Source: Streptomyces noursei ATCC 11455
Lineage (GTDB): Bacteria; Actinomycetota; Actinomycetes; Streptomycetales; Streptomycetaceae
Length of the DNA stretch: 64,000 bases
NCBI RefSeq assembly: GCF_001704275.1
Contig: NZ_CP011533.1
Span: forward strand, 1,922,001-1,986,000
Direction: 5' to 3'
A program made the position numbers and the translations under genes. Every line of letters begins with the position of its first letter. Position 1 is the first letter of the stretch. The notes beneath the pieces were generated by a model that was given only the letters and a program-made list of their open reading frames with translations, had not been told where the DNA came from and ran no database searches. Of the stretch, positions 1-64,000 are shown in pieces.

Positions 1-787
1 TCTGGACCCGGGCGGTGACGCCGACCCGGGCGGCCTTGTCGAGGTCGGCCGAGGGCAGCACGACGTAGGGGTCGCTGCCGCCCAGTTCGAGGACGGTCTT
101 CTTGATCTCGTCGCCGGCGACGGCGGCGACCGAGCGGCCGGCGGGTTCACTGCCGGTGAGGGTGGCGGCGGCGATCCGCGGGTCGCGCAGCACCTCCTCG
201 ACGGCGCCGGAGCCGATCAGCAGGGTCTGGAAGCAGCCGTCGGGGTAGCCGGCGCGGCGGAAGAGCTCCTCCAGGTAGAGCGCGGTCTGCGGGACGTTGG
301 AGGCGTGTTTGAGCAGCCCGGTGTTGCCGGCCATCAGGGCGGGGGCGGCGAACCGGACGACCTGCCAGAGCGGGAAGTTCCAGGGCATCACCGCGAGGAT
401 GGTGCCGAGCGGGCGGTAGCGCACCACCGCGCGGATGGCTCCGGAGTCGCGGACGTCGGCGGGGTCGGGCCGCTCGTCGGCGAGCAGCGCCTCGGCGTGG
501 TCGGCGTACCAGCGCATCGCTTTGACGCACTTGGCGGCCTCGGCGCGGGCCTGGACCAGGGGTTTGCCCATCTCGGTGGTGAGGGTGCGGGCGACGCCGT
601 CCTGGTCGGCTTCGAGCAGGTCGGCGGCGCGGTGCAGGAGTTCGGCGCGGCGGGCGAACGACGTGCCGCGGTGGATCTGGAACGCCTGGTCGGCGCGGAC
701 CAGGCGGTCCTCGATCTCGCCCGCGTTGAGCGCGTCGAAGGTCTTGAGGGTCTCGCCGGTGGCCGGGTTGACCGTGGCGATGGCCAT
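1..787 (-). CDS. Succinate-semialdehyde-type aldehyde dehydrogenase, 3' end beyond the window
   Basis: Oxidises an aldehyde, probably succinic semialdehyde, to the acid with NAD(P). The visible 262 residues begin MAIATVNPATGETLKTF and contain the family blocks MPWNFPLWQ, the Rossmann region around LTGSEPAGRSV and the general-base segment VLELGGSDPYVV. The catalytic Cys lies past the window edge, so it cannot be checked. ATG at 787 is preceded by GGAGG eight bases upstream. MPWNFPLW and the short amino terminus match GabD/Sad enzymes better than betaine-aldehyde dehydrogenases. It reads in the same direction as the glutamine-synthetase-like gene downstream of the MFS gene, which suggests a shared role in amine or semialdehyde catabolism (inference). 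Substrate is uncertain. Confidence 0.85.
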   Translation of the reverse strand, partial: MAIATVNPATGETLKTFDALNAGEIEDRLVRADQAFQIHRGTSFARRAELLHRAADLLEADQDGVARTLTTEMGKPLVQARAEAAKCVKAMRWYADHAEALLADERPDPADVRDSGAIRAVVRYRPLGTILAVMPWNFPLWQVVRFAAPALMAGNTGLLKHASNVPQTALYLEELFRRAGYPDGCFQTLLIGSGAVEEVLRDPRIAAATLTGSEPAGRSVAAVAGDEIKKTVLELGGSDPYVVLPSADLDKAARVGVTARVQ

Positions 788-838
788 GGTCAGCACCTCC
801 TTGCGGTGTGGTGCGGTAGCGGGGTGCGACGGCCGGGC

Positions 839-1171
839 TCAGGGCCCGGCTTCACATGCCTGTCCGCCCCGCGGCTCCTGGGTGAGCGGCCGGGGGGCCG
901 GGGACGGCTCCGGGACCGGGTCGGGGTCGGGTCCGGGCGGGCGCGGCACCGGCAAGGGTTCCGGGGGGATCGGCTCGGGCGGCTCCGGCGGGGCGGGCGG
1001 CCCGGGCAGCGGCTCGGGCGGGGCGGGGCCGGGCGGCGGCTCCGGGATCGGGCCGGGCGGGGGTTCCGGGACGGGGCCGGGCGGCGGGCCACCGGGGTCC
1101 GGCGGAAGCGGCGGTGGCTCCCGGTCGCAGACGGGTGCGCGGTCACGGCGGACGAGCGGTTGCCGCTGCAC
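839..1171 (-). CDS. Small proline-rich hypothetical protein
   Basis: I do not recognise a function. The 110 residues begin MQRQPLVRRDRAP and continue into a long run of PPGP, PEPPPGP and PPEP repeats ending near residue 90, with no signal peptide and no membrane segment. The GTG start is preceded by GGAGG at an ideal seven-base spacing, and the frame ends 52 bases before the start of the dehydrogenase on the same strand, so it could be the first gene of that transcript. The composition is so biased that the frame might be chance in GC-rich DNA; the ribosome binding site is the main support. It is probably an extended polyproline-II-like soluble protein. Confidence 0.5.
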   Translation of the reverse strand: MQRQPLVRRDRAPVCDREPPPLPPDPGGPPPGPVPEPPPGPIPEPPPGPAPPEPLPGPPAPPEPPEPIPPEPLPVPRPPGPDPDPVPEPSPAPRPLTQEPRGGQACEAGP

Positions 1172-1310
1172 GACGGGCCTCCGGGATGAGACGACGGGTG
1201 GCGGATGAGCCCCCGTACCCGAGTCTGGCCCGTCCGCGGCCGGGCCGCACGGCGGATTCCGGCGCCGGGGCGGGCCGGTCTCCCGGCACCGGAAGGCCCG
1301 CCCCGGGGCG

Positions 1311-2618
1311 TCAGGGCTGCGGGTCGCGGGCGTCGTAGCGGGCGAAGGCGCGCCGGCCCAGTCCGAGCGCGGTCACGACCAGGACGCAGGCCAGGCCGCC
1401 GCCGACCACCGCGACGGCGGGCGAGCTCAGGTCGGCCGTGGAACCGGCGAGGAAGTCGCCGAGCCGCGGCCCGCCGGCGACCACCACGATGAAGACGCCC
1501 TGGAGCCGGCCGCGCATCTCGTCCGGGGTGGCGGCCTGCAGCATGGTGCTGCGGAACACCATGGACACGGTGTCCGCGCAGCCCGCGACGGCCAGGAAGA
1601 ACAGGCCCAGCCACAGGTGCCGGGAGAGGCCGAAGGCGGCGATCGCCGCGCCCCAGGCCGCCACCCCGAGCAGGATGGCCAGGCCGTGCCGGCGGACGCC
1701 GCCGAGCCAGCCGGAGAACAGCCCGCCCAGGACGGCGCCGACCGCGGGGGCGGCGACCAGCAGGCCGACGGTCCTGGCGTCGCCGCCGAACCACAGTGCG
1801 GCGATCGCCGGGTACAGCGCGCGCGGCTGGGCCAGCACCATCGCCGCGAGGTCGGCGAAGAACGTCATCCGCAGGTTGGGGCGGGTGGCGAGGAAGCGCA
1901 GGCCGTCCAGGACGGAGGCCCGGCGGGGTGGTCCTTCGCCCTGGTCGGGCCGCATGGCGGGCAGGCGCCACATCGCGTAGAGCGAGGCGCCGAAGGCGAC
2001 CACGTCGATGAGGTAGGCCGCCTGGTAGCCCCACAGGCCGACGATCACGCCGCCCAGCATCGGGCCGCCCATCAGGCCGAGGTTGGTGGTGAGCGACTGG
2101 AGGGCGTTGGCGGCCGGCAGCTGCTCGGTGGGCAGCAGGCGGGGGATCATCGACGAGCGGGCCGGGGAGTTCATCGCGAAGCAGACGGCCTGGAGCGCGA
2201 CGACGGTGTAGAGCAACCAGACGCGGTGGTAGCCGGCCAGTGCGGCGGAGGCCAGCACGACGGACATCACGGTGGCGCCGGCGGCGCTGGCCAGGCCCAG
2301 CTTGCGGCGGTCGACGGTGTCGGCGATGGCGCCGCCGTAGAGCCCGAAGACGACCAGCGGGACCAGGGAGCACAGGCCCACCAGGCCGACGGAGAAGGTG
2401 GAGCCGGTGATGGCGTAGACCTGGAGGGAGACCGCGAGCGCGGTCATCTGCTGGCCCATCCAGGAGACGGTGTTGCCGCACCACAGGCGGCGGTAGTCGG
2501 GCGAGGTGCGCAGCGGGGTCAGGTCGGCGAATATCCGTCCGCGCAGCGGTATTCGGGGCTTTTCGTCCGCGCCGGCCCGACCGTCGGCCGGCGTGTCAGA
2601 GGTCGTTGTACTGGGCAC
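1311..2618 (-). CDS. MFS transporter (EntS-like exporter family)
   Basis: Twelve-helix inner-membrane transporter of the MFS_3/EntS type, 435 residues. It has the family opening LRTSPDYRRLWCGNTVS, the loop-2/3 region GLYGGAIADTVDRRKLG with the D-R-R-K cluster, and FAMNSPARSSMIPRL in the TM4-5 region. Such proteins usually export small hydrophobic compounds or siderophores. GTG at 2618 is chosen because the conserved body starts soon after it; there is no clear ribosome binding site, so the message may be leaderless. It lies between the glutamine-synthetase/amidohydrolase pair and the proline-rich gene, all on the minus strand. The substrate cannot be read from sequence. Confidence 0.85.
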   Translation of the reverse strand: MPSTTTSDTPADGRAGADEKPRIPLRGRIFADLTPLRTSPDYRRLWCGNTVSWMGQQMTALAVSLQVYAITGSTFSVGLVGLCSLVPLVVFGLYGGAIADTVDRRKLGLASAAGATVMSVVLASAALAGYHRVWLLYTVVALQAVCFAMNSPARSSMIPRLLPTEQLPAANALQSLTTNLGLMGGPMLGGVIVGLWGYQAAYLIDVVAFGASLYAMWRLPAMRPDQGEGPPRRASVLDGLRFLATRPNLRMTFFADLAAMVLAQPRALYPAIAALWFGGDARTVGLLVAAPAVGAVLGGLFSGWLGGVRRHGLAILLGVAAWGAAIAAFGLSRHLWLGLFFLAVAGCADTVSMVFRSTMLQAATPDEMRGRLQGVFIVVVAGGPRLGDFLAGSTADLSSPAVAVVGGGLACVLVVTALGLGRRAFARYDARDPQP

Positions 2619-2676
2619 GCGGCAGTAAACCACGCCACGCGACGGCAATGGAATAGGCGCAGGACGCCAGCGCCCC

Positions 2677-3867
2677 TTACCGTCCGGTCTCCTCCCCTTC
2701 GCCGCCGTCCAGCCCGTACACCCGCCGCGCGTTGCCCGCCGCGAGCATCCCGGCGACCCGCCGGGCGTCCGCCGCCGACCAGGCCCCGGACGCCGTCCAG
2801 GCGCCCAGCACCTCGCCCAGCGCCGTCCGGAACAGGGCACTGCCCACCACGTACAGCTCCGGCAGCCCGTAGGCGTCGGTGGAGAACAGCAGCTTGCCGA
2901 ACGGCGCCAGCTCCAGGAACTCGGCGAGCACCGCGGGCGCCCGCGGGCCGACGTGGGTGAGGGTCAGCCCGACGTCCGCGTGGACGTGCGGGAAGACGCC
3001 GGCCAGATAGGCGGCCTGCCGGTGGTACGGGTAGCAGTGCAGCAGCACCAGGTCGGTGCCGGTGTCCGCGGTGGCCCGGACGAGGTCGGTGAGCAGCGTC
3101 GGGTCGGCGTGGTCCAGCCGCAGGTCGGGATCGCCGAAGCCGGTGTGGAGTTGGAGCGGGCGGCCGGTGGCCACGGCGAGCCAGATGAGGTGGCGCAGCA
3201 GGACGGGGTCGGTCATCCGGGGCGCGCCCGCGGCGAGCCAGTCGCGGGCAGCGGTGCGCACCGCGTCCGGGCCGGGCGGCCGGGGGTCCAGGGCGAGGCC
3301 GTGCCGGTAGGCGGCCACGGACTTGAAGGCGACGGCGGTGTCCGCCGCCGCGCGCACGGCGCGGGCCAGGGCGTCGGCGAACTCCTCGGCGGCGTCCGCC
3401 GTGCCGGCCCCGCGGTACCCGGCCGCGGTCCGGTCGGCGAGCGCCTCCAGCCGCACCACCTCGCGGCCGGTGCCGCCGCCCGCTTCGGCCGTCTCGGCCG
3501 GCCCGGTGAGGTCGCCGGGCAGACCGGTGTCGACGAGGTAGACGCCGATGCCGGTCGAGGACAGCAGCCGCCGCGCCGTCGCGTCCGGGCCCAGTTCGCG
3601 GCGGCGGGCCAGATAGCGCTCGGGCGGGCAGTGCGCGGGCAGGTCGAGCAGCGGCGGGCACCAGCGGCGGACCGCGAAACCGGTCTGGGTGTCGAAGTAG
3701 CTGGTGCCCGCCGCGGGCGGCCGGTCCGCCTCGGTGAGGAACCCCGCGAACGTCCCGGGGTCCGGCGCGTGGCGGACCACCCCGTGGCAGTGGTGGTCCA
3801 CCAGCGGCGGCAGCCCGTCCAGCACCGCGGAGTCGGGGGCGGCGGGCCCCGGGGCGTCCGCGGCCAT
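2677..3867 (-). CDS. FluG-type amidohydrolase (Amidohydro_2 family)
   Basis: Metal-dependent TIM-barrel hydrolase of 396 residues. The amino-terminal metal motif is DHHCHG (His26 and His28), a mid-barrel His lies in LQLHTGFG, a further His in LVLLHCYPYHRQA, and the terminal Asp in LLFSTDAYGL. The family includes the amino-terminal half of fungal FluG. Its ATG shares one base with the stop of the upstream glutamine-synthetase-like gene (TGATG), so the two are translationally coupled and probably act in one pathway, for example removing or transferring a gamma-glutamyl group (inference). Length is normal for a stand-alone member. Exact substrate unknown. Confidence 0.8.
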   Translation of the reverse strand: MAADAPGPAAPDSAVLDGLPPLVDHHCHGVVRHAPDPGTFAGFLTEADRPPAAGTSYFDTQTGFAVRRWCPPLLDLPAHCPPERYLARRRELGPDATARRLLSSTGIGVYLVDTGLPGDLTGPAETAEAGGGTGREVVRLEALADRTAAGYRGAGTADAAEEFADALARAVRAAADTAVAFKSVAAYRHGLALDPRPPGPDAVRTAARDWLAAGAPRMTDPVLLRHLIWLAVATGRPLQLHTGFGDPDLRLDHADPTLLTDLVRATADTGTDLVLLHCYPYHRQAAYLAGVFPHVHADVGLTLTHVGPRAPAVLAEFLELAPFGKLLFSTDAYGLPELYVVGSALFRTALGEVLGAWTASGAWSAADARRVAGMLAAGNARRVYGLDGGEGEETGR

Positions 3868-5249
3868 CACCAGCGCCAGCGGGTGGCCGCGACGATCTCC
3901 TCCGGCTCGCGGTCCGCGTAGTGGGCCTCCTCGGCCCGACGGACCGCGAGCACCGCGCCGTGCAGCACCTCGCCGAGCGCCTCGCGCAGCGGCGCCGACT
4001 TCTCGAACCGGTCGGCGGCCTCGGTGAGCGTGGCGGGCAGCCGCACGATGCCGCGCCGGGCGCGCTCGCGGACGCCGAGGACGCCCGGGTCGCCGATCTG
4101 CGGGGCCGGCAGGTGGGCCGCGGTGTCGATGCCGTGCAGCCCGGCGGCGATCACCGTGCCGACGGCGAGGTAGGGGTTGGCGGCGGCGTCGAAGGGCTTG
4201 ACCTCGGCGTGGCCGCCGTCGGGGTCGTCGGGCGCGCCGACCACCAGCCGGAGCGCCGCCTCGCGGTTCTCCACGCCCCAGCACTGGTAGACACCGGCCC
4301 AGTGGGAGGGCAGCAGCCGCAGGTAACTGGCGGGCGAGGGGCAGCCGATGGCGAGCAGGGCGGGCAGCGCGTCCAGGATGCCGGCGAGGAACGCCACCGC
4401 GTCGGGCGCCAGGGACCACTCGGCGCCCTCGGCCCGGTGCAGGCTCGTCCCCTCGCGGTGGAGGCTGAGGTGGAGGTGGCAGCCGTTGCCGACCTCGCCG
4501 GCGACGACGGACGGGGCGAAGGTGACGCGCAGCCCGTGCCGGGCGGAAACCGCGCGGACCGTCTCGCGCACCAGCACCACGTCGTCGGCGGCGCGCACCG
4601 GGTCGGCGGGCGCGGTGCTCACCTCGAACTGGCCGGGCGCGTACTCGGGATGGAGCTGGAGGACCTCGACGCCCTGGACGGTGAGGGCCTCGGTCACGTC
4701 GCGGAGGTAGTCGGAGAGCTCCACGACCCGGGCCATGCCGTAGGCGGGGCCGGTGCAGGGGTAGTCGAGCGGGGCGGCGTCGGTGGGCTCCTGCGGGGCG
4801 CGGGTGACCACCCACTCCGTCTCGAAGCCCATCCGCAGGTCGAGTCCGGCGGCGGCGGCCCGCTCGGCCATCCGGCGGGCGAACAGCCGCTGGCAGGCCG
4901 GGTGCGGCTGCCCCAGCAGGTCGTAGCGGTCGACCGGCGCCCAGGCCCAGCCGGGCTGCGCGGCCAGGGTGGTGAGCCGGTCCAGGTCGGGGATGAGCCG
5001 CAGATCGCCGTCCGGGCCGCCGAGGTGGTCGGAGGCGGTGATGGCGTCGTCGGAGGTGAAGACGTCGAAGACGGGCGACATCCCGACGCCGCGCGTCACG
5101 GCGTCCGCCAGCCGCCGTGGCGGAATGGTCTTGACGCGTGTGATGCCCGCGTTGTCCACCCAGGTCAGCGCGACGTTGCCGACGCCCTCCGCGTCGAGCC
5201 GCGCCGCCGACTGGCGGGCGTTGTCGCCCTGTTCCGCCCGCGATCCCAT
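3867..5249 (-). CDS. Glutamine-synthetase-like gamma-glutamyl ligase (FluG/NodGS or GlnA3/4 type)
   Basis: ATP-dependent ligase of the GS family, 460 residues, joining glutamate to an amine. Metal ligands are visible at GFETEW (Glu143, Glu145) and PEYAPGQFEV (Glu202, Glu209); the glutamate-binding loop is GNGCHLHLS (His258) and the family end motif is ANPYLA. The usual Arg before PD in the EVRxPD block of true GSI is Lys351 here (EVKPFD), which argues against ammonia as substrate. Streptomyces GlnA3 and GlnA4 are known to glutamylate polyamines and ethanolamine; the attached amidohydrolase gene points instead to a FluG-like system. There is no adenylylation Tyr motif. ATG 5249 has GTGAGGA upstream. 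Confidence 0.8.
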   Translation of the reverse strand: MGSRAEQGDNARQSAARLDAEGVGNVALTWVDNAGITRVKTIPPRRLADAVTRGVGMSPVFDVFTSDDAITASDHLGGPDGDLRLIPDLDRLTTLAAQPGWAWAPVDRYDLLGQPHPACQRLFARRMAERAAAAGLDLRMGFETEWVVTRAPQEPTDAAPLDYPCTGPAYGMARVVELSDYLRDVTEALTVQGVEVLQLHPEYAPGQFEVSTAPADPVRAADDVVLVRETVRAVSARHGLRVTFAPSVVAGEVGNGCHLHLSLHREGTSLHRAEGAEWSLAPDAVAFLAGILDALPALLAIGCPSPASYLRLLPSHWAGVYQCWGVENREAALRLVVGAPDDPDGGHAEVKPFDAAANPYLAVGTVIAAGLHGIDTAAHLPAPQIGDPGVLGVRERARRGIVRLPATLTEAADRFEKSAPLREALGEVLHGAVLAVRRAEEAHYADREPEEIVAATRWRW

Positions 5250-5327
5250 AGAACAGTCCTCACCTGGCCGTGCCGATCCCTCGGCGCCCGTGCCCGCAGT
5301 GTGCCGGGTCGGCCAGGGCCTTCCCGG

Positions 5328-7409
5328 TCAGGGGCAGTTGAACTCGCACCATACGCATTTTCCGCCGCCGCGCGGTTCCACTCCCCAGACATCCGCCAGC
5401 CGGTCCACGAGCAGCAGGCCGCGGCCGGAGACGCCGGCCTCGCCCGGTTCGCGGCGGCGCGGCAGGCTGCTGGACCCGTCCTCGACCTCCAGCCGCAGCC
5501 GCCGCTCGACGCCGTGCGGCATCCGGATGTTGACCACCGCCTCGCCGTCGGTGTGCAGCAGGGCGTTGGTGATCAACTCGTCGGCGACCAGCTCGATCTC
5601 CTCGGACCGCTCGCGGGCGCCCCAGGCGCGGACCGCGGCGCGGATCATGTGGCGGGCGGCGGCCAGCGCCTCGGGATCGGCAGGCGGGATGTGCTGCCGG
5701 AAGCGGCCCACGGTGTCGTGCTCGGGCGGGCCGAGGCGGCGCAGCAGGAGCAGCGCCATGTCGTCCTCGCCCCGCCGGTCGTCCGCCGACTCGCAGAGCC
5801 GGTCGGCGAGTTGCTGGACGTCCTGCGGGCCGTCCCGGACCTCCCGGGCCAGATGGTGCATCCCGGCGTCCAGATCGGCTCCGGGCTCCTCGACCAGCCC
5901 GTCCGTGCACAGCACCAGGGTGTCGCCGGGGGCCAGGTGGATGGTGGTGACGGGGTAGTCCAACAGCCGGAACTCGGAGGAGATGCCCAGTGGCAGCCCG
6001 CCGGCCACCGGGAGCCGGCGGCAGAAGCCCTCGGCGTGCCGCACCAGCGGATCGAGGTGGCCGGCCCGGACGAACCGGGCGGCCCCGGTGCTCAGGTCGG
6101 CGTCGACGTACGTGCAGGTGGCGAAGCGGTCGGTGTCGAGCTCGTTGAGGAACGCCGAGGCGCGGGCCACCACGGTGGCCGGGGCGTGCCCCTCCGCCGC
6201 GTAGGCGCGCAGCACGATCCGCAGCTGCCCCATGAGCGCGGCGGCCTGGGTGTCGTGGCCCTGGACGTCGCCGATGACCGCGGCGACCCGGCCGTTCGGC
6301 AGCGGGATCACGTCGTACCAGTCGCCGCCGATGTCCCGGCCCATCCGGGCGGAGCGGTAGCGGACCGCGATCTGCGCCTCGGCGACGCCGGGGATCCGGC
6401 GCGGCAGCATGGCCTGCTGGAGGCCGGCGGCGATCTCGTGCTCCTGGTCGTAGAGCATCGCCCGGGCCAGGCTCTGCGCGATGCTGCTGCCCAGCGCGAC
6501 CAGCACGTTGCGCTCCTGGTCGCGGAAGTCGCTCTCGCGCTCGAAGAAGAGCCCGATCACCCCGATCAGGCGGCCCTGCGCGATCAGCGGCAGATAGGCG
6601 CCGGAGCTGACGTGGAGCGGCTCGATGGCCGGCCACAGCCGCGGATACTGGTTGCGGAACTCGTCCCGGCTGTGCACGAACCGCGGGGTGAGGGTCCGCA
6701 CCACCTCGCTCATCGGGAACTCGTCGCCGACCCTGGTGTACTCCAGGTCCGGGACGAAGCTGCCGGCCTTGCCCTCGGAGACCAGCCGGATCCGCCCGGC
6801 CTCGACCAGGCCGAGGATGATGTTCTCGGCGCCCAGCCGGCTCAGCCCCTGCTCGTCGGCGAGGACGCCGATCACCTCGCCGACGGTGCGGGCGTGCGCC
6901 AGGGCGGCGGTGGTGCGCTCGACGATGCTGGTGTGCCGGCGGCGTTCCTCGGTGACCGCGATCCGCTCGGCGGCCTGGGCGTACTCGTCGGTGGCGTCGC
7001 GGACCACGCCGATGATGCGGCGGGGCCGGCCGGTGGGGTCGCGGCGGATGCTGCCCTGGGCGTGCGTCCAGCGCAGTGCGCCGTCCCGCAGCCGGACCCG
7101 GAAATAGGCGCCGTAGGAGTCGCTGCCGTCCTTGAGGGCGCGGGCCACCATGGCGTCGAGCCGGGACGCCTCGTAGCCCGGCACCCGGCAGCCGAGCGTC
7201 GTGGGGCGGTCGTCGTACTCCGACGGCAGGAGGTCGAAAACCTCCAGCGCGGGCGGATCCATGTGCATCAGCCCGCTGTCGAGGTCCCAGTCGAAGCCGC
7301 CCATCCCGTTGAGGGCCAGCGTCAGGTCCGGGTGGGCGGGCCAGTCGTCCGGCACCGACACGGTGGGCCGCTTCGCTCCCCGGTCAGCCATGCCGTCACT
7401 TTGCCACAT
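5328..7409 (-). CDS. PAS-GAF-SpoIIE phosphatase with C-terminal anti-sigma HATPase domain
   Basis: Multidomain regulator of 693 residues. Order: PAS/PAC about 20-150 (GFDWDLDSG, ending at GVVRDATDEY), GAF about 165-320 (SIVERTTAAL), PP2C/SpoIIE about 335-545 with the metal-binding GGDWYDVIPL and AVIGDVQGHD, then HATPase about 565-690 with ELVADELITNALLHT and SGRGLLLVDRLADVW. Such proteins dephosphorylate anti-anti-sigma factors while the kinase-like domain may bind a sigma or STAS partner, linking a sensed signal to partner switching. Start is ATG 7409 or, 18 bases later, ATG 7391 (MADRGAKRP); neither has a strong ribosome binding site. No sigma or STAS gene is adjacent, so the partner is encoded elsewhere. 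Confidence 0.9.
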   Translation of the reverse strand: MWQSDGMADRGAKRPTVSVPDDWPAHPDLTLALNGMGGFDWDLDSGLMHMDPPALEVFDLLPSEYDDRPTTLGCRVPGYEASRLDAMVARALKDGSDSYGAYFRVRLRDGALRWTHAQGSIRRDPTGRPRRIIGVVRDATDEYAQAAERIAVTEERRRHTSIVERTTAALAHARTVGEVIGVLADEQGLSRLGAENIILGLVEAGRIRLVSEGKAGSFVPDLEYTRVGDEFPMSEVVRTLTPRFVHSRDEFRNQYPRLWPAIEPLHVSSGAYLPLIAQGRLIGVIGLFFERESDFRDQERNVLVALGSSIAQSLARAMLYDQEHEIAAGLQQAMLPRRIPGVAEAQIAVRYRSARMGRDIGGDWYDVIPLPNGRVAAVIGDVQGHDTQAAALMGQLRIVLRAYAAEGHAPATVVARASAFLNELDTDRFATCTYVDADLSTGAARFVRAGHLDPLVRHAEGFCRRLPVAGGLPLGISSEFRLLDYPVTTIHLAPGDTLVLCTDGLVEEPGADLDAGMHHLAREVRDGPQDVQQLADRLCESADDRRGEDDMALLLLRRLGPPEHDTVGRFRQHIPPADPEALAAARHMIRAAVRAWGARERSEEIELVADELITNALLHTDGEAVVNIRMPHGVERRLRLEVEDGSSSLPRRREPGEAGVSGRGLLLVDRLADVWGVEPRGGGKCVWCEFNCP

Positions 7410-7595
7410 TCACCCTTAATGCGGCTTGTCCGCGCCCCCGGACCGAGCGGCCCGACCTCATCCACCACACCACTGACTCAAGCATCAGCATCCCCTCAAC
7501 ATCTCTGCATACTCGCGCCTGGAACAGGCTTTTCTCGTCCCGTACGAGGCGGCAACCATTGCGATGTTCTCAACGCCCTGTTAGCGTCCCCGGCC

Positions 7596-8492
7596 ATGGA
7601 CGAAGACCCCGGGGGCCGGATCACCGACAACACCGGACACGTCACCGACCGCGTCCGACAGGTGATCGCACGGCTCGGCTGCAGCCATCGCGAGTTCGCC
7701 CGCCGGATCGTGATGGACCCCTCCAAGCTGTCCCGGTCACTGGGCGGCACCCGGCGCTTCACGCTCGCCGAGATCGTCCGGATCGCCGACATCGGCGGGG
7801 TGGACACCGGCTGGCTCCTGGGCGCCCCGGAACGCCCCGCGGCACCGGCCGAACGCGCCCCGGCCGCGGTCCCCGAAGGCGGTCGCCCGCTGCAGATCGT
7901 CCGGGAGACCGTCCGCCTGATCGCCGAGCACGGCTTCCACGCCGTACGGGTCGCCGACATCGCCGCTGCCTGCGGCACCAGCCCGGCCGCCGTCCACTAC
8001 CACTTCCCCGGCCGCGACGAACTGCTGGAGGCCGCCGTCCGCTGGTGCATGGACGAGGACACCGAACGCCGCGCGGCCGGACTCGCCGCCGCCCCCGACG
8101 CCCGCGCCGAACTCCTGCACCTGATCGCCCTGCAGACCCCGCGCACCGCGCAGCAACGCCGACAGTGGCTGGTCTGGCTCGACCTGTGGGCCCAGGCCGC
8201 CCGCGACACCGCCGTGGGACGCCTCCACGAGCACTACTACCGGCAGTGGCGCGGCACCGTCGCCGACGTCCTCCGACGCGGCACCGACCAGGGCGTCTTC
8301 CGCCCCGTCGACCCCGACGTCACCGCCCTCCGACTCACCGCACTCATCGACGGCCTGGCCACCCAGGTCCTGGCCACCGCCCCGGACAGCACCAGCCCCG
8401 ACACCATGCACGCCGCCCTGCTGACGTTCGTGGAGAACGAACTGGACACCGACCGACCGACGCCCCCGACCACCGACCCGACCCACACCTGA
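7596..8492 (+). CDS. Hybrid XRE-TetR transcriptional regulator
   Basis: DNA-binding regulator of 298 residues with two different helix-turn-helix units. An XRE-like fold occupies about residues 10-75 (IARLGCSHREFARRI, then PSKLSRSLGGTRRF), followed by a short Ala/Pro linker and a TetR amino-terminal domain at about 88-135 (DIAAACGTSPAAVHYHF). The carboxy-terminal half resembles BetI/TetR_C ligand domains. It precedes, on the same strand, the BKACE and carnitine-dehydrogenase genes, so it probably senses a quaternary amine or acyl intermediate and controls them (inference). ATG 7596 follows a GC-rich leader without an obvious ribosome binding site; an upstream in-frame GTG cannot be excluded. 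Confidence 0.85.
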   Translation: MDEDPGGRITDNTGHVTDRVRQVIARLGCSHREFARRIVMDPSKLSRSLGGTRRFTLAEIVRIADIGGVDTGWLLGAPERPAAPAERAPAAVPEGGRPLQIVRETVRLIAEHGFHAVRVADIAAACGTSPAAVHYHFPGRDELLEAAVRWCMDEDTERRAAGLAAAPDARAELLHLIALQTPRTAQQRRQWLVWLDLWAQAARDTAVGRLHEHYYRQWRGTVADVLRRGTDQGVFRPVDPDVTALRLTALIDGLATQVLATAPDSTSPDTMHAALLTFVENELDTDRPTPPTTDPTHT

Positions 8493-8825
8493 CGACCGCC
8501 ACCGGACGCCGGGAGCCCCCGCGGCGGCACCGAGCGCCTGTGGCGACCGTGGCCGTGGGTCCCGTGCACGCTGCGGGCCCCGTGGTCCCCGTCGGCCACG
8601 TGCACCCCATAAGCCCCGTGGGCGTGACGAACCCCCGTGCCGGTGTGCCGCCCTGCGGCCCTGCGGCCCGCGCCGGGTGCCCGGCGCCCTGTGTCCTGTG
8701 CCCTGTGCCCTGTGCCCGGAAGAGCAGAGCCACGCACCAGCCGACGGCCGACCAGCTCACCGCCCCTGCCCGAGCGCGCCCCCTCCCCCTCGGGTCCCGC
8801 ACACCCCTCCGACCGAAGGGATCCC
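8493..8825 (+). other. Regulator-to-BKACE intergenic region with low-complexity tracts
   Basis: 333 bases between the hybrid regulator and the BKACE gene. No convincing gene is seen. It holds degenerate GC-rich GCCCCGTG-like and CCCTGCGG-like iterations, then four tandem 7-bp units, and ends with the BKACE ribosome binding site GAAGGGA. A promoter for the catabolic genes is likely here but cannot be pinpointed. Confidence 0.6.
8688..8715 (+). repeat. Tandem heptanucleotide repeat, 4 units
   Basis: Four head-to-tail copies of CCTGTGC (the first ends in T). It lies in non-coding DNA, so copy number can vary by slippage without disturbing a reading frame. No function is evident. Confidence 0.85.
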
Positions 8826-9722
8826 ATGACCACGCCCACCAACGAGGTCATCATCACCTGCGCCCTCACCGGTGCCGGCGACACCGTGCGCCGCTCCCCG
8901 CACGTCCCCGTGACGCCCGAGCAGATCGCGACGTCCGCCGTCGAGGCGGCCGCCGCCGGCGCCGCGGTGGTGCACATCCACGTACGCGACCCCGAGACCG
9001 GCGACCCGTCCCGCGACCCGCGCCTCTACGCCGAGGTCGTCGACCGCATCAAGCAGACCGGCGCCGACGTCGTCATCAACCTCACCGCCGGGATGGGCGG
9101 CGACCTGGTCATCGACCCGGAACACCCGCTCACCCGGCTGCCCGGCACCGACCTGGTCGGCGGCCTGGAACGACTCCCGCACGTCGAGGACCTGCTCCCC
9201 GACATCTGCACCCTGGACTGCGGCTCCCTCAACTTCGGCGACGGCTCGACGCTCTATGTCTCCACGCCCGACATGCTGCGCGCGGGCGCCAAGCGGATCC
9301 AGGAGCTCGGCGTCCGGCCGGAGTTGGAGATCTTCGACACCGGCCAGCTGTGGTTCGCCAGGCAGCTGCTCGCCGAAGGGCTGCTGGACGACCCCACCGT
9401 CTTCCAGCTGTGCATGGGGATTCCGTGGGGTGCCCCGGCCGACCCGGGGGTGCTCCAGTCGATGGTGAACATGCTGCCCGAGGGTGCCCAGTGGGCCAGT
9501 TTCGCGCTCGGCCGGATGCAGATGCCGTGGGTCGCCCAGTCGATCCTGCTCGGCGGCAACGTCCGCGTCGGGCTGGAGGACAACCTCCACCTCAGCCGCG
9601 GCATCAAGGCCACCAACGCCCAACTCGTCGAACGCGCCGTCCAGATCACCGAACTTCTCGGTGCCACCGTGGCCACTCCGGACCAGGCCCGCGCCCGCCT
9701 GGGCCTGAAGCCGCGCGCCTGA
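8826..9722 (+). CDS. BKACE family 3-dehydrocarnitine cleavage enzyme
   Basis: Beta-keto acid cleavage enzyme (Kce/DUF849), 298 residues. The family condenses a beta-keto acid with acetyl-CoA to give acetoacetyl-CoA plus a new acyl-CoA, using Zn. The zinc motif VVHIHVRDP gives His50 and His52; [11 protein letters not shown] near the carboxy terminus is the conserved active-site loop. The adjacent L-carnitine dehydrogenase-thioesterase fusion identifies the likely substrate as 3-dehydrocarnitine, giving betainyl-CoA and acetoacetyl-CoA. ATG 8826 has GAAGGGA five bases upstream. It is 53 bases from the next gene and almost certainly co-transcribed. Other BKACE substrates are possible without the context. 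Confidence 0.85.
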
Positions 9723-9775
9723 GCCGCCGCCCCGTCCCCGCCCGGTCCCCCTTTCCCCCCAGGAGGCAGCGCCCC

Positions 9776-11266
9776 ATGCCCTTCGTCCCCTCCACCACCC
9801 CCGAGTCCGCGCGCCGCGTGGCCTGCATCGGCGCCGGCGTCATAGGCGGCGGCTGGGTCGCCCACTTCCTCGCCCGCGGCTACGACGTCACCGCCTGGGA
9901 CCCCGCCGAGGACGCCGAGGAGAAGCTCTGCCGCCTGGTGTCCGCCGCCTGGCCCGCCCTGGAACAGCTGGGCCTCGCCGACGGCGCCTCCCCGGACCGG
10001 CTGACGATCGCCCCGACCCTCGCCACGGCCGTCGCCGACGCCGACTTCGTCCAGGAAAGCGCCCCGGAGAAGCTGGAGTTGAAGCGCTCGCTCCTCGCCG
10101 AGCTCGACGCCGCCGCGCCGCCCGGTGCGGTCATCGCCTCCTCCACCTCCGGCTACCCGATGACCGACATGCAGACCACCGCGACCGACCCGTCCCGCCT
10201 GGTCGTCGGTCACCCCTTCAACCCGCCGTACCTGATCCCGCTCGTCGAGGTCGTCGGCGGTACGCACACCGACCCGGCGGCGGTGACGTGGGCGTCCCGC
10301 TTCTACGACCTCGCCGGCAAGTCGGTCATCACCATGGACCGCGAGCTCCCCGGCTTCATCGCCAACCGCCTCCAGGAAGCGCTGTGGCGCGAGGCCCTGC
10401 ACATGGTGGCCAACGGCGAGGCCACCGTCGAGGACATCGACGCCTCGATCACCGAAGGCCCGGGCCTGCGCTGGGCGTTCATGGGCCCCTGTCTGACGTT
10501 CGCACTGGCCGGCGGCGAGGGCGGCATGGCCCATATGCTCGACCACTTCGGCCCCTCCCTGAAGTCCCCCTGGACCCGCCTGGAGGCCCCCGAACTGGAC
10601 CGCGCGCTCCGCGACGCCATGGTCGCCGGCTGCGCGACCGAGGCCGGCGACCGCAGCCACGCCGACCTGGTGGCCGCACGCGACCAAGGCGTCATCAACG
10701 TCCTGCGCGCCACCGGCCGTCTCCCCCACCCCGCCCCGCACTCCTCACACCCACCACGGCCAGCCCACCCCACCGACCCCGCGCGCCTCCCCCTCCCCCC
10801 GATCCCCCTCTTCCGCCAGGTCGTCCAAGAGGACTGGATCGACTACAACGGCCACCTCAGCGAGGCGTACTACGTCCTGGTCTTCGGCTTCGCGACCGAC
10901 GCCCTGATGGACGCGTCCGGCCTCGGCGCCGACTACCGCGCGCGCACCGGCCGCTCCCTCTACACCGTCGAGGCGCACGTCCGCCATCTCGACGAGGTCC
11001 CCCGCGGCAGTCAACTGGCCGTCCGCACCACGGTGCTGGGCGTGGCCGCCAAGAAGCTCCGCGTCCTCCACGAGATGTACCGCTGTGATCCCGCCGGCGA
11101 GCCCAGCGGCGATCCCGTGGCGACCGAGGAGCTCTTCACCCTCCACGTCGACCAGCGCCAGGGCTGCGCCGTCCCGTTCCCCGACGCCACCCGCGACCTG
11201 CTCGCCGCCGCCGTCGCACCGGCGCCACGGTGGGCCGGCCACGGGATCCGCCCGGTCGGCGCCTGA
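9776..11266 (+). CDS. L-carnitine dehydrogenase fused to betainyl-CoA thioesterase
   Basis: Bifunctional enzyme of 496 residues. Residues 1-315 form a 3-hydroxyacyl-CoA-dehydrogenase fold with the NAD motif GAGVIGGGW (19-27) and the catalytic His146 in VVGHPFNPPYL, oxidising L-carnitine to 3-dehydrocarnitine. A Pro/His-rich linker (about 316-344) leads to a hotdog thioesterase at about 345-485 (DWIDYNGHLSEAYY), expected to hydrolyse betainyl-CoA made by the preceding BKACE to glycine betaine. The same fusion is known in rhizobial and other actinobacterial carnitine pathways. AGGAGG sits nine bases before ATG 9776. With the BKACE it makes a complete carnitine-to-betaine route. Confidence 0.9.
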   Translation: MPFVPSTTPESARRVACIGAGVIGGGWVAHFLARGYDVTAWDPAEDAEEKLCRLVSAAWPALEQLGLADGASPDRLTIAPTLATAVADADFVQESAPEKLELKRSLLAELDAAAPPGAVIASSTSGYPMTDMQTTATDPSRLVVGHPFNPPYLIPLVEVVGGTHTDPAAVTWASRFYDLAGKSVITMDRELPGFIANRLQEALWREALHMVANGEATVEDIDASITEGPGLRWAFMGPCLTFALAGGEGGMAHMLDHFGPSLKSPWTRLEAPELDRALRDAMVAGCATEAGDRSHADLVAARDQGVINVLRATGRLPHPAPHSSHPPRPAHPTDPARLPLPPIPLFRQVVQEDWIDYNGHLSEAYYVLVFGFATDALMDASGLGADYRARTGRSLYTVEAHVRHLDEVPRGSQLAVRTTVLGVAAKKLRVLHEMYRCDPAGEPSGDPVATEELFTLHVDQRQGCAVPFPDATRDLLAAAVAPAPRWAGHGIRPVGA

Positions 11267-11346
11267 CCGGGCGCTGCGCCGCGCGCCCGGCCGGCGCCCC
11301 GAAAACGGCATGCTCCGCGGCCGCGGTTGTGCTCTGATCACCGATC

Positions 11347-12201
11347 ATGCACCCCATGCGAACTCCTCTCCCCGATACCTCCGATCTGCCGGTCAGGATG
11401 GAACGGAACCTGGCCGAGCACGCCTGCCACCTGCACCGGAGCCTGGCCGGCGCGACCGTCACCGAGACCACCGATCTCCTGGTCGCCGACAGCGGCCTCG
11501 CCGACGACACCTTCAACGTCGTCGCCGCGGCCCGTTTCGCCCCCGGCGCCGCTCCCGCACGGATCTCCGCGACCGTGCGGGCGGTGGCCGGGATCGGCCG
11601 CCCCTTCTCCTGGTGGGTGGGCCCGGCCTCGACACCGGCGGACCTGACCACGCTGCTGTCGGCCGCCGGGCTCCCCCCGTCCGCCCACGAAACGGCCATG
11701 TGGGCCGCGCTCGACGACACCCTCCCTCCGCCCTCGGCCGATCTGCTCGACATCCGGCCGGTGACCACCCCCGATCAGCTCGCGCACTACGCCACGGTCC
11801 TCGCCGCGAACTGGAACCCGCCCGCCGACACCGTCCTCCGCTTCTACGACCGAGCCGCCCCGCAGGCACTGGCGGCCGACTGTCCGGCCCGCTATCTCGT
11901 CGGCTACGCGGCGGGCCGTCCGGTCGCCTCGGCCGAGGTCTTCCACCACGCCGGCGTCGCCGGGATCTACAACATCTGCACCCTGACCGAGCACCGCCGG
12001 CGCGGTTACGGCACCGCGCTCACCCTGGCCGCACTGCACGCGGCCCGCGCCGAGGGCGCCGACGTCGCCGTCCTCCAGGCGTCCGCGGACGGCGAGCCCG
12101 TCTACCGCCGGCTGGGCTTCCGCCCGTGCGGCCGGTTCACCGAACACGCCCTCACCCCCCTGCCCCCTGTGCCCAACACCCGTCAGGCGGCAGGGAGCTG
12201 A
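11347..12201 (+). CDS. GNAT family N-acetyltransferase
   Basis: Acetyl-CoA-dependent acyltransferase, 284 residues. The GNAT fold is in the second half: [19 protein letters not shown] carries the acetyl-CoA-binding R/Q-x-x-G-x-G/A motif (HRRRGYGTA), and [15 protein letters not shown] is the terminal beta-bulge motif. The first half (about 1-130) looks like a degenerate second GNAT domain. Start ATG 11347 follows GATC with no ribosome binding site; ATG 11356 is an alternative. It follows the carnitine genes by 80 bases on the same strand, so it may be read from the same transcript, but nothing ties its function to carnitine. Substrate unknown. Confidence 0.8.
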
Positions 12202-12225
12202 GCAGCCCGTATCCGTCGAAGCCCG

Positions 12226-12243
12226 TGAGCCGTTCCCGGCTCA
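12226..12243. terminator. Short convergent hairpin
   Basis: TGAGCCG / CGGCTCA arms with a TTCC loop. It sits between the converging GNAT and serine-hydrolase genes and includes the stop codon of the latter. It could act as a bidirectional terminator; it has no U tract. Confidence 0.5.
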
Positions 12244-13533
12244 TCCCTTCGTGAGTGCCGCGGCCACGCGGAGTGTCATCTGGCCCTGTGTCGCGTCCCG
12301 GTGCGTGGGGTTGAAGGAGAACACCGCGCGGCGCTGCTGGTCGCGGGTGGCGACCATGAAGGAGCCGTAGCCGTACCGCTCGCCCGTCTTGCCCCAGAAC
12401 GTGATGCCGTTCATCGTGACGGTCTGCAGGCCGGCGCCGTAGCGGGCCGGGCTGCCGTCGATCATGCTCACGCCGGCGGGCAGGGTGCACATGCGCTCCA
12501 GGAACGGCCGCGGCAGCAGCGTGCCGGAGAACAGTGCGGTCAGGAAGCGGTCCAGGTCGCCGGTGGTCGATATCATCTCGCCCTCGCCCCAGGCGGACGT
12601 CTGGTCGTAGTCGGTGATGTCGAGCAGGCTGCCGTCGGTCATCCGCAGATAGCCGTGGACGTGCGGGCCGTGGATACGGACGTCCTTGCCGGGCACGGAG
12701 GTCTGCCGCAGACCGAACGGGCGCAGGATGCGGCTGGTGATCACTTCGCCGTAGCGGCGGCCGGTCAGCCGCTCGACGAGCAGGGCGAGGAGCACGTAGT
12801 TGATCCCGCGGTACTCCTGTTTGCTGCCGGGCGCGAACTTCATCGGGCCGGACGCGATCTGGGCCACCAGTTGCTCCGGGGTCCATCTGTCGTAGCGGTG
12901 GCGGGCGATGGCCTCGGGGGTGGAGAGGTCCGGTACGCCGGCACCGGATTCGTCGGGCAGGCCGCTGGTGTGGTTCAGCAGCTGGGTGGCGCTGAGGGAG
13001 GGGAAGGCGGACGGGAGGAGGCCGGGGAGGTAGCGCTGCACGGGCGCGTCGAGCACGAGCCGGCGTTCGGCGGCCAGTTGGAGGATCACCGTGGCGACGA
13101 ACACCTTGGTGATGCTGCCGATGCGGAAGGTGTCGTGCTCGTGGACGGGCCGGCCGCTCGCCCGGTCGGCGACGCCGGCGGTGCCGTACCAGCTGCCGGC
13201 GGAGCCGGTGACGCGCAGCTGTGCGCCGGTGGCCTCGGGATGGGCCAGATCGGAGATCGCGGTGCGCAGGGCCGTGACGTCCAGCGGCGGCAGCGGAGTG
13301 GGCGGGACGGGCGGGTGGGCGAGCGGCCGGGGCGTTGCCGCGGTGGCGGCACGTGCCGGGCCGATGGCGGTGAGTGCCGCCGCGCCGGCCAGTGCCGCGC
13401 CGACGACCGCTCGCCGGGAAAGGCGCGTCGGGCCGAAGGGCGGGGAGGAGCGGGACGGGACCGGGGCAGGGTGGGCGGATGCCGCTGCGGAACGCGCGGG
13501 GAAAGTCGGGTCTGAAGCCATGTCCGAAGTCAT
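12241..13533 (-). CDS. Tat-exported serine beta-lactamase / D-Ala-D-Ala carboxypeptidase-like hydrolase
   Basis: Penicillin-binding-like serine hydrolase (Beta-lactamase family, Pfam PF00144 type), 430 residues from ATG 13533. A twin-arginine signal is visible (RLSRRAVVGAALAG, RR at 40-41, ending in ARAATA), so it acts outside the cell. The nucleophile motif is SITK in RIGSITKVF and the third motif is KTG in WGKTGERYGY. The second motif, normally YxN, reads YRG within EYRGINYVLL, so the Asn is absent at the expected place. Candidate starts are GTG 13542, ATG 13533 and ATG 13521; no ribosome binding site decides between them. It may be a peptidase or esterase rather than a beta-lactamase. Confidence 0.8.
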   Translation of the reverse strand: MTSDMASDPTFPARSAAASAHPAPVPSRSSPPFGPTRLSRRAVVGAALAGAAALTAIGPARAATAATPRPLAHPPVPPTPLPPLDVTALRTAISDLAHPEATGAQLRVTGSAGSWYGTAGVADRASGRPVHEHDTFRIGSITKVFVATVILQLAAERRLVLDAPVQRYLPGLLPSAFPSLSATQLLNHTSGLPDESGAGVPDLSTPEAIARHRYDRWTPEQLVAQIASGPMKFAPGSKQEYRGINYVLLALLVERLTGRRYGEVITSRILRPFGLRQTSVPGKDVRIHGPHVHGYLRMTDGSLLDITDYDQTSAWGEGEMISTTGDLDRFLTALFSGTLLPRPFLERMCTLPAGVSMIDGSPARYGAGLQTVTMNGITFWGKTGERYGYGSFMVATRDQQRRAVFSFNPTHRDATQGQMTLRVAAALTKG

Positions 13534-13645
13534 GTCCGACACTGTGCCGATGGCGGGGCTCGCCGGCCTCAGGGATCTCCCTGAAGCCGTCCCGGATGCG
13601 ACCCTGAGGGGGTACCCGTCCGACTCACGAACGGAGATCAGGGTG

Positions 13646-13975
13646 ATGTCCACGCAAGGCCATCGCATCGAGATCAAGCACGGCACCGAGCACGTCCGGG
13701 TGGTGGTGGAGGGGCAGTTGCTCGCCGAGAGCCGGCAGCCGCTGCTGCTCTTCGAGACCGGCTGCCCGGTGCGGTACTACCTGCCGCCGGAAGATGTGCG
13801 GATGGATCTGCTGACGCCTTCCACGACGCACACGGTGTGCCCGTTCAAGGGCACCGCTTCCTACTGGTCGCTCGAACAGGGCCCTGAGGATCTGGTCTGG
13901 GCCTACCCCGAGCCGCATGCCGAGGTCGCGGAGATCAAGGATCACCTCTGCTTCTACGAGGTGCAGTTGGGCTAG
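13646..13975 (+). CDS. DUF427 domain protein
   Basis: Small soluble protein of 109 residues made of one DUF427 beta-fold: GHRIEIKHGTEHVRVVVEG, RYYLPPEDVRMDLL, CPFKGTASYWSL and the terminal HLCFYEVQLG are typical. The biochemical role of the family is not established. ATG 13646 has GGAG about nine bases upstream. It is divergent from the serine hydrolase, with about 110 bases between the starts that must hold both promoters, and is followed by a strong hairpin. Confidence 0.85.
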   Translation: MSTQGHRIEIKHGTEHVRVVVEGQLLAESRQPLLLFETGCPVRYYLPPEDVRMDLLTPSTTHTVCPFKGTASYWSLEQGPEDLVWAYPEPHAEVAEIKDHLCFYEVQLG

Positions 13976-14002
13976 CGGGGGCGCCGGCGCCGCCCGTGCC
14001 GA

Positions 14003-14029
14003 CCGGACGGCCCGGCCGCGGCCGTCCGG
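14003..14029 (+). terminator. Hairpin terminator after the DUF427 gene
   Basis: Perfect 10-bp arms CCGGACGGCC / GGCCGTCCGG with a 7-base loop, 27 bases after the DUF427 stop. There is no U tract, as is common in Streptomyces. Confidence 0.7.
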
Positions 14030-14140
14030 GTCCGCCGCCGTGCTCCGCGTGCCGTGGGGAGCCTGCCGGTCTCGTCGGGCCCCCACATGACCCATGGGCC
14101 CCATGGCGACGCCGGTCCCCACGGGGCGCACAATCGAAGG

Positions 14141-14692
14141 GTGAATGCCCCGGAGGACCATCGACAGCGCACCCGGTACGAGGAGGGCGGCGCCCCGGCG
14201 CCCCGCTCCCGTGATCGCGACGAGCAGGGGCGGGCCCGCAACGCCCGCCCGCGGGACGGGCTGGGCCGGCCGCTCCCCTACGGCTCCGCGGGTGTCGCCC
14301 GGCAACCGGAGGGGGTGTCCCGCACGCCGGACGAGTCGCTGGCGGAGGCGCAGCGGCTGTTGGACGCCGGGATGCCGTTCCATGCCCATGAGGTGCTGGA
14401 GGACGCCTGGAAGGCGGCTCCGGAGGCCGAGCGGGAGCTGTGGCGGGGGCTGGCCCAGCTCGCGGTGGGGCTCACGCACGCGGCGCGCGGCAATGCCGCG
14501 GGTGGTGCGGCGCTCCTGGGGCGGGGTGTGGCGGCCATCGCTCCGTATGCCGAGGCCGCTCCGTACGGAATCGACGTCGGTGGGTTGTCGGCCTGGGCGC
14601 GTGGTCTGATCGGCCGTGTGGCCACTTCCCCGGAGGGCGGGCCGGCGGGGCCGGTCTCAGCAGCCGGGGCGGCTCCCCGGCTGCGCGGTTGA
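14141..14692 (+). CDS. DUF309 domain protein
   Basis: 183 residues. The amino-terminal 60 are polar, Arg-rich and probably disordered. The DUF309 four-helix core follows, with its signature FHAHEVLEDAWKAA and LWRGLAQLAVGLTH. Family function is unknown; the conserved His/Glu set suggests metal binding or an enzyme. GTG 14141 is preceded closely by CACAATCGAAGG, in which CACAAT could be a -10 element giving a leaderless message. It converges on the carboxypeptidase gene. Confidence 0.75.
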   Translation: MNAPEDHRQRTRYEEGGAPAPRSRDRDEQGRARNARPRDGLGRPLPYGSAGVARQPEGVSRTPDESLAEAQRLLDAGMPFHAHEVLEDAWKAAPEAERELWRGLAQLAVGLTHAARGNAAGGAALLGRGVAAIAPYAEAAPYGIDVGGLSAWARGLIGRVATSPEGGPAGPVSAAGAAPRLRG

Positions 14693-14701
14693 GTACCTGA
14701 G

Positions 14702-14721
14702 GGCCCGCGGTGCCGCGGGCC
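14702..14721. terminator. Convergent hairpin terminator
   Basis: GGCCCGCG / CGCGGGCC with a GTGC loop between the converging DUF309 and carboxypeptidase genes. Confidence 0.7.
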
Positions 14722-14758
14722 GTCCGGTCGGTCGGGTTCCCGCCTGGCGTTCGGCGGG

Positions 14759-15727
14759 TCAGGAATCCTCTCCGTCGTCGTCACCGGGGCCGCTCCGGCC
14801 GACCGGTTCGGAGCGCGCCACATGGTCGAAGCCCCAGTCCAGCAGCGCGCCGGCTTCCTTGTAGACGCCGTTGAGCTCACCCGACTGGGGGTTGAGCACG
14901 GTGGCGATCAGGGTGTGGCCGTTGCGGCGGGCGGCGGCGACGAGGGTGTTGCCGGCTTTGCTGGTGTAGCCGTTCTTGACGCCGATGATGCCGGGGTAGC
15001 GGGACAGGCCGTGCGAACCGACCAGTATCCGGTTGGTGTTCTCGATCTGGATGGATCCACCGCCGGCGGCCGGGAAGGCGACGCGGGGGGTGGAGCAGTA
15101 GCGGGCGAAGTCCTCGTTGGCGAGGCCGGCGCGGGCGAAGACGGTCAGGTCGTAGGCGGAGGACACCTGGCCGGGGGCGTCGTAGCCGTCGGGGGATTTG
15201 ACCGTGGTGTCGCGGGCGCCGAGTCGGCGGGCGGTCTGTTGCATCTCCCGGGCGGTGGCCGACCAGCCGCCGTTCATGGCGGCGAGGACGTGCACCGCGT
15301 CGTTGCCGGAGCGCAGGAAGACGCCGTTCCACAGGTCGGCGACGGTGTAGCTCTGTCCTTGGCGGACGCCGACGAGGCTGCTGCCCGAGCCGAGGCCGGC
15401 GAGGTCGCCGGCGCTGACCTGCCGGACCCGCCTGGCAGGGAACTTGGGCAGGACGGTGACGGCGAAGAGGGTTTTCAGGGTGCTGGCCGGAGCGAGTTTG
15501 CGGTGCGAGTTCTTGGAGGCCAGCACTTTGCCAGTGTTGACGTCGGCGACCAGCCAGGCCAGGGCGCTGAGGCCGCCCGGCAGGTGGCGTGCGGGGGCCA
15601 CGGCCTGACGGGCCGTCGGTGCGGCGGCGGGTCGGGCGTCGGCCGGTATGGGGCTGAGGGACACACCGGCGGCGGCGATCATTGCCAGCGCACCGGCCTT
15701 CTTGGACACAAGCGCGTCGAATGCCAT
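14759..15727 (-). CDS. D-alanyl-D-alanine carboxypeptidase (S11 family)
   Basis: Exported low-molecular-weight penicillin-binding protein, 322 residues, trimming the terminal D-Ala of peptidoglycan stem peptides. The three active-site motifs are in order: STLK in LAPASTLKTLF, SGN in LRSGNDAVH and KNG in IGVKNGYTS. An amino-terminal hydrophobic segment (GALAMIAAAGVSLSP, then ADARPAAA) is the signal peptide. It lacks the carboxy-terminal beta domain and amphipathic anchor of long S11 proteins and ends in an acidic tail, SGPGDDDGEDS, so it is probably released or loosely held. ATG 15727 has no strong ribosome binding site. Confidence 0.9.
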   Translation of the reverse strand: MAFDALVSKKAGALAMIAAAGVSLSPIPADARPAAAPTARQAVAPARHLPGGLSALAWLVADVNTGKVLASKNSHRKLAPASTLKTLFAVTVLPKFPARRVRQVSAGDLAGLGSGSSLVGVRQGQSYTVADLWNGVFLRSGNDAVHVLAAMNGGWSATAREMQQTARRLGARDTTVKSPDGYDAPGQVSSAYDLTVFARAGLANEDFARYCSTPRVAFPAAGGGSIQIENTNRILVGSHGLSRYPGIIGVKNGYTSKAGNTLVAAARRNGHTLIATVLNPQSGELNGVYKEAGALLDWGFDHVARSEPVGRSGPGDDDGEDS

Positions 15728-15918
15728 GAGGTCACGCTAAGGAGGGTGCGCGGTGGGCGCAGCGCGGATGCGCCAGACGGGCCACGGGGCGGTGATGCGC
15801 CAGGGCGTGTCCGTGAGGTCCTGTCTGCCGTGCGGCGCGCGGTGCGCCCGCTCGCCGTACCGGGCGGACGACGGGACGTCGCGGACACGGCCCAGGAATG
15901 TGCGCAGTCGCAAAGAGG

Positions 15919-15958
15919 GACCCGCCCGGTGCGACGGGGGATGCACACCGGGCGGGTC
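15919..15958 (-). terminator. Hairpin terminator after the P450 gene
   Basis: Perfect 13-bp arms (GACCCGCCCGGTG and its complement) with a 14-base loop, 60 bases downstream of the P450 stop. On the minus strand it is followed by CCTCTTTG, a weak T-rich tail. Confidence 0.75.
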
Positions 15959-16018
15959 ACAGCACTTTTCTACCTCATGACTGAACGGTTACGCATCAAA
16001 AACTTGTGCGTTCCCGGA

Positions 16019-17242
16019 TTACCAGGCCACCGGCAGCGAAATCAGGCCACGTGCTCGAATTGTCCGCCGGTGGTGCACTTCGTCCCGCGGGACGTCGAGG
16101 CGCAGGTCGGGAAAGCGGCTGATGAGCGCGTCGATGGCGGTCTCCGCCTCCATCCGGGCCAACGGTGCGCCGAGGCAGTAGTGGATGCCGTGCCCGAGGG
16201 CGAGGTGGCCCGACAGCTCGCGGGTCGGGTCCAGCCGGTCCGGGTCGGGGAACCGCTTCGGGTCACGGTTCGCGGAAGCGATCGAGAGCAGCACGCTCTC
16301 GCCGGCGGGGATGCGGACGCCGCCGATCTCCACGTCCTCGACGGGGAAGCGGCGGATGGCCAGGGCGGCCGGTCCGTCGTAGCGGAGGAACTCCTCGACG
16401 GCGGTGGTCAGTTCGGCTGGATTTCGGCGCAACGCGGCGAGTCGTTCGGGGTGATCGAGGAGGGCGAGGACGGCGTTGCCGATGAGCTGGACGGTGTTCT
16501 CGTAGCCGGCGAAGAGGATGAGGAAGGCGAGGGAGGTCAGTTCGTCCTCGCTGAGCCGGTCGGCTTCGGTGCCGTCCACGGTGTCGTCGCGGACCGCGAT
16601 GAGGTCCGAGAGCAGGTCGTCGCCGGGTTCGGCGCGCTTGGCGGCGATCAGTCCGGTGTAGAACTCCAGCATCGCGCCGATCGCGTGCTTCATCGCCTCC
16701 GGGCGGCTGGGGTCGGGGGTGATGAGCGCGTCCGACCAGGCCAGGAAGTCGCGGCGGTGCTCGGCGGGGATGCCGAGCAGATCGCAGATGACGGTGATCG
16801 GCAGCGGTCCGGCGTAGTCCGCGACGAGTTCCGCGCGGCCCTTGGCCGCCATGGCGTCCAGCAGGTCGTCGGCGATCCGCCGGACGGGGGCGCGGAGCGC
16901 TTCGACGCGGCGCGGGGTGAACGCCTTGACGACCAGGCGGCGGATCCGGGTGTGGTCCGGCGGGTCCATGTTCAGCAGGTTGGCGTCGAGGGCGGGCGGC
17001 AGGGCGAAGCCACGATAATTGCCGGGCGTGGCATGCCGTTTGTCGAGCGAGAGCCGGGGGTCGGCCAGGGCGCTGCGGACGTCGTCGTAACGGGTGACCA
17101 GCCAGGCGGGCTGCCCGTCGGTGCCGGCGATCCGGTGCACCGGGCCGGCCTCGCGCAGGGCGGCCAAGGCGGCGTACGGGTCGTCCAGGAGCGGGGTGGT
17201 GTCGATGCGGGCGTCGGGGCCGGTCTCGGCGGTGTTCTGCAT
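16019..17242 (-). CDS. Cytochrome P450 (CYP107-like)
   Basis: Soluble bacterial P450 of 407 residues. The I-helix oxygen-activation motif is LLFAGYENTV (AGxEN/TT type), the K-helix ExxR is in EEFLRYDGP, and the haem loop is LGHGIHYCLGAPLAR with the Cys ligand; the usual Phe at the start of that loop is Leu. It probably hydroxylates a small hydrophobic molecule with electrons from separate ferredoxin partners, none of which is encoded nearby. The start is ATG 17242 (MQNTAETGPD) or ATG 17272, ten codons earlier; the upstream candidate lies inside a 64-bp palindrome, which could therefore control translation or transcription. It is a single-gene unit with its own terminator. Confidence 0.9.
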   Translation of the reverse strand: MQNTAETGPDARIDTTPLLDDPYAALAALREAGPVHRIAGTDGQPAWLVTRYDDVRSALADPRLSLDKRHATPGNYRGFALPPALDANLLNMDPPDHTRIRRLVVKAFTPRRVEALRAPVRRIADDLLDAMAAKGRAELVADYAGPLPITVICDLLGIPAEHRRDFLAWSDALITPDPSRPEAMKHAIGAMLEFYTGLIAAKRAEPGDDLLSDLIAVRDDTVDGTEADRLSEDELTSLAFLILFAGYENTVQLIGNAVLALLDHPERLAALRRNPAELTTAVEEFLRYDGPAALAIRRFPVEDVEIGGVRIPAGESVLLSIASANRDPKRFPDPDRLDPTRELSGHLALGHGIHYCLGAPLARMEAETAIDALISRFPDLRLDVPRDEVHHRRTIRARGLISLPVAW

Positions 17243-17251
17243 GAGATCCGA

Positions 17252-17315
17252 GCCTATGTCCTGTCGTGACATTCCCGTCTGCCTTGCGACGGGAATGTGA
17301 CGACAGGACCTAGGC
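17252..17315. promoter_or_regulatory. 64-bp imperfect palindrome upstream of the P450
   Basis: Two 28-base arms (17252-17279 and 17288-17315) pair with two mismatches around the 8-base centre TGCCTTGC. The core of the left arm is GTCCTGTCGTGACATTCCC. It ends nine bases before P450 ATG 17242 and covers the alternative start at 17272. The upstream gene already has its own terminator at 17350-17380, so an operator for a dimeric regulator, or an mRNA hairpin hiding the start region, is more likely than a terminator. Confidence 0.75.
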
Positions 17316-17349
17316 GGTATCCGTGGAGTGCCGCCCGCAGGGTGCGCCG

Positions 17350-17380
17350 GGCGGCACCGGCCGCGTGGGCCGGTGCCGCC
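17350..17380 (-). terminator. Hairpin terminator after the DUF6545 membrane-protein gene
   Basis: Perfect 13-bp arms GGCGGCACCGGCC / GGCCGGTGCCGCC with a GCGTG loop, 60 bases past the stop codon at 17440. Confidence 0.8.
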
Positions 17381-17439
17381 GTGCGCGGAGCGGGAGGCCC
17401 GGACCCCCGTACCGGGCCACCCCGTTCGTGGGGTCGCGG

Positions 17440-18660
17440 TCAGCTGCGCGCCGTGGCGCTGCGCTGCCGCAACTCGGTGAGCACGGTTTCGATCAGCGGC
17501 GAGTGGTAGACGTCCGCGACCAGTGCCAAGTGCTCGTATTCGGCGGTGAGTCGGATGGCTTCGTGGCCCTCTCCGACCACCACGCTGTCGGCCCCGTGGG
17601 CGGGGACGTGGCCGACCGCGCGGTTCTCCAGGCCGCGTCGGAGGGCCGCCGCCTCGGCGACCGCGGCCAGTTGCCGGTCATCCAGGGAGACCGCGCGGGC
17701 GCGTTCGCGGACGATGTCGATGGCGTCGGACTCGACATGGCGGCGGATGCCGCGTTGCACGTCGCGGATCTCGGCCATCTGGCGGTTGGCGCGCCATTCC
17801 AGGTCGGCGAAGGGCCAGCGTCCGGACCACCGGGAGTCGTCCATGGTGACCTCGGGGGTCTGCGCGGTGACGGTCCGCCAGAGGGGCGTCAGGCGGCGCA
17901 GCCGGCGCCAGGCGGCGACCCGCGGGCCGGCCGCGGGCAGGGAGAAGCCGACGAGGACGAGGATCGCGGCGACGGAGGCGCTGAGCGGGGCGACGCCGTT
18001 GGAGAGCCAGAGCGCCGGATGTCCGGCCCATGACAGGGCGAACCCGATGACCTTGCAGGCGCAGTAGACCAGGCCGAGCCAGCAGCCGGCGGCCAGCACC
18101 CGCAGTCCGCGGGCCAGCCACGAGCCGCCGAGCCGGGCGGCGTAGCGCGGGCAGAGCGTCCCCAGGCCCGCCAGGCTCGCCCCGAAGATGGCCAGATAGA
18201 GCACAAGGAAGAGCATCACGCCGGGAGCGTCGGTGTAGGCGGTGCTGAAGTCCCGGGGATGCTCGACGGCGTCCGGGCGGCCGACGGCGAAGCCGGTCAC
18301 GGCCACCGCCCACAGCAGCGCCACCGCGCCGACCGCGGCCCGCGCCCTGGTCCGCGCCCGGACCCGGGCTGCCTCGCCCTCGCCCGCCGTCCAGCGGAGC
18401 AGCAGCACCAGGGCGCCGGCGGCGAACACCACGACGGAGGAGTAGAGGAAGACCATGGCGAGGTTGGCGACGCCGACCAGCCGGTCGAATTCCCGGTAGA
18501 GGCTGGGTGCGGAGAAGAGGAAGACCGTGGCCACCCCGCCGGTCATCACGCAGGCGAGTCCGAGGTCGGTGTTGGAGCGGTCGCGGAACCAGGCGACCGC
18601 CTTGTAGGCCACTAACGCCCAGGCCGCGGCCCCGAAGCAGAGGTAGACGACGTCAAACAC
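17440..18660 (-). CDS. MAB_1171c-type seven-helix membrane protein (DUF6545)
   Basis: 406 residues. The first half has about seven hydrophobic helices, from YLCFGAAAWALVAYKAVAW to ASVAAILVLVGFSL; the second half is a cytosolic domain starting near LTPLWRTVTAQTPEV with WPFADLEWRANRQMAEIRD. This layout matches the MAB_1171c putative transporters; their function is unproven. Codon 16 is TTA (18613-18615), so translation should depend on the bldA tRNA and be timed to development. GTG 18660 has AGGAGGAAG upstream and overlaps the stop of the peptidase gene by eight bases, so the two are coupled. An XRE regulator precedes them. Confidence 0.8.
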   Translation of the reverse strand: MFDVVYLCFGAAAWALVAYKAVAWFRDRSNTDLGLACVMTGGVATVFLFSAPSLYREFDRLVGVANLAMVFLYSSVVVFAAGALVLLLRWTAGEGEAARVRARTRARAAVGAVALLWAVAVTGFAVGRPDAVEHPRDFSTAYTDAPGVMLFLVLYLAIFGASLAGLGTLCPRYAARLGGSWLARGLRVLAAGCWLGLVYCACKVIGFALSWAGHPALWLSNGVAPLSASVAAILVLVGFSLPAAGPRVAAWRRLRRLTPLWRTVTAQTPEVTMDDSRWSGRWPFADLEWRANRQMAEIRDVQRGIRRHVESDAIDIVRERARAVSLDDRQLAAVAEAAALRRGLENRAVGHVPAHGADSVVVGEGHEAIRLTAEYEHLALVADVYHSPLIETVLTELRQRSATARS

Positions 18661-19231
18661 CGGCTTCCTCCTCCGGCCCGGTGGCCTCCTGCTGGCGGCG
18701 GATGTGCTGGAGGGCGGGCCCCAGTGCCGCCGCGACCTCTGCGGCCGGGCCCTCCAGCGGGAGTTCCCGCTCCACCGCGGAGGGCACCACGTGCTCCATC
18801 AGGAGCGTGCCGAGCACTTCGGTCTCCCGCTCGGCGAGGTTGTCGTAGCCGTGGTGCCGGGCGAAGCCCATGGTCAGGCCCATCCGTCGCATGGCGGTGG
18901 CGACGTCCACGGACGGGGTCCACATCCGCAGCGCGTCCTCCGTGACGGCCGGGTCCTGGGCGTGCCCGAGAAGGAGGTGGCTGAGTTCGTGCAGCACGAT
19001 GTGGGTCTGGTGCCAGGGGGAGGTCTTGAGCTCGTAGAAGACCCAGTAGCCGTCGTCCGTGGTGGCGGTCATTCCGGAGACGACCCCGCCCAGGCTCATC
19101 GGCACCAGGTGGACGGGCCGCTCCACCCGTGCCGCGACGATGTCGCAGATCCCCCGCAGATCGGTCGAGGCGGGCAGCCGCAGCTCCTTGATGAGCTGCT
19201 TGCACCGCCTGCGCATCTGCCCCACTCGCAT
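18653..19231 (-). CDS. ImmA/IrrE-like HEXXH metallopeptidase
   Basis: 192 residues with a single zinc-peptidase domain. The catalytic motif is HIVLHELSHLLLGH (HELSH plus a following His) and a downstream Glu in NLAERETEVLGTLL is the likely third ligand. ImmA/IrrE peptidases cleave or inactivate XRE repressors encoded beside them. Here an XRE gene lies 55 bases upstream and a membrane protein is coupled downstream, so a signal-dependent cleavage circuit is plausible (inference). Start ATG 19231 (MRVGQMRRRCKQL) matches the usual short amino terminus; GTG 19327 would add 32 residues and overlap the XRE gene. Confidence 0.8.
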   Translation of the reverse strand: MRVGQMRRRCKQLIKELRLPASTDLRGICDIVAARVERPVHLVPMSLGGVVSGMTATTDDGYWVFYELKTSPWHQTHIVLHELSHLLLGHAQDPAVTEDALRMWTPSVDVATAMRRMGLTMGFARHHGYDNLAERETEVLGTLLMEHVVPSAVERELPLEGPAAEVAAALGPALQHIRRQQEATGPEEEAGV

Positions 19232-19286
19232 GCTCGTCCCGTCCTCGTGTCCGGCCCGCCGCCAGGTAGTGAAGATCCGGTCGCGC

Positions 19287-19793
19287 TCAGCGGTCTGTAT
19301 CGGGCCGTGCGCCACGCCGATCACCACCCTGCTCCGACGGGCCGTCCGGCAGGTTCATCTGCTGGCGGAACTGGGAGATGATCGTCGTCAGACTGTCCTG
19401 CACCTCCGGGGGCAGCCCGACCGAGCGCAGTGCGATGGCGCGCACCCGTTGGTCCCGCATGGCGGCGAGGAACCGGACCTCCTCCTCCACCCGCGCGGCC
19501 TGCGGCTGCGAGAGGTCCCCCAGCAGGTAGCCGACCGGCACCGCGAAGAACTTCGCCAGCGCCCGCAGGAGTTCGGGGCCGGGGTTGGTCCGTCGCCCGT
19601 TGCGGAGCATCGACAGGTACTGCTCGGTGACCCTGACCCCGCCGTACTCCGCCGCCCCCTGGCTGATCTCGTCGGCCACATGGGCGTTGGTGTACGGCGC
19701 ACCCGGTGGGTGCATGTGCGCGAACAGGTGGTTGAGCCGTTCCGCGAGCACGCTGCCCTCCCCCTTGGGCCGGCTGTCGCCCCCCACTGTCAT
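19287..19793 (-). CDS. XRE family DNA-binding regulator
   Basis: 168 residues. A helix-turn-helix of the XRE type spans about 14-95, with THE-like turn VRVTEQYLSMLRNGRRTNP and PELLRALAKFFAVPVGYLLGD, typical of Streptomyces regulators that pair with ImmA/IrrE peptidases. The carboxy-terminal helix RVEEEVRFLAAMRDQRVRA may dimerise. ATG 19793 follows a G-rich stretch; GTG 19787 is an alternative. First gene of the three-gene minus-strand module, and likely its repressor or activator. Confidence 0.8.
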   Translation of the reverse strand: MTVGGDSRPKGEGSVLAERLNHLFAHMHPPGAPYTNAHVADEISQGAAEYGGVRVTEQYLSMLRNGRRTNPGPELLRALAKFFAVPVGYLLGDLSQPQAARVEEEVRFLAAMRDQRVRAIALRSVGLPPEVQDSLTTIISQFRQQMNLPDGPSEQGGDRRGARPDTDR

Positions 19794-20362
19794 CCCCCGT
19801 TCAATCCAGCGCCCCAACGAGCAGTTAAGGCCGTTGCTGCCACGTCCCCATCCTGACACGCCGGGAACGCGCCGCACCAGTCCACGTACGGACAGTGAGG
19901 AGCCTCGAACTTAACCGCGAGTTGAGTGACATGGCAACAACTACCCGTCGATCATGACGGGACTCACCCCGCATCGGGAGGGCGAGGGCCGAACACATCC
20001 ATTACGGACACCGGGTGGTCGGCGCGGAGTTCTCGCCCGTCGAGGACTCCCGGGGACGGGTCGTCCACCCGCAGCGGTGCCGGAGGGGCTGGACCGCACG
20101 GGCACGCGCCTGGTCGTGATCGGCAGCGGCGCCGAACTCGGCCACGGCACCGCGGCGTTGAACGCGTGGACGGGCGCCGGCCACCTGGCGGCGACCGCCA
20201 CGTGGGGCGCCTTCTCGGGGCACGCACCGAGCGACGTGCGGAGTGGCATCGCCGTCGTGCACCACGCGCCGCCGTTCGGGGCGGCGGAGCGCGACGTCGG
20301 TCACGGCGTGCGCTGCGGACCAGCCGAGTGCGCCGATCCCCGCATGGCCCCAGGAATGATCA
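19794..20362. other. Intergenic region before the XRE module
   Basis: About 570 bases without a supported gene. The first 130 contain relatively AT-rich DNA (TTAAGG, TTAACCGCG) that should hold the promoter of the XRE gene. Open frames elsewhere lack ribosome binding sites; one plus-strand stretch near 20090-20290 (LVVIGSGAELGHGTAALNAW) reads like protein but has no supported start and runs into the tRNA, so it could be a gene remnant. Confidence 0.5.
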
Positions 20363-20396
20363 AGGGGCCGTTCCAGATTTCTCTGAAACGGCCCCT
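20363..20396 (-). terminator. Strong hairpin terminator downstream of tRNA-Pro
   Basis: Ten-bp arms AGGGGCCGTT / AACGGCCCCT, then one mismatch, a 4-bp inner stem and a TTTC loop. It starts 20 bases past the 3' end of the tRNA on the minus strand. Confidence 0.85.
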
Positions 20397-20415
20397 GACC
20401 TGCGACTCTTTCGAG

Positions 20416-20489
<74 letters not shown>

Positions 20490-20612
20490 GTGCCCGCTGC
20501 GCCGGGGAGTTCCCCGGGCGGTCGTGCACGAGAACAATACCGCATGTCAGAGGGTGCGTGCTGCCATTTCCCGACCGGGGCGGGCGACGGGGCAGGTGGC
20601 GGGGCGGGCGGG

Positions 20613-20630
20613 ATGAGTACCCGTACTCAT
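20613..20630. promoter_or_regulatory. 18-bp perfect palindrome upstream of the YiaA/B gene
   Basis: ATGAGTAC-CC-GTACTCAT, ending 33 bases before ATG 20664. Size and symmetry fit an operator for a TetR/GntR-like dimer. The position suggests it overlaps the promoter of the small membrane-protein gene; the regulator is unknown. Confidence 0.55.
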
Positions 20631-20663
20631 GCGGCGGCGTCACCGCGCGGCCACGCTACGCGC

Positions 20664-20957
20664 ATGACTTCTCCATCGATTCAGCGGCCGACGACCACGG
20701 CCTTCTTCGTGCAGGCCGCGCTCTCGTTCGGACTGTCGCTGGTGGCGCTGGTGATCGGGATCGTCAAGCTGCCGGTGGGCGCCTGGGAGCGCTCGTTCCT
20801 CGCGCTGGGGCTGGTCTTCGTGGTCTCGTCGGCGTTCACCCTGGCCAAGTGCATCCGCGACCGGCAGGAGGCGACGGAGGTGACCAACCGGGTGGACAAG
20901 GCCCGGATCGACAAGCTCCTCATCGAACAGGACGTCTTCAAGCCGGGTCAGCTCTGA
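20664..20957 (+). CDS. YiaA/YiaB-like two-helix inner-membrane protein
   Basis: 97 residues with two hydrophobic helices (AALSFGLSLVALVIGIVK and SFLALGLVFVVSSAFTLAK), the second followed by the charged CIRDRQEATEVTNRVDKARI, matching the YiaAB two-helix family. Family function is unknown. ATG 20664 has no ribosome binding site and may be leaderless. It is a single gene between tRNA-Pro and the transketolase genes, with a palindromic operator candidate in its promoter region. Confidence 0.75.
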   Translation: MTSPSIQRPTTTAFFVQAALSFGLSLVALVIGIVKLPVGAWERSFLALGLVFVVSSAFTLAKCIRDRQEATEVTNRVDKARIDKLLIEQDVFKPGQL

Positions 20958-21002
20958 TCCCGGCCGCGGCGGACCGCGGGTCGCCGATCCGCGGACCGCA
21001 CC

Positions 21003-21033
21003 TTGACCTCAAGTTTGCTTGAGGTTGCATGAT
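21003..21033 (+). promoter_or_regulatory. SoxR/MerR-type promoter and operator for the transketolase pair
   Basis: -35 TTGACC (21003-21008) and -10 CATGAT (21028-21033) are separated by 19 bp, the long spacer typical of MerR-family promoters. The spacer region holds ACCTCAAG-TTTG-CTTGAGGT (21006-21025), an 8-bp inverted repeat very like the SoxR box CCTCAAGTTAACTTGAGG. Transcription would start at about 21040-21041, exactly at the second ATG of the transketolase gene, predicting a leaderless message. Confidence 0.75.
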
Positions 21034-21040
21034 CCGTCTC

Positions 21041-21799
21041 ATGACGACGACAGCGACGGACCCGACCGCGGCCGGGTCCCTGCCCGGCTCCCGCGGATTC
21101 GACGAACTGCCCCGGCTGATGGGGCTGATGACCGGCGACGAGAAGCACGGCCCGGCGGCCACCTCCACCCTCGACGCCCTGTGGGTGCTCTACGACCGGG
21201 TGCTGCGGGTCTCCCCCGCCACCGCCGCCGACCCCGACCGGGACCGCTTCCTGCTCTCCAAGGGCCACGGCCCGATGGCCTACTACGCGGTGCTGGCCGC
21301 CAAGGGCTTCTTCCCCACCGACTGGCTGCCGGGCTTCGGCACGTACGACTCGCCGCTCGGCCACCACCCCGACCGGACGCTGGTGCCCGGTGTCGAGATC
21401 GGCAGCGGATCGCTCGGACACGGGCTGCCGCTGGCCGTCGGCACCGCGCTGGGGCTGCGCGCCCAGGGCCGCACCGGACCGGCCGTGTGGGTGCTGATCG
21501 GCGACGCCGAACTGGACGAGGGCAGCAACCACGAGGCGCTCGCCTTCGCCGGCCCGGCCGGCCTGGACCGGCTGCACACCCTCGTCATCGACAACTCCTC
21601 GGCCACCCACGGCTGGCGCGGCGGGATTGCCTCCCGCTTCGAGGCCGCGGGGTGGTCCGCCACCACCGTGGACGGCCGCGACCACCGCGCGCTGTACGAG
21701 GCGTTCCGCGCCCCGCACCCGGGCCGGCCGCACGCGGTGGTCGCGCGGGTCGAGCCCAAGGCCCCGGCCCGACAGACGGCCCCCGCGCGCGCCGCCTGA
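21041..21799 (+). CDS. Transketolase, N-terminal (thiamine diphosphate-binding) subunit
   Basis: 252 residues covering the ThDP-binding half of transketolase. Motifs: LLSKGHGPMAYYAVLA, GSGSLGHGLPLAVGTALG and the Mg-ThDP motif GDAELDEGSN (154-163). The carboxy-terminal half is a separate gene 45 bases downstream; split transketolases of this type work as a two-subunit complex moving two-carbon ketol units. I chose ATG 21041 over ATG 21029 because the promoter geometry puts the transcription start there. The SoxR-like operator suggests induction by redox-active compounds, when pentose-phosphate flux and NADPH matter (inference). Confidence 0.85.
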   Translation: MTTTATDPTAAGSLPGSRGFDELPRLMGLMTGDEKHGPAATSTLDALWVLYDRVLRVSPATAADPDRDRFLLSKGHGPMAYYAVLAAKGFFPTDWLPGFGTYDSPLGHHPDRTLVPGVEIGSGSLGHGLPLAVGTALGLRAQGRTGPAVWVLIGDAELDEGSNHEALAFAGPAGLDRLHTLVIDNSSATHGWRGGIASRFEAAGWSATTVDGRDHRALYEAFRAPHPGRPHAVVARVEPKAPARQTAPARAA

Positions 21800-21844
21800 C
21801 CGCACCCGCCCCCGAACACCCCGTCGTACGAGAGGAATTCAGTG

Positions 21845-22747
21845 ATGGACACCATGCGGGAGCGGTTCGCCGCGGTCACCTCGCGGCTGCTGGACGAGGA
21901 CCCGCGGCTGGCCGTGGTGCTCGCCGACATCGGCGCCGACGGCTTCGCGGACGCGGCCCGGCGGCACCCCGAGCGGGTGGTCAACGTCGGCATCCGCGAA
22001 CAGCTGTTGGTCGGCGTCGGCGGGGGGCTGGCGCTCGCCGGGCTGCGGCCGGTGCTGCACACCTTCGCCAGCTTCCTGGTGGAGCGCCCCTTCGAGCAGC
22101 TCAAGCTGGACTTCGGCCACCAGGGCACCGGCGGGGTGCTGGTGAGCGCCGGCGCCTCCTACGACTGGCCGAGCGGCGGCTTCACCCATATGGCGCCGGG
22201 CGACGTGGCGCTGCTGGACACCCTCGACGACTGGACGGTGCATGTGCCCGGCCACCCGGACGAGGCCGAGACGCTGCTGCGCGAGGCCGCCGCGGCCGGC
22301 GACGACAAGGTGTACGTGCGACTGTCCGTGCAGGTCAACGAGATGCCGCGGCCGGTGGGCGGGGCGGGGTTCGACACCGTGCGGGAGGGGCGCCGCGGGG
22401 TGGTGGTCGCCGTCGGGCCGATGCTGGACAGCGTGCTGGCCGCCACCGAGGGGCTGGACGTGACCGTGCTCTACGCGACGACCGTGCGGCCCTTCGACGG
22501 CCGGGCGCTGCGGGCCGCCGCCGGGGCGGCCGGCTCCTCGGACGTGGTGCTGGTCGAGCCGTACCTGGCCGGGACCTCCACCCGGCACGCCAACGACGCG
22601 CTGGCGGACCGGCCGCACCGGGTGCTCGGGCTCGGCGTCGGCCGCCAGGAGCTGCGCCACTACGGGCAGCTCGCCGAGCACCTGGCGGCGCACGGGCTCG
22701 ATCCGCAGGGCCTGCGGGCGCGGATCACGGGTTTCCTGGGCGCGTAG
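21845..22747 (+). CDS. Transketolase, C-terminal (pyrimidine-binding) subunit
   Basis: 300 residues: the Pyr domain followed by the transketolase carboxy-terminal domain. NVGIREQLLVGVGGGLALAG supplies the catalytic Glu that activates ThDP, FASFLVERPFEQLKLDF is the conserved helix, and VVAVGPMLDSVLAATEGLDV starts the terminal domain. AGAGGA lies upstream of GTG 21842 / ATG 21845; ATG is preferred on spacing. It is in one operon with the N-terminal subunit, and neither half is active alone. DXS is excluded by the overall layout. Confidence 0.85.
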   Translation: MDTMRERFAAVTSRLLDEDPRLAVVLADIGADGFADAARRHPERVVNVGIREQLLVGVGGGLALAGLRPVLHTFASFLVERPFEQLKLDFGHQGTGGVLVSAGASYDWPSGGFTHMAPGDVALLDTLDDWTVHVPGHPDEAETLLREAAAAGDDKVYVRLSVQVNEMPRPVGGAGFDTVREGRRGVVVAVGPMLDSVLAATEGLDVTVLYATTVRPFDGRALRAAAGAAGSSDVVLVEPYLAGTSTRHANDALADRPHRVLGLGVGRQELRHYGQLAEHLAAHGLDPQGLRARITGFLGA

Positions 22748-22767
22748 ACCCGGATCGTGACGGTCGG

Positions 22768-23682
22768 TCAGATGTGCTTGTCGAGCCAGGACAGCAGATC
22801 GTCCTGGACCTCGTCGCGGTTGGTCTCGTGGAGGATCTCGTGCCGGGCGCCCGGGTAGGCCCGCCAGGTCAGCTCGCGGATGCCGAGGTAGCGGAAGTCC
22901 TCCAGGAGTTCGTGGACCAGGGTCATCCGCTGGTGGCAGGGGTCCTGGTCGCCGACCGCGACGTGGATCGGCAGGCCGCGGGGGATGCGGGCGAGCTGGG
23001 CGGGGTCGTTGACCTTGCGGATGGCCCGTACCCAGTCCAGGACCAGGCCGGCGCAGAACGGGAAGCCGCAGTCCTCGTCGGCTGCGTAGCTCTCGACCTC
23101 GGCGGTGTCGCGGGAGAGCCATGCGTAGCCGGTGCGGTGGGCGAAGGCGTCGTTGAAGGAGCCGAAGGTGCGCGGCAGGAAGGGCGAGGGGTGGGCCCGG
23201 CCGTGCGCCGCGATCTCCGCCTCCAGTTCGGTCACCGCGGCGTCGATGTCGAGGCCCGGCAGGGTGCGGAAGGTGCCGGTGAGGATCAGTCCGGCGAGGT
23301 CGGCGCCGTATTCCTGGGCGTAGTCGCGGGCCAGCATCGCCCCCATGCTGTGGCCGAGGAGGACGAGGGGGAGGCCGGGGTGGGCGGCGGCCGCGTGGTC
23401 GCCGATGCCCTTGAGGTCGCCGACGACGGCCCGCCAGGCGTCCTCGCCGGTCACCCCGCGGCCGCCGGTGGAGGCGGCGGTGGCGCCGTGGCCGCGGTGG
23501 TCCGAGGCGACGACGGCGTAGCCGTGGCCGGCCAGGAAGCGTGCGAAGCGGTCGTAGCGGCGGGCGTGTTCGGCGGCGCCGTGGGCGATCTGCACCAGGG
23601 CGCGCGGGGTGCCGGAGTCCGGGAGCCAGGTGTAGGTGGCGATGCGGGCGCCGTCGGGGGCTCGGTGGACGTCCTGCTGCAT
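22768..23682 (-). CDS. Alpha/beta hydrolase (monoacylglycerol lipase / lysophospholipase type)
   Basis: 304 residues of the Hydrolase_4 (MGLL) family. Oxyanion region VQIAHGAAEHARRYD, nucleophile elbow LVLLGHSMGAMLARDYA, Asp in HVAVGDQDPCH and catalytic His in PGARHEILHETNRDEV are all present. It probably releases fatty acids from monoacylglycerols or lysolipids in the cytoplasm; no signal peptide. CAGGAGA lies five bases before ATG 23682. It converges on the transketolase operon with a 20-base gap, and no separate terminator is evident. Confidence 0.85.
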   Translation of the reverse strand: MQQDVHRAPDGARIATYTWLPDSGTPRALVQIAHGAAEHARRYDRFARFLAGHGYAVVASDHRGHGATAASTGGRGVTGEDAWRAVVGDLKGIGDHAAAAHPGLPLVLLGHSMGAMLARDYAQEYGADLAGLILTGTFRTLPGLDIDAAVTELEAEIAAHGRAHPSPFLPRTFGSFNDAFAHRTGYAWLSRDTAEVESYAADEDCGFPFCAGLVLDWVRAIRKVNDPAQLARIPRGLPIHVAVGDQDPCHQRMTLVHELLEDFRYLGIRELTWRAYPGARHEILHETNRDEVQDDLLSWLDKHI

Positions 23683-23849
23683 GGGGCTCTCCTGGGGCTG
23701 GCGGGTCGTCGGTCGGGCCCACTGTGACCCGCCGGGCCGCGCTTGGCCACGGGGCGCGCGGTGGAGATGGCCCACGGCCCGTCCGGCGTGACAGGATCGG
23801 GCGGTTCTGTGTCGGCACTGTGCCGCAACCCCCTTGTACAGGAGGATCG

Positions 23850-26800
23850 TTGGACACCACAGACCGCCCCGAGCACACTCCCGCCCCGCGTTCGCCGCTC
23901 TCCCGCCGCAGATTCCTCCAGGGCACCGCCTCGGCCGCCGCCACGGCGGGGCTGGTGGGCGTCGCGGCGCCCGAGGCCGTGGCGCTGCCCGCCGCGCCGG
24001 CCGGCACCCCGGCCGCCGGCGCCGCCGCGGGACTGTCCTTCACCGCCGCCACCAACGGCTCGGCCACCCTCGCCCCGTCCGGTGACCACCTGGTCGCCGA
24101 GGTGCAGAACGTACTGTGGTCGCTGCCCCGCCAGGGCGGCGCGGCGCGGGCGCTCACCCCGCCGGACCTGGAGCCGACCCGCCCGGTGTACTCCCCCGAC
24201 GGCCGCCGGATCGCGGTCTGCGCCTACCGGGGCGGGAACTTCCACCTGTGGGCGCTGGCGCCGGACGGCTCGGGCCTGACCCAGCTGACCGACGGGCCGT
24301 GGGACGACCGGGGGCCGGCCTGGTCGCCGGACGGGACCCGGATCGCGTTCGCCTCGGAGCGCGGCGGCGACGCGGTCAAGGGCAGCCCGTACCGGATCTG
24401 GGTGCTGGAGGTGGCGTCCGGGCGGCTGACCCGGGTGACCGGGCTGTCCGGGCAGGACGGGCCCCATCAGGGCGGCGCCTGGGAGGACTTCGACCCCTGT
24501 TGGTCGCCGGACGGCGCGCGGATCGTCTTCGTCCGGGGTCGGCTGGGCGATACGGCGCTGGAGTCCCGGACGGTGGCGTCGGTGCCCGCCGACGGGCGGG
24601 GCGCGGTGCGCATCGAGCACACCGAGACGGCCGCGGCGCAGGTGATGGTGCCCGCGCTGTCGCCGGCCGGGCGGTTGGCGTACCTGCGGGTCACCGACGC
24701 GCCGGGCTCGACCTGCACGCTGGTGGTGGACGGTGCGGCGGTGGCGGTGGACGGTGATGTGGAGCCGGTGCCGCCGCGCTGGGTGTCGCGGGACGCGCTG
24801 CTGGTGACGGTCGGCGGGCAGTTCCGGATCGTCCGGCCCGACGCGCCGCGGCGGGCCGAGACCATCCCGTTCGCCGCGCAGCTGCCGCTGGACCGTCCGC
24901 GGTACCGCGTCAAGGACTACGGCTTCGAGCGCACGACGGCCGGACCGGTCCGCGGGATCCACCTGCCGGCGCTCTCCCCGGACAGCCGCCTGGTCGCCTT
25001 CGCCGCCCTCAACTCCCTGTGGGTGGCGCCCACTTCGGGCGGTGGCGCGCCGCGCCGGATCACCGCGGCCGCGGCCACCCGGTATGTGCTCGCGCCGAGC
25101 TGGTCCCGGGACGGTCGGGCGCTGGTGTACGCGGACGACCGGGACGGGCTGTTCGCGGTGCGCCGCCGGGAGTTGGCGTCGGGCGCGGAGACGGTGTTGG
25201 CGTCCGGCGGGCGGGTGCAGCCGGCGCTGTCGCCGGACGGCGGGCAGCTGGCGACGCTGGACATGATGGGCAATCTCGCCGTGCGGACGCTGGCGGACGG
25301 CACGGAGAAGGTGCTGGCCGCGCCAATGGGGGCGGGCGGGCTGCCGGGCCGACCCAGTTGGTCGCCGGACGGCCGCCATCTGGCACTGTGCGACCGCAAC
25401 CGGCTCAACCGTCGGTTCCGCGAGGGCTACAACGTCATCCGGATCGTCGACGCGGAGACCGGGAAGGACCGGCTGTACCAGGTCGCCGAGCACGTCTCGA
25501 TCGCCGATCGCTACGACTCCGGTCCGGTGTGGTCGCCGGACGGGAAGTGGCTGGCGGTGATCGCCGAGTCGGCGCTGTGGGTGCTGCCGGTGCGGCCGGA
25601 CGGGACGCCGGACGGTGCGCCGCGCCAGCTGACCGAGGAGGCCGCGGACCATCCGTCGTGGTCCGGGGACTCCGGGACGCTGCTGTACCTCTCGGCCGGG
25701 AAGCTGCGGCTGGTTCCGGTGTCCGGGGGTGCGCCGCGGACCGTTCCGGTCGCGCTGGAGCGGCGGCCGGCGCGGGCCCGGGACACCGTGGTGCACGCGG
25801 GCCGGTTCTGGGACGGCACCGGCGAGACGGTGCGCGAGGACGTCGATGTGGTGGTGCGGGAGGGGCGGATCACGGCGGTGGAGCCGCACCGGGCGTCCCG
25901 GGCCGGGGCCGCCCGGCGGGTGGACGCCGGCGACCGGACGGTGCTGCCGGGGCTGTGGGACGCACACACCCATCCCTGGCAGGTCACGTACGGCGGGCGG
26001 CAGACCGCGCTGCAGCTGGCGTACGGCATCACCACCACCGTCTCCTGCGGCGGCTTCTCCTACGAGCAGGCGCGGCTGCGGGAGGCGCTGGCCGCCGGGG
26101 TGCTGGCCGGGCCGCGACTGCTGACCTGCGGCGAGCTGCTGGACGGCGGGCGGGTGGCGTACAGCATGGGGCGGGCGCACCGGACCGAGGCGGGGCTGCG
26201 GCGGTCGCTGGCCCGGGGTGCGGCGTTGGACTGGGATTTCGTCAAGACCTATGTCCGGGCGCCGGGTTGGGTGGTGGCGGAGGCGGCGCGCTTCGCGCAC
26301 GAGCGGCTGGGGGTCCGCTCGGGTAGCCACCTGCTGAGCCCCGGGGTGCAGTTGGGGCAGGATCTGACGACGCATCTGCAGGCCACCCAGCGGCTGGAGT
26401 TCGGGCACGCGGTGTCCGCCTCGGGGCACGCGTACGAGGACGTCGAGAACGTCTACACGGCGGGCGGGCTGCACATGCTGGCCACGCCGTTCTCGGCGTC
26501 GCCGCTGATCGGTGAGGATCCGGCGCTGGCCGAGGACGTGCGGGTGAGTCGGCTGATGCCGCCGTGGGACGGTGCGGTGGTCCGGGAGAACGCCGGGCGG
26601 CGGCCGACGCCGGAGCAACTGGCCGCCATCGGCACCGAGGTGGGCGTCTACCGCCGCGTCCTGGACGGCGGCGGTCTGGTGGCGCTGGGGACGGACCAGC
26701 CGCTGGTGCCGGTGGGCCTGTCGCTCCATCTTGCGCTGCGGGCGCTGCACCGCGGCGGGTTGAGTGTCGTCGAGGCGCTGCGGACGGCGACCGTGCTGCC

Positions 26801-27074
26801 GGCCCGGGTGTTCGGCGCGGAGCGCGACCTGGGGACGCTGGAGGTGGGCAAGCTCGCCGATATGACGCTGGTGGACGGCGATCCGTTCCGGGACATCGGC
26901 GCGCTGGTGCGGACGTCGGCGGTACTCAAGGGCGGGCGGCTGTACGAGCAGCGGGCGTTGGTGGAGTCGTTCCCGGCGCCCGGTGGGCCGGCGGTGCGCG
27001 CGGCGGCGGGCACCGACTGGCTGGCGGTGGGGCGGCAGCAGCGCCGCGAGTCCTGCTGCGACATCGGCCACTGA
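23850..27074 (+). CDS. Tat-exported amidohydrolase with N-terminal TolB/PD40 beta-propeller
   Basis: Large secreted enzyme, 1074 residues, TTG start with AGGAGG four bases upstream. The twin-arginine signal is SPLSRRRFLQGTASAAA. Residues about 60-620 contain repeated propeller blades with the PD40 consensus (RPVYSPDGRRIAVCAY, GPAWSPDGTRIAFASE and six or so more). An amidohydrolase barrel follows: metal site DAHTHPW, probable metal-bridging Lys in FVKTYVRAPG, His in RSGSHLLSP and LEFGHAVSA, and terminal Asp in LVALGTDQPLVP. The combination is known in secreted Xaa-Pro or isoaspartyl-like dipeptidase relatives; substrate unknown. It is followed by its own terminator, so it is monocistronic. Confidence 0.85.
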   Translation: MDTTDRPEHTPAPRSPLSRRRFLQGTASAAATAGLVGVAAPEAVALPAAPAGTPAAGAAAGLSFTAATNGSATLAPSGDHLVAEVQNVLWSLPRQGGAARALTPPDLEPTRPVYSPDGRRIAVCAYRGGNFHLWALAPDGSGLTQLTDGPWDDRGPAWSPDGTRIAFASERGGDAVKGSPYRIWVLEVASGRLTRVTGLSGQDGPHQGGAWEDFDPCWSPDGARIVFVRGRLGDTALESRTVASVPADGRGAVRIEHTETAAAQVMVPALSPAGRLAYLRVTDAPGSTCTLVVDGAAVAVDGDVEPVPPRWVSRDALLVTVGGQFRIVRPDAPRRAETIPFAAQLPLDRPRYRVKDYGFERTTAGPVRGIHLPALSPDSRLVAFAALNSLWVAPTSGGGAPRRITAAAATRYVLAPSWSRDGRALVYADDRDGLFAVRRRELASGAETVLASGGRVQPALSPDGGQLATLDMMGNLAVRTLADGTEKVLAAPMGAGGLPGRPSWSPDGRHLALCDRNRLNRRFREGYNVIRIVDAETGKDRLYQVAEHVSIADRYDSGPVWSPDGKWLAVIAESALWVLPVRPDGTPDGAPRQLTEEAADHPSWSGDSGTLLYLSAGKLRLVPVSGGAPRTVPVALERRPARARDTVVHAGRFWDGTGETVREDVDVVVREGRITAVEPHRASRAGAARRVDAGDRTVLPGLWDAHTHPWQVTYGGRQTALQLAYGITTTVSCGGFSYEQARLREALAAGVLAGPRLLTCGELLDGGRVAYSMGRAHRTEAGLRRSLARGAALDWDFVKTYVRAPGWVVAEAARFAHERLGVRSGSHLLSPGVQLGQDLTTHLQATQRLEFGHAVSASGHAYEDVENVYTAGGLHMLATPFSASPLIGEDPALAEDVRVSRLMPPWDGAVVRENAGRRPTPEQLAAIGTEVGVYRRVLDGGGLVALGTDQPLVPVGLSLHLALRALHRGGLSVVEALRTATVLPARVFGAERDLGTLEVGKLADMTLVDGDPFRDIGALVRTSAVLKGGRLYEQRALVESFPAPGGPAVRAAAGTDWLAVGRQQRRESCCDIGH

Positions 27075-27094
27075 CGGCCGGGAGGCGAGGGGTT

Positions 27095-27126
27095 GGCGCG
27101 GCTCCGGGAGGGTTCGGAGCCGCGCC
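27095..27126 (+). terminator. Hairpin terminator after the propeller amidohydrolase
   Basis: Twelve-bp perfect arms (GGCGCGGCTCCG and complement) with an 8-base loop, 21 bases after the stop. Confidence 0.8.
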
Positions 27127-27349
27127 GCACCGCGCCCCGGGGCGGGGGTTGTGCGGCGCATCCGCGCGCTCCAAGTGCGCGTATGAATGCGCCGGTCCGA
27201 TGTTTTGCGCGCCCCGGAGCTGGTATTCCAACGGGTATCGCACGCAGTGAGCGATAGATTACTGTCCGGTACGATCAGGCGGCACCGCCCGCGCCACCCC
27301 GTGGAAGGGGAGCGGCCAGCACGCGGAAGTTCGCGCAGGAGGGCTCGTC

Positions 27350-28600
27350 TTGCATCGCTACTTCACCGATCAGCGGCATGAGGCGCTCCGGCGCCGGGTG
27401 CGGGATTTCGCCGAGCGCGAGGTCCGGCCCCGGATCGCCGAGCTGGAGGCGCGACGCGTCGCCTGCCCCGACCTCTCGCGGCTGATTGCCCGTCAGGGCT
27501 GGATCGGTGCGACGGTGGACCGTGCCTACGGCGGGATGGGCGCCGGGCACGTCGCCAAGACGCTGATCATCGAGGAGCTGTCGCGGGTGAGTGCCGCGAT
27601 GGGCGCCATGGTGCAGGCGTCCCAGCTGGGCGTGGCGAAGATCGTCCACTTCGGCAGCGAGGAGCAGAAGAAGACCTGGCTGCCGGCGGTCGCGTCCGGC
27701 GACTGCCTGCCGACCATCGCGGTCACCGAACCGCAGTCCGGTGGGCACGTCCTGGGCATGGCCTCCACCGCGGTCCGCGACGGCGACGACTACGTCCTCA
27801 ACGGCCGGAAGAGCTATGTCGGCAACAGCCACGTCGGAGATCTGCACGGGGTGGTGGTGCGCACCGGCGAGGGTTCGAAGGGCCTGTCGGCGTTCCTCGT
27901 GGAGTCCGGCACCCCTGGTTTCCGGGTCGGCCCGCAGCGGCCCGCGATGGGCCTGCACGGCTTCAGCTTCGGCGAGTTGTTCTTCGACGACTGCCGGGTG
28001 CCGGCGACGCACCTGCTGGGACGGGAGGGCGACGGGCTGGCCGTGGCGTACTCCTCCAGCATGCTGTACGGGCGGCCGAATCTGACGGCGGTCTCGCTCG
28101 GCATCCACCAGGCCGCCCTGGACGAGACCACGGCGTTCTGCACCGAGCGGCGGCGCTACGGCGAGCCGCTGGCGGAACTGCCGAACATCAAGCTGAAGTT
28201 GGGCCGGATCCAGTCCCGGTTGCTGCTGGCCCGGCTGTCCGCGTACCACGCGGTGCACCTGCTGGACCAGGGGCTGGCCTGCGATGCGGAGCTGATGAAC
28301 GCCAAGTTGGTGAATGTGGAGTCGGCGCTGGAGTCCGCGCGGGACGCGATGGACATCCACGCCGCCTGTGGACTGTTCACCGACCGGCCGGTGGAACGTT
28401 TCCTGCGCGACGCGCACCACATCTTCGCGCCGGCCGGCACCTCCGACATCCAGCTGTTGCGGCTGGGCGAGTTGGCGCTGGGACAGGGGAAGGGCGAGTG
28501 GTCGGGCCGGCTCGCGGAGCTGCTGCGGCCGGCGTCGGCGGACTGGTCGGAGGAGGACGGGCTGCCCGGTGGGCGGGAGGCGCTGGCCCGGGTGTCCTGA
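27350..28600 (+). CDS. Acyl-CoA dehydrogenase-like flavoprotein lacking the usual catalytic Glu
   Basis: 416 residues with the full acyl-CoA dehydrogenase fold: FAD/substrate segments AVTEPQSGGHVLGMASTAV and NGRKSYVGNSHVGDL, then a helical carboxy-terminal domain. At the position of the catalytic base (usually YEGT) it has FAPAGTSDIQLLR, so Ala362 replaces Glu. This occurs in family members with other chemistry or with the base elsewhere, including some in specialised metabolism such as the glyceryl/hydroxymalonyl-ACP dehydrogenases. TTG 27350 has AGGAGG seven bases upstream. It stands alone between terminators, so partner genes do not reveal the substrate. Confidence 0.8.
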   Translation: MHRYFTDQRHEALRRRVRDFAEREVRPRIAELEARRVACPDLSRLIARQGWIGATVDRAYGGMGAGHVAKTLIIEELSRVSAAMGAMVQASQLGVAKIVHFGSEEQKKTWLPAVASGDCLPTIAVTEPQSGGHVLGMASTAVRDGDDYVLNGRKSYVGNSHVGDLHGVVVRTGEGSKGLSAFLVESGTPGFRVGPQRPAMGLHGFSFGELFFDDCRVPATHLLGREGDGLAVAYSSSMLYGRPNLTAVSLGIHQAALDETTAFCTERRRYGEPLAELPNIKLKLGRIQSRLLLARLSAYHAVHLLDQGLACDAELMNAKLVNVESALESARDAMDIHAACGLFTDRPVERFLRDAHHIFAPAGTSDIQLLRLGELALGQGKGEWSGRLAELLRPASADWSEEDGLPGGREALARVS

Positions 28601-28630
28601 GGGACGGGCGCCCGGCGGGCCGGATGCGTC

Positions 28631-28654
28631 GGGCGGCGCTCCGCGGCGCCGCCC
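28631..28654. terminator. Convergent hairpin terminator
   Basis: GGGCGGCGC / GCGCCGCCC with a 6-base loop between the dehydrogenase-like gene and the last gene of the conservon operon. Confidence 0.7.
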
Positions 28655-28706
28655 GGGCGCGGGCCCCGGCCGGCCGTCGGGCCTCCGGGGCCGCGGGCGC
28701 GCCCGG

Positions 28707-29366
28707 TCAGGAGGCGTCGGCCTCCCGCTGCCGCTGCTCCATCTCGTGGATCAGCGCGACGAGTTCGGCGGCGAACGCCTTGATGGTGTGCAGTCCCTCG
28801 CGTCCCCAGGGCCGGGGTTCGCGGTCGATGACGCACACGGTGCCCAGGGTCGTCCCGGTGTGGTCGATCAGCGGAGCGCCCAGGTAGGTGCGGATGCCGA
28901 GCTCGTCGACGACCGGGTTGCCGGCGAACCGCGGGTAGTCGCAGACGTCCTCCAGGACGAGCGCCTTGCGCCGCACCACGACGTACGGGCAGTAGCCGTG
29001 GTCCCGGGCCATGATCCGCTCCGGGCGGCCGCTGGGCGGCGCTGGGCCCAGCTCGACGGAGGTGTCGAGGTCGGGGGCGTAGAGACCGGCGAAGTACTGC
29101 TCGTGCTCGTCGATGAAGTTGACCATGGCGTAGGGGGTGTTGGTGGTCCGGGCGAGCCTGCGCGCGAACTGGTCGAACGCGGGCAGCGGGTTCTTGCCGA
29201 TGCCCAGCTCGCGCAGCCGGGCCACCCGGGCCGGCGCCTCGTGGTCCTCCGGGGTGATCAGCAGCCGGCGCGTCAAGTCGTCCGTGAGGTGGGGAAGTTC
29301 GGACGAGGGATAGCGCCAGGACGGATAGCGCGAGGGGAACGGGAAGCGTGCGGAGGGGACGTTCAT
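28707..29366 (-). CDS. GAF domain protein of the conservon operon
   Basis: 219 residues. After a 55-residue leader the GAF fold spans about 60-205, with FDQFARRLARTTNTPYAMVN, HGYCPYVVVRRKALVLEDV (a possible ligand Cys) and GAPLIDHTGTTLGTVCVID. It likely binds a small effector or redox cofactor and feeds into the CvnA-D signalling complex (inference). Its ATG shares four bases (ATGA) with the stop of cvnD, so translation is coupled. It is the last gene of the operon. Confidence 0.8.
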   Translation of the reverse strand: MNVPSARFPFPSRYPSWRYPSSELPHLTDDLTRRLLITPEDHEAPARVARLRELGIGKNPLPAFDQFARRLARTTNTPYAMVNFIDEHEQYFAGLYAPDLDTSVELGPAPPSGRPERIMARDHGYCPYVVVRRKALVLEDVCDYPRFAGNPVVDELGIRTYLGAPLIDHTGTTLGTVCVIDREPRPWGREGLHTIKAFAAELVALIHEMEQRQREADAS

Positions 29367-29986
29367 GACGGCTCCGGGGTGGAGGTGAGGACAGGTGAGG
29401 AGAGGAGGTGGGCGACGAGGGACAGCAGGACCTGGGTGCCGGAGGCGCACTGGCGGGCGTCGCAGAGCACGACCGGGATCTCCGGGGCGAGATCCAGGGC
29501 GGCCCGTACCTCTTCGGGCCCGTAGTGGTGGCCGCCGTCGAACTCGTTGACGGCGACGACGAACTGGATGCCGCGCCCCTCGAAGAAGTCGACCGCGGCG
29601 AAGCACTGGTCCAGCCGCCGGGTGTCGGCGAGCACCACCGCGCCGAGCGCACCGTGGGACAGTTCCTCCCACAGGAACCAGAAGCGGTGCTGCCCGGGCG
29701 TGCCGAAGAGGTAGAGGACGTGCTCCGGGCCGAGGGTGATCCGGCCGAAGTCCATGGCGACGGTCGTGGTCGTCTTGTCCGCGACGCCGGCCAGGTCGTC
29801 GGTGCCGACGCTTATCTGGGTGATGAGCTCCTCGGTGTTGAGCGGTGCGATCTCGCTGACCGCGCCGACGAAGGTGGTCTTGCCAACCCCGAACCCGCCC
29901 GCGACCAGGACCTTCACCGCGGTGGGGAAGGAGTCGGCCTCGGGGTCCCCGGGGAGCCGGGCATCAGAGTCGTTGACGAAGTCCAT
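29363..29986 (-). CDS. cvnD: Conservon GTP-binding protein CvnD
   Basis: Ras/MglA-like small GTPase, 207 residues. P-loop GGFGVGKTT (30-38) for nucleotide phosphate, switch-II-like FGTPGQHRFWFLWEEL with the DxxG position as GTPG, and the base-recognition region VVAVNEFDG. In Streptomyces conservons the four proteins CvnA-D form a membrane-associated complex resembling eukaryotic G-protein receptors and affect development and antibiotic onset. Start ATG 29986 lies inside the end of cvnC (23-base overlap) and has GGAGGCGG upstream. Confidence 0.9.
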   Translation of the reverse strand: MDFVNDSDARLPGDPEADSFPTAVKVLVAGGFGVGKTTFVGAVSEIAPLNTEELITQISVGTDDLAGVADKTTTTVAMDFGRITLGPEHVLYLFGTPGQHRFWFLWEELSHGALGAVVLADTRRLDQCFAAVDFFEGRGIQFVVAVNEFDGGHHYGPEEVRAALDLAPEIPVVLCDARQCASGTQVLLSLVAHLLSSPVLTSTPEPS

Positions 29987-30374
29987 GCAGCACCGCCTCC
30001 AGCAGGGCACGGTCGGTACGGGGGGCGGGCCCGGCCGAGACGGCCGAGGGGGTTCGCGCGGTGAGCGCTCCGCAGTCGACGAGGTCGGCGAGGAGCACCT
30101 TGGTGACCACGGCGGGCAGCCGGACGTGCGCAGCGACCTCGGCGACCGGGACGGGCCGGCCGCACAGCCCCAACACCCGGTCGTATTCCGGCCCTTGGAG
30201 GCCGGCGGGTCGCCGTCCGGTCGCCCGCACCATGGTCATCAGATCGAAGTGCGCCGTGGGGCGGGTGCGGCCCCTGCTGACGGTGTACGGGCGGACCAGC
30301 CGGCCCGCCACGTCGTCGACCCACGGTGCGTCCGGGCCGGGCGACCGCTGCCGGCGGGGCAGGGCAACGGTCAA
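29964..30374 (-). CDS. cvnC: Conservon DUF742 protein CvnC
   Basis: 136 residues of the DUF742 family. The conserved opening WVDDVAGRLVRPYTVSRGRT and the winged-helix-like RLPAVVTKVLLADLVDCGAL are seen. No ATG or GTG fits the family length; a TTG at 30374 overlaps the cvnB stop as TTGA and gives the usual 18-20 residues before the conserved block, so I chose it. It acts with CvnA, B and D. Confidence 0.85.
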   Translation of the reverse strand: MTVALPRRQRSPGPDAPWVDDVAGRLVRPYTVSRGRTRPTAHFDLMTMVRATGRRPAGLQGPEYDRVLGLCGRPVPVAEVAAHVRLPAVVTKVLLADLVDCGALTARTPSAVSAGPAPRTDRALLEAVLHGLRQRL

Positions 30375-30820
30375 CGGCCACCCGCCGGGGCCTGGTGGCG
30401 CGGGGGCGTCGCCAGGTACGGCCGGACGCTCTTGACCAGCATCCCCATCTCGTAGCCGAGCACGCCGGCGTCGGCCTCGCGGGAGGCGAGGACGGCCAGG
30501 CACGCGCCGGACCCGGCGGCGGCGACGAAGAGGAAGGTCTGCTCCATCTCGACGACGACCTGGAGGATGTCGCTGCCCTCCCCGAAGCGGGAACCGGCGC
30601 TTCGGGCGAGCGAGTACAGGCCGGAGGAGAGCGCCGCCATGTGGTCGGCGACGTCCGGTTCGAAGCCGTGGGATGCCTTGACCAGGCCGTCGGCGGAGAG
30701 CAGGACGGCGCTGCGGGTGTGCGGTACCCGTTGGACGAGTCCGGTCAGCAGCCAGGAAAGGTCGGTGTGCTGATTGCCGCGGAACTCCGCGGGCGCCTGC
30801 GTGCGCACTTCACTCACCAT
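30371..30820 (-). CDS. cvnB: Conservon roadblock/LC7 protein CvnB
   Basis: 149 residues with one roadblock/LC7 domain: LSWLLTGLVQRVPHTRSAVL, SADGLVKASHGFEPDVADHM and LFVAAAGSGACLAVLASREA are characteristic. Roadblock proteins are GTPase-activating or scaffold partners of MglA-type GTPases such as CvnD. Start ATG 30820 overlaps the cvnA stop by 11 bases; GTG 30817 is an alternative. Confidence 0.9.
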   Translation of the reverse strand: MVSEVRTQAPAEFRGNQHTDLSWLLTGLVQRVPHTRSAVLLSADGLVKASHGFEPDVADHMAALSSGLYSLARSAGSRFGEGSDILQVVVEMEQTFLFVAAAGSGACLAVLASREADAGVLGYEMGMLVKSVRPYLATPPRHQAPAGGR

Positions 30821-32804
30821 GGTGGGGGTCGTCTCCTCGGGGGCGGGCCATCGGGGCGTCGTGATCAGGGGCAAGGAGCGGTTCGGGGTCTCCGGGGCTG
30901 CCGGGGATGCCGTCCTGGCCCGGGGTGGTGGCAGGAGCGGGGGCAAGGTGGCCGGCGGCGGCGAGGCCGGCCGCGTAGCTGGGGTCGCCGCGGCTGAAGC
31001 CGCGCTGGTAGGCGGCCATCAGGTTGGGGTCGTGGAGGCGGTCGGGGCCGGTGCGGAGCGGCGGCGGGGGAACGTCGCGCAACTGGGGGGCGATGTGGGC
31101 CTGCTTGACGCGGCGCGGCAGCCGGGGGCGGGCGACGTCGTCGAGGGGCGGCGGCGGGGGCGGCAGGACCACCGGCCCCGGGTCGGCGGGGTGCCCGCCG
31201 CCGAGCGGTGCCCCGGTCGGGCCGTCGGGTGCGCCGGAACCGTGCTGCGGGGCGTTGGCGGCGGCCTCGACGCTGGCGGCGGTGGCCGAGGCCGGGGTGC
31301 GGACGATGCGCCGGCGGGTGGGACGGGCGTCGATGCCGGTGCCGGTGCCGGTGGGGAGGACACCGACCGCGGCGGCGAGGGCGTCGGTGTCGGTGTCGGC
31401 GGCGGGCACCGCCTGGGCGGGGGTGCCCGCGTCGGACGGGGCCGGGCCGGCGGCGGCCTCTCGGCGGTCGGGGACGTCGTCGAACCGGTCGCCGTAGGGC
31501 CGTTGGCCGCGCCCGGGACCCGGATCGAGTTGCTCGTCCTCGTCCTCCATGCCGTCCGGGAACTCCTCGCGGGTCTCGGCCGAGTTGGCGCCCAGCAGCT
31601 CCGGCGGGACGATCACGACGGCCTGGACGCCGCCGTAGATGCTGCTCTGGAGCCGCACCAGGAGGCCGTGCCGCTGGGCGAGCGAGGAGACCACGTAGAG
31701 GCCGATCCGGCCGTCGTCCAGGAGCTCGGTGAGGTCGATCCGCTCGGGGTCGGCCAGCAGCCGGTTCATCTGCTCCTGTTCCTCGGGCGACATGCCCAGG
31801 CCGCGGTCCTCGACCTCGACGGCGAGCCCCGCGGTGACGTGCCGGGCCCGCACCGTGACCGGCGTCTCCGGGTCGGAGAACTCGGTGGCGTTCTCGACGA
31901 GTTCGGCGAGCAGGTGCACGACGTCGGCGACGGCGTGCCCGCGCAGGGTGCCCTCGAAGGGCGACACCAGCTTGATCCGGGTGTACTGCTCGACCTCGGC
32001 GGTGGAGGAGCGGACGACCTCGGTCAGGGTGATCGGGCGGGTCCACTGGCGGCGGGTGATGGCGCCGCCGAGGACGGCGAGGTTCTCGGCGTGCCGGCGG
32101 ATCCGGGTGGCCAGGTGGTCGATGACGAACAGGCCCTTGAGCAGGTCCGGGTCCTCGACCTGGTGCTCCATCTCGTCCAGGGTCAGGATCTGGCGGTGGA
32201 CCAGGGACTGCAGGCGCCGGGCGAGGTTGACGAAGACCTCCAGCTTCTGCTGGTTGCCGGTGGCGTCGCTGCGGACGATGCCCACCGCCTCGATGAGCGC
32301 GGCCTCGGCGGCCCGGCCGGTGGCGGCGACCTCGTGGGCGAGCCGGCCCAGGGCGTCGCCGCCGGGCTCCGCCAGCGGCTCCCGGTCGTCGGGGGGCCGC
32401 AGCCACTCGTCGTTGCGCACCCGGTCCAGGAGGTCGGCGAGGTCGGTCTGGGCGCGGGCGCACACCTGGCGCAGCTGCCCGCAGCGGCGCGCCAGACCGC
32501 GTGCCTCGGCGCTGCCCGCCAGGCCGCCGAGCAGGACGATGGCGCAGACCACGGCGAGGCCGCCGGCCAGCACCGCCCACTCGCGGCCGGTGAGCCGGGC
32601 GCCGCCGCTGCGCACCACGAACGCGGCGACGCCCGCGCAGACGACGGCCGCGAGCAGGGCGGGGACGGCGGCGAGCCGGATCAGGCGGGACCGTATGGCA
32701 GCGTCGGACACCGGCTCCGGGAAGGCCGCCCGGCCGTGCCGTCCCCCACGGGACCTGGGAGTCTCCGGGGACGTCTCGGTCCTCTGCGGGGTAGCGGTAG
32801 GCAT
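30810..32804 (-). CDS. cvnA: Conservon sensor histidine-kinase-like protein CvnA
   Basis: 664-residue membrane sensor. Two transmembrane helices (about 42-64 and 74-97) with a very short loop, a helical segment with the His-bearing VIDHLATRIRRHAENLA (His230), and an HATPase domain from about 295 with LAELVENATEFS (Asn305), EDRGLGMSPEE and GRIGLYVVSSLAQRHG. A long Pro/Ala-rich disordered tail (about 440-664) contains a PPPPPP run. ATG 32804 has GGAGGG seven bases upstream. No response regulator is adjacent, as usual in conservons, where output runs through CvnB-D. Confidence 0.9.
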   Translation of the reverse strand: MPTATPQRTETSPETPRSRGGRHGRAAFPEPVSDAAIRSRLIRLAAVPALLAAVVCAGVAAFVVRSGGARLTGREWAVLAGGLAVVCAIVLLGGLAGSAEARGLARRCGQLRQVCARAQTDLADLLDRVRNDEWLRPPDDREPLAEPGGDALGRLAHEVAATGRAAEAALIEAVGIVRSDATGNQQKLEVFVNLARRLQSLVHRQILTLDEMEHQVEDPDLLKGLFVIDHLATRIRRHAENLAVLGGAITRRQWTRPITLTEVVRSSTAEVEQYTRIKLVSPFEGTLRGHAVADVVHLLAELVENATEFSDPETPVTVRARHVTAGLAVEVEDRGLGMSPEEQEQMNRLLADPERIDLTELLDDGRIGLYVVSSLAQRHGLLVRLQSSIYGGVQAVVIVPPELLGANSAETREEFPDGMEDEDEQLDPGPGRGQRPYGDRFDDVPDRREAAAGPAPSDAGTPAQAVPAADTDTDALAAAVGVLPTGTGTGIDARPTRRRIVRTPASATAASVEAAANAPQHGSGAPDGPTGAPLGGGHPADPGPVVLPPPPPPLDDVARPRLPRRVKQAHIAPQLRDVPPPPLRTGPDRLHDPNLMAAYQRGFSRGDPSYAAGLAAAGHLAPAPATTPGQDGIPGSPGDPEPLLAPDHDAPMARPRGDDPHHGE

Positions 32805-33216
32805 GGGCGCCCTCCGGATCGGCCGTTGGCAGTTCACGGAGCACGCACGCTAGTTGTTGCGGGGGTGGGGTTCGGACCCCCTTCGGGGTTTCGCTACCCC
32901 GCGCCACCTCCTTGAGGAGGCACCCTCCGCACGGAAGTGCGAAAAGATCCGAACTCCCGTACAGAAAAAGGCCGTTGAGGAAGGGAACATTCGCCTCAAC
33001 CGCACCACGGCCCCCGCCTCGCCACGGGAGTTCCCCAAGGTCCGACCCCACCACGACAGCCCGCCCCCGGCCACCCCTGCCCACCCTGACGCGCTGCGCG
33101 CGAGGGGGGCAGCACTGTACTCACTTGACGCCGACACCGACCGTGCGGCGGTCTCGGGCGCGCCCCTGACCCGACGTCCGCGGAACGCCGGTGCGCTGCC
33201 GCTGCCGCAGCGACGA
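32805..33216. other. Conservon promoter region and intergenic DNA
   Basis: 412 bases without a supported gene. On the minus strand TAGCGT (32852-32847) fits a -10 element about 36 bases upstream of the cvnA ribosome binding site region. Small overlapping hairpins lie at 32874-32900 (ACCCC/GGGGT) and CCTCC-TTGA-GGAGG near 32907-32920. The rest is the downstream flank of the metallo-beta-lactamase gene; no strong terminator for it was found. Confidence 0.4.
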
Positions 33217-34395
33217 CTACCGCTCGGCCACCAGCTCCTGCCGGTCGGCCGAGAGCACCGGCGGCCATGCCGGCCAGCCGTGCGCGGGCGGCACGGCGAC
33301 CGCCCGCCACCACGGATACGGAGCCGGCGGGTCGGCCGGCTCGAACGGCTTGCCCGGCACCGGGGTCACCACACGGGCACCCGACCGGTGACCGGCGTAC
33401 AGGGTCCGCTCCCCCGGCTCGGCCCAGGGATGCGGGGCGAGGTTGAACGTCCCCCAGTGGATCGGCATCATCACACCGACGGACGGGTCGCCCTGTTGCA
33501 GGTCGCGGTGGGCCCGCATGCCCTCCTCCGGAGTCATGTGGATGTCGGGCCAGAAGTCCGAGTACGCGCCGATCTGGATCATCGTCGCGTCGAACGGGCC
33601 GTGCGCCGCGCCGATCTCGGCGAAACCGGAGAAGTATCCGGTGTCGCCGCTGTGGAAGATGCGGTGCTCGGGACCGGCGACCACCCAGGAGGCCCACAGG
33701 GTGTGCTGGGGGCCGCGCAGACCGCGACCGCAGAAGTGCTGGGCCGGCGTGGCGGTGAGGGTGAGCCCGCCGACCCGGGTCGACTCGTGCCAGTCCAGCT
33801 CGGTGATCCGCGCCGCGGGTACGCCCCAGAACTCCAGGTCGGCGCCGATGCCGAGCGGCACGACGAAGACCGCGCCGGACTCGGCCAGGCCCTTGACGGT
33901 GGGCATGTCGAGGTGGTCGTAGTGATCGTGCGAGATCACCACGACGTCGACCGGCGGCAGCTCCGCCAGCTCCACCGGCACCGGATGCAGCCGCTTGGGC
34001 CCGGCCCAGCCGAACGGTGAGCAGCGCTCGCCCCAGACCGGGTCGAAGAGCACCCGCCGCCCGTCGATCTCGGCGAGCACACTGGAGTGTCCCGTCCAGG
34101 TGAGCCGGAGCCCGGAGGCGGGCGGGCGGCCCCAGTCCTCGGCGGTCGGGCGGTGCACCGGGATCCGTCCGACCGGCGCCCGCCGCAGCCGCCCCTCCCG
34201 ATGGAGCTGTGTGCGCGCCATCGGCAGCGCGGCACCGCGCAGCAGCTGCCGGGTGGGGGCCGGATTGCGGAACTGACCGTCCACGAACTGCGGCGATCTG
34301 CGCATCCTCGCCAGCCGCTCCCCCTTCGGCTCGGCGCCGAAGCTCGCGGGGCGCAGCGCGCTCAGGCGCGTGGGGCGGGGTCGGGATGCGGTCAC
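33217..34395 (-). CDS. Metallo-beta-lactamase fold hydrolase (NAPE-PLD / UlaG-like)
   Basis: 392 residues. The zinc motif is SHDHYDHLD (His156, His158, Asp160, His161), with later ligands in TPAQHFCGRG, HSGDTGYFSG and MPIHWGTFNL. The Trp-rich opening TWTGHSSVLAEIDGRRVLFDPVW is typical of the NAPE-phospholipase-D-like branch, which acts on phosphodiesters. GTG 34395 has GGAGG three bases upstream. No transmembrane helix. It is a stand-alone gene, with a strong terminator upstream separating it from the flavoprotein gene. Substrate unknown. Confidence 0.85.
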   Translation of the reverse strand: MTASRPRPTRLSALRPASFGAEPKGERLARMRRSPQFVDGQFRNPAPTRQLLRGAALPMARTQLHREGRLRRAPVGRIPVHRPTAEDWGRPPASGLRLTWTGHSSVLAEIDGRRVLFDPVWGERCSPFGWAGPKRLHPVPVELAELPPVDVVVISHDHYDHLDMPTVKGLAESGAVFVVPLGIGADLEFWGVPAARITELDWHESTRVGGLTLTATPAQHFCGRGLRGPQHTLWASWVVAGPEHRIFHSGDTGYFSGFAEIGAAHGPFDATMIQIGAYSDFWPDIHMTPEEGMRAHRDLQQGDPSVGVMMPIHWGTFNLAPHPWAEPGERTLYAGHRSGARVVTPVPGKPFEPADPPAPYPWWRAVAVPPAHGWPAWPPVLSADRQELVAER

Positions 34396-34623
34396 GGCAC
34401 CTCCATGGTCGGGGCAGTCGCGAAGTGAACGGACCGCGCGAACGCTGGGTTCCGGCACCGCCGGGCCGCCCTGCGGGACCCCGGCTCCGGCGCCGGCACT
34501 CTCCGGGGCAAACGGCCCGGCCGGCCGATGCATTCCCGGCCCGGGACGACGGATGCGCGGACGTGCCTACGACCGGATGACCGGGAGCGCCGGTTCAAGA
34601 CACCCGTTCGGGTGAAGGGAAGG

Positions 34624-34683
34624 CGGGTCAGCGGACCCAGTGGGCAGCCCGGCGCGGGGTCGCCCACCGGGTCCGCTGACCCG
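34624..34683 (-). terminator. Long hairpin terminator after the flavoprotein gene
   Basis: Fifteen perfect base pairs (34624-34638 with 34669-34683), one mismatch, then six more pairs around a 16-base loop. It starts three bases after the stop codon at 34687 and is the strongest terminator-like stem in this part of the window. Confidence 0.85.
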
Positions 34684-34686
34684 TTG

Positions 34687-36093
34687 TCACGCCGCCTCCA
34701 CCGCGGCCGGTGGGTGCGGCAGGCCCGGGCGGCGCGGCAGGAGCACGGTGCGCAGCAGGACGTGCGGGGTCATCAGGCGGGAGGGCGGGGCGGTGAGGCA
34801 GAAGACGTCCCGGAAGGCGGCGCCGACGACCCGGTCGACGGCGGCGCGGGCGGCGAGCCGGCCGAGATACCACGTCGTCAGTCGCTCGCCGAGGCCCGCC
34901 TTGGTGGCGGCCCCGCCGACATAGGGGCGGTCCGCGCCGACCGCGGTCATCCAGGCCGGTTCCGCGGCCCGGCCGATCGCCCGCTGCGCCCGGGCGAGGA
35001 CGCCGGGCCCGAGGCCGCCGGCGGCGTCGAGGGTGTCCCGCACTGCCAGTGCGCCGAGCGCGGCCACCGACATGCCCTGGCCGTAGACCGGGTTGAAGGT
35101 GCAGGTGGCGTCCCCGAGGACCAGGAGGCCGTCCGGGGCGGCACCGGGGCGCTCGTAGTGCCGGCGGCGGTTGCAGGTGTCGCGGAAGCCGTGCACCGGC
35201 GAGACCGGTTCGGCGCGGGCCAGCAGTTCGTGGACGTAGGGGTCGCCGATGGTGGCGCTGAAGGCGGCGAACTCCGTCTCGTCCGTGGACGGGTGGTGCC
35301 CGCGCACCCCGGACAGGGTCAGCAGCCAGTTGCCGCCCTCCACGGGGACGTAGGCGGCGCCCCGCGGGCACTCGGGCCAGCCGGGGACGTTGACGCCGAC
35401 CTCGGGTGCGCCGTCCTGGTCGAGGGGGCGGTACATCCGGGTGGCGTAGGCGAGACCGGAGTCGACGGTCTCCTCCTGCGGTGCCTGGCCGCCCAGTTCC
35501 GCACACCAGCGGGGCGTGCGGGAGCCCCGCCCGGAGGCGTCCACGACCAGGTCGGCGGGGAGCACCCGGGCCGTCCCGGCGGAGCGGTCGCCGTCGCGGG
35601 TGCGGACCTTGACGCCGGTGACCCGCCGGGCGTCGCCGGCGAGGCCGACGGCCTCGGTCGCCTCCAGGACCTCGACGCGGGTCGCCGGGCCGGCGTCGCC
35701 GCGCAGCACCCGCTCGCGGACCACGGCGTCCAGGACCGGTCGGGTGACGCTCAGCGTGGGATGCCGGCGCTCGTCGAAGCGGCGCTGCCACCCGGTGGGC
35801 GTACGGGTGAGCAGATCGCGCGGCAGATACAGTCTGCGGGCCCCGGCCGCGGTGAGCGCGGCGACCGTGCCGGGCAGCAGCCGGTCCAGTGCGCGCTGTC
35901 CGCCGCTGAGGAGAAGGTGCAGGTGGCGGGCTTGCGGGACGCCCTTGCGGAAGGTGCGGTCGGCCGGGTAGCGGTCCCGTTCGACGACCGTGATCGTCTC
36001 GACGTGGCCGCGGAGGGCGGTGACGGCGAGCATCCCGGCGAGTCCGCCGCCGATCACTATCGCGGTCCGCCCGCGCCCGGTGTGCTCCGCCAT
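34687..36093 (-). CDS. FAD-dependent oxidoreductase (group A monooxygenase / halogenase-like)
   Basis: 468 residues. The dinucleotide-binding motif is VIGGGLAGMLAVTAL followed by an acidic end of strand 2 (VVERDRYP); the second FAD motif is VLGDATCTFNPVYGQGMSVA. The D-G-like ADLVVDASGRGSR segment fits PHBH-fold flavoproteins related to geranylgeranyl reductase and tryptophan halogenase. The WxWxIP halogenase motif was not seen. AAGGGG lies six bases before ATG 36093. It has its own terminator and a divergent neighbour, a PfkB kinase. Probably a hydroxylase or oxidase of specialised metabolism; substrate unknown. Confidence 0.8.
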   Translation of the reverse strand: MAEHTGRGRTAIVIGGGLAGMLAVTALRGHVETITVVERDRYPADRTFRKGVPQARHLHLLLSGGQRALDRLLPGTVAALTAAGARRLYLPRDLLTRTPTGWQRRFDERRHPTLSVTRPVLDAVVRERVLRGDAGPATRVEVLEATEAVGLAGDARRVTGVKVRTRDGDRSAGTARVLPADLVVDASGRGSRTPRWCAELGGQAPQEETVDSGLAYATRMYRPLDQDGAPEVGVNVPGWPECPRGAAYVPVEGGNWLLTLSGVRGHHPSTDETEFAAFSATIGDPYVHELLARAEPVSPVHGFRDTCNRRRHYERPGAAPDGLLVLGDATCTFNPVYGQGMSVAALGALAVRDTLDAAGGLGPGVLARAQRAIGRAAEPAWMTAVGADRPYVGGAATKAGLGERLTTWYLGRLAARAAVDRVVGAAFRDVFCLTAPPSRLMTPHVLLRTVLLPRRPGLPHPPAAVEAA

Positions 36094-36236
36094 GCGTGCC
36101 CCTTCTCCCCGACGGCCGGCCGTCGTCCCCGGTGCCGGACCCGATCAGTGCTGCGCTTCAGCCTCAGCGCCCGCCGAGCCGGTGTCAACGGCCCGTTCCC
36201 CACCCCGACCGATTCGATGACCCGACCGTGCAACTC

Positions 36237-36271
36237 CCCCTTCGCCTCACCCTCCTGGTGAGGCGAAGGGG
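36237..36271. repeat. 15-bp perfect hairpin in a divergent intergenic region
   Basis: CCCCTTCGCCTCACC and its exact complement around the loop CTCCT. It lies 144 bases upstream of the flavoprotein start and 258 bases upstream of the kinase start, where no transcript of a known gene should end. It may terminate an antisense or small RNA, or be an attenuator in a long leader. Confidence 0.7.
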
Positions 36272-36442
36272 AGGGAATCCGACGTCCGACGGGGGTCGGG
36301 CTGACGGGCCGTCGGGGGCGTGCGACCGGGGCCGTCGCCCGCTCGCCGGCGCCCTGCGGACCTGCGCGGCGGCCTCGGGGACGCCCCTTCCCCCGCGCGT
36401 CACACCAGTCCCTGACATCCCGATATGAGGCGAGTGTGCGTC

Positions 36443-36448
36443 TAGACT
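36443..36448 (+). promoter_or_regulatory. Candidate -10 element for the PfkB gene
   Basis: TAGACT matches the Streptomyces housekeeping -10 consensus and would start a leader of about 75 bases before GTG 36530. No good -35 at 17-18 bp. The rest of 36094-36529 (436 bases) holds the hairpin at 36237 and no supported gene. Confidence 0.35.
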
Positions 36449-36529
36449 CCCGACGGCGGGCGCACCGCGGCCGCGGCCGCTCCCACCAGCACGGGACTCG
36501 TCTCACCAGCAAGGGATTCAGGGACGCTT

Positions 36530-37555
36530 GTGACCTTCCAGCAGGTATCTGAGCCATATGACGTACTCGTCGTCGGCGGATCGGGCGTGGACACCATCGT
36601 GCGGGTCGGCGCGCTGCCCGTACCGTCCGCCGACAGCCATGCGGTGCCGCCCATCAGCGAATGGGCCGGGCACACCGGTACCGGTGTCGCGCTCGGCTGC
36701 GCGGCGCTGGGACTCACCACCGGATTCGTGGACTTCCTCGGCGACGATCCGCCGGGCGCCCTGGTCCGCGAGCGGTTGGCCGGCAGCGGCGTCGACTTCC
36801 ATCCGCTGATCTCCCCGCACGGCACCCGCCGGGCGGTCAACCTCGTCTCGCCCGACGGCCGCCGGATGTCCTTCTACGACGCCCGCGACCCGCTCGATCT
36901 CCGGATGTCGCCCGAGCACTACCTTCCGCTCCTGCGCCGCACCCGGCACGTCCACCTCACGATCAGCCACTTCGCCCGCCATCTCTACGAGGACATCGAG
37001 GCGCTGGGCGTCCCGGTCTCCACGGACCTGCACGACTGGGACGGCCTGACCGAGCACCACCGTGACTTCGCGTTCCGCTCGGACCTGGTCTTCCTCAGCA
37101 CGGCCGGGGCCGGCGAGCGGATCAGCTCGATCATGCGGGAGATCCTCCGCGAGGGACGGGCCCAGGCGGTGATCGCCACCGCCGGCGCGGGCGGCGCCTA
37201 TCTGCTCACGCCCGAGGACCGCACCCCGCGCCTGGTGCCGGCCGCCGTGCCGCCCGCCCCGGTCGTGGACAGCAACGGCGCCGGCGACGCCTTCACCTGC
37301 GGTTTCCTCTACGGCAGGATGTCGGGCCGGGACCTGGAGGAGTGCGCCAGGCTCGGTGCGGTGGCGGGTGCCCACGCCTGCACGGCGGCGGGCACGCACA
37401 CCGCCCTCGCCGGGCCGGACGACCTCCGGGCCGCCCTCGCCCCGCCCCCGCCGGCCCCGGTGCCCGCCGCCGAGGTCGATCCCGAGCCTGAGCCCGAGGT
37501 CGAACCCGAACCCGAGCCCGAACCGGAGGCCGAGGTCTCCGCGACCGGCGCCTAG
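36530..37555 (+). CDS. PfkB family carbohydrate kinase
   Basis: Ribokinase-fold sugar or nucleoside kinase, 341 residues. The first signature region is GHTGTGVALGCAALGLTTGFVDFLGDDPPG and the ATP/catalytic signature is VVDSNGAGDAFTCGF, with the Asp base. The first 300 residues are a full-length kinase. A carboxy-terminal tail of repeated EPEP and PEPE units ending EAEVSATGA is an unusual acidic extension. GTG 36530 has AGGGA upstream. It is a single gene between a divergent flavoprotein and a convergent methyltransferase. Substrate unknown. Confidence 0.85.
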   Translation: MTFQQVSEPYDVLVVGGSGVDTIVRVGALPVPSADSHAVPPISEWAGHTGTGVALGCAALGLTTGFVDFLGDDPPGALVRERLAGSGVDFHPLISPHGTRRAVNLVSPDGRRMSFYDARDPLDLRMSPEHYLPLLRRTRHVHLTISHFARHLYEDIEALGVPVSTDLHDWDGLTEHHRDFAFRSDLVFLSTAGAGERISSIMREILREGRAQAVIATAGAGGAYLLTPEDRTPRLVPAAVPPAPVVDSNGAGDAFTCGFLYGRMSGRDLEECARLGAVAGAHACTAAGTHTALAGPDDLRAALAPPPPAPVPAAEVDPEPEPEVEPEPEPEPEAEVSATGA

Positions 37556-37614
37556 CTCCCGGCTCCGAGCCCGCGGCTCGACGCGACGCCCTTCCGTGCC
37601 GTCCGAGTGCGCGG

Positions 37615-37648
37615 CGGCACCCGCGGCACACACGTGCGGTGGGTGCCG
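37615..37648. terminator. Convergent hairpin terminator
   Basis: CGGCACCC / GGGTGCCG with an 18-base loop that can pair further (GCGG..). It lies between the PfkB and methyltransferase stops. Confidence 0.55.
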
Positions 37649-37665
37649 TCCGGGGCCGCGCCGCT

Positions 37666-38568
37666 TCAGTCCTTGCGGCCCACCACCCCGTAGAAGATGG
37701 TGTTGTTGAGTTCCACCGGACCGGGGACGGCGCCGTCCGGTCGCCACAGCGGCACCCGCACGACGCCCGGCTCCAGTGGGGTGAACGGCCCGAGGAGAGC
37801 GGCGATCTCGTCCTTGGTGCGCAGCGCGAGCGGGGTGGTGGCGCTCTTGTAGACCTCCTCCACGTGCGCCCGGGCCGCCTCGTCGACCCGGCCCTCGGCA
37901 TAGCCCTCGTACGGTTCGTACGTGCTGTGCGAGAGCACCAGGTGACTGCCGGCCGGCATCGCCGCGCCGAACGCGGCGAGCAGCGCGGCGGGGTTGTCCT
38001 CGTCCCCGAGGAAGTCCATCACGCCGCCGACCAGCAGCCCCACCGGCCGGTCGAAGTCGATCAGCTCGCGGACCGCCGGGTCGTCCAGGACGGCCTTGGG
38101 GTCGCGGATGTCGCCGAGCGCGAAGGCGGTGCCCGGGGCGTTGGCGAGCCGGGCCCGGGCGTGGGTGGCGACGATGGGGTCGCTGTCCACGTAGACCACC
38201 CGGGTCCCGGGGGCGGTCTCCCGGGCCACCTCGTGGGTGTTGGGCGAGGTGGGGATGCCGATGCCGAGGACGAGGAACTGGCGGATGCCGGACGCCACCA
38301 CCGCGCGCACCGCGCGCCGGCGGAAGGCCCCGTTGGCGCGGACGCTGTCGCGCACCTGCGGGTGCAGTTCGATGACCCGGTCGCCGGCGACCCGGTCGAC
38401 CTCGTAGTTGTCCCAGCCGCCGAGGAAGTAGTCGTACATCCGGGCCGGGTGCGGCCGGCTGGTGTCGATCTCGTCGGCGGCGAAGCCGAGGTGGTCCGGC
38501 CCCGGGGGGTACGGCCCGATCTCCGGGACGCCGGCGTCCGCCTCGGGAGGGCTGTGCTGGTCGCTCAT
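37666..38568 (-). CDS. DUF574 SAM-dependent methyltransferase
   Basis: 300 residues of the Streptomyces-expanded DUF574/Methyltransf_19 family. Signature segments: SRPHPARMYDYFLGGWDNYEVD, the SAM-binding strand FLVLGIGIPTSPNTHEVA, then VYVDSDPIVATHARA with the acidic ribose-binding residue. Targets are unknown; the genes often sit beside XRE/DUF397 pairs, as here (10 bases from the DUF397 gene). ATG 38568 follows GGAGGAGCC. Probably co-transcribed with the two upstream genes. Confidence 0.85.
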   Translation of the reverse strand: MSDQHSPPEADAGVPEIGPYPPGPDHLGFAADEIDTSRPHPARMYDYFLGGWDNYEVDRVAGDRVIELHPQVRDSVRANGAFRRRAVRAVVASGIRQFLVLGIGIPTSPNTHEVARETAPGTRVVYVDSDPIVATHARARLANAPGTAFALGDIRDPKAVLDDPAVRELIDFDRPVGLLVGGVMDFLGDEDNPAALLAAFGAAMPAGSHLVLSHSTYEPYEGYAEGRVDEAARAHVEEVYKSATTPLALRTKDEIAALLGPFTPLEPGVVRVPLWRPDGAVPGPVELNNTIFYGVVGRKD

Positions 38569-38578
38569 GGCTCCTCCC

Positions 38579-38842
38579 TCAGTGCGCCGGACACGGCGCC
38601 GCGGAGAGCAGGAAGTCGGCGTGGCCGGCCTTCGCGCCCTCGATGAAACTGACCATCTCGCGGTGGGTGTAGATCAGCGCGGGGCCGTCCGGGTCGGTGG
38701 ACTGCCGCAGCGCGATCCGGCCGTCCCGCAGGCGCATGGCCTCGACGCACTCGCCACCGTTTCCGCCGCTCCACGGCTTGGACCAGCCGTCGGTGCCCAG
38801 TTCATTGGCGGGCATGCCGTTGTAGATACGTATGCGATCCAT
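38579..38842 (-). CDS. DUF397 small protein (WhiJ-system partner)
   Basis: 87 residues of the DUF397 family: GWSKPWSGGNGGECVEAMRL, GRIALRQSTDPDGPALIYT and EMVSFIEGAKAGHADFLL are diagnostic. In WhiJ-like systems the DUF397 protein binds and relieves its cognate XRE-DUF5753 regulator. It starts seven bases after the XRE stop, so the two are coupled. The ATG is set by conserved length; a G-rich run upstream may serve as ribosome binding site. Confidence 0.9.
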   Translation of the reverse strand: MDRIRIYNGMPANELGTDGWSKPWSGGNGGECVEAMRLRDGRIALRQSTDPDGPALIYTHREMVSFIEGAKAGHADFLLSAAPCPAH

Positions 38843-38849
38843 GGGGGGT

Positions 38850-39716
38850 TCAGATCTCCTTGCGAAAGCCACCCAGAATGGCCTCGGTGGTGTGTGCCGG
38901 CGCGGCCTGCGCACACATCCGGTCCAGGGCCTCCAGGAACTGCGAGACGTCGTTGCGCTGGTCGAAGTACACGGCTCCGACGAGGCTTTCCGCATACGCG
39001 ATGTCCGGGAGCTCCGGGATCGGGAAGCGGAAGATGTGGAACGGCCCGTACATGGCGGGGTGCGGGCCCGCAGCGAAGGGCATCACCTGGAGCCGGACGT
39101 TCGGCATCGAGGTGGCCTCCATCAGCCGGGTGATCTGGTCGCGCATCACCTTGGGTCCGCCGATGGGCCGCCGCAGCACGGTCTCGTCCATGACCGACCA
39201 CAGCATCGGGGCGTTCTCACGGGTCAGCAGTGCCTGGCGCTCCATGCGCAGGGCCACGATGCGGTCGATGTCGGCGGGGGCGGCGTGCGGCATGCCGGCG
39301 CGCAGCACCGCGGCGGCGTAGTCCTCGGTCTGCAACAGGCCGGGGACGTAGTGCGGTTGGTAGGAACGGATGAGGTTGGCTTCGCTCTCCAGGCTGACGA
39401 AGGCGCTGAACCACTCGGGGAGGATGTCGCGGAAGCGGTGCCACCAGCCGGGGCGGTTGGCCTCGCGGGCCAGCGACACGAAGCCGTCGATCTCTTTGCG
39501 GTCGGTGACGCCGTAGGTCGCCAGCAGCTTCTCGACGTAGGGGATCTTGAGGCCGACCTCGGCCTTCTCCATGCGCCGTATCGTGGCGTGCGTCACGTCC
39601 AGCGCGGCGGCGGCGCGCTCGAAGGAGAGCCCCGCCTTCTCCCGCAGATCCTGCAGTCGCTTGCCGAGCACCACCCGCAGGACGGTCGGTGCACCTGCAG
39701 ACCGTGGATCCGCCAC
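38850..39716 (-). CDS. XRE regulator with DUF5753 (WhiJ/Scr1-like)
   Basis: 288 residues. HTH at about 14-70 (LGKRLQDLREKAGLSFERAA, HATIRRMEKAEVGLKIP), then DUF5753 from about 95 (GLLQTEDYAAAVLRAGMP, MLWSVMDETVLRRPIGGP, YFDQRNDVSQFLEALDRM). S. coelicolor WhiJ is such a protein and represses development until its DUF397 partner acts. GTG 39716 has GGAGGGG upstream. The divergent ATPase gene and the DUF397 gene complete the usual triad. Confidence 0.9.
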   Translation of the reverse strand: MADPRSAGAPTVLRVVLGKRLQDLREKAGLSFERAAAALDVTHATIRRMEKAEVGLKIPYVEKLLATYGVTDRKEIDGFVSLAREANRPGWWHRFRDILPEWFSAFVSLESEANLIRSYQPHYVPGLLQTEDYAAAVLRAGMPHAAPADIDRIVALRMERQALLTRENAPMLWSVMDETVLRRPIGGPKVMRDQITRLMEATSMPNVRLQVMPFAAGPHPAMYGPFHIFRFPIPELPDIAYAESLVGAVYFDQRNDVSQFLEALDRMCAQAAPAHTTEAILGGFRKEI

Positions 39717-39852
39717 GTCCCATCCCCTCCAACCAGCTTCAGTGCTCAGCAGTGTGTCATGCCGTCATCAGCTCGAACAGACTGCACTTTCAATTCTGCA
39801 AATTACAGACTGATCCTTGCCAACGGTGAGCAACATCGCACATAGTTATGTC

Positions 39853-40314
39853 GTGGCTTCCTACAAAAACGCTCCGTCGTTAGGGCGATGCGGCGGCTTC
39901 CTCGCCCAGAGCCCGCAGGACGCGTTCCACTTGCCGGCGCGGCGCACGTCCGTGCCCGAGGCGCGCCAGCGCGTCAGCACGCTGCTGCGCGAGTGGGGCG
40001 CCGCTCAACAGGTCCGCGACGACGTGGAGTTGGTGGTCACCGAGCTGTTCACCAACGCGGTGCGGCACACCGACAGCGAGAAGGTCGGCTGCGAGATCAC
40101 CCTCGTCGGCGCACACATACGCATAGAGATCGCCGACGAGGGCGGCCCCTGCGCCTCCGCTCCGCACGCCCGGCCCGGCACCCTCGACCAAGAGGGCGGG
40201 CGCGGGCTGCTGTTGGTCTGCGCACTCTCCGAGAGCTGGGGCACCCGCCCCGACGACAGCGGCCGGGGCCAGGTGGTCTGGGCGGACCTGCCGTACCGGA
40301 CGGCGGCGCACTAG
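39853..40314 (+). CDS. Anti-sigma-factor-like HATPase of the WhiJ-type triad
   Basis: 153 residues, one HATPase_c_2 domain: N box DVELVVTELFTNAVRHT, ADEGGP (G1) and EGGRGLLLVCALSESWG (G2). It divergently neighbours the XRE/DUF397 pair, as in whiJ/abaA-like loci, and may bind a sigma or anti-anti-sigma protein. Codon 10 is TTA (39880-39882), predicting bldA-dependent translation. I chose GTG 39853 because family members have a similar short amino terminus; TTG 39817 and GTG 39826 are in-frame alternatives. The shared 135-base upstream region is unusually AT-rich. Confidence 0.8.
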   Translation: MASYKNAPSLGRCGGFLAQSPQDAFHLPARRTSVPEARQRVSTLLREWGAAQQVRDDVELVVTELFTNAVRHTDSEKVGCEITLVGAHIRIEIADEGGPCASAPHARPGTLDQEGGRGLLLVCALSESWGTRPDDSGRGQVVWADLPYRTAAH

Positions 40315-40478
40315 GGCGCTTCTGATGGATCTCCGTGGAAGAAGGAGCGGCGCCTGGTGCGTGCGATCGCAAGGCGCCGGGATGTCTTCATAGCGGAGCT
40401 ATGGGGGCATTTCGGCAACGCCGCGAGCGTGCGTGGCAGGCGCCGCGACGCCGCGGAGATCCATCAGAAGCGCCCTAG
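40311..40478. mobile_element. IS630-type MITE candidate with perfect 25-bp inverted repeats
   Basis: 168 bp flanked by perfect 25-bp inverted repeats (40311-40335 and 40454-40478), each ending in CTAG, the target preferred by IS630/Tc1-like elements, with a TA duplication. Inner sequence continues the symmetry (GCGGCGCCTG at 40347 and its complement near 40438) to a central CATAGC-GGA-GCTATG stem at 40389-40403, so the whole element can fold into one hairpin. It has no coding capacity. It inserted at the stop codon of the ATPase gene, whose TAG is part of the CTAG target. Confidence 0.8.
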
Positions 40479-40512
40479 GTCCGTCCGACCCCGGCCCGTC
40501 GGACAGACCTCA

Positions 40513-40547
40513 AGGCCCCGCGCCGCCACCAGGCGGGCACGGGGCCT
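40513..40547 (-). terminator. Hairpin terminator after the SGNH hydrolase gene
   Basis: AGGCCCCG / CGGGGCCT arms, with further GGCG/CGCC pairing possible in the loop, 16 bases past the hydrolase stop. Confidence 0.75.
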
Positions 40548-40562
40548 CGTATATGGAAAAAC

Positions 40563-41363
40563 CTACAGCGGCAGCAGATCGGGGCGCTTGGGCTCGACGT
40601 CGTCCCCGGAGGAGACGCCGCGCAGCCGGCGGCCGATCCACGGCACCAGGTGCTCGCGCGCCCAGTGGATGTTGTCCCGCCGCGCCTCGGCCGCGGTGCG
40701 CTCCGTCTCCGGCGGCCACGGCTGGTCCGGGTCGGCCGGCACCGCGAGCCCCAGCACCTGCGCGGCGCGCAGCGCCACCCGGGTGTGACCGTCGGCGGAC
40801 AGGTGCAGCCGGTCCTCGCTCCAGGCCCGGCGGTCCTGGACGGACTTCAGCGACCACAGGTCGAGCACCGGGCAGTCATGCCGATCGGCGATGGCCCGCA
40901 CATGGGCCGTGTACGTGGCGATCTTGCCGCGCAGATGCTTGAGGACCGGGACGCCCCGGGTGTCGAAACCGGTGCACAGCAGCACCGTCGGGACCGTCTC
41001 GCGCAGCGCGACCACGGCCGCCTCGTAACGCTCGGCCACCGCGTCCGGGTCCGAGCCCGGCCGCAGGATGTCGTTGCCGCCGGCACAGAACGTCACCAGT
41101 TCGGGGGCGAGCTGCTGCGCCCGGGGCACCTGCTCCTCGATGATCCGGTCCAGGAGCCGTCCGCGCACGGCAAGGTTCGCATAGCGGAAGTCCCCCTCGT
41201 CCCGCTGGTCGGCGAGGAGGACCGCGAGCCGGTCCGCCCAGCCGATGTACGCCCCGTCCGGACCGGGATCTCCGACTCCCTCAGTAAAGCTGTCCCCGAC
41301 GGCTGCGTACGACCCGATGGCGCTTTTCGCGCTGCTGCTGATGTTCTTCGAATCGTCTGCCAC
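40563..41363 (-). CDS. SGNH/GDSL hydrolase
   Basis: 266 residues. Block I is YAAVGDSFTEGVGDPGP with the catalytic Ser, block II Gly in NLAVRGRLLDRII, block III FCAGGNDILRPG (Asn), and block V DRLHLSADGHTRVAL with Asp/His. No signal peptide, so it is intracellular. These enzymes cleave esters or thioesters of many compounds; substrate unknown. The GTG start at 41363 has only a weak ribosome binding site. It is divergent from the tyrosine phosphatase with a 275-base region between. Confidence 0.85.
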   Translation of the reverse strand: MADDSKNISSSAKSAIGSYAAVGDSFTEGVGDPGPDGAYIGWADRLAVLLADQRDEGDFRYANLAVRGRLLDRIIEEQVPRAQQLAPELVTFCAGGNDILRPGSDPDAVAERYEAAVVALRETVPTVLLCTGFDTRGVPVLKHLRGKIATYTAHVRAIADRHDCPVLDLWSLKSVQDRRAWSEDRLHLSADGHTRVALRAAQVLGLAVPADPDQPWPPETERTAAEARRDNIHWAREHLVPWIGRRLRGVSSGDDVEPKRPDLLPL

Positions 41364-41638
41364 GTCAGGACATACTTCACCTTGAGAAGTGACCTACGCC
41401 ACCGTAACCAGGGGTTGACGCGAGGTGATTAATGCCACCAGGTCAAATTCTTCTCAAGTTGGAATAATGATCGATCACGAAGTGCTGTCAGGGCGCCACA
41501 CATGGAGGATGATGCGCGCCGTTGCGCCGGTGTTGCACGGCGCTGCCACCTGATTGCCTATTGCAGCAATGTCGTATCGTCGAAGAAGCCCCCGCCTCGT
41601 CGACGAGCAGCGTCGGCGACCGATCCCGAGGAGCGCCC

Positions 41639-42448
41639 GTGACGCAGCAGACGCCGCAGGTCCCCCAGTCCCCGCCGGAGCTCGCGGAGGTCCGCAACTT
41701 CCGTGACGTGGGCGGACTGCCGACCATGGACGGGCGTCGCATCCGGCACGGGCGGCTCTTCCGCAGCGGCCACCTGGCGCACGCCACCGCCGAGGACGCC
41801 GCCTTCCTCGCCGGCCTCGGGCTGCACACCATCTTCGACTTCCGCAACGCCGCGGACATCAAGCTGGAGGGCCCGGACGTCACCCTCCCCGGCGTACAGA
41901 ACGTCAACATCCCGCTCACCGACCCCGCCGACGGCGCGGAGTTCTGGACGATGGTGCGGGACGGCGAGCTGGAGCAGCTGCGGGTCGTGCTCGGCGACGG
42001 CAAGGCCGCGGGCCGCATGGCGCGCACCTACCGCGAGATCATCACCACCCGCACCGAGGACCACAGCCGGGTGCTGCACGCGCTCGCCGAGGACAGCGTG
42101 CCGGCGCTGATGCACTGCGCGGCCGGCAAGGACCGTGCGGGCCTCTCCATCGCGGTCACCCTGCTCGCGGTCGGCGTGGAGCGGGACGCCATCGTGGCGG
42201 ACTACCTCAAGTCCAACGAGCCGGCCGGGCGCTACAAGGTCCGCCGCTCGGACAGCTCGGCGGCCGGGATGTCGCCGGAGGTCATGGAGCTGCTCTCGCC
42301 GCTGTTCGGCGCACACCTCGACTACCTCACCGCCGCGTTCGACGCGATCGAGGAGGTCTGGGGCTCGACCGAGTCCTACCTCGCCGACGGGCTGAAGCTC
42401 TCGCCGGCCACCCGCGAGCGGCTGCGCGCCCAACTGCTGGCGGACTGA
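41639..42448 (+). CDS. Tyrosine-protein phosphatase (Y_phosphatase3 family)
   Basis: 269 residues. The P-loop is LMHCAAGKDRAGLS with Cys160 and Arg166; the AGKDR form marks the atypical PtpB/MptpB-like branch, which acts on phosphotyrosine and sometimes phosphoinositides. Amino-terminal hallmark EVRNFRDVGGLPTMDGRRI is present. GTG 41639 has GAGGAG six bases upstream. In the 275-base upstream region an ATTGC-A-GCAAT palindrome (41560-41570) lies about 70 bases before the start, a possible operator. A convergent terminator follows. Confidence 0.9.
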   Translation: MTQQTPQVPQSPPELAEVRNFRDVGGLPTMDGRRIRHGRLFRSGHLAHATAEDAAFLAGLGLHTIFDFRNAADIKLEGPDVTLPGVQNVNIPLTDPADGAEFWTMVRDGELEQLRVVLGDGKAAGRMARTYREIITTRTEDHSRVLHALAEDSVPALMHCAAGKDRAGLSIAVTLLAVGVERDAIVADYLKSNEPAGRYKVRRSDSSAAGMSPEVMELLSPLFGAHLDYLTAAFDAIEEVWGSTESYLADGLKLSPATRERLRAQLLAD

Positions 42449-42456
42449 CGCCCCGG

Positions 42457-42484
42457 GGGTGGGTCACGACTCGGTGACCCACCC
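42457..42484. terminator. Convergent hairpin terminator
   Basis: GGGTGGGTCAC / GTGACCCACCC (11 bp) with loop GACTCG, between the phosphatase and hpnO stops. Confidence 0.85.
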
Positions 42485-42497
42485 GCCCGGGGCCGGG

Positions 42498-43880
42498 TCA
42501 GCGGTTGGCGACCGCCTGTTTGACCAGTGTCCGCCCGAAGTCCCACATCAGGCCGCCGCCGCTGTGGGCGTCGTCCATGACGGCCGTGAACGCCTCTACG
42601 AACCGGTCCACTTCCCGTTCCCCGATGATCAGCGGCGGAATCAGTTTGATGACCTCCAGGTGATCGCCGGAGACCTGGGTGAGGATGCGGTGGCGCTGGA
42701 GCAGCGGCACCACGACCATCTGCGCGAACAGCCCCTTGCGGGCGGCCTGCAGCATCGTCCAACGGCTCCGCAGGCCAAGGGACTTGGGGCGGCCGAACTC
42801 GATGCCGATCATCAGGCCCCGGCCCCGCACCTCGTGCAGCAGCTCGTACCGGTCGGTCAGCGCGGCCAGTCGGGAGCGCAGCAGATCACCGGTCCGCCGG
42901 GCGTTGGCGACGAGCCCCTCGTCCTCCATCACCGAGAGCACCGCCAGACCGGCCGCCATCGCCTGGGCGTTGGCGCCGAAACTGGCGGAGTGCACCAGCA
43001 CCCGGTCCATGGACGAGTAGACTTTCTTGAAGATCCATTCCTTGCCCAGGGTGGCGCCGACCGGGACGTAGCCGCCGGAGAGCGCCTTGGCGACGCAGAC
43101 CAGGTCCGGTTCCACGCCCTCCTCGTGCTGGTAGGCGAAGAAGTCGCCGGTGCGGCCGAGGCCGGTCTGCACCTCGTCGGCGATCAGCAGGGCCTTGTGG
43201 CGGTGCAGCAACTCCTGGGCGGCGCGCAGGAATCCGGGTGGGGCGGCGGTGACGCCCTTGCCCTGGACGGGTTCGACGACGAAGCCCGCCACGTCGCCGC
43301 GGCCCAGCTCCCGCTCCAGCGCCGCCAGGTCGCCCAGTTCGACGGCGGTGTCGGGCAGGAGCGGGGCGAAGCCGTCGCGGAAGCCGTCCTCGCCGTTGAC
43401 CGAGAGCGAGCCGGTGGTCAGGCCGTGGAAGGCGTGGGTGCAGTAGAGGACGCGCGGGCGGCCGGTGGCGCAGCGGGCGAACTTCAGGGCGGTCTCGACG
43501 GCCTCGGTGCCGCTGTTGCCGAAGAAGACCCGGTCCAGGTGGGGCGTGTGACGCAGCAGCTTCTCGGCGAGCAGTCCGGGCAGCGGCGGGCAGTCGAAGC
43601 GGGTGAGGTCGGCGAGCTGGGCGTCGAGCACGTCGTGCAGGGCCCGGCGGACGACCGGGTGGTGCCGGCCCAGGCCCATCACACCGAAGCCGGCGAGCAT
43701 GTCGAGGTAGTCCTGGCCGTCGGCGTCGTAGAAGTAGGCGCCCTCGGCCCGTTCGTAGAACTTGTCGAAGCCGATGGTGTGCAGCATCCGCGGGAGCTGG
43801 TGGTTGAGGTGGCGGCTGTGGAGTTCGTAGCGCTCGGCGCCGCGTTCGGCGAGCAGCGCGGTCAGGTCGAATCCGGTCAC
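42498..43880 (-). CDS. hpnO: HpnO-like class III aminotransferase (aminobacteriohopanetriol formation)
   Basis: PLP-dependent aminotransferase, 460 residues. Family blocks: FFGNSGTEAVETALKFAR, CTHAFHGLTTGSLSVNG, LLIADEVQTGLGRTG with the PLP-binding Asp, and the Schiff-base Lys in CVAKALSGGYVP. Its place directly downstream of hpnH identifies it as HpnO, which converts ribosylhopane-derived aldehyde to 35-aminobacteriohopanetriol. GTG 43880 has AAGGAG eight bases upstream. Last gene of the hopanoid operon; in S. coelicolor, as I recall, ispG and dxs lie between hpnH and hpnO, but here only 92 bases separate them. Confidence 0.85.
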   Translation of the reverse strand: MTGFDLTALLAERGAERYELHSRHLNHQLPRMLHTIGFDKFYERAEGAYFYDADGQDYLDMLAGFGVMGLGRHHPVVRRALHDVLDAQLADLTRFDCPPLPGLLAEKLLRHTPHLDRVFFGNSGTEAVETALKFARCATGRPRVLYCTHAFHGLTTGSLSVNGEDGFRDGFAPLLPDTAVELGDLAALERELGRGDVAGFVVEPVQGKGVTAAPPGFLRAAQELLHRHKALLIADEVQTGLGRTGDFFAYQHEEGVEPDLVCVAKALSGGYVPVGATLGKEWIFKKVYSSMDRVLVHSASFGANAQAMAAGLAVLSVMEDEGLVANARRTGDLLRSRLAALTDRYELLHEVRGRGLMIGIEFGRPKSLGLRSRWTMLQAARKGLFAQMVVVPLLQRHRILTQVSGDHLEVIKLIPPLIIGEREVDRFVEAFTAVMDDAHSGGGLMWDFGRTLVKQAVANR

Positions 43881-43972
43881 GAGGTGTTCTCCTTACGGGC
43901 GGCGGGCGGGCCGCCCAAAGCCGGGCCGGCGGCACCGGGCGTCCCGGTGCCGCCGGCTCTCCGCTCGTCGCG

Positions 43973-44998
43973 TCAGCCGCGGTTCCCGGCGACGGTCTCC
44001 TTGGCCGCCCGGAGGGACTCCTTCAGCGAGCCCATGGTGGCCAGGACGGCGGTGGGCTCGTAGCCGCAGTGCGCCATGCAGTTGGCGCACCGCGGGTCCT
44101 TGCCCCGGCCGTACTTCTCCCAGTCGGTCTCCTCGATCAGCTCGCGGTAGGTCGGGACGTAGCCGTCGCTCATCAGGTAGCAGGGGCGCTGCCAGCCGAA
44201 GAGCGAGTAGTTGGGGATCGCCCAGGCCGTGCACGGGAAGTCGGCCCTGCCCTCCAGGAAGTCCAGGAAGAGCGGGCTGTGGTTGAGCCGCCACCGCTGG
44301 CGGTTGCCGCCGGCGAACGCCTTCCGGAACAGCTCCCGGGTCTGCTCCACGCCCAGGAAGTGCTCCTGGTCGGGGGCCTTCTCGTAGGCGTAGGCGGGCG
44401 AGAGCATCATCTCGTCGACCTTCAGGTCGTCGTTGAGGAAGTTGAGGACCTCGATGATGGTCTGCGGGGTGTCGGTGTTGAAGAAGGTGGAGTTGGTGGT
44501 GACCCGGAAGCCGCGCCGCTTGGCCTCCTTGATGGCCGCCACCGCCTCGTCGAATACGCCCTCCTTCGCGACGGATTCGTCGTGTCGTTCCCGCATTCCG
44601 TCGATGTGCACCGCGAAGGCGAAATAGGGCGAGGGTTTGAACTTGTCCATCTTCTTGCGCAGCAGCATCGCGTTGGTGCACAGGAAGACGTACTTCCGGC
44701 GGGCCACCAGCTGTCGGACGATCTCGTCGATCTGAGGGTGCATCAAAGGTTCGCCGCCGGCGATGGAAACCATCGGGGCACCGGATTCCAGCACCGCGCC
44801 CACCGCCTGGGCCACCGGCATCCGCTGCTTGAGCACCCCGGCCGGATGCTGGATCTTCCCGCATCCCTCGCACTTGAGATTGCAGGCGAAGAGCGGTTCC
44901 AGCTCGACAATCAGCGGAAACTTCTCCCGCTTGCGCAGCACTTTCTGTTCAAACAGATAGGTCCCGACCCGGATGGATTGACGGAGCGGCATGGCCAT
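43973..44998 (-). CDS. hpnH: Adenosylhopane synthase, radical SAM protein HpnH
   Basis: 341 residues. The [4Fe-4S] cluster motif is CNLKCEGCGK (Cys39, Cys43, Cys46), followed by IAGGEPLMHPQ (GGEP for SAM). The carboxy-terminal Cys-rich segment PRCANCMAHCGYEPTA is typical of HpnH. It joins the 5'-deoxyadenosyl radical to hopene to give adenosylhopane. ATG 44998 has AGGAGG eight bases upstream; ATG 44992 is in frame. Starts five bases after the hpnG stop. Confidence 0.95.
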   Translation of the reverse strand: MAMPLRQSIRVGTYLFEQKVLRKREKFPLIVELEPLFACNLKCEGCGKIQHPAGVLKQRMPVAQAVGAVLESGAPMVSIAGGEPLMHPQIDEIVRQLVARRKYVFLCTNAMLLRKKMDKFKPSPYFAFAVHIDGMRERHDESVAKEGVFDEAVAAIKEAKRRGFRVTTNSTFFNTDTPQTIIEVLNFLNDDLKVDEMMLSPAYAYEKAPDQEHFLGVEQTRELFRKAFAGGNRQRWRLNHSPLFLDFLEGRADFPCTAWAIPNYSLFGWQRPCYLMSDGYVPTYRELIEETDWEKYGRGKDPRCANCMAHCGYEPTAVLATMGSLKESLRAAKETVAGNRG

Positions 44999-45003
44999 CT
45001 GGC

Positions 45004-45660
45004 TCACCTCCTGGGGAGCGGCAAAGAACGGTGCCATTCAAAGAAAACAGGAAAGACCGAGCGCAGCACCCGGAAGGCAGATATTCCACCGCGTACCGTC
45101 CCGATGCGCACGAGTTCATGGTCCGGAGCGTCCACGACCACCCGGACGGCCGCAACCGCGCGGCTGCCGCAGCGCACCGCCGTCCGGAGCGTCGCGGCGG
45201 ACTCCATGTCCACCGCGATCGCCCCCTCGGCGTGCAGTGCGGCCCGCTCCACGCCCCGTACGACGTGGTCGGAGCCGCGCAGCAGTCCGCGGTGCACCCG
45301 CAGGCCCCGCTCCCGCAGGGCGCGCACCAGGGGGCCGTTGTCCGGGCAGGGCACGTCGGGGACGTCGGGCCGGTGGTCCCGGGTGGCCTCGGCGACGATC
45401 ACGTCGCCGGGCCGCATCCCGGGAACCAGCCCGGCGCAGAAACCGCTGGCCACGACGGCCGAGCCGGCGGTGGCCGAGCCCGCACCCAGCGCGGCGGCGA
45501 CGGCGCGCTCCGCGGCCCGGGGGCCCATGCCGGTGCGGAGGGTGACCGCGGGGGAACCCGTCGTCCTCAGATCACCGCCCCGCAGCGCGAACCGTTCGAT
45601 GCCGAGCGCACAGGCGACGAGCAGCGGCGGATCCGCGTCCGGCGGGGGCCGTCTCGGCAT
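45004..45660 (-). CDS. hpnG: Adenosylhopane nucleosidase/phosphorylase HpnG
   Basis: 218 residues of the nucleoside phosphorylase superfamily: VVASGFCAGLVPGMRPGDVI and AVDMESAATLRTAV (the purine-base/ribose Glu motif) are clear. HpnG removes adenine from adenosylhopane to give ribosylhopane. Its ATG shares one base with the shc stop (TGATG), so the two are coupled. Slightly shorter than many family members; the active-site segments are intact. Confidence 0.9.
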   Translation of the reverse strand: MPRRPPPDADPPLLVACALGIERFALRGGDLRTTGSPAVTLRTGMGPRAAERAVAAALGAGSATAGSAVVASGFCAGLVPGMRPGDVIVAEATRDHRPDVPDVPCPDNGPLVRALRERGLRVHRGLLRGSDHVVRGVERAALHAEGAIAVDMESAATLRTAVRCGSRAVAAVRVVVDAPDHELVRIGTVRGGISAFRVLRSVFPVFFEWHRSLPLPRR

Positions 45661-47750
45661 CAGTCCCCCACCGGTGCCCCGGCGGTTCCGCCGGCGGCCG
45701 GTCCGCCGTGGACGTAGCGGCCGAGGGCGGTCAGCGGGAAGACCTGGCGGTAGAGGTGGTAGTTGATGGAGAAGTCCCACGGGAAGCCGGTGCCGGTGAA
45801 GTACGGCTCGTCCCAGGAGCCGTCCGGCAGTTGGGTCTCCACCAACCAGCGCACCCCGCGGCGCACCGCCTCGCCGTCCCGCTCGCCGGCCGCGAGCAGC
45901 GCCATCAGCGCCCAGGCGGTCTGCGAGGCGGTGGAGGCGCCGCGCCCGGCCCAGCGCTCCTTGTCGTGGTACGAGCGCTGGTCCTCGCCCCAGCCGCCGT
46001 CGTCGTTCTGCACCCGCTCCAGCCAGCTGACGGCCCGTCGGACGGCGGGGTGCGAGGCGGGGATCCCGGCGGCGGCCAGGGCCGGCAGCACCGAGCCGGT
46101 GCCGTAGACGTAGTTGGTGCCCCAGCGTCCGAACCACGCGCCGCAGGGCTCCTGTTCGGCCAGCAGCCAGGCGAGGCCGCGGCGGGCCCGCGGGTCGTGC
46201 GCCCGGCCGACCTCGGCCAGCATCTCGACGACATGGGCGGTGACGTCGGCCGAGGGCGGGTCGATGACCTCGCCGAAGTCGCAGAACGGCAGCCGGTTGG
46301 GGAACGGGCTGGTGTTGTCGGCGTCGAACGCGCCCCAGGCGCCGTTCTTCGACTGCATCCCGACGTTCCACCGCACCGCGCGGTCGATGGCGGCCTCGAC
46401 CCGCTCCGGGTCGGGGTGCCGGACCCGGAGGAGTGCCAGGACCACCTCGGCGGTGTCGTCGATGTCCGGGTAGTTGTCGTTGTGGAACTCGAACGCCCAG
46501 CCCCCGGGGGGGAGTTCGGGGCGCCGCACGGACCAGTCGCCGGGCCGGTCGATCTGCTCGCCGAGCATCCAGTCGGCGGCCCGGACCAGCTGCGGGTGGT
46601 CGGCGGGCACCCCGGCGTCGGCCAGCGCGATGGCGGCCAGGCAGGTGTCCCAGACCGGGGACTGACACGCCTCGATCATCCGGGCGCCGTCCTCCCGCCA
46701 CACGGCGAACCGGTCCAGGGATTCCAGGCCGGCCCGCAGCACCGGGTGGTCGAGGTCGTAGCCGAGCAGGTGCAGGGCGATGACGGAGTAGACGGCGGGG
46801 GGCTGGATGCCGCCCCAGCAGCCGTCGTTCTCCTGCCGTTCGATGATCCAGCGGGCGGCCGAGCGCATCGCGGCGGCACGCGGCCGGCGCAGGGCGACCT
46901 TGTGGTACAGGTGCAGCGCCTTGTCCAGTCGCTGGAAGAGGCCGTCCCAGCTCGCGACGGGGGCCAACGGCCGGGGCGGGTTGGGGTTGCCGCCGAACAG
47001 GGCGCGCAGCGCCTTCCGACGAGGGCGGTGGTGGGCGACGCGTGGGTCGGCGTGCAGCTCGTCGAGGGCGAACGGCGCCGGGCGGACCGGGCGTTTGGCC
47101 GAGACGATGGTCAGCGGGACGATGGTCTGCCGGGCCCAGCAGCCGAAGGCGTAGATGCTGAGCGGGAACCACTTCGGGAAGTAGATGAGCTCCGGGGGGA
47201 GTTCGGGCAGGTCTTCCCACTTCCACCAGCCGAAGAGGGCCAGCCAGATCCGGGTGAAGACCCGGGAGGCGGCGATGCCGCCGCGCTCGCGGATCCAGCC
47301 GGAGGCGGCGGCCATGTGCGGGGCGTCCGGCTCATCGCCGGCCAGCCGCAGCGCCACGTACGCCTCGATGGTGGCGGAGAGTTCGCCGGGGCCGCCGTGG
47401 AAGGTGGCCCAGGTGCCGTCCTCGCGCTGCTCGCCGCGGATGTGACGGGCGGCGGCCTCGGTGATCCCGGGGTCCTGGATGCCCAGGAACTGACGGAGCA
47501 GCAGGTCCTCGGCGTCCATCGTGACGTTGGTCTCGAGGTCGCCCTTCCACCAGCCGGCGGGGTCCTGGAGGGAGAGCAGGTGATCGGTGGCGCGGGTGGT
47601 CGCTTCCCGCGCGGCGTCCGCCGTGTCCTGGAGCACGGCGGTGCCCGGTCTGCCGTCCGGGCCGGCCTGTGCGGTCTCGGCGGCGGCATCGGTGGCCGAG
47701 GAGCTCCGGGGCGGGAGCGCCCCGGAGCTGCCGTCGGTCGTCGCTGTCAT
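45660..47750 (-). CDS. shc: Squalene-hopene cyclase
   Basis: 696 residues, full length. The catalytic acid motif DIDD is at 429-432 (NYPDIDDTAEVVLAL), and QW repeats are visible (QEDGTWAT-like at 108-115, QENDGCWGG at 306-314, QNDDGGWGED further on). It folds squalene into hop-22(29)-ene and diplopterol at the membrane; the non-polar plateau carries the Phe/Trp-rich FPKWFPLSIYAFGCWAR. AAGGGGA precedes ATG 47750. Its substrate comes from hpnC-D-E in the same operon. Confidence 0.95.
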   Translation of the reverse strand: MTATTDGSSGALPPRSSSATDAAAETAQAGPDGRPGTAVLQDTADAAREATTRATDHLLSLQDPAGWWKGDLETNVTMDAEDLLLRQFLGIQDPGITEAAARHIRGEQREDGTWATFHGGPGELSATIEAYVALRLAGDEPDAPHMAAASGWIRERGGIAASRVFTRIWLALFGWWKWEDLPELPPELIYFPKWFPLSIYAFGCWARQTIVPLTIVSAKRPVRPAPFALDELHADPRVAHHRPRRKALRALFGGNPNPPRPLAPVASWDGLFQRLDKALHLYHKVALRRPRAAAMRSAARWIIERQENDGCWGGIQPPAVYSVIALHLLGYDLDHPVLRAGLESLDRFAVWREDGARMIEACQSPVWDTCLAAIALADAGVPADHPQLVRAADWMLGEQIDRPGDWSVRRPELPPGGWAFEFHNDNYPDIDDTAEVVLALLRVRHPDPERVEAAIDRAVRWNVGMQSKNGAWGAFDADNTSPFPNRLPFCDFGEVIDPPSADVTAHVVEMLAEVGRAHDPRARRGLAWLLAEQEPCGAWFGRWGTNYVYGTGSVLPALAAAGIPASHPAVRRAVSWLERVQNDDGGWGEDQRSYHDKERWAGRGASTASQTAWALMALLAAGERDGEAVRRGVRWLVETQLPDGSWDEPYFTGTGFPWDFSINYHLYRQVFPLTALGRYVHGGPAAGGTAGAPVGD

Positions 47751-47856
47751 GGCTTCCCCTTCTGCAGTGAACTGTCAATGCGTGTTCAGGGATTCCGTCG
47801 GCCGACGCCGAAACGGCGCCGGCCGGCGACTGCGATCTAGTGCGTGTCGATGGTCA

Positions 47857-48972
47857 TCATCTCTCTCGTACGACGACGAAGTCCGCGAGCGCAACCAGTT
47901 GCGTGCGGACCCGTTCCGGCATGTCGATCTCGTCCAGGGCGGCGATCGCGGTGGCGTGCTGCCGGCGGGCCTCCTCGGAGGTCCACTCGCGGCCGCCGGC
48001 CTCCTCGATCAACGCCGCGCGGGAGGCGAATTCTTCCTCGGTGAAGTCGGCGATCTCGGTCTCGCTCTTCTTGGCGTCGGCGGCCAGGATCTCGGCGAGC
48101 CGCTCGGAGGCGGGCCCACCGGCGGCGAGCGATGCCACGACCGGCAGCGACTTCTTGCGCTGCCGCAGGTCGCTCCAGGTCTGCTTGCCGGTGGCCTCCG
48201 GGTCGCCCCAGATGCCCAGCAGGTCGTCCACCGCCTGGAAGGCGAGGCCGAGGTGGTAGCCGTACTTCTCCAGGATGTCGGCGGTGTGGTCGTCGGCGCC
48301 GCCGAGGACCGCACCGATGGAGACCGCACAGGCGAGCAGGGCGCCGGTCTTGTTGCCCTCCATCTCCAGGCACTCCTCGACGGTGACCCGCTCGCGGTGC
48401 TCGTAGGAGATGTCCTGGGCCTGACCGTCGATCAGCTTGCGGGTGGCCAGGGTCAGTCGGCGGGTGGCGCGGCCGGCGTCGACGGTGCCGAGCTCCAGCA
48501 GTATTTCGTTGGCCAACGCGAACAGCGCGTCGCCGACCAGGATGGCCTGGGCGGGGCCGTGCACCTTCCATACGGTGTCGCGGTGCCGGCGCTGTTCGTC
48601 GCCGTCCATCAGGTCGTCGTGCAGCAGCGAGAAGTTGTGCACCAGCTCGACGGCGACCGCACCGGGCACGCCGACCGCGGGGGCGGCACCGGCGACCTCG
48701 GCGGACAGCAGGGCGAGCGCGGGCCGCACCGCCTTGCCGCCGTCACCGGCGCTGGGCTTGCCGTCCGCGTCGATCCACCCGAAGTGGTAGGCGGCGACGG
48801 TGTCCATGGGAGGGGCGAGCCTGGCCACGGCGGCACGCAGCACGGGAGTGGCGAGTGTCCGCCCGCGCTCCAGCAGCGCGGTGACGCTCGCGGTGTCGAT
48901 AGCCGGGGAAGCCACGGTTTCTCCTCTGTTTCCGATGCTTGTGCTCGTGCGAGCGCCCGTATGCACGGTCAT
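47857..48972 (-). CDS. Polyprenyl diphosphate synthase of the hopanoid operon
   Basis: 371 residues, all-alpha trans-prenyltransferase. First Asp-rich motif LLHDDLMDGDEQRRH, second FQAVDDLLGIWGD. It elongates IPP/DMAPP, most likely to farnesyl diphosphate for HpnC/D, although the size is also typical of actinobacterial geranylgeranyl synthases. ATG 48972 overlaps the hpnE stop as ATGA and has AGGAGG five bases upstream. A 106-base gap follows before shc. Confidence 0.85.
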   Translation of the reverse strand: MTVHTGARTSTSIGNRGETVASPAIDTASVTALLERGRTLATPVLRAAVARLAPPMDTVAAYHFGWIDADGKPSAGDGGKAVRPALALLSAEVAGAAPAVGVPGAVAVELVHNFSLLHDDLMDGDEQRRHRDTVWKVHGPAQAILVGDALFALANEILLELGTVDAGRATRRLTLATRKLIDGQAQDISYEHRERVTVEECLEMEGNKTGALLACAVSIGAVLGGADDHTADILEKYGYHLGLAFQAVDDLLGIWGDPEATGKQTWSDLRQRKKSLPVVASLAAGGPASERLAEILAADAKKSETEIADFTEEEFASRAALIEEAGGREWTSEEARRQHATAIAALDEIDMPERVRTQLVALADFVVVRER

Positions 48973-50438
48973 GCCGCCTCCTGAGGCAACTGGCCCTGGG
49001 GGACGCCGAGTTCGGTGAGTGCTGCACGGGCGGCGGCGGTGCCGCTGCGGACGGCGCTCTCCATGGTCGCGGGCCACCCGGTGGCGGTCCACGCACCGGC
49101 CAGGAACAGGCCGGGGACTTGGGTGCGGGCGGCCGGGCGGAGCCGGCCGACGCCCGGTGCGGGTGCGAAGGTCGCGGTGCGCTCGCGGGTGACGAAGAAA
49201 TCGAGGATCCGGGCGCCCCGGGCGGCCGGCAGCAGCCGTTCCAACTCGGGGAGGTAGCGGGCACGGAGTTTGGCGACCGGCTGGTCGATCTCCTCCTGCG
49301 CGGCCGACTGCGAGAGGGCCAGGTACTGGCTGCGTGCGTGGCCGGCCGTACGGGACAGCCCGGAGGCGCCGGTGCGGTCGAAGACCCACTGGACCGGGGT
49401 GCCGACCGCCGCGAAGAACGGGCGGCGCACCACCCTGCGGTCGTAGATGACGTGGACGTTGAGGATCGGCGCGGTGCCGATGTCCAGCAGTCGGTCCTTG
49501 GTGGGCAGTGCGTCCTCGGGCAGCAGGGCGTGCGCCTCGCGCTGCGGTACGGCCAGGACGACGGTGTCCGCGGTGAGCGTCTCCCGGCCGTGCGGGCCGT
49601 TCTCCACCGCGACCTGCCAGCCGGCGTCGTCGCGGGTGACGGCGGCGGCCCGGGTGCGCAGGGCGATCCGGACGCCGGCCTTGCGCAGCGCGTCGGCGGC
49701 CCGGGTGTCGTGCACGTCGCCGAGCGGCACCCGGGCCCAGCCGATGTCGGCGGCGCCGGGGGCGGAGAGCAGCCCGGTCTTGAAGACCTTGGCGGCCAGC
49801 CCCAGCGAGGCGTCACCGGCGGAGGCGTTGAGGGTGGCGACGCCGACCAGGTCCCACAGCGCTTCGACGGCCCGCGAGGTCTGCCCGTGGCGGCGCAGCC
49901 AGCTGCCGAAGTCGACGGCGTCCAGCGCGGGGTCGGCCGGGTCCAGGCGGCCGAGGGCGAGGGTGGCGCGGACCACGCCGGCGCGCTCGACGGGTGAGAG
50001 GTGCGGGTAGAGCGCCAGGCTCTTCGCCAGGTGGAGCGGGACCGGCAGGGCGGTGCGCCGCAGCCGGCCGAGCCGCATCCGGCCCCCGGCGCCGGCAGGG
50101 TCGAGGACCGGTACGTCCATCCGGTCCTGGAGGGGCGCCAGGCGTTCCGCGCCGAGCCGTTCGAGGTGGTCGCCGTAGGCGGTGCAGCAGCGGAGATAGA
50201 CGTGCTGGCCGTTGTCGACGGTCAACGGGCCGACGGCGGAGTCGCGGCGGAAGGAGAAGACCAGGCCGCCGAGCCGCGGCCGGCCCTCGACCAGCGTGAC
50301 CCGCAGTCCCGCGTCGGCCAGGGCCAGCGCGGCGGTGGTGCCCGCGAGTCCGCCCCCGATGACCACCGCGGCCGCCCCTTCGGGACGGCCGGAGGGACGG
50401 GCGGAGTCGTGGCCGGGCAGCGTGGTTCCTGCTGTCAT
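48969..50438 (-). CDS. hpnE: Hydroxysqualene dehydroxylase HpnE
   Basis: FAD amine-oxidase/phytoene-desaturase fold, 489 residues. Amino-terminal FAD motif VVIGGGLAGTTAALALADAG with VEGRPRLGG; the carboxy-terminal flavin block is LFLAGAWTATGWPATMESAV. HpnE reduces hydroxysqualene (from HpnC) to squalene. ATG 50438 has GGGGGGAG upstream. A 100-base gap separates it from hpnD; no promoter or terminator is evident in it. Confidence 0.95.
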   Translation of the reverse strand: MTAGTTLPGHDSARPSGRPEGAAAVVIGGGLAGTTAALALADAGLRVTLVEGRPRLGGLVFSFRRDSAVGPLTVDNGQHVYLRCCTAYGDHLERLGAERLAPLQDRMDVPVLDPAGAGGRMRLGRLRRTALPVPLHLAKSLALYPHLSPVERAGVVRATLALGRLDPADPALDAVDFGSWLRRHGQTSRAVEALWDLVGVATLNASAGDASLGLAAKVFKTGLLSAPGAADIGWARVPLGDVHDTRAADALRKAGVRIALRTRAAAVTRDDAGWQVAVENGPHGRETLTADTVVLAVPQREAHALLPEDALPTKDRLLDIGTAPILNVHVIYDRRVVRRPFFAAVGTPVQWVFDRTGASGLSRTAGHARSQYLALSQSAAQEEIDQPVAKLRARYLPELERLLPAARGARILDFFVTRERTATFAPAPGVGRLRPAARTQVPGLFLAGAWTATGWPATMESAVRSGTAAARAALTELGVPQGQLPQEAA

Positions 50439-50538
50439 GCGGTCTCCCCCCTTACGCCTGTCATGGACGCCTCCGCCCGACGAAGGGTTGCCCGCCGCAC
50501 CGACGCCGGACCGTGGTCGGTGTACGCGGTCCGACGGT

Positions 50539-51495
50539 TCATCCACGCCTCCTGCTCACGGCCTGCCGGCGGCCGATCGCCCGGGCGTCGAGCCCGGAGA
50601 GCCCGCGCACCGCGACGAACGCCTTCTCCCGGCCGGGCAGCGAGACCCGGCCGCGGAGCACCGCCTCGGGGTCGTCGGCGATCCGGGACAGCAGCCGGTG
50701 GTAGATACCGGCCATCGCCGCCACGCACGCGCCGCTGCGCCGGTCGAGCATGGGCAACAGCCGGAAGCCCTCGGCGAACAGCGCGCGGGCCCGCCGGACC
50801 TCGAACTGCACCAGGCCCGTGAAGTCCGCGCCGGGCGGCGGCACCGGGCCGTGAAACCCCGCCGAGCAGCCGAACTTGGCGAGATCCTCGGCCGGAAGGT
50901 ACGTCCGCCCGTTGCCCGCGTCCTCGCGAACGTCCCTGAGGATATTGGTCAGTTGGAGTGCGAGCCCGAGCGTATCGGCGTATTCCGGGGCGCGTTCGGC
51001 GTCGAATGCGCCGGGTACGGTGCCGAACACACCGAGTGAGAGCCGGCCGATCGCCCCGGCGACGCAGCGGCAGTAGACCTTGAGCTCGTCCCAGGTCTCG
51101 TAGGTCTCGCCGCGGACGTCCGCCAGCACCCCGTCGATCAGCTCGTCGAGCGCGTCGAGCGGGACGGGGAAGCGCCGGGCGGTGTCGGCGAGCGCCACGG
51201 CCACCGGGTCGGTGTCGTCCTCGGCGATCCGGCCGTCCTTGATCCGGGCGAGCAGGGCGCGGGTGTCCTCCAGGCGCCGGCCCTTGGCGTCGGGGGGCAG
51301 GGCGCCGTCGCCGATGTCGTCCACCCGGCGGGAGAAGGCGTACAGCGCCGACATGGCCTGCCGCTTGTCGGCCGGCAGCAGCCGGATCCCGTACGCGAAA
51401 TTGCGCGCCTGCTGCCCGGTGACCGTTTCGCAGTAGCGGTACGCAGCGAGCACCGGCGCGGACATCTGTGCGGTTGCCTCCACGGTCCGACTCAC
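50539..51495 (-). CDS. hpnD: Presqualene diphosphate synthase HpnD
   Basis: 318 residues, squalene/phytoene synthase family. Asp-rich motifs FSRRVDDIGDG and LTNILRDVREDAGNGRTYLP (DxxED). HpnD condenses two farnesyl diphosphates to presqualene diphosphate. GTG 51495 overlaps the hpnC stop as GTGA; ATG 51465 with GGAGG upstream is an alternative, but the coupled start keeps the family amino terminus. Confidence 0.95.
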   Translation of the reverse strand: MSRTVEATAQMSAPVLAAYRYCETVTGQQARNFAYGIRLLPADKRQAMSALYAFSRRVDDIGDGALPPDAKGRRLEDTRALLARIKDGRIAEDDTDPVAVALADTARRFPVPLDALDELIDGVLADVRGETYETWDELKVYCRCVAGAIGRLSLGVFGTVPGAFDAERAPEYADTLGLALQLTNILRDVREDAGNGRTYLPAEDLAKFGCSAGFHGPVPPPGADFTGLVQFEVRRARALFAEGFRLLPMLDRRSGACVAAMAGIYHRLLSRIADDPEAVLRGRVSLPGREKAFVAVRGLSGLDARAIGRRQAVSRRRG

Positions 51496-52442
51496 CCCTC
51501 TCGTCGCAGTGTCGCCCCTACCTCGCGCAGCAGGCTGAGCTTGGTCGGTTTGGGCGGTCCAGGGAGTACGTCGTGATCGGCGGCCGCGACCGCCTGGAGC
51601 GCGGCGCGCCCACCGGCGACGAAGCCGGCCAGCAACAGCTTGAGCCTGCCGTGCACGCTGCCCACCAGGGGCGCGCCCTCGTCCAGCAGCTCACCGGCGC
51701 GTTCCGCCTCGAAGGCGATCAGTGCGCGCACCGAGGCGTCCCCGGTCGGCGCGGCCAGGTCGGCCTCGGTGACGCCGAATCGTTTCATGTCCTCGGCGGG
51801 CAGGTAGATCCGGTCCCGGCCGAGGTCCTCGGTCACGTCCTGGAGGTGCTCGACGAGCTGCAGCGCGGTGCAGATGGCGTCGGAGAGCCGGATGCGCTCG
51901 GGGCTGGAGGTGCCGGTGACGCCGAGGACGAGCCGGCCTACGGGGTTGGCGGACAGCTCGCAGTAGGCGGCGAGGTCGTCGTAGGTGCCGTAGCGGCTGA
52001 TCCGCTGGTCCTGGCGGTTGGCCTCGATGAGGCCGAGGAAGGGCTCGGGGGTGAGCGCACAGCGGCGGACGGTCGGGCCGAGCCGGCGCATCAGCGGGTG
52101 CTTGGGGCCGGGCGCACGGTCGCTGAAGACCCGGTGCAGGTCCGCCTCCAGGGCGTCGAGCAGCGCCAGGCGGTCTTCCCCGTCCTGGGCGCGGTCCAGA
52201 CCGAGGAGGACGGCGTCGCCGCCACCGGGCGCCAGGTCGCCGTCGCCGATGTCGTCGACGAGGCGGGCGAAGCCGTAGAGGGCCATCAGGTCGGCGCGCC
52301 AGGCGCGGGGCAGGAAGAACGGGGCAACCGGGAAATTCTCGTGCGCGGCCTGATCGAGCACGGTGCGTGTGTGGTCCTTCCCGCCACCCACCGCCACCCT
52401 CCGGGGGAAGGCGCGACGCGCCCGCTCGTCTCGTCGGCTCAC
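51492..52442 (-). CDS. hpnC: Hydroxysqualene synthase HpnC
   Basis: 316 residues, squalene/phytoene synthase family. Motifs ARLVDDIGDGD and LVEHLQDVTEDLGRDRIYLP. HpnC converts presqualene diphosphate to hydroxysqualene. First gene of the hopanoid operon. The GTG at 52442 has GGGAAG upstream; a later GTG (VAVGGGKDHTRT) would remove 15 residues and cannot be excluded. Confidence 0.9.
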   Translation of the reverse strand: MSRRDERARRAFPRRVAVGGGKDHTRTVLDQAAHENFPVAPFFLPRAWRADLMALYGFARLVDDIGDGDLAPGGGDAVLLGLDRAQDGEDRLALLDALEADLHRVFSDRAPGPKHPLMRRLGPTVRRCALTPEPFLGLIEANRQDQRISRYGTYDDLAAYCELSANPVGRLVLGVTGTSSPERIRLSDAICTALQLVEHLQDVTEDLGRDRIYLPAEDMKRFGVTEADLAAPTGDASVRALIAFEAERAGELLDEGAPLVGSVHGRLKLLLAGFVAGGRAALQAVAAADHDVLPGPPKPTKLSLLREVGATLRREG

Positions 52443-52799
52443 CGGGGGCTTCCCGGCGCGTTGTGGAGCCGGAGCGAACCAGTAGCCATTGCCGTCACGT
52501 CTCCCGTTCTACACCGCCGGACAAAACATCCCATTTCGGACACGCCGCAGCGTGGGGGCACCTCCCGCCCGAGCGTAGTCGACAGGGGGAGGCGCACTCC
52601 GGACGAGCTTCCGCCGCTCGCCCGGGTGAAGATTGCCCGACTTGCACCACTTGTGCTGTTTCAGTACCCGTACAGCTTACGCCGCGCATCGCACGCGCAT
52701 CCGGGCGGGCTCGGAAGCCTCGGGCAACGATCTGGTCAACGTCGCACGTGGGCCAACTGTTCCCGAGCCCCGCCGAGTTGACCATTCCTTCACCATCGA
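52443..52799. other. Promoter region of the hopanoid operon
   Basis: About 360 bases without a supported gene between hpnC and the ABC exporter operon. The stretch around 52500-52560 is less GC-rich (ACAAAACATCCCATTTCGG) and most likely holds the hpnC promoter. No clear -35/-10 pair could be assigned. Confidence 0.5.
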
Positions 52800-52830
52800 A
52801 GGCCCCCGCGAACCGGACTCGCGAGGGCCT
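52800..52830 (-). terminator. Hairpin terminator of the envelope operon
   Basis: AGGCCCCCGCG / CGCGAGGGCCT, one mismatch, 9-base loop, 16 bases past the stop of the ABC ATPase gene on the minus strand. It ends the seven-gene operon. Confidence 0.8.
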
Positions 52831-52845
52831 CCTGCGAAGGAGGGG

Positions 52846-53649
52846 CTATTTGCCCGTCTCCTTCTCGTACGCCTTGATGACCTCGTCCGTCGGGCCGTCC
52901 ATCAACAGCTCGCCCCGCTCCAGCCACAGCACGCGGTCGCAGGTGTCCCGGATCGAGTTGTTGTTGTGGCTGACCAGGAAGACCGTACCCGCTTCCTTGC
53001 GCAGCTCGCGGATGCGGGCCTCGGAGCGCTTCTGGAAGGCCCGGTCGCCGGTGGCCAGCGCCTCGTCGATCAGCAGCACGTCGTGGTCCTTGGCCGCCGC
53101 GATCGAGAACCGCAGTCGGGCCGCCATACCGGACGAATAGGTGCGCATCGGCAGGGAGATGAAGTCGCCCTTCTCGTTGATCCCGGAGAAGTCGACGATG
53201 TCGTCGTAGCGGGACCGGACCTGCTCGCGGGACATGCCCATCGCCAGACCGCCCAGGATGACGTTCTTCTCGCCGGTGAGGTCGTTCATCAGGGCGGCGT
53301 TGACGCCCAGCAGCGAGGGCTGGCCGTGGGTGTAGACCTTGCCGCGCTCGGCGGGCAGCAGTCCGGCGACGGCCTTGAGGAGGGTCGACTTGCCGGAGCC
53401 GTTCGAACCGATCAGGCCGATCGACTCGCCGCGGTAGGCGGTGAAGGAGACACCCTTGACCGCGTGCACCTCGCGCATGCCCACCGACGGCCGGCGCCGG
53501 ATGATGCGGCTCAGTGCCGCGGTCGCGCTGCCCTTGCCCGCACCGGTGCCGTAGACCCGGTAGACGATGTGCAGCTCGTCCGCGATCACGGTCGGGATCC
53601 GCTCCTGCGTCGCCGTCGTCGACGGGACGCCGTCCATCTGCTCAGCCAC
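52846..53649 (-). CDS. ABC-2 exporter ATPase (TagH / O-antigen export type)
   Basis: 267 residues. Walker A GSNGSGKST (81-89), signature YSSGMAARL, Walker B VLLIDEALATGD, switch His in VFLVSHNNN. The amino-terminal MREVHAVKGVSFTAYRGE and the DEALATGD block are typical of ATPases that export teichoic acids, O-antigens or other polysaccharides. GTG 53649 overlaps the permease stop by eight bases. Acts with the permease to move a lipid-linked glycan or polyol-phosphate product out (inference). Confidence 0.9.
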   Translation of the reverse strand: MAEQMDGVPSTTATQERIPTVIADELHIVYRVYGTGAGKGSATAALSRIIRRRPSVGMREVHAVKGVSFTAYRGESIGLIGSNGSGKSTLLKAVAGLLPAERGKVYTHGQPSLLGVNAALMNDLTGEKNVILGGLAMGMSREQVRSRYDDIVDFSGINEKGDFISLPMRTYSSGMAARLRFSIAAAKDHDVLLIDEALATGDRAFQKRSEARIRELRKEAGTVFLVSHNNNSIRDTCDRVLWLERGELLMDGPTDEVIKAYEKETGK

Positions 53650-54580
53650 GTCCGTACCGCTCCTCAGCCTTCCAGAAGTACACAAAGCCCGCGACGCCGG
53701 CGAGCACCGCCCAGCCGAGCGCGAACGCCCACACGTGCGGCGGGAGCTGGCTCGCCTTGAAGCTGTCGATCAGCGCGAACCGGATCAGGTCGATGTAGAC
53801 CGCGGCGGGGTTGCCGTAGAGCAGCACCTCGACCCAGTGCGGGACGTGCTTGCCCTTCATGATCACGCTGATGCTGAACATCACGCCGGACGCGTACATC
53901 CACGTCCGCATGATGAAGGGCATCAGCTGCGCCAGGTCCGGCGTCTTGCTGCCGAGCCGGGCCATGACCATCGCCAGGCCGGTGTTGAACACGAACTGCA
54001 GCAGCAGCGCGGGCAGCACCAGCAGCCAGGACCAGGTGGGCACCTGGCCGAAGGCCAGCAGGATGACCACCAGCACACCCATGGAGAACAGGAGTTGCTG
54101 GAGCTGCATGAGGCAGAACGAGATCGGCAGGCAGGCCCGCGGGAAGTGCAGCGCACGCACCAGGCCGAGGTTGCCGGAGATCGCCCGCGTACCGGCCATC
54201 ACCGAGCTCTGGGTGAAGGTGAAGATGAAGACACCGGTCACCAGGAACGGGACGTAGTCCGGGACGCCCTTCCGCGTGCCGATCAGCAGGCCGAAGATGA
54301 GGTAGTAGACGAGCGCGTTCAGCAGCGGCGTCGCCACCTGCCAGACCTGGCCCAGCTTCGCCTGGCTGAACTGCGCGGTCAGCTTGGCGCTGGCGAAGGC
54401 GGAGATGAAATGCCGGCGGGCCCACAGCTGTCGGATGTACTCCGCAAGGCTGGGCCGGGCACCGCTCTGCGCCAGGTCGTACTTCTGGGCCCGCTGGAGG
54501 GGGGTGAGTCCTTCGTCGGCGGATGGCGGGGCACTCATGGCGACCGCACTGTCGTGCGTGGTCTCGCTCACAGTTGACAC
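53642..54580 (-). CDS. ABC-2 exporter permease (TagG type)
   Basis: 312 residues with six hydrophobic helices after a 60-residue cytosolic amino terminus, e.g. LLNALVYYLIFGLLIG, YVPFLVTGVFIFTFTQS, FSMGVLVVILLAFG and VWAFALGWAVLAGVAGFVYFW (ABC2_membrane family). AKLGQVWQVATPLLNA is the family opening. GAGGAC lies six bases before GTG 54580; GTG 54571 is an alternative. It forms the channel for the paired ATPase. Confidence 0.9.
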   Translation of the reverse strand: MSTVSETTHDSAVAMSAPPSADEGLTPLQRAQKYDLAQSGARPSLAEYIRQLWARRHFISAFASAKLTAQFSQAKLGQVWQVATPLLNALVYYLIFGLLIGTRKGVPDYVPFLVTGVFIFTFTQSSVMAGTRAISGNLGLVRALHFPRACLPISFCLMQLQQLLFSMGVLVVILLAFGQVPTWSWLLVLPALLLQFVFNTGLAMVMARLGSKTPDLAQLMPFIMRTWMYASGVMFSISVIMKGKHVPHWVEVLLYGNPAAVYIDLIRFALIDSFKASQLPPHVWAFALGWAVLAGVAGFVYFWKAEERYGRG

Positions 54581-54647
54581 TTTCGTCCTCAAGGTGCGCT
54601 ACCGGGGACGCCCCGGTTTGCGCCTGATGCTCTCAGATACGAGCTTG

Positions 54648-55547
54648 TCAGATGATGGGAGGGCGGCCCAGCCGGGTCAGTCGCCAAACGGTAGCCCACT
54701 TCATGGGACGCCTGGGACCGCACGGAGTGGACCAGCCCTCCTTGAAGCCGCCCAGCCAGGCCCGGAGCCCCGGCAGCGACGGCCGGCGAGCGAGGGTGAG
54801 CAGGAACCAGACGCCGAGATAGGCGGGAACCAGCGGGGCGGGGAGATTCCGGCGGGCCAGCCAGACCCGGTTGCGGGCCACCATCCGGTGGTAGACCGCG
54901 TGCCGGGCCGGGGCCGTGGTGGGGTGGTGCAGGACCATGTCCGCCCGGTAGTCGACCAACCAGCCGGCGTTCAGCGCCCGCCAGGCCAGGTCGGTCTCCT
55001 CATGGGCGTAGAAGAAGTCGTCGGGCAGGCCGCCGACCTCGGCGAACACCGTGGTGCGGACCGCGTTGGCGCCACCGAGGAAGGTGGTCACCCGTGAGGA
55101 GCGCAGCGGGTCGGAGGCGCGCAGCCGCGGCACGTGCCGGCGCTGGGTCGCCCCGGTGTCCGGGTCGGCGATCCGGAAGCTGATGATGCCGAGCTTGCGG
55201 TCCGCGGCGAACGCCTCCCGGCACAGCTCGGCGGTGTCCGCGTGGGGCAGCAGCCCGTCGTCGTCGAGGAACAGCAGCGCGTCGACGTCCCGGCCCGCCG
55301 GGCCGAACGCCTCGATGCCGACGTTGCGGCCGGCCGGGATGCCGACGTTCTCCGGCAGCTCGACGGTCCGCACGGTCAACCCCGGAACGGCCAGCTCGGG
55401 CAGCGGCGCGCCGTTGCCGACCACCACCACCTCGATCGGCTCGCCGTCCTGCTTGGCGACGGATTCCAGCAGCGCGCGCAGCTCCTCGGGGCGGTTGCCC
55501 ATGGTCAGGACAACCGCACCGAGCCGCATTCCGGGCGCCCCGGTCAC
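54648..55547 (-). CDS. Family 2 glycosyltransferase
   Basis: 299 residues, GT-A fold. VVLTMGNRPEELRALLESV opens the Rossmann half, LLFLDDDGLLPHADTAELC is the metal-binding DxD (DDD), and FYAHEETDLAWRALNAGW is the ED/EED acceptor block. The carboxy-terminal part has hydrophobic LGVWFLLTLARRPS, so it is membrane-associated. It likely adds a sugar to the lipid-linked product of this operon. GTG 55547 overlaps the preceding stop as GTGA. Confidence 0.85.
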   Translation of the reverse strand: MTGAPGMRLGAVVLTMGNRPEELRALLESVAKQDGEPIEVVVVGNGAPLPELAVPGLTVRTVELPENVGIPAGRNVGIEAFGPAGRDVDALLFLDDDGLLPHADTAELCREAFAADRKLGIISFRIADPDTGATQRRHVPRLRASDPLRSSRVTTFLGGANAVRTTVFAEVGGLPDDFFYAHEETDLAWRALNAGWLVDYRADMVLHHPTTAPARHAVYHRMVARNRVWLARRNLPAPLVPAYLGVWFLLTLARRPSLPGLRAWLGGFKEGWSTPCGPRRPMKWATVWRLTRLGRPPII

Positions 55548-56323
55548 TTGAGCCTGCTGGAGGCGAGGATGGACACGAGGTGCAGCAGGGTCTGCAGGAG
55601 CGCGATGCCGGCCAGCACCGCGACGCCGAGACGGGAGAAGAACAGGTCGCCGCGCACCGCGTCCACGATCGCCAGGACCAGGATCAGCAGGGACGCCTCG
55701 ATCCCGAGGACCAGCCGGTGGAACTTCAGCGCCGCGGCGGCCTTGCGGGCCAGTGCCAGGCCGGACGAGCGCGGCTCCGACGCCGCCTCCTTGACCGGCG
55801 GCAGGCCGCCCTGGTGACGGGCGACGCCGACGAGGTCGGTCTCCGCCTTGATCAGCATCGCGCCGACGGCGGCCAGCGTCCCGAGGAACGCCCAGAGCCA
55901 GTCGATCCGCCCGGGGCCCCACAGGTCCGCTGCGCGCAGGCCGAAGCCGACCAGCACCGCGGCGTCGCAGAGGTAGGCGCCGACCCGGTCGAGGTAGACG
56001 CCGCCGAGCGAGAACTGCTTCTTCCAGCGCGCGACCTCGCCGTCGATGCAGTCGAAGAGCAGGTAGAGCTGGACCATGACCACGCCGAGCACGGCGCCCC
56101 AGATACCGGGCACCAGCAGCGCCGGGGCCGCGAGCACGCCGAAGACGGTCATCACGTAGGTCAGCTGGTTGGGCGTGACCCGGGTGTTGACCAGGTACCG
56201 GTCGCAGCGCAGCGAGATTTCCCGCATGTAGAGGCGGCCGCCCCAGTGCTCCCCGCTGCGCCGGTCCTTCACGCCCTCGGGGTGAACGACCGGGCGGAGT
56301 TCAGCTACTGATGGTTTCGGCAT
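55544..56323 (-). CDS. CDP-alcohol phosphatidyltransferase, short form
   Basis: 259 residues, about six transmembrane helices. The CDP-alcohol motif is DCIDGEVARW (91-100) followed by GGVYLDRVGAYLCD (D112, D120), matching DG-x2-AR-x8-G-x3-D-x3-D. It transfers a phospho-alcohol from a CDP-alcohol to an acceptor. ATG 56323 lies 23 bases inside the upstream dehydrogenase gene. With the NTP-transferase and the dehydrogenase it suggests a CDP-polyol or CDP-glycerol-1-phosphate-like donor (inference). Confidence 0.85.
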   Translation of the reverse strand: MPKPSVAELRPVVHPEGVKDRRSGEHWGGRLYMREISLRCDRYLVNTRVTPNQLTYVMTVFGVLAAPALLVPGIWGAVLGVVMVQLYLLFDCIDGEVARWKKQFSLGGVYLDRVGAYLCDAAVLVGFGLRAADLWGPGRIDWLWAFLGTLAAVGAMLIKAETDLVGVARHQGGLPPVKEAASEPRSSGLALARKAAAALKFHRLVLGIEASLLILVLAIVDAVRGDLFFSRLGVAVLAGIALLQTLLHLVSILASSRLK

Positions 56324-57362
56324 AGTCGGCGTATGCGTCCCTGATCTGATCGGTGGACAGGTCCAGGTGCTCCAGGATCGTGTAGCGGCCTGGACGGGTC
56401 TTCGGGGCGAACTCGACGGCCTGCACGAACTCCTCGTCGGTGAAGCCCATGTCACCCGGGGTGACCGGCAGGCCGTGGCGCTGGAGCACCTCGACCATCA
56501 GCGCGGAGGTAGCCCGGTCCCCGCGCAGGTGGGTGGCGAAGGCGGCGGCGAGGCCGCACTGCTCTCCGTGGCTCGCCGCCCGCTTGGGGAAGAGGATGTC
56601 GAAGGCGTGGTTGATCTCGTGGCAGGCGCCGGAGGCCGGGCGGCTGTCGCCGGCCACCGACATCGAGATGCCGGTGAGCACCAGGCCCTCGGCCAGCACC
56701 TGCAGGAAGTTGTCGTCGCCGACGCCCCCGGGGTGGCGCAGCACGGCCTCGCCGGCCTGTCGGGCCATGGCCGCGGCCAGCCCGTCGATGGCCTCGCCGG
56801 TCTCGCGGTGCGACAGCTCCCAGTCCGCGACCGCGGAGATGTTGGAGATCGCGTCGCCGATGCCGGAGCGGACGAAGCGGACCGGTGCCTCACGGATGAT
56901 GTCGAGGTCGATCACCACGGCGATCGGGTTGGGCACGCCGTACGAGCCGCGGCCCGCGTCGTTGTCGAGGGTGGCGACCGGCGAGCACAGCCCGTCGTGC
57001 GACAGGTTGGTCGCGACCGCCACCAACGGCAGGCCGATGCGCGCCGCGGCGAACTTCGCACAGTCGATGATCTTGCCGCCGCCCAGGCCCACGACGGCGT
57101 CGTAGTGCCCCTTCTTCATGGCGTCGGCGAGCTTGATCGCGTCGTCCAGGGTGCCGCCGCCGACCTCGTACCACTCGGCGCCGGGCAGGGCGGGGGCCAG
57201 CCGCCGGCGCAGCCGGGCCCCCGAGCCGCCGCTGATCGCGATGGCGAGCTTGCCGGAGGCCGAGATGCGCTGGTCGGCCAGCAGACCCGCCAGGTCGTCC
57301 AGGGCGCCGGCGCTGATGTCGACGACGACCGGGGACGGGATGAGGCGGGTCAGTACTGGCAT
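56301..57362 (-). CDS. Glycerol-1-phosphate dehydrogenase-like enzyme (AraM/EgsA family)
   Basis: 353 residues of the Fe/Zn alcohol-dehydrogenase superfamily. NAD motif GGGKIID (94-100), metal ligands Asp170 in SGIGDAISN, His248 in SRPASGACHEI and His265 in ASHGEQCG. The SRPASGA-H block is the AraM/EgsA signature rather than that of glycerol dehydrogenase GldA. Reaction: dihydroxyacetone phosphate (or a similar keto phosphate) to sn-glycerol-1-phosphate. ATG 57362 overlaps the upstream gene by 13 bases. A G1P dehydrogenase in a bacterium is unusual; a related 2-keto polyol phosphate is possible. Confidence 0.8.
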   Translation of the reverse strand: MPVLTRLIPSPVVVDISAGALDDLAGLLADQRISASGKLAIAISGGSGARLRRRLAPALPGAEWYEVGGGTLDDAIKLADAMKKGHYDAVVGLGGGKIIDCAKFAAARIGLPLVAVATNLSHDGLCSPVATLDNDAGRGSYGVPNPIAVVIDLDIIREAPVRFVRSGIGDAISNISAVADWELSHRETGEAIDGLAAAMARQAGEAVLRHPGGVGDDNFLQVLAEGLVLTGISMSVAGDSRPASGACHEINHAFDILFPKRAASHGEQCGLAAAFATHLRGDRATSALMVEVLQRHGLPVTPGDMGFTDEEFVQAVEFAPKTRPGRYTILEHLDLSTDQIRDAYADYAETISS

Positions 57363-58093
57363 GCGATGTCACGGCCCTTCGCGAGGTCGTCGTGGTTGTC
57401 GATCTCGACCCACTTGACGTCGCCGATCGGCGCCACGTCGACCTTGAAGCCGCGGTTGACCAGTTCCTGGTAGCCGTCCTCGTAGTAGAGGTCGGGGTCC
57501 CGCTCGAAGGTGGTCTTCAGGGCGTCGGCCAGGTCGGCGGCGGCCTCGCCCTCGATGAGGGTGACGCCGATGTACTCGCCGGTCGCGTCGGCCGGGTCCA
57601 TCAGCTTGGTGATCTTCCGGACGCCCTTGTCGGGGTCCGCGACGACCTTCATCTCCTCGTCGGCGAGCTGCTTGACGGCGTCCAGCGCGAGGATGATCTT
57701 CTGGCCGTTGCCGCGGGCGGCGAGCAGGGTCTGCTCGACGGAGACCGGGTGCACGGTGTCGCCGTTGGCGAGGATCACCGAGTCGTGGGCCGCGATCACG
57801 TCACGGGCGCACCACAGGGAGTAGGCGTTGTTCCACTCCTCGGCCTTGTCGTTGTCGACCAGCGTGATCTTGAGGCCGTACTTCTGCTCCAGGGCCTCCC
57901 GACGCTCGTACACGGCCTCCTTGCGGTAGCCGACGACGATCGCGACCTCGGTCAGGCCGATCTCGGCGAAGTTGCCGAGGGTCAGGTCGAGGATCGTGGT
58001 CTCCCCGTCGACCGGCACCAGAGCCTTGGGCAGGGTGTCGGTGTAGGGGCGCAGACGCCGTCCGGCGCCGGCAGCCAGCACGAGGCCGATCAT
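57350..58093 (-). CDS. Sugar/polyol-phosphate nucleotidyltransferase
   Basis: 247 residues, NTP_transferase fold. The nucleotide signature LAAGAGRRLRPYTDTLPKAL opens the protein, NGDTVHP carries the metal Asp, and GDVKWVEIDNHDDLAKG is the terminal metal motif seen in choline-phosphate and inositol-phosphate cytidylyltransferases. Given the two CDP-alcohol transferases in the operon, CTP is the probable donor. ATG 58093 overlaps the preceding stop (ATGA) and has AAGGAG eight bases upstream. Confidence 0.85.
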   Translation of the reverse strand: MIGLVLAAGAGRRLRPYTDTLPKALVPVDGETTILDLTLGNFAEIGLTEVAIVVGYRKEAVYERREALEQKYGLKITLVDNDKAEEWNNAYSLWCARDVIAAHDSVILANGDTVHPVSVEQTLLAARGNGQKIILALDAVKQLADEEMKVVADPDKGVRKITKLMDPADATGEYIGVTLIEGEAAADLADALKTTFERDPDLYYEDGYQELVNRGFKVDVAPIGDVKWVEIDNHDDLAKGRDIACQY

Positions 58094-59916
58094 GCGGGTT
58101 CTCCTTCATCGTGTACGGCGGGTGCGCCGTGCTTGTGTGCGGCCACCCAGAAGCGGATGCTCTCGGCGAGCACCAGCAGCGCCAGGACCACAGCGAGTGC
58201 CGTGAGCGCGATCGTGAAACCTGTGGCGGGCAGCGGGGCGGCCAGGAAGGTGATCACGAGGATCCGTCCTTCGTGCCCGCCGGTCGCCCGGACCAGCCAC
58301 CGCGGTGGGGCCCCGGTGCCACCGCGGATGCGGTAGACCGTGTCGTAGTGATGGTAGGCGACCGCCGCGACCAGCCCGAACGCCGCGGGAAGCGCTCCGT
58401 GGGCGTCCGCGCGGGCGGCCAGCACCAGGACGGTGAGGTATTCGCCGGCCCGGAAGAAGGGCGGGACGAGCCAGTCCAGGGCGCCCTTGAGCGGGCGCGA
58501 CAGGGCCGCGGCGGCCAGCAGCGCGGAACAGAACGCGACGCCGACGGTGAGCCAGGAGGCGGGGTCGGGCTGGGAGATCAACCACACCAGCAGCATCGCG
58601 GACGAGAGAAAGGCCATAACGGGCGCCAGGAGGGAACCGGACCGGCCCCGGCCCCGGCCCCGGCCGCCGCCGGTCAGCAGCTCGACCAGCGGCCCGTAGT
58701 CGGCGAGGTCCGCGAGCGCGCGGGCGGCCCGGTCGGTGCGCCGGGCGCGGCGGGCCCGGGAGCGCAGCACCCGGCCGGCCGTGGTGTAGCAGGCGGCCAG
58801 CGCGCAGCCGACGAGCAGGGCGTAGAAGACGATGCGCGGGGTGGTGAGCGCGGTCAGCACGGCGATCATGGCCCAGCGTTCGCCGATGGGCAGCACGATC
58901 ATCCGGCGTACCCAGACGGTCCAGCCGACCTGGTCGAGCCGGTCGGACAGCGCCACCGCGGGGCCGGCGCTCCCGGCGCCGCCCTCGAATTCGCTGCCTT
59001 CGTTGAAGGCGAAGTCGACGACGTGCCGGCAGGTCTGGAGGATCATCGCGCCGAGCGCCAGCGCCCACACGTCGTCGCCGCCCCGGGCGGCCCCGAGGGC
59101 GAGCCCCGCGTAGTACGCGTATTCCTTGGCGCGGTCGAAGGTGGCGTCCAGCCAGGCGCCCAGCGTCGAGTACTGCAGCGAGTAGCGGGCGAGCTGCCCG
59201 TCGGTGCAGTCCAGGACGAAGGAGAGCAGCAGCAGCACGCCGGCGGCGACGAAGCCGCCGCGGCTGCCGGTGGCCGCGCAGCCCGCCGCGATCAGCGCGG
59301 TGAGCAGGGAGGCGGTGGTGACCTGGTTGGGGGTCAGGCCGCGGCGCGCGCACCAGCGGGCGAGGTAGCGCGAGTACGGGCTGATGAAGAAGGTGGTGAA
59401 GAAGCCGTCGCGGGACTTGACCGCGGTGCGCAGCCGGACCGCCTCGTCGTCGACGGCCGCGACGGCCTCGCGGGCCTCCGACCGCTGGTCGGGGGTGAGC
59501 GCGAGGGTGCCGACCAGGCTGCCGAGCTCGACGCGGTGCAGTCCGACGTCCGCGCGGTCCAGCGCGTCGGTGAGGGTGTCGGTCAGCACGTCGGTGAGGT
59601 GGGCGGTGCCGGCGCCGACCGGGATGCGACCGGCCGCGCGGTCCAGCGCGGCGCGGGCCCCGGCCTGCACGGTGAGTACGCCGGGCACTGCCGCGGCCGG
59701 GAAGCGGGGGTCGGTCAGGGCGAGCCGCAGGGCGTGCAGGTGACCGACGAAGCGCGGGTCCACCAGGGCCACCCGCTGCTGGGCGGGCACCTCGGCGAGC
59801 AGCTCGGTGACGCCGCCGGGGTCACTGGCCGTGCGGATGTCGAAGCCCAGTGTGCGCAGGTCGGCTTCGAGCGACGACCCGGCGACCGGCGGACCGGTGA
59901 GGATGGCGGTCGACAG
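58090..59916 (-). CDS. CDP-alcohol phosphatidyltransferase, long form with extra N-terminal domain
   Basis: 608 residues if read from CTG 59916. A 175-residue amino-terminal cytosolic domain of unknown fold (LTGPPVAGSSLEADLRTLGF, then VALVDPRFVGHLHALRLAL) precedes the membrane part. The CDP-alcohol motif is LDCTDGQLARYSLQYSTLG with later WLDATFDRAKEY. Eight to ten helices in all. The first ATG/GTG in frame is GTG 59790, but the 42 codons upstream look coding, a stop lies at 59923-59925, and AAGGAG sits nine bases before CTG 59916. First gene of the seven-gene envelope operon. Confidence 0.8.
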   Translation of the reverse strand: MSTAILTGPPVAGSSLEADLRTLGFDIRTASDPGGVTELLAEVPAQQRVALVDPRFVGHLHALRLALTDPRFPAAAVPGVLTVQAGARAALDRAAGRIPVGAGTAHLTDVLTDTLTDALDRADVGLHRVELGSLVGTLALTPDQRSEAREAVAAVDDEAVRLRTAVKSRDGFFTTFFISPYSRYLARWCARRGLTPNQVTTASLLTALIAAGCAATGSRGGFVAAGVLLLLSFVLDCTDGQLARYSLQYSTLGAWLDATFDRAKEYAYYAGLALGAARGGDDVWALALGAMILQTCRHVVDFAFNEGSEFEGGAGSAGPAVALSDRLDQVGWTVWVRRMIVLPIGERWAMIAVLTALTTPRIVFYALLVGCALAACYTTAGRVLRSRARRARRTDRAARALADLADYGPLVELLTGGGRGRGRGRSGSLLAPVMAFLSSAMLLVWLISQPDPASWLTVGVAFCSALLAAAALSRPLKGALDWLVPPFFRAGEYLTVLVLAARADAHGALPAAFGLVAAVAYHHYDTVYRIRGGTGAPPRWLVRATGGHEGRILVITFLAAPLPATGFTIALTALAVVLALLVLAESIRFWVAAHKHGAPAVHDEGEPA

Positions 59917-60363
59917 ACGAACTCACTCCTTGGATGCTGACGAGCAGCGCCGGTCGGTCCGCATTCGACACGAACTACCCGGGCGGCGGGCGTGGCACAC
60001 CTGGCCCTCGGGGGCCGGGAGGCACGTCGGCAGAGGCTATCCGATCGCGGGATGCGGCCGTTCACCACGTATTCACCACTCGATCGGGTGAGCGACGGCT
60101 GCGCCTGCCGCGATCATCATGGTGGATCGGGGCGCGCCGGAACAACTGGCCGCCGGGCCGGGTGCCGGTTATGCGGGGGCTGGTCACGGTTGCCGGTGAG
60201 CTGCTGTGGCGAGGGCCATGCCGGTCGCCGGCGCGGATCCCGCCCGCCGCCGGCGACCCGTGCGGGACGGGGCGCGCGGGCGGTCCGTCCGGTGCCGGGA
60301 CACGCGGCGCCGCGCGCTGACCGGCAGTGCTCTGCCACTGATGGGGGCGCTGGTGGGGCAGAC
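59917..60363. other. Divergent region between the envelope operon and idi
   Basis: About 450 bases. No supported gene. It must contain the envelope-operon promoter (minus strand), but no consensus pair is clear. Confidence 0.5.
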
Positions 60364-60390
60364 TTGACACCGACGACCGACGACAAGGAT
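60364..60390 (+). promoter_or_regulatory. Candidate idi promoter
   Basis: TTGACA (60364-60369) is a perfect -35 hexamer; AAGGAT 15 bases further on (60385-60390) is a poor -10 and also overlaps the idi ribosome binding site, so only the -35 is convincing. Confidence 0.3.
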
Positions 60391-60394
60391 GGGC

Positions 60395-61006
60395 ATGCCG
60401 ATCACACCTGCCAACGGACAGACCGCCGGAGCCTCCGCGGTGGGCGCGCCGGAGGGCGCCGCCGAGCCGATCATGCTGGAGCTGGTCGACGAGGACGGCA
60501 CGACGATCGGCACCGCGGAGAAGCTCGCGGCGCACCAGGCTCCCGGGCAGTTGCACCGGGCGTTCTCGGTCTTCCTCTTCGACGAGAAGGGGCGGCTGCT
60601 GATCCAGCGCCGGGCGCTGTCGAAGTACCACTCCCCCGGTGTGTGGTCCAACACCTGCTGCGGTCACCCGTACCCGGGCGAGACGCCGTTCGCGGCGGCG
60701 GCCCGGCGGACCGCGGAGGAACTCGGGGTCGCCCCCGCGCTGCTGGCCGAGGCCGGGACGGTGCGCTACAACCATCCCGACCCGGACTCCGGGCTGGTGG
60801 AGCAGGAGTACAACCACCTGTTCGTGGGGCTGCTGCGGACCGAGCCGGCGCCGGAGCCCACCGAGATCGCCGAGGTCGCGTTCGTCACGCCGGAGGAGCT
60901 GGCCGAGCGGCATGCCCGGCTGCCGTTCTCCGCGTGGTTCATGACCGTGCTGGACGCGGCGCGTCCGGCGGTCCGCGAGCTCACCGGCAAGTCGGCGGGC
61001 TGGTAG
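60395..61006 (+). CDS. idi: Isopentenyl-diphosphate delta-isomerase, type I
   Basis: 203 residues, Nudix fold. Active-site Cys89 in VWSNTCCGHPYPGE and catalytic Glu138 in EQEYNHLF; YHSPGVWSN is the metal-site segment. It isomerises IPP and DMAPP to supply the prenyl synthase of the neighbouring hopanoid operon and general isoprenoid needs. AAGGA lies seven bases before ATG 60395; ATG 60389 is possible. Its last 26 bases overlap the convergent ATPase gene. Confidence 0.95.
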   Translation: MPITPANGQTAGASAVGAPEGAAEPIMLELVDEDGTTIGTAEKLAAHQAPGQLHRAFSVFLFDEKGRLLIQRRALSKYHSPGVWSNTCCGHPYPGETPFAAAARRTAEELGVAPALLAEAGTVRYNHPDPDSGLVEQEYNHLFVGLLRTEPAPEPTEIAEVAFVTPEELAERHARLPFSAWFMTVLDAARPAVRELTGKSAGW

Positions 61007-61478
61007 CGAGCGGGGCCAGGGGCAACTCGGCCCAGATGGCCTTGCCGCCGCCCGCGGTGTGCGCCACGTCGCACTTGCCGCCCACCTCCGCGGTGAGCGC
61101 CTTGACCAGCCACAGCCCTCGGCCGCCGACGTCGCCCTCGTCCGCCTCCAGAGCCTTGGGGCGGTAGGGGTGGTCGTCCTCGACCGCGACCCGTAGCCAG
61201 TTGGCGCCGAGGGTGAGCTGGACGGCGATCTGGGGGGAGAGCAGCGCGGCGTGCCGGACGGCGTTGGTGACCAGCTCGGAGACGATCAGCAGCAGCGTGT
61301 CCAGGATGGCGTCGGCGACGGGCACGTGCTGTTCGGTGAGCAGATCCCGGACCGCGTGGCGTGCCTGGGGCACCGAGGACTCCAGTGCCGGGGCGGTGAA
61401 CCGCCAGGCACCTTCGTACGCGAGCGGGGAGGTCAGCTCCTCGGGGGGTTCTGCAGAAGGTCCGGAAGGCATCCTCAC
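60981..61478 (-). CDS. Anti-sigma-factor-like HATPase protein
   Basis: 165 residues, HATPase_c_2 domain. N box LLLIVSELVTNAVRHAALL, then VAVEDDHPYRP (G1 is atypical: DDxP rather than DxGxG) and VGGRGLWLVKALTAEVGG (G2). It probably binds a sigma-factor or STAS partner encoded elsewhere. Start GTG 61478 or ATG 61472; no strong ribosome binding site. The convergent overlap with idi means no terminator lies between them. Confidence 0.8.
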   Translation of the reverse strand: MRMPSGPSAEPPEELTSPLAYEGAWRFTAPALESSVPQARHAVRDLLTEQHVPVADAILDTLLLIVSELVTNAVRHAALLSPQIAVQLTLGANWLRVAVEDDHPYRPKALEADEGDVGGRGLWLVKALTAEVGGKCDVAHTAGGGKAIWAELPLAPLATSPPTCR

Positions 61479-61674
61479 ACGACGAGTGTTGAGAATGTGC
61501 TGGTCCGGGCCGGCCTCCTGAACACAAGTCAGCGCCTATCGACGCCTTTTGGTCGATTCTGGCGGGATGGATCTGCCTCGCGACGCGTCTCGTCGCCTTT
61601 CCGTCGCTTTTCTTTGGCGGCGCCCCGGACCGGACGCCGGATCTCCGCCGATACCGCCGCGGCCGGGGTATGGA

Positions 61675-62265
61675 TCAAGCCACTCTGCCCTCCTCCACCA
61701 TGCCGACCACGCGCCGGCCGCCGATCCCCATGGCGAGCAGCCCCAGCCCGTCGAAGAGCAGTTCCAGGGAGAAGAAGGAGCCGATGACGTAGAGGCTGCT
61801 GTGCGGCCAGCTGGCGAGGACCAGGACGCCCAGCAGGATGCCGAGCGCCCCCTGGAGCAGCGTCCAGCCGAACTGCGGCCCGCGCACCACCACGGCGCCG
61901 GCCAGCCGGAACAGCCCGCCTGTCAGGAAGAGCAGGGCCGCGAACATGGTCAGTGCGGCGGCGGTGGCCTCGGGCAGGCGGAGCACCACCACCCCGGCCG
62001 CGATGTTCAGCGCCGCGACGATCACCGCGAGCCAGAAGAAGTTCGAGCCCCGGGACTGGATGGCGTGCGCCAGACCCACCACGCCGCCGATCAGCAGCAG
62101 CCAGCCGAAGAGCAGCATCGTGGTGAGGGTGGCCACGGCGACGTAGATCAGCCCGACGATCCCGGCCAGGACGAGGACGGCCCCCAGGACCGCGAGCAAC
62201 CCGAAGCTCCGCCCCAAACGGGCCGCAGTCGGACTGCGCCGGGAAGACTTGGACTTGCCGACCAT
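61675..62265 (-). CDS. HdeD-like membrane protein (DUF308)
   Basis: 196 residues, six predicted helices in three DUF308 pairs: FGLLAVLGAVLVLAGIVGL, LTTMLLFGWLLLIGGVVGL, FFWLAVIVAALNIAAGVVV, FAALLFLTGGLFRLAGAVV, GALGILLGVLVLASW and SFFSLELLFDGLGLLAMG. E. coli HdeD gives acid resistance at high density; in actinobacteria the role is unknown. GAGGAGG lies five bases before ATG 62265. Monocistronic, downstream of tRNA-fMet. Confidence 0.85.
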   Translation of the reverse strand: MVGKSKSSRRSPTAARLGRSFGLLAVLGAVLVLAGIVGLIYVAVATLTTMLLFGWLLLIGGVVGLAHAIQSRGSNFFWLAVIVAALNIAAGVVVLRLPEATAAALTMFAALLFLTGGLFRLAGAVVVRGPQFGWTLLQGALGILLGVLVLASWPHSSLYVIGSFFSLELLFDGLGLLAMGIGGRRVVGMVEEGRVA

Positions 62266-62359
62266 CACCGCCTCCTCGATCGGGGACCGTTTTTCCCGGT
62301 ATACCGCGTATGAGGAGAGGTGGCAGGGCGAGCGGGGAGCGCCGGTGGACGCAAACGAC

Positions 62360-62391
62360 AGCAGGCCCGGCGCCTGGGCACCGGACCTGCT
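62360..62391 (-). terminator. Hairpin terminator downstream of tRNA-fMet
   Basis: AGCAGGCCCGG / CCGGACCTGCT (11 bp, one mismatch) with a 10-base loop, 12 bases past the 3' end of the tRNA. Confidence 0.8.
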
Positions 62392-62402
62392 GTTCTTCTG
62401 AG

Positions 62403-62476
62403 TAGCGGGGACAGGATTTGAACCTGCGACCTCTGGGTTATGAGCCCAGCGAGCTACCGAGCTGCTCCACCCCGCG
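62403..62476 (-). tRNA. Initiator tRNA-fMet (anticodon CAT)
   Basis: 74 nt. Anticodon arm CTGGG-CTCATAA-CCCAG has the three consecutive G:C pairs of initiators, and C1 faces T72 as a mismatch at the end of the acceptor stem, the mark of formyl-Met tRNA. T arm GCAGG-TTCAAAT-CCTGT. CCA is not encoded. Confidence 0.95.
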
Positions 62477-62556
62477 TCGGCTCGGATTACCTTACGGGGT
62501 CCCCGCCCCGGAAACAAATCGAATGCCGGAGCGGGCCGGGGCCGCAGCGTGCCAGG

Positions 62557-64000
<1,444 letters not shown>

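Follow-up and report, generated by a model that had tools for sequence, protein, structure and literature searches.

The window analysed, a stretch of 64,000 nucleotides from Streptomyces noursei ATCC 11455, carries on its minus strand seven genes that the original prediction had described as one coupled operon. Pfam and NCBIfam searches confirmed this description, because all seven genes are present with the domains that had been named: CDP-OH_P_transf with DUF5941, NTP_transferase, Fe-ADH_2 (AraM/EgsA type), CDP-OH_P_transf, Glycos_transf_2, ABC2_membrane and ABC_tran (TagH type). We designate the two CDP-alcohol transferases CDPOH1 and CDPOH2. The features of the region are as follows.

60389..61006, plus strand: idi-like NUDIX gene (PF00293), an upstream neighbour outside the pathway
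58090..59916, minus strand: CDPOH1, with a degenerate cytidylyltransferase-like domain (about residues 1-157), a CDP-alcohol phosphotransferase core (about 171-393) and a DUF5941 part
57350..58093, minus strand: soluble nucleotidyltransferase (PF00483/PF12804)
56301..57362, minus strand: EgsA/AraM-like dehydrogenase (PF13685, E 4.6e-28)
55544..56323, minus strand: CDPOH2, a six-helix CDP-alcohol phosphotransferase that has Ala at the position of the fourth signature Asp
54648..55547, minus strand: GT2 glycosyltransferase (PF00535)
53642..54571, minus strand: TagG/Wzm-like ABC-2 permease (PF01061)
52846..53649, minus strand: TagH/Wzt-like ATPase (TagH PRK13546)
52700..52845, minus strand: strong hairpin 3' of tagH, a possible terminator without a U tract (fold of 52700-52850)
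45660..52442, minus strand: hopanoid genes, positional neighbours downstream (two SQS_PSY, FAD oxidoreductase, polyprenyl synthase and squalene-hopene cyclase; Pfam)

From the 5' end of the operon, the first four junctions are overlaps (4, 13, 23 and 4 nt), 76 nt separate GT2 from the permease gene, and the two exporter genes overlap by 8 nt. According to projections from tblastn alignments of 80 named Streptomyces loci, the 4-nt overlap between CDPOH1 and the nucleotidyltransferase is retained in 76/76, the following 13-nt overlap in 78/78 and the 23-nt overlap between the dehydrogenase and CDPOH2 in 70/80, and the CDPOH2/GT2 junction is variable (-10 in 36 loci and -4 in 10 of the 80). The near-fixed overlaps across these 80 loci indicate that the gene coupling is not due to chance. 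The proposal that a terminator closes the operon held only in part: the hairpin after tagH is strong (-81.2 kcal/mol, z -3.86), but it has no U tract and was absent from the list produced by the terminator scan. The synteny of the operon region is already in print (2026).

CDPOH1 starts at a TTG codon (59916) with AAGGAG ahead of it and is 608 residues long. The eight residues of its signature, D1xxD2GxxAR...GxxxD3xxxD4, are intact in all 76 loci that have the gene. Its structural model combines a degenerate cytidylyltransferase domain with a cholinephosphotransferase-like fold; the match to CPT1/CEPT1 includes the DUF5941 part, and the additional C-terminal helices adopt the cholinephosphotransferase arrangement. 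The 175-residue N-terminal domain, which had been called novel, is a known degenerate cytidylyltransferase-like fold, as in Af2299 and IPCT-DIPPS. According to one structural report, Af2299 takes CDP-glycerol, and CDP-alcohol transferases with lipid acceptors possess extra C-terminal helices (PMC4634129). However, the extra helices of CEPT1 are reported to form a dimerisation domain (PMC10156783), so such helices need not signal a lipid acceptor.

The best PDB relative of the nucleotidyltransferase is the CTP:phosphocholine cytidylyltransferase LicC (E 2.7e-14), and further relatives are PntC and 4jd0, which we take to be an inositol-1-phosphate cytidylyltransferase. Judging from its sequence, the enzyme is probably a CTP:polyol-phosphate (glycerol-1-phosphate) cytidylyltransferase. 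The dehydrogenase matched the NCBIfam glycerol-1-phosphate dehydrogenase family PRK00843 with 237.7 bits (E 1.8e-70), under the curated cut-off of 413, and glycerol dehydrogenase with 87 bits. Its D170, H248 and H265 align with glycerol-1-phosphate dehydrogenases 4rgq and 3ce9 at the Asp, His and His positions that are presumably the metal ligands of EgsA/AraM enzymes, in agreement with the original view that all ligands are there. It is probably an sn-glycerol-1-phosphate dehydrogenase. For the exporter, the nearest NCBIfam models are the galactan export Wzm family for the permease (61.6 bits, under the cut-off of 380) and TagH PRK13546 for the ATPase (E 2.1e-51, 174.8 bits, under the cut-off of 320).

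The EgsA-like dehydrogenase is present in 200/200 sampled genomes of the genus Streptomyces. The comparison of gene order proposed with the original prediction gave the complete order idi, seven genes, hpnC, hpnD and squalene-hopene cyclase (SHC) in 64 of the 80 named Streptomyces loci, and the idi-like gene adjoins the operon in 75. Among the 16 incomplete loci, ten are short loci truncated at a contig end, in five the SHC match alone is missing, and in the last (L108) idi and the complete operon are retained but unrelated genes follow, without an hpnC, hpnD or SHC match. A GT2 homologue lies by CDPOH2 in 80/80 Streptomyces loci and in 9/9 other genomes, once with CDPOH1 in between.

In a phylum sample of 384 genomes outside Streptomyces, CDPOH2 was found in nine genomes, the close EgsA clade in nine and both in seven; CDP-OH genes also adjoin EgsA in the two EgsA-only genomes. 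One locus from another family (L146) has the same order, CDPOH1-DUF5941-NTP-EgsA-CDPOH2-GT2-TagG-TagH. TagGH-like matches occur in seven of the nine CDPOH2 genomes (for G108, in L025 on the same contig), and TagF-family (PF04464) genes lie near CDPOH1 or CDPOH2 relatives in L026 (383 bits), L025 (83 bits), and L148 and L149, where they are marginal (25-26 bits against a cut-off of 22.1). Streptomyces genome G334 has a second EgsA, 74% identical, in an RNase E/G-rplU-obg region with a TarS-like glycosyltransferase and a GT2-TagF protein. This locus resembles the S. griseus wall teichoic locus, which is described as anchored on L21/L27 (PMC13274773).

The S. noursei genome was searched for known teichoic and lipid enzymes. 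It has no TagD (TIGR01518) match at E <= 0.01, the first look having passed no candidate to scoring. Across the 200 genus genomes, TIGR01518 exceeded its curated cut-off in none and gave matches below it, of up to 71 bits, in 133, so a second source of CDP-glycerol may exist there. No TarI was recognised in the S. noursei genome, the LtaS superfamily (PF00884) gave no match at E <= 0.001 (3 candidates scored; the B. subtilis control gave a signal), and PcrB/GGGP synthase gave none among 12 candidates scored. Four PF04464 proteins, one of them weak, are all encoded outside the operon. TagO of S. coelicolor is SCO5365 (PMC7300013).

With modest confidence, we favour the interpretation that the operon encodes an assembly line of the teichoic-acid type, whose product would be a surface molecule of glycerol phosphate that is glycosylated and linked to lipid. 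Its observed basis consists of the genes, their conservation, the family and fold assignments, and the TagF-family and TagGH-like links in other genomes; from these we infer all substrates, the sequence in which the steps occur and what is finally made. The S. noursei genome, with four TagF-family proteins and no match to TagD, TarI or the LtaS family, also favours this reading. The EgsA-like enzyme would reduce dihydroxyacetone phosphate to sn-glycerol-1-phosphate, which the LicC/PntC/IPCT-like enzyme would convert to CDP-glycerol of the sn-1 type. CDPOH1 would then transfer glycerol phosphate from this soluble donor to a membrane alcohol (diacylglycerol, a glycolipid or a polyprenol-linked sugar). 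CDPOH2 and its constant partner GT2 may add a second phosphate linkage, by extension or to a phosphate acceptor, and a sugar, respectively, before TagGH flips the product outward. The absence from the operon of a TagB/TagF (PF04464) polymerase and of an initiating TagO/TagA-type enzyme counts against the teichoic reading, as does the failure to find EgsA in the two CDPOH2-GT2 genomes with L148 and L149. The dehydrogenase score under the curated cut-off, the fourth aspartate missing from CDPOH2 and the low-scoring TagD-like matches in the genus weigh on the same side. The originally outlined sequence of reduction, CTP activation, lipid transfer, glycosylation and export fits the families, the conservation outside Streptomyces and the teichoic neighbours, and is narrowed here to glycerol-1-phosphate and a teichoic-acid-type product; a serial double transfer as an established step and a functional link to hopanoids were not supported.

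The serial double transfer is not supported as fact because CDPOH2 lacks the fourth catalytic aspartate: this residue is Ala in 80/80 Streptomyces loci and His in 9/9 others, so the eight-residue signature is incomplete. CDPOH2 might accordingly be a pseudoenzyme or a partner subunit, with CDPOH1 as the sole catalyst; we regard this as somewhat unlikely, and it is compatible with the assembly line, so the two likelihoods are not exclusive. The D93N mutant of MtPIPS nearly lost its activity while still binding (PMC4634129). Against a pseudoenzyme, the D158A mutant of CEPT1 retained about 15% activity (PMC10156783), the remaining signature residues of CDPOH2 are intact, and its median identity of 90% is the highest among the operon proteins, in a set of 80 Streptomyces loci chosen by CDPOH2 itself.

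Tentatively, the teichoic reading can be extended to a third way of making teichoic polymers from glycerol phosphate, in which glycerol-1-phosphate yields CDP-glycerol of the hand opposite to the TagD product, followed by cholinephosphotransferase-like transfer and TagGH export, and CDPOH2, without its catalytic base, uses an ionised acceptor such as undecaprenyl phosphate. If so, organisms without LtaS or TagD would export, through TagGH, a polymer with lipoteichoic stereochemistry. Some Streptomyces make polyglycerolphosphate lipoteichoic acid, but a 2011 paper reports that none of the actinobacterial genomes sequenced by then had a clear orthologue of LtaS (PMC3196553); for Bifidobacterium bifidum, a 2025 paper does name a homologue of ltaS (PMC12286996). 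The enzymes of this genus-wide pathway fit the LtaS gap and predict a measurable stereochemistry, and the operon may explain a teichoic-acid-like surface molecule of Streptomyces made without the usual enzymes. The stereospecific enzyme GlpQ cleaves glycerol-phosphate chains of the sn-3 type and leaves intact sn-1 chains uncut (PMC7086022). Sn-glycerol-1-phosphate, the archaeal lipid backbone, would then enter a bacterial envelope polymer, and CDPOH1 would be a bacterial enzyme with a cholinephosphotransferase fold.

It is unlikely that the operon instead makes a membrane phospholipid or glycophospholipid and no polymer. In that case CDP-glycerol (sn-1) and diacylglycerol would give phosphatidylglycerol, or a form of it that carries sugar, and TagGH would serve as a lipid flippase. 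The CPT1/CEPT1-like model of CDPOH1 and the lack of a polymerase in the operon are consistent with such a product, and its stereochemistry would correspond to a normal phosphatidylglycerol head group (compare PMC7086022). However, the TagGH-like exporters and the PF04464 genes linked in relatives point to polymers, and five other CDP-OH matches in the genome, two of them strong and full-length, could supply ordinary phospholipids. Still less probable is another alcohol, whether the EgsA-like enzyme acts on some other ketose phosphate, such as that of a pentulose or tetrulose, or the head group is inositol or 2-glycerol and gives an AIPS/DIPP-like linkage. CDPOH1 and CDPOH2 score best with the archaetidylinositol phosphate and DIPP synthase families, and 4jd0 is related to the nucleotidyltransferase, but the curated cut-offs of those families are not reached, the dehydrogenase is nearest to glycerol-1-phosphate dehydrogenases, and Pfam detects no inositol enzyme in the operon. 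A role in making hopanoids, by supplying a head group or a polar side chain, is very improbable: hpnC is beside the operon in 73/80 named Streptomyces loci, but no hpnC, hpnD or SHC match lies beside the fetched relatives in other actinobacterial families, so the neighbourhood is positional, as the unrelated genes of L108 also argue.

The favoured assembly line would share with the wall teichoic pathway (TagO-A-B-D-F-GH) a CDP-activated polyol phosphate at the cytoplasmic face, glycosyltransferase decoration and TagGH-type ABC export. In contrast, it has integral-membrane CDP-alcohol transferases in place of TagB/TagF, EgsA and a LicC-like enzyme in place of TagD, and no initiating enzyme, and its glycerol phosphate is predicted to be sn-1 rather than sn-3. 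The predicted sn-glycerol-1-phosphate stereochemistry and the lipid anchor are those of LtaS lipoteichoic acid, whereas the donor would be a cytoplasmic CDP compound instead of extracellular phosphatidylglycerol, in a genome without an LtaS-family match. The AraM/PcrB route, which yields heptaprenylglyceryl phosphate, likewise starts from sn-glycerol-1-phosphate made by an AraM-type dehydrogenase, but the genome has no PcrB match, and glycerol-1-phosphate would be activated with CTP, not prenylated.

CDPOH1 resembles eukaryotic CPT1/CEPT1 in its modelled overall fold, including the C-terminal helices, and probably in using a soluble CDP-alcohol donor; it differs in its N-terminal degenerate cytidylyltransferase domain and in the predicted alcohol, glycerol. 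With Archaeoglobus Af2299, which binds CDP-glycerol (PMC4634129), and with IPCT-DIPPS, it shares the combination of an N-terminal cytidylyltransferase-like domain and a CDP-alcohol phosphotransferase. Those proteins comprise six helices and use an acceptor that is soluble, whereas CDPOH1 has a further C-terminal helical part and is accompanied in its operon by a separate, intact nucleotidyltransferase gene.

The seven genes, all on the minus strand, span 59916 to 52846 of the window, which lies in the S. noursei genome (9.8 Mb, single contig).

59916-58090, minus, first CDP-alcohol phosphotransferase (CDPOH1; TTG start preceded by AAGGAG)
58093-57350, minus, nucleotidyltransferase
57362-56301, minus, EgsA-like dehydrogenase
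56323-55544, minus, second CDP-alcohol phosphotransferase (CDPOH2)
55547-54648, minus, glycosyltransferase (GT2)
54571-53642, minus, TagG-like permease
53649-52846, minus, TagH-like ATPase

In gene order, the junctions are overlaps of 4, 13, 23 and 4 nt, a gap of 76 nt and an overlap of 8 nt. The original prediction closed the operon with a terminator. A strong hairpin (z -3.9) indeed lies 3' of the TagH-like ATPase gene, but it has no U tract and is absent from the consensus terminator scan. We lean towards reading the operon as a teichoic-acid-type pathway, in which the predicted glycerol phosphate would be made, activated with CTP, placed on lipid, glycosylated and exported by TagGH.

A scan of genome contigs with CDPOH2 yielded at least 583 confirmed relatives, and the best 80, all from records titled Streptomyces, were kept for locus comparison. 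CDPOH2 of the window is 97% identical to that of a Streptomyces diastatochromogenes record and 95% identical to a protein from a record named S. celluloflavus. The complete series idi, seven genes, hpnC, hpnD and SHC is present in 64 of these 80 loci. Ten of the 16 incomplete loci are short and cut by contig ends. In five only SHC found no match, and in the last (L108) the operon and idi are present but the downstream genes are unrelated. Projected from tblastn alignments of these loci, the overlaps of 4 nt (76/76), 13 nt (78/78) and 23 nt (70/80) are nearly constant, and the CDPOH2/GT2 junction varies in length. The whole operon occurs on two contigs of a Streptomyces cavernae assembly (L038 and L039), with locus coordinates and identities that agree, which may reflect duplication in the assembly. 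At another locus of the genus (L028, 1953-4187), a 744-residue opposite-strand frame, possibly MMPL transporter-like from its sequence, separates tagH from the genes that follow on its own strand. Every one of 200 genomes sampled from the genus (completeness of at least 95) has the EgsA-like dehydrogenase. Among the conserved clusters listed in a 2026 survey (929 genomes) are those of a CDP-alcohol transferase, GT2 and nucleotidyltransferase, in a region also containing crtB, tagH, tagG and araM; the available part of its text names 'teichoic acid' for this region without giving a mechanism (PMC13118837).

Across 396 genomes sampled from the phylum, CDPOH2 relatives (>250 bits) and the close EgsA clade (>440 bits) each occur in 12 of 12 genomes of the genus and 9 of 384 others, and the two coincide in seven of the latter. 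Two genomes have EgsA alone (L193 and L194), with other CDP-alcohol transferase genes adjoining it, and two have CDPOH2 alone (L148 and L149), as the CDPOH2-GT2 pair. GT2 adjoins CDPOH2 or lies one gene off in all nine CDPOH2 genomes outside the genus, and TagGH-like matches occur in the fetched stretches of seven. One locus (L146) keeps the whole operon order, with DUF5941 as a separate frame. No fetched non-Streptomyces locus gave a match to hpnC, hpnD or SHC. Many members of one actinobacterial family (f9; e.g. G001, G017 and G135) have a weaker EgsA/AraM-like dehydrogenase (~200-240 bits).

In the signature D1xxD2GxxAR...GxxxD3xxxD4, CDPOH2 retains D1, D2 and D3 as well as the glycines, Ala and Arg, but D4 is replaced, by Ala in all 80 of the best Streptomyces loci and by His in the nine genomes outside the genus. 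Paralogues in two genomes of the genus (L144, 9605-10342; L145, 9598-10356; 51-52% identical) also have Ala, and none of the other operon proteins had a match in the fetched stretches around them. In CDPOH1, D4 is kept in the 76 of these 80 loci that have the gene. In PIP synthase, D4 is presumed to act as the catalytic base and the D93N change leaves almost no activity, but CEPT1 D158A retains about 15%. CDPOH2 may be a partner subunit, use another base, or act on an acceptor that requires none, such as polyprenyl phosphate. Its median identity of 90%, the highest among the operon proteins, argues against decay, with the caveat that the 80 loci were selected by CDPOH2 itself.

TagD and PcrB gave no match in the S. 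noursei genome, and its IspD-family matches were interpreted as IspD, GlmU and a MobA-like protein. EgsA and the nucleotidyltransferase are therefore the only candidate CDP-polyol supply found there. Counting against them as the sole supply are TagD-like matches below the curated cut-off in 133 of 200 genomes of the genus (best 71 bits; none of the 200 exceeds it), the six best each adjoining another CDP-alcohol transferase gene. These six loci (L202-L207) pair a TagD-like cytidylyltransferase (~70 bits) with that transferase and a glycosyltransferase-like frame, and from their gene content may constitute a second, separate CDP-alcohol system.

The wall teichoic acid of B. subtilis consists of sn-glycerol-3-phosphate, and its lipoteichoic acid sn-glycerol-1-phosphate (PMC7086022). 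CDP-glycerol made by way of EgsA would have the sn-1 configuration, so that a product exported by TagGH would carry lipoteichoic stereochemistry; we hold this full stereochemical prediction only tentatively. The polyglycerolphosphate lipoteichoic acid of Streptomyces hygroscopicus bears glucosaminyl substituents, yet according to the same 2011 paper actinobacterial genomes contain no clear LtaS orthologues (PMC3196553). This absence does not extend to the whole phylum, since an ltaS homologue has later been named in Bifidobacterium bifidum (PMC12286996). PF00884, the LtaS superfamily, gave no match in the S. noursei genome. The operon is a candidate for the missing lipoteichoic acid route in Streptomyces.

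Four PF04464 (TagF-family) proteins, one weak, are encoded in the S. noursei genome. Such genes also lie near CDPOH1 or CDPOH2 relatives at four loci, with a strong match in L026 (383 bits), a fair one in L025 (83 bits) and matches barely above the cut-off in L148 and L149. One Streptomyces genome (G334) has a second EgsA, 74% identical (L195, G334:C1:847000-866900, 9382-10506), flanked by an RNase E/G gene and rplU, with an rpmA-like frame and obg beyond. A TarS-like glycosyltransferase and a GT2-TagF protein are encoded close by. This locus resembles the wall teichoic acid locus described for S. griseus, which is anchored on L21 and L27 (PMC13274773).
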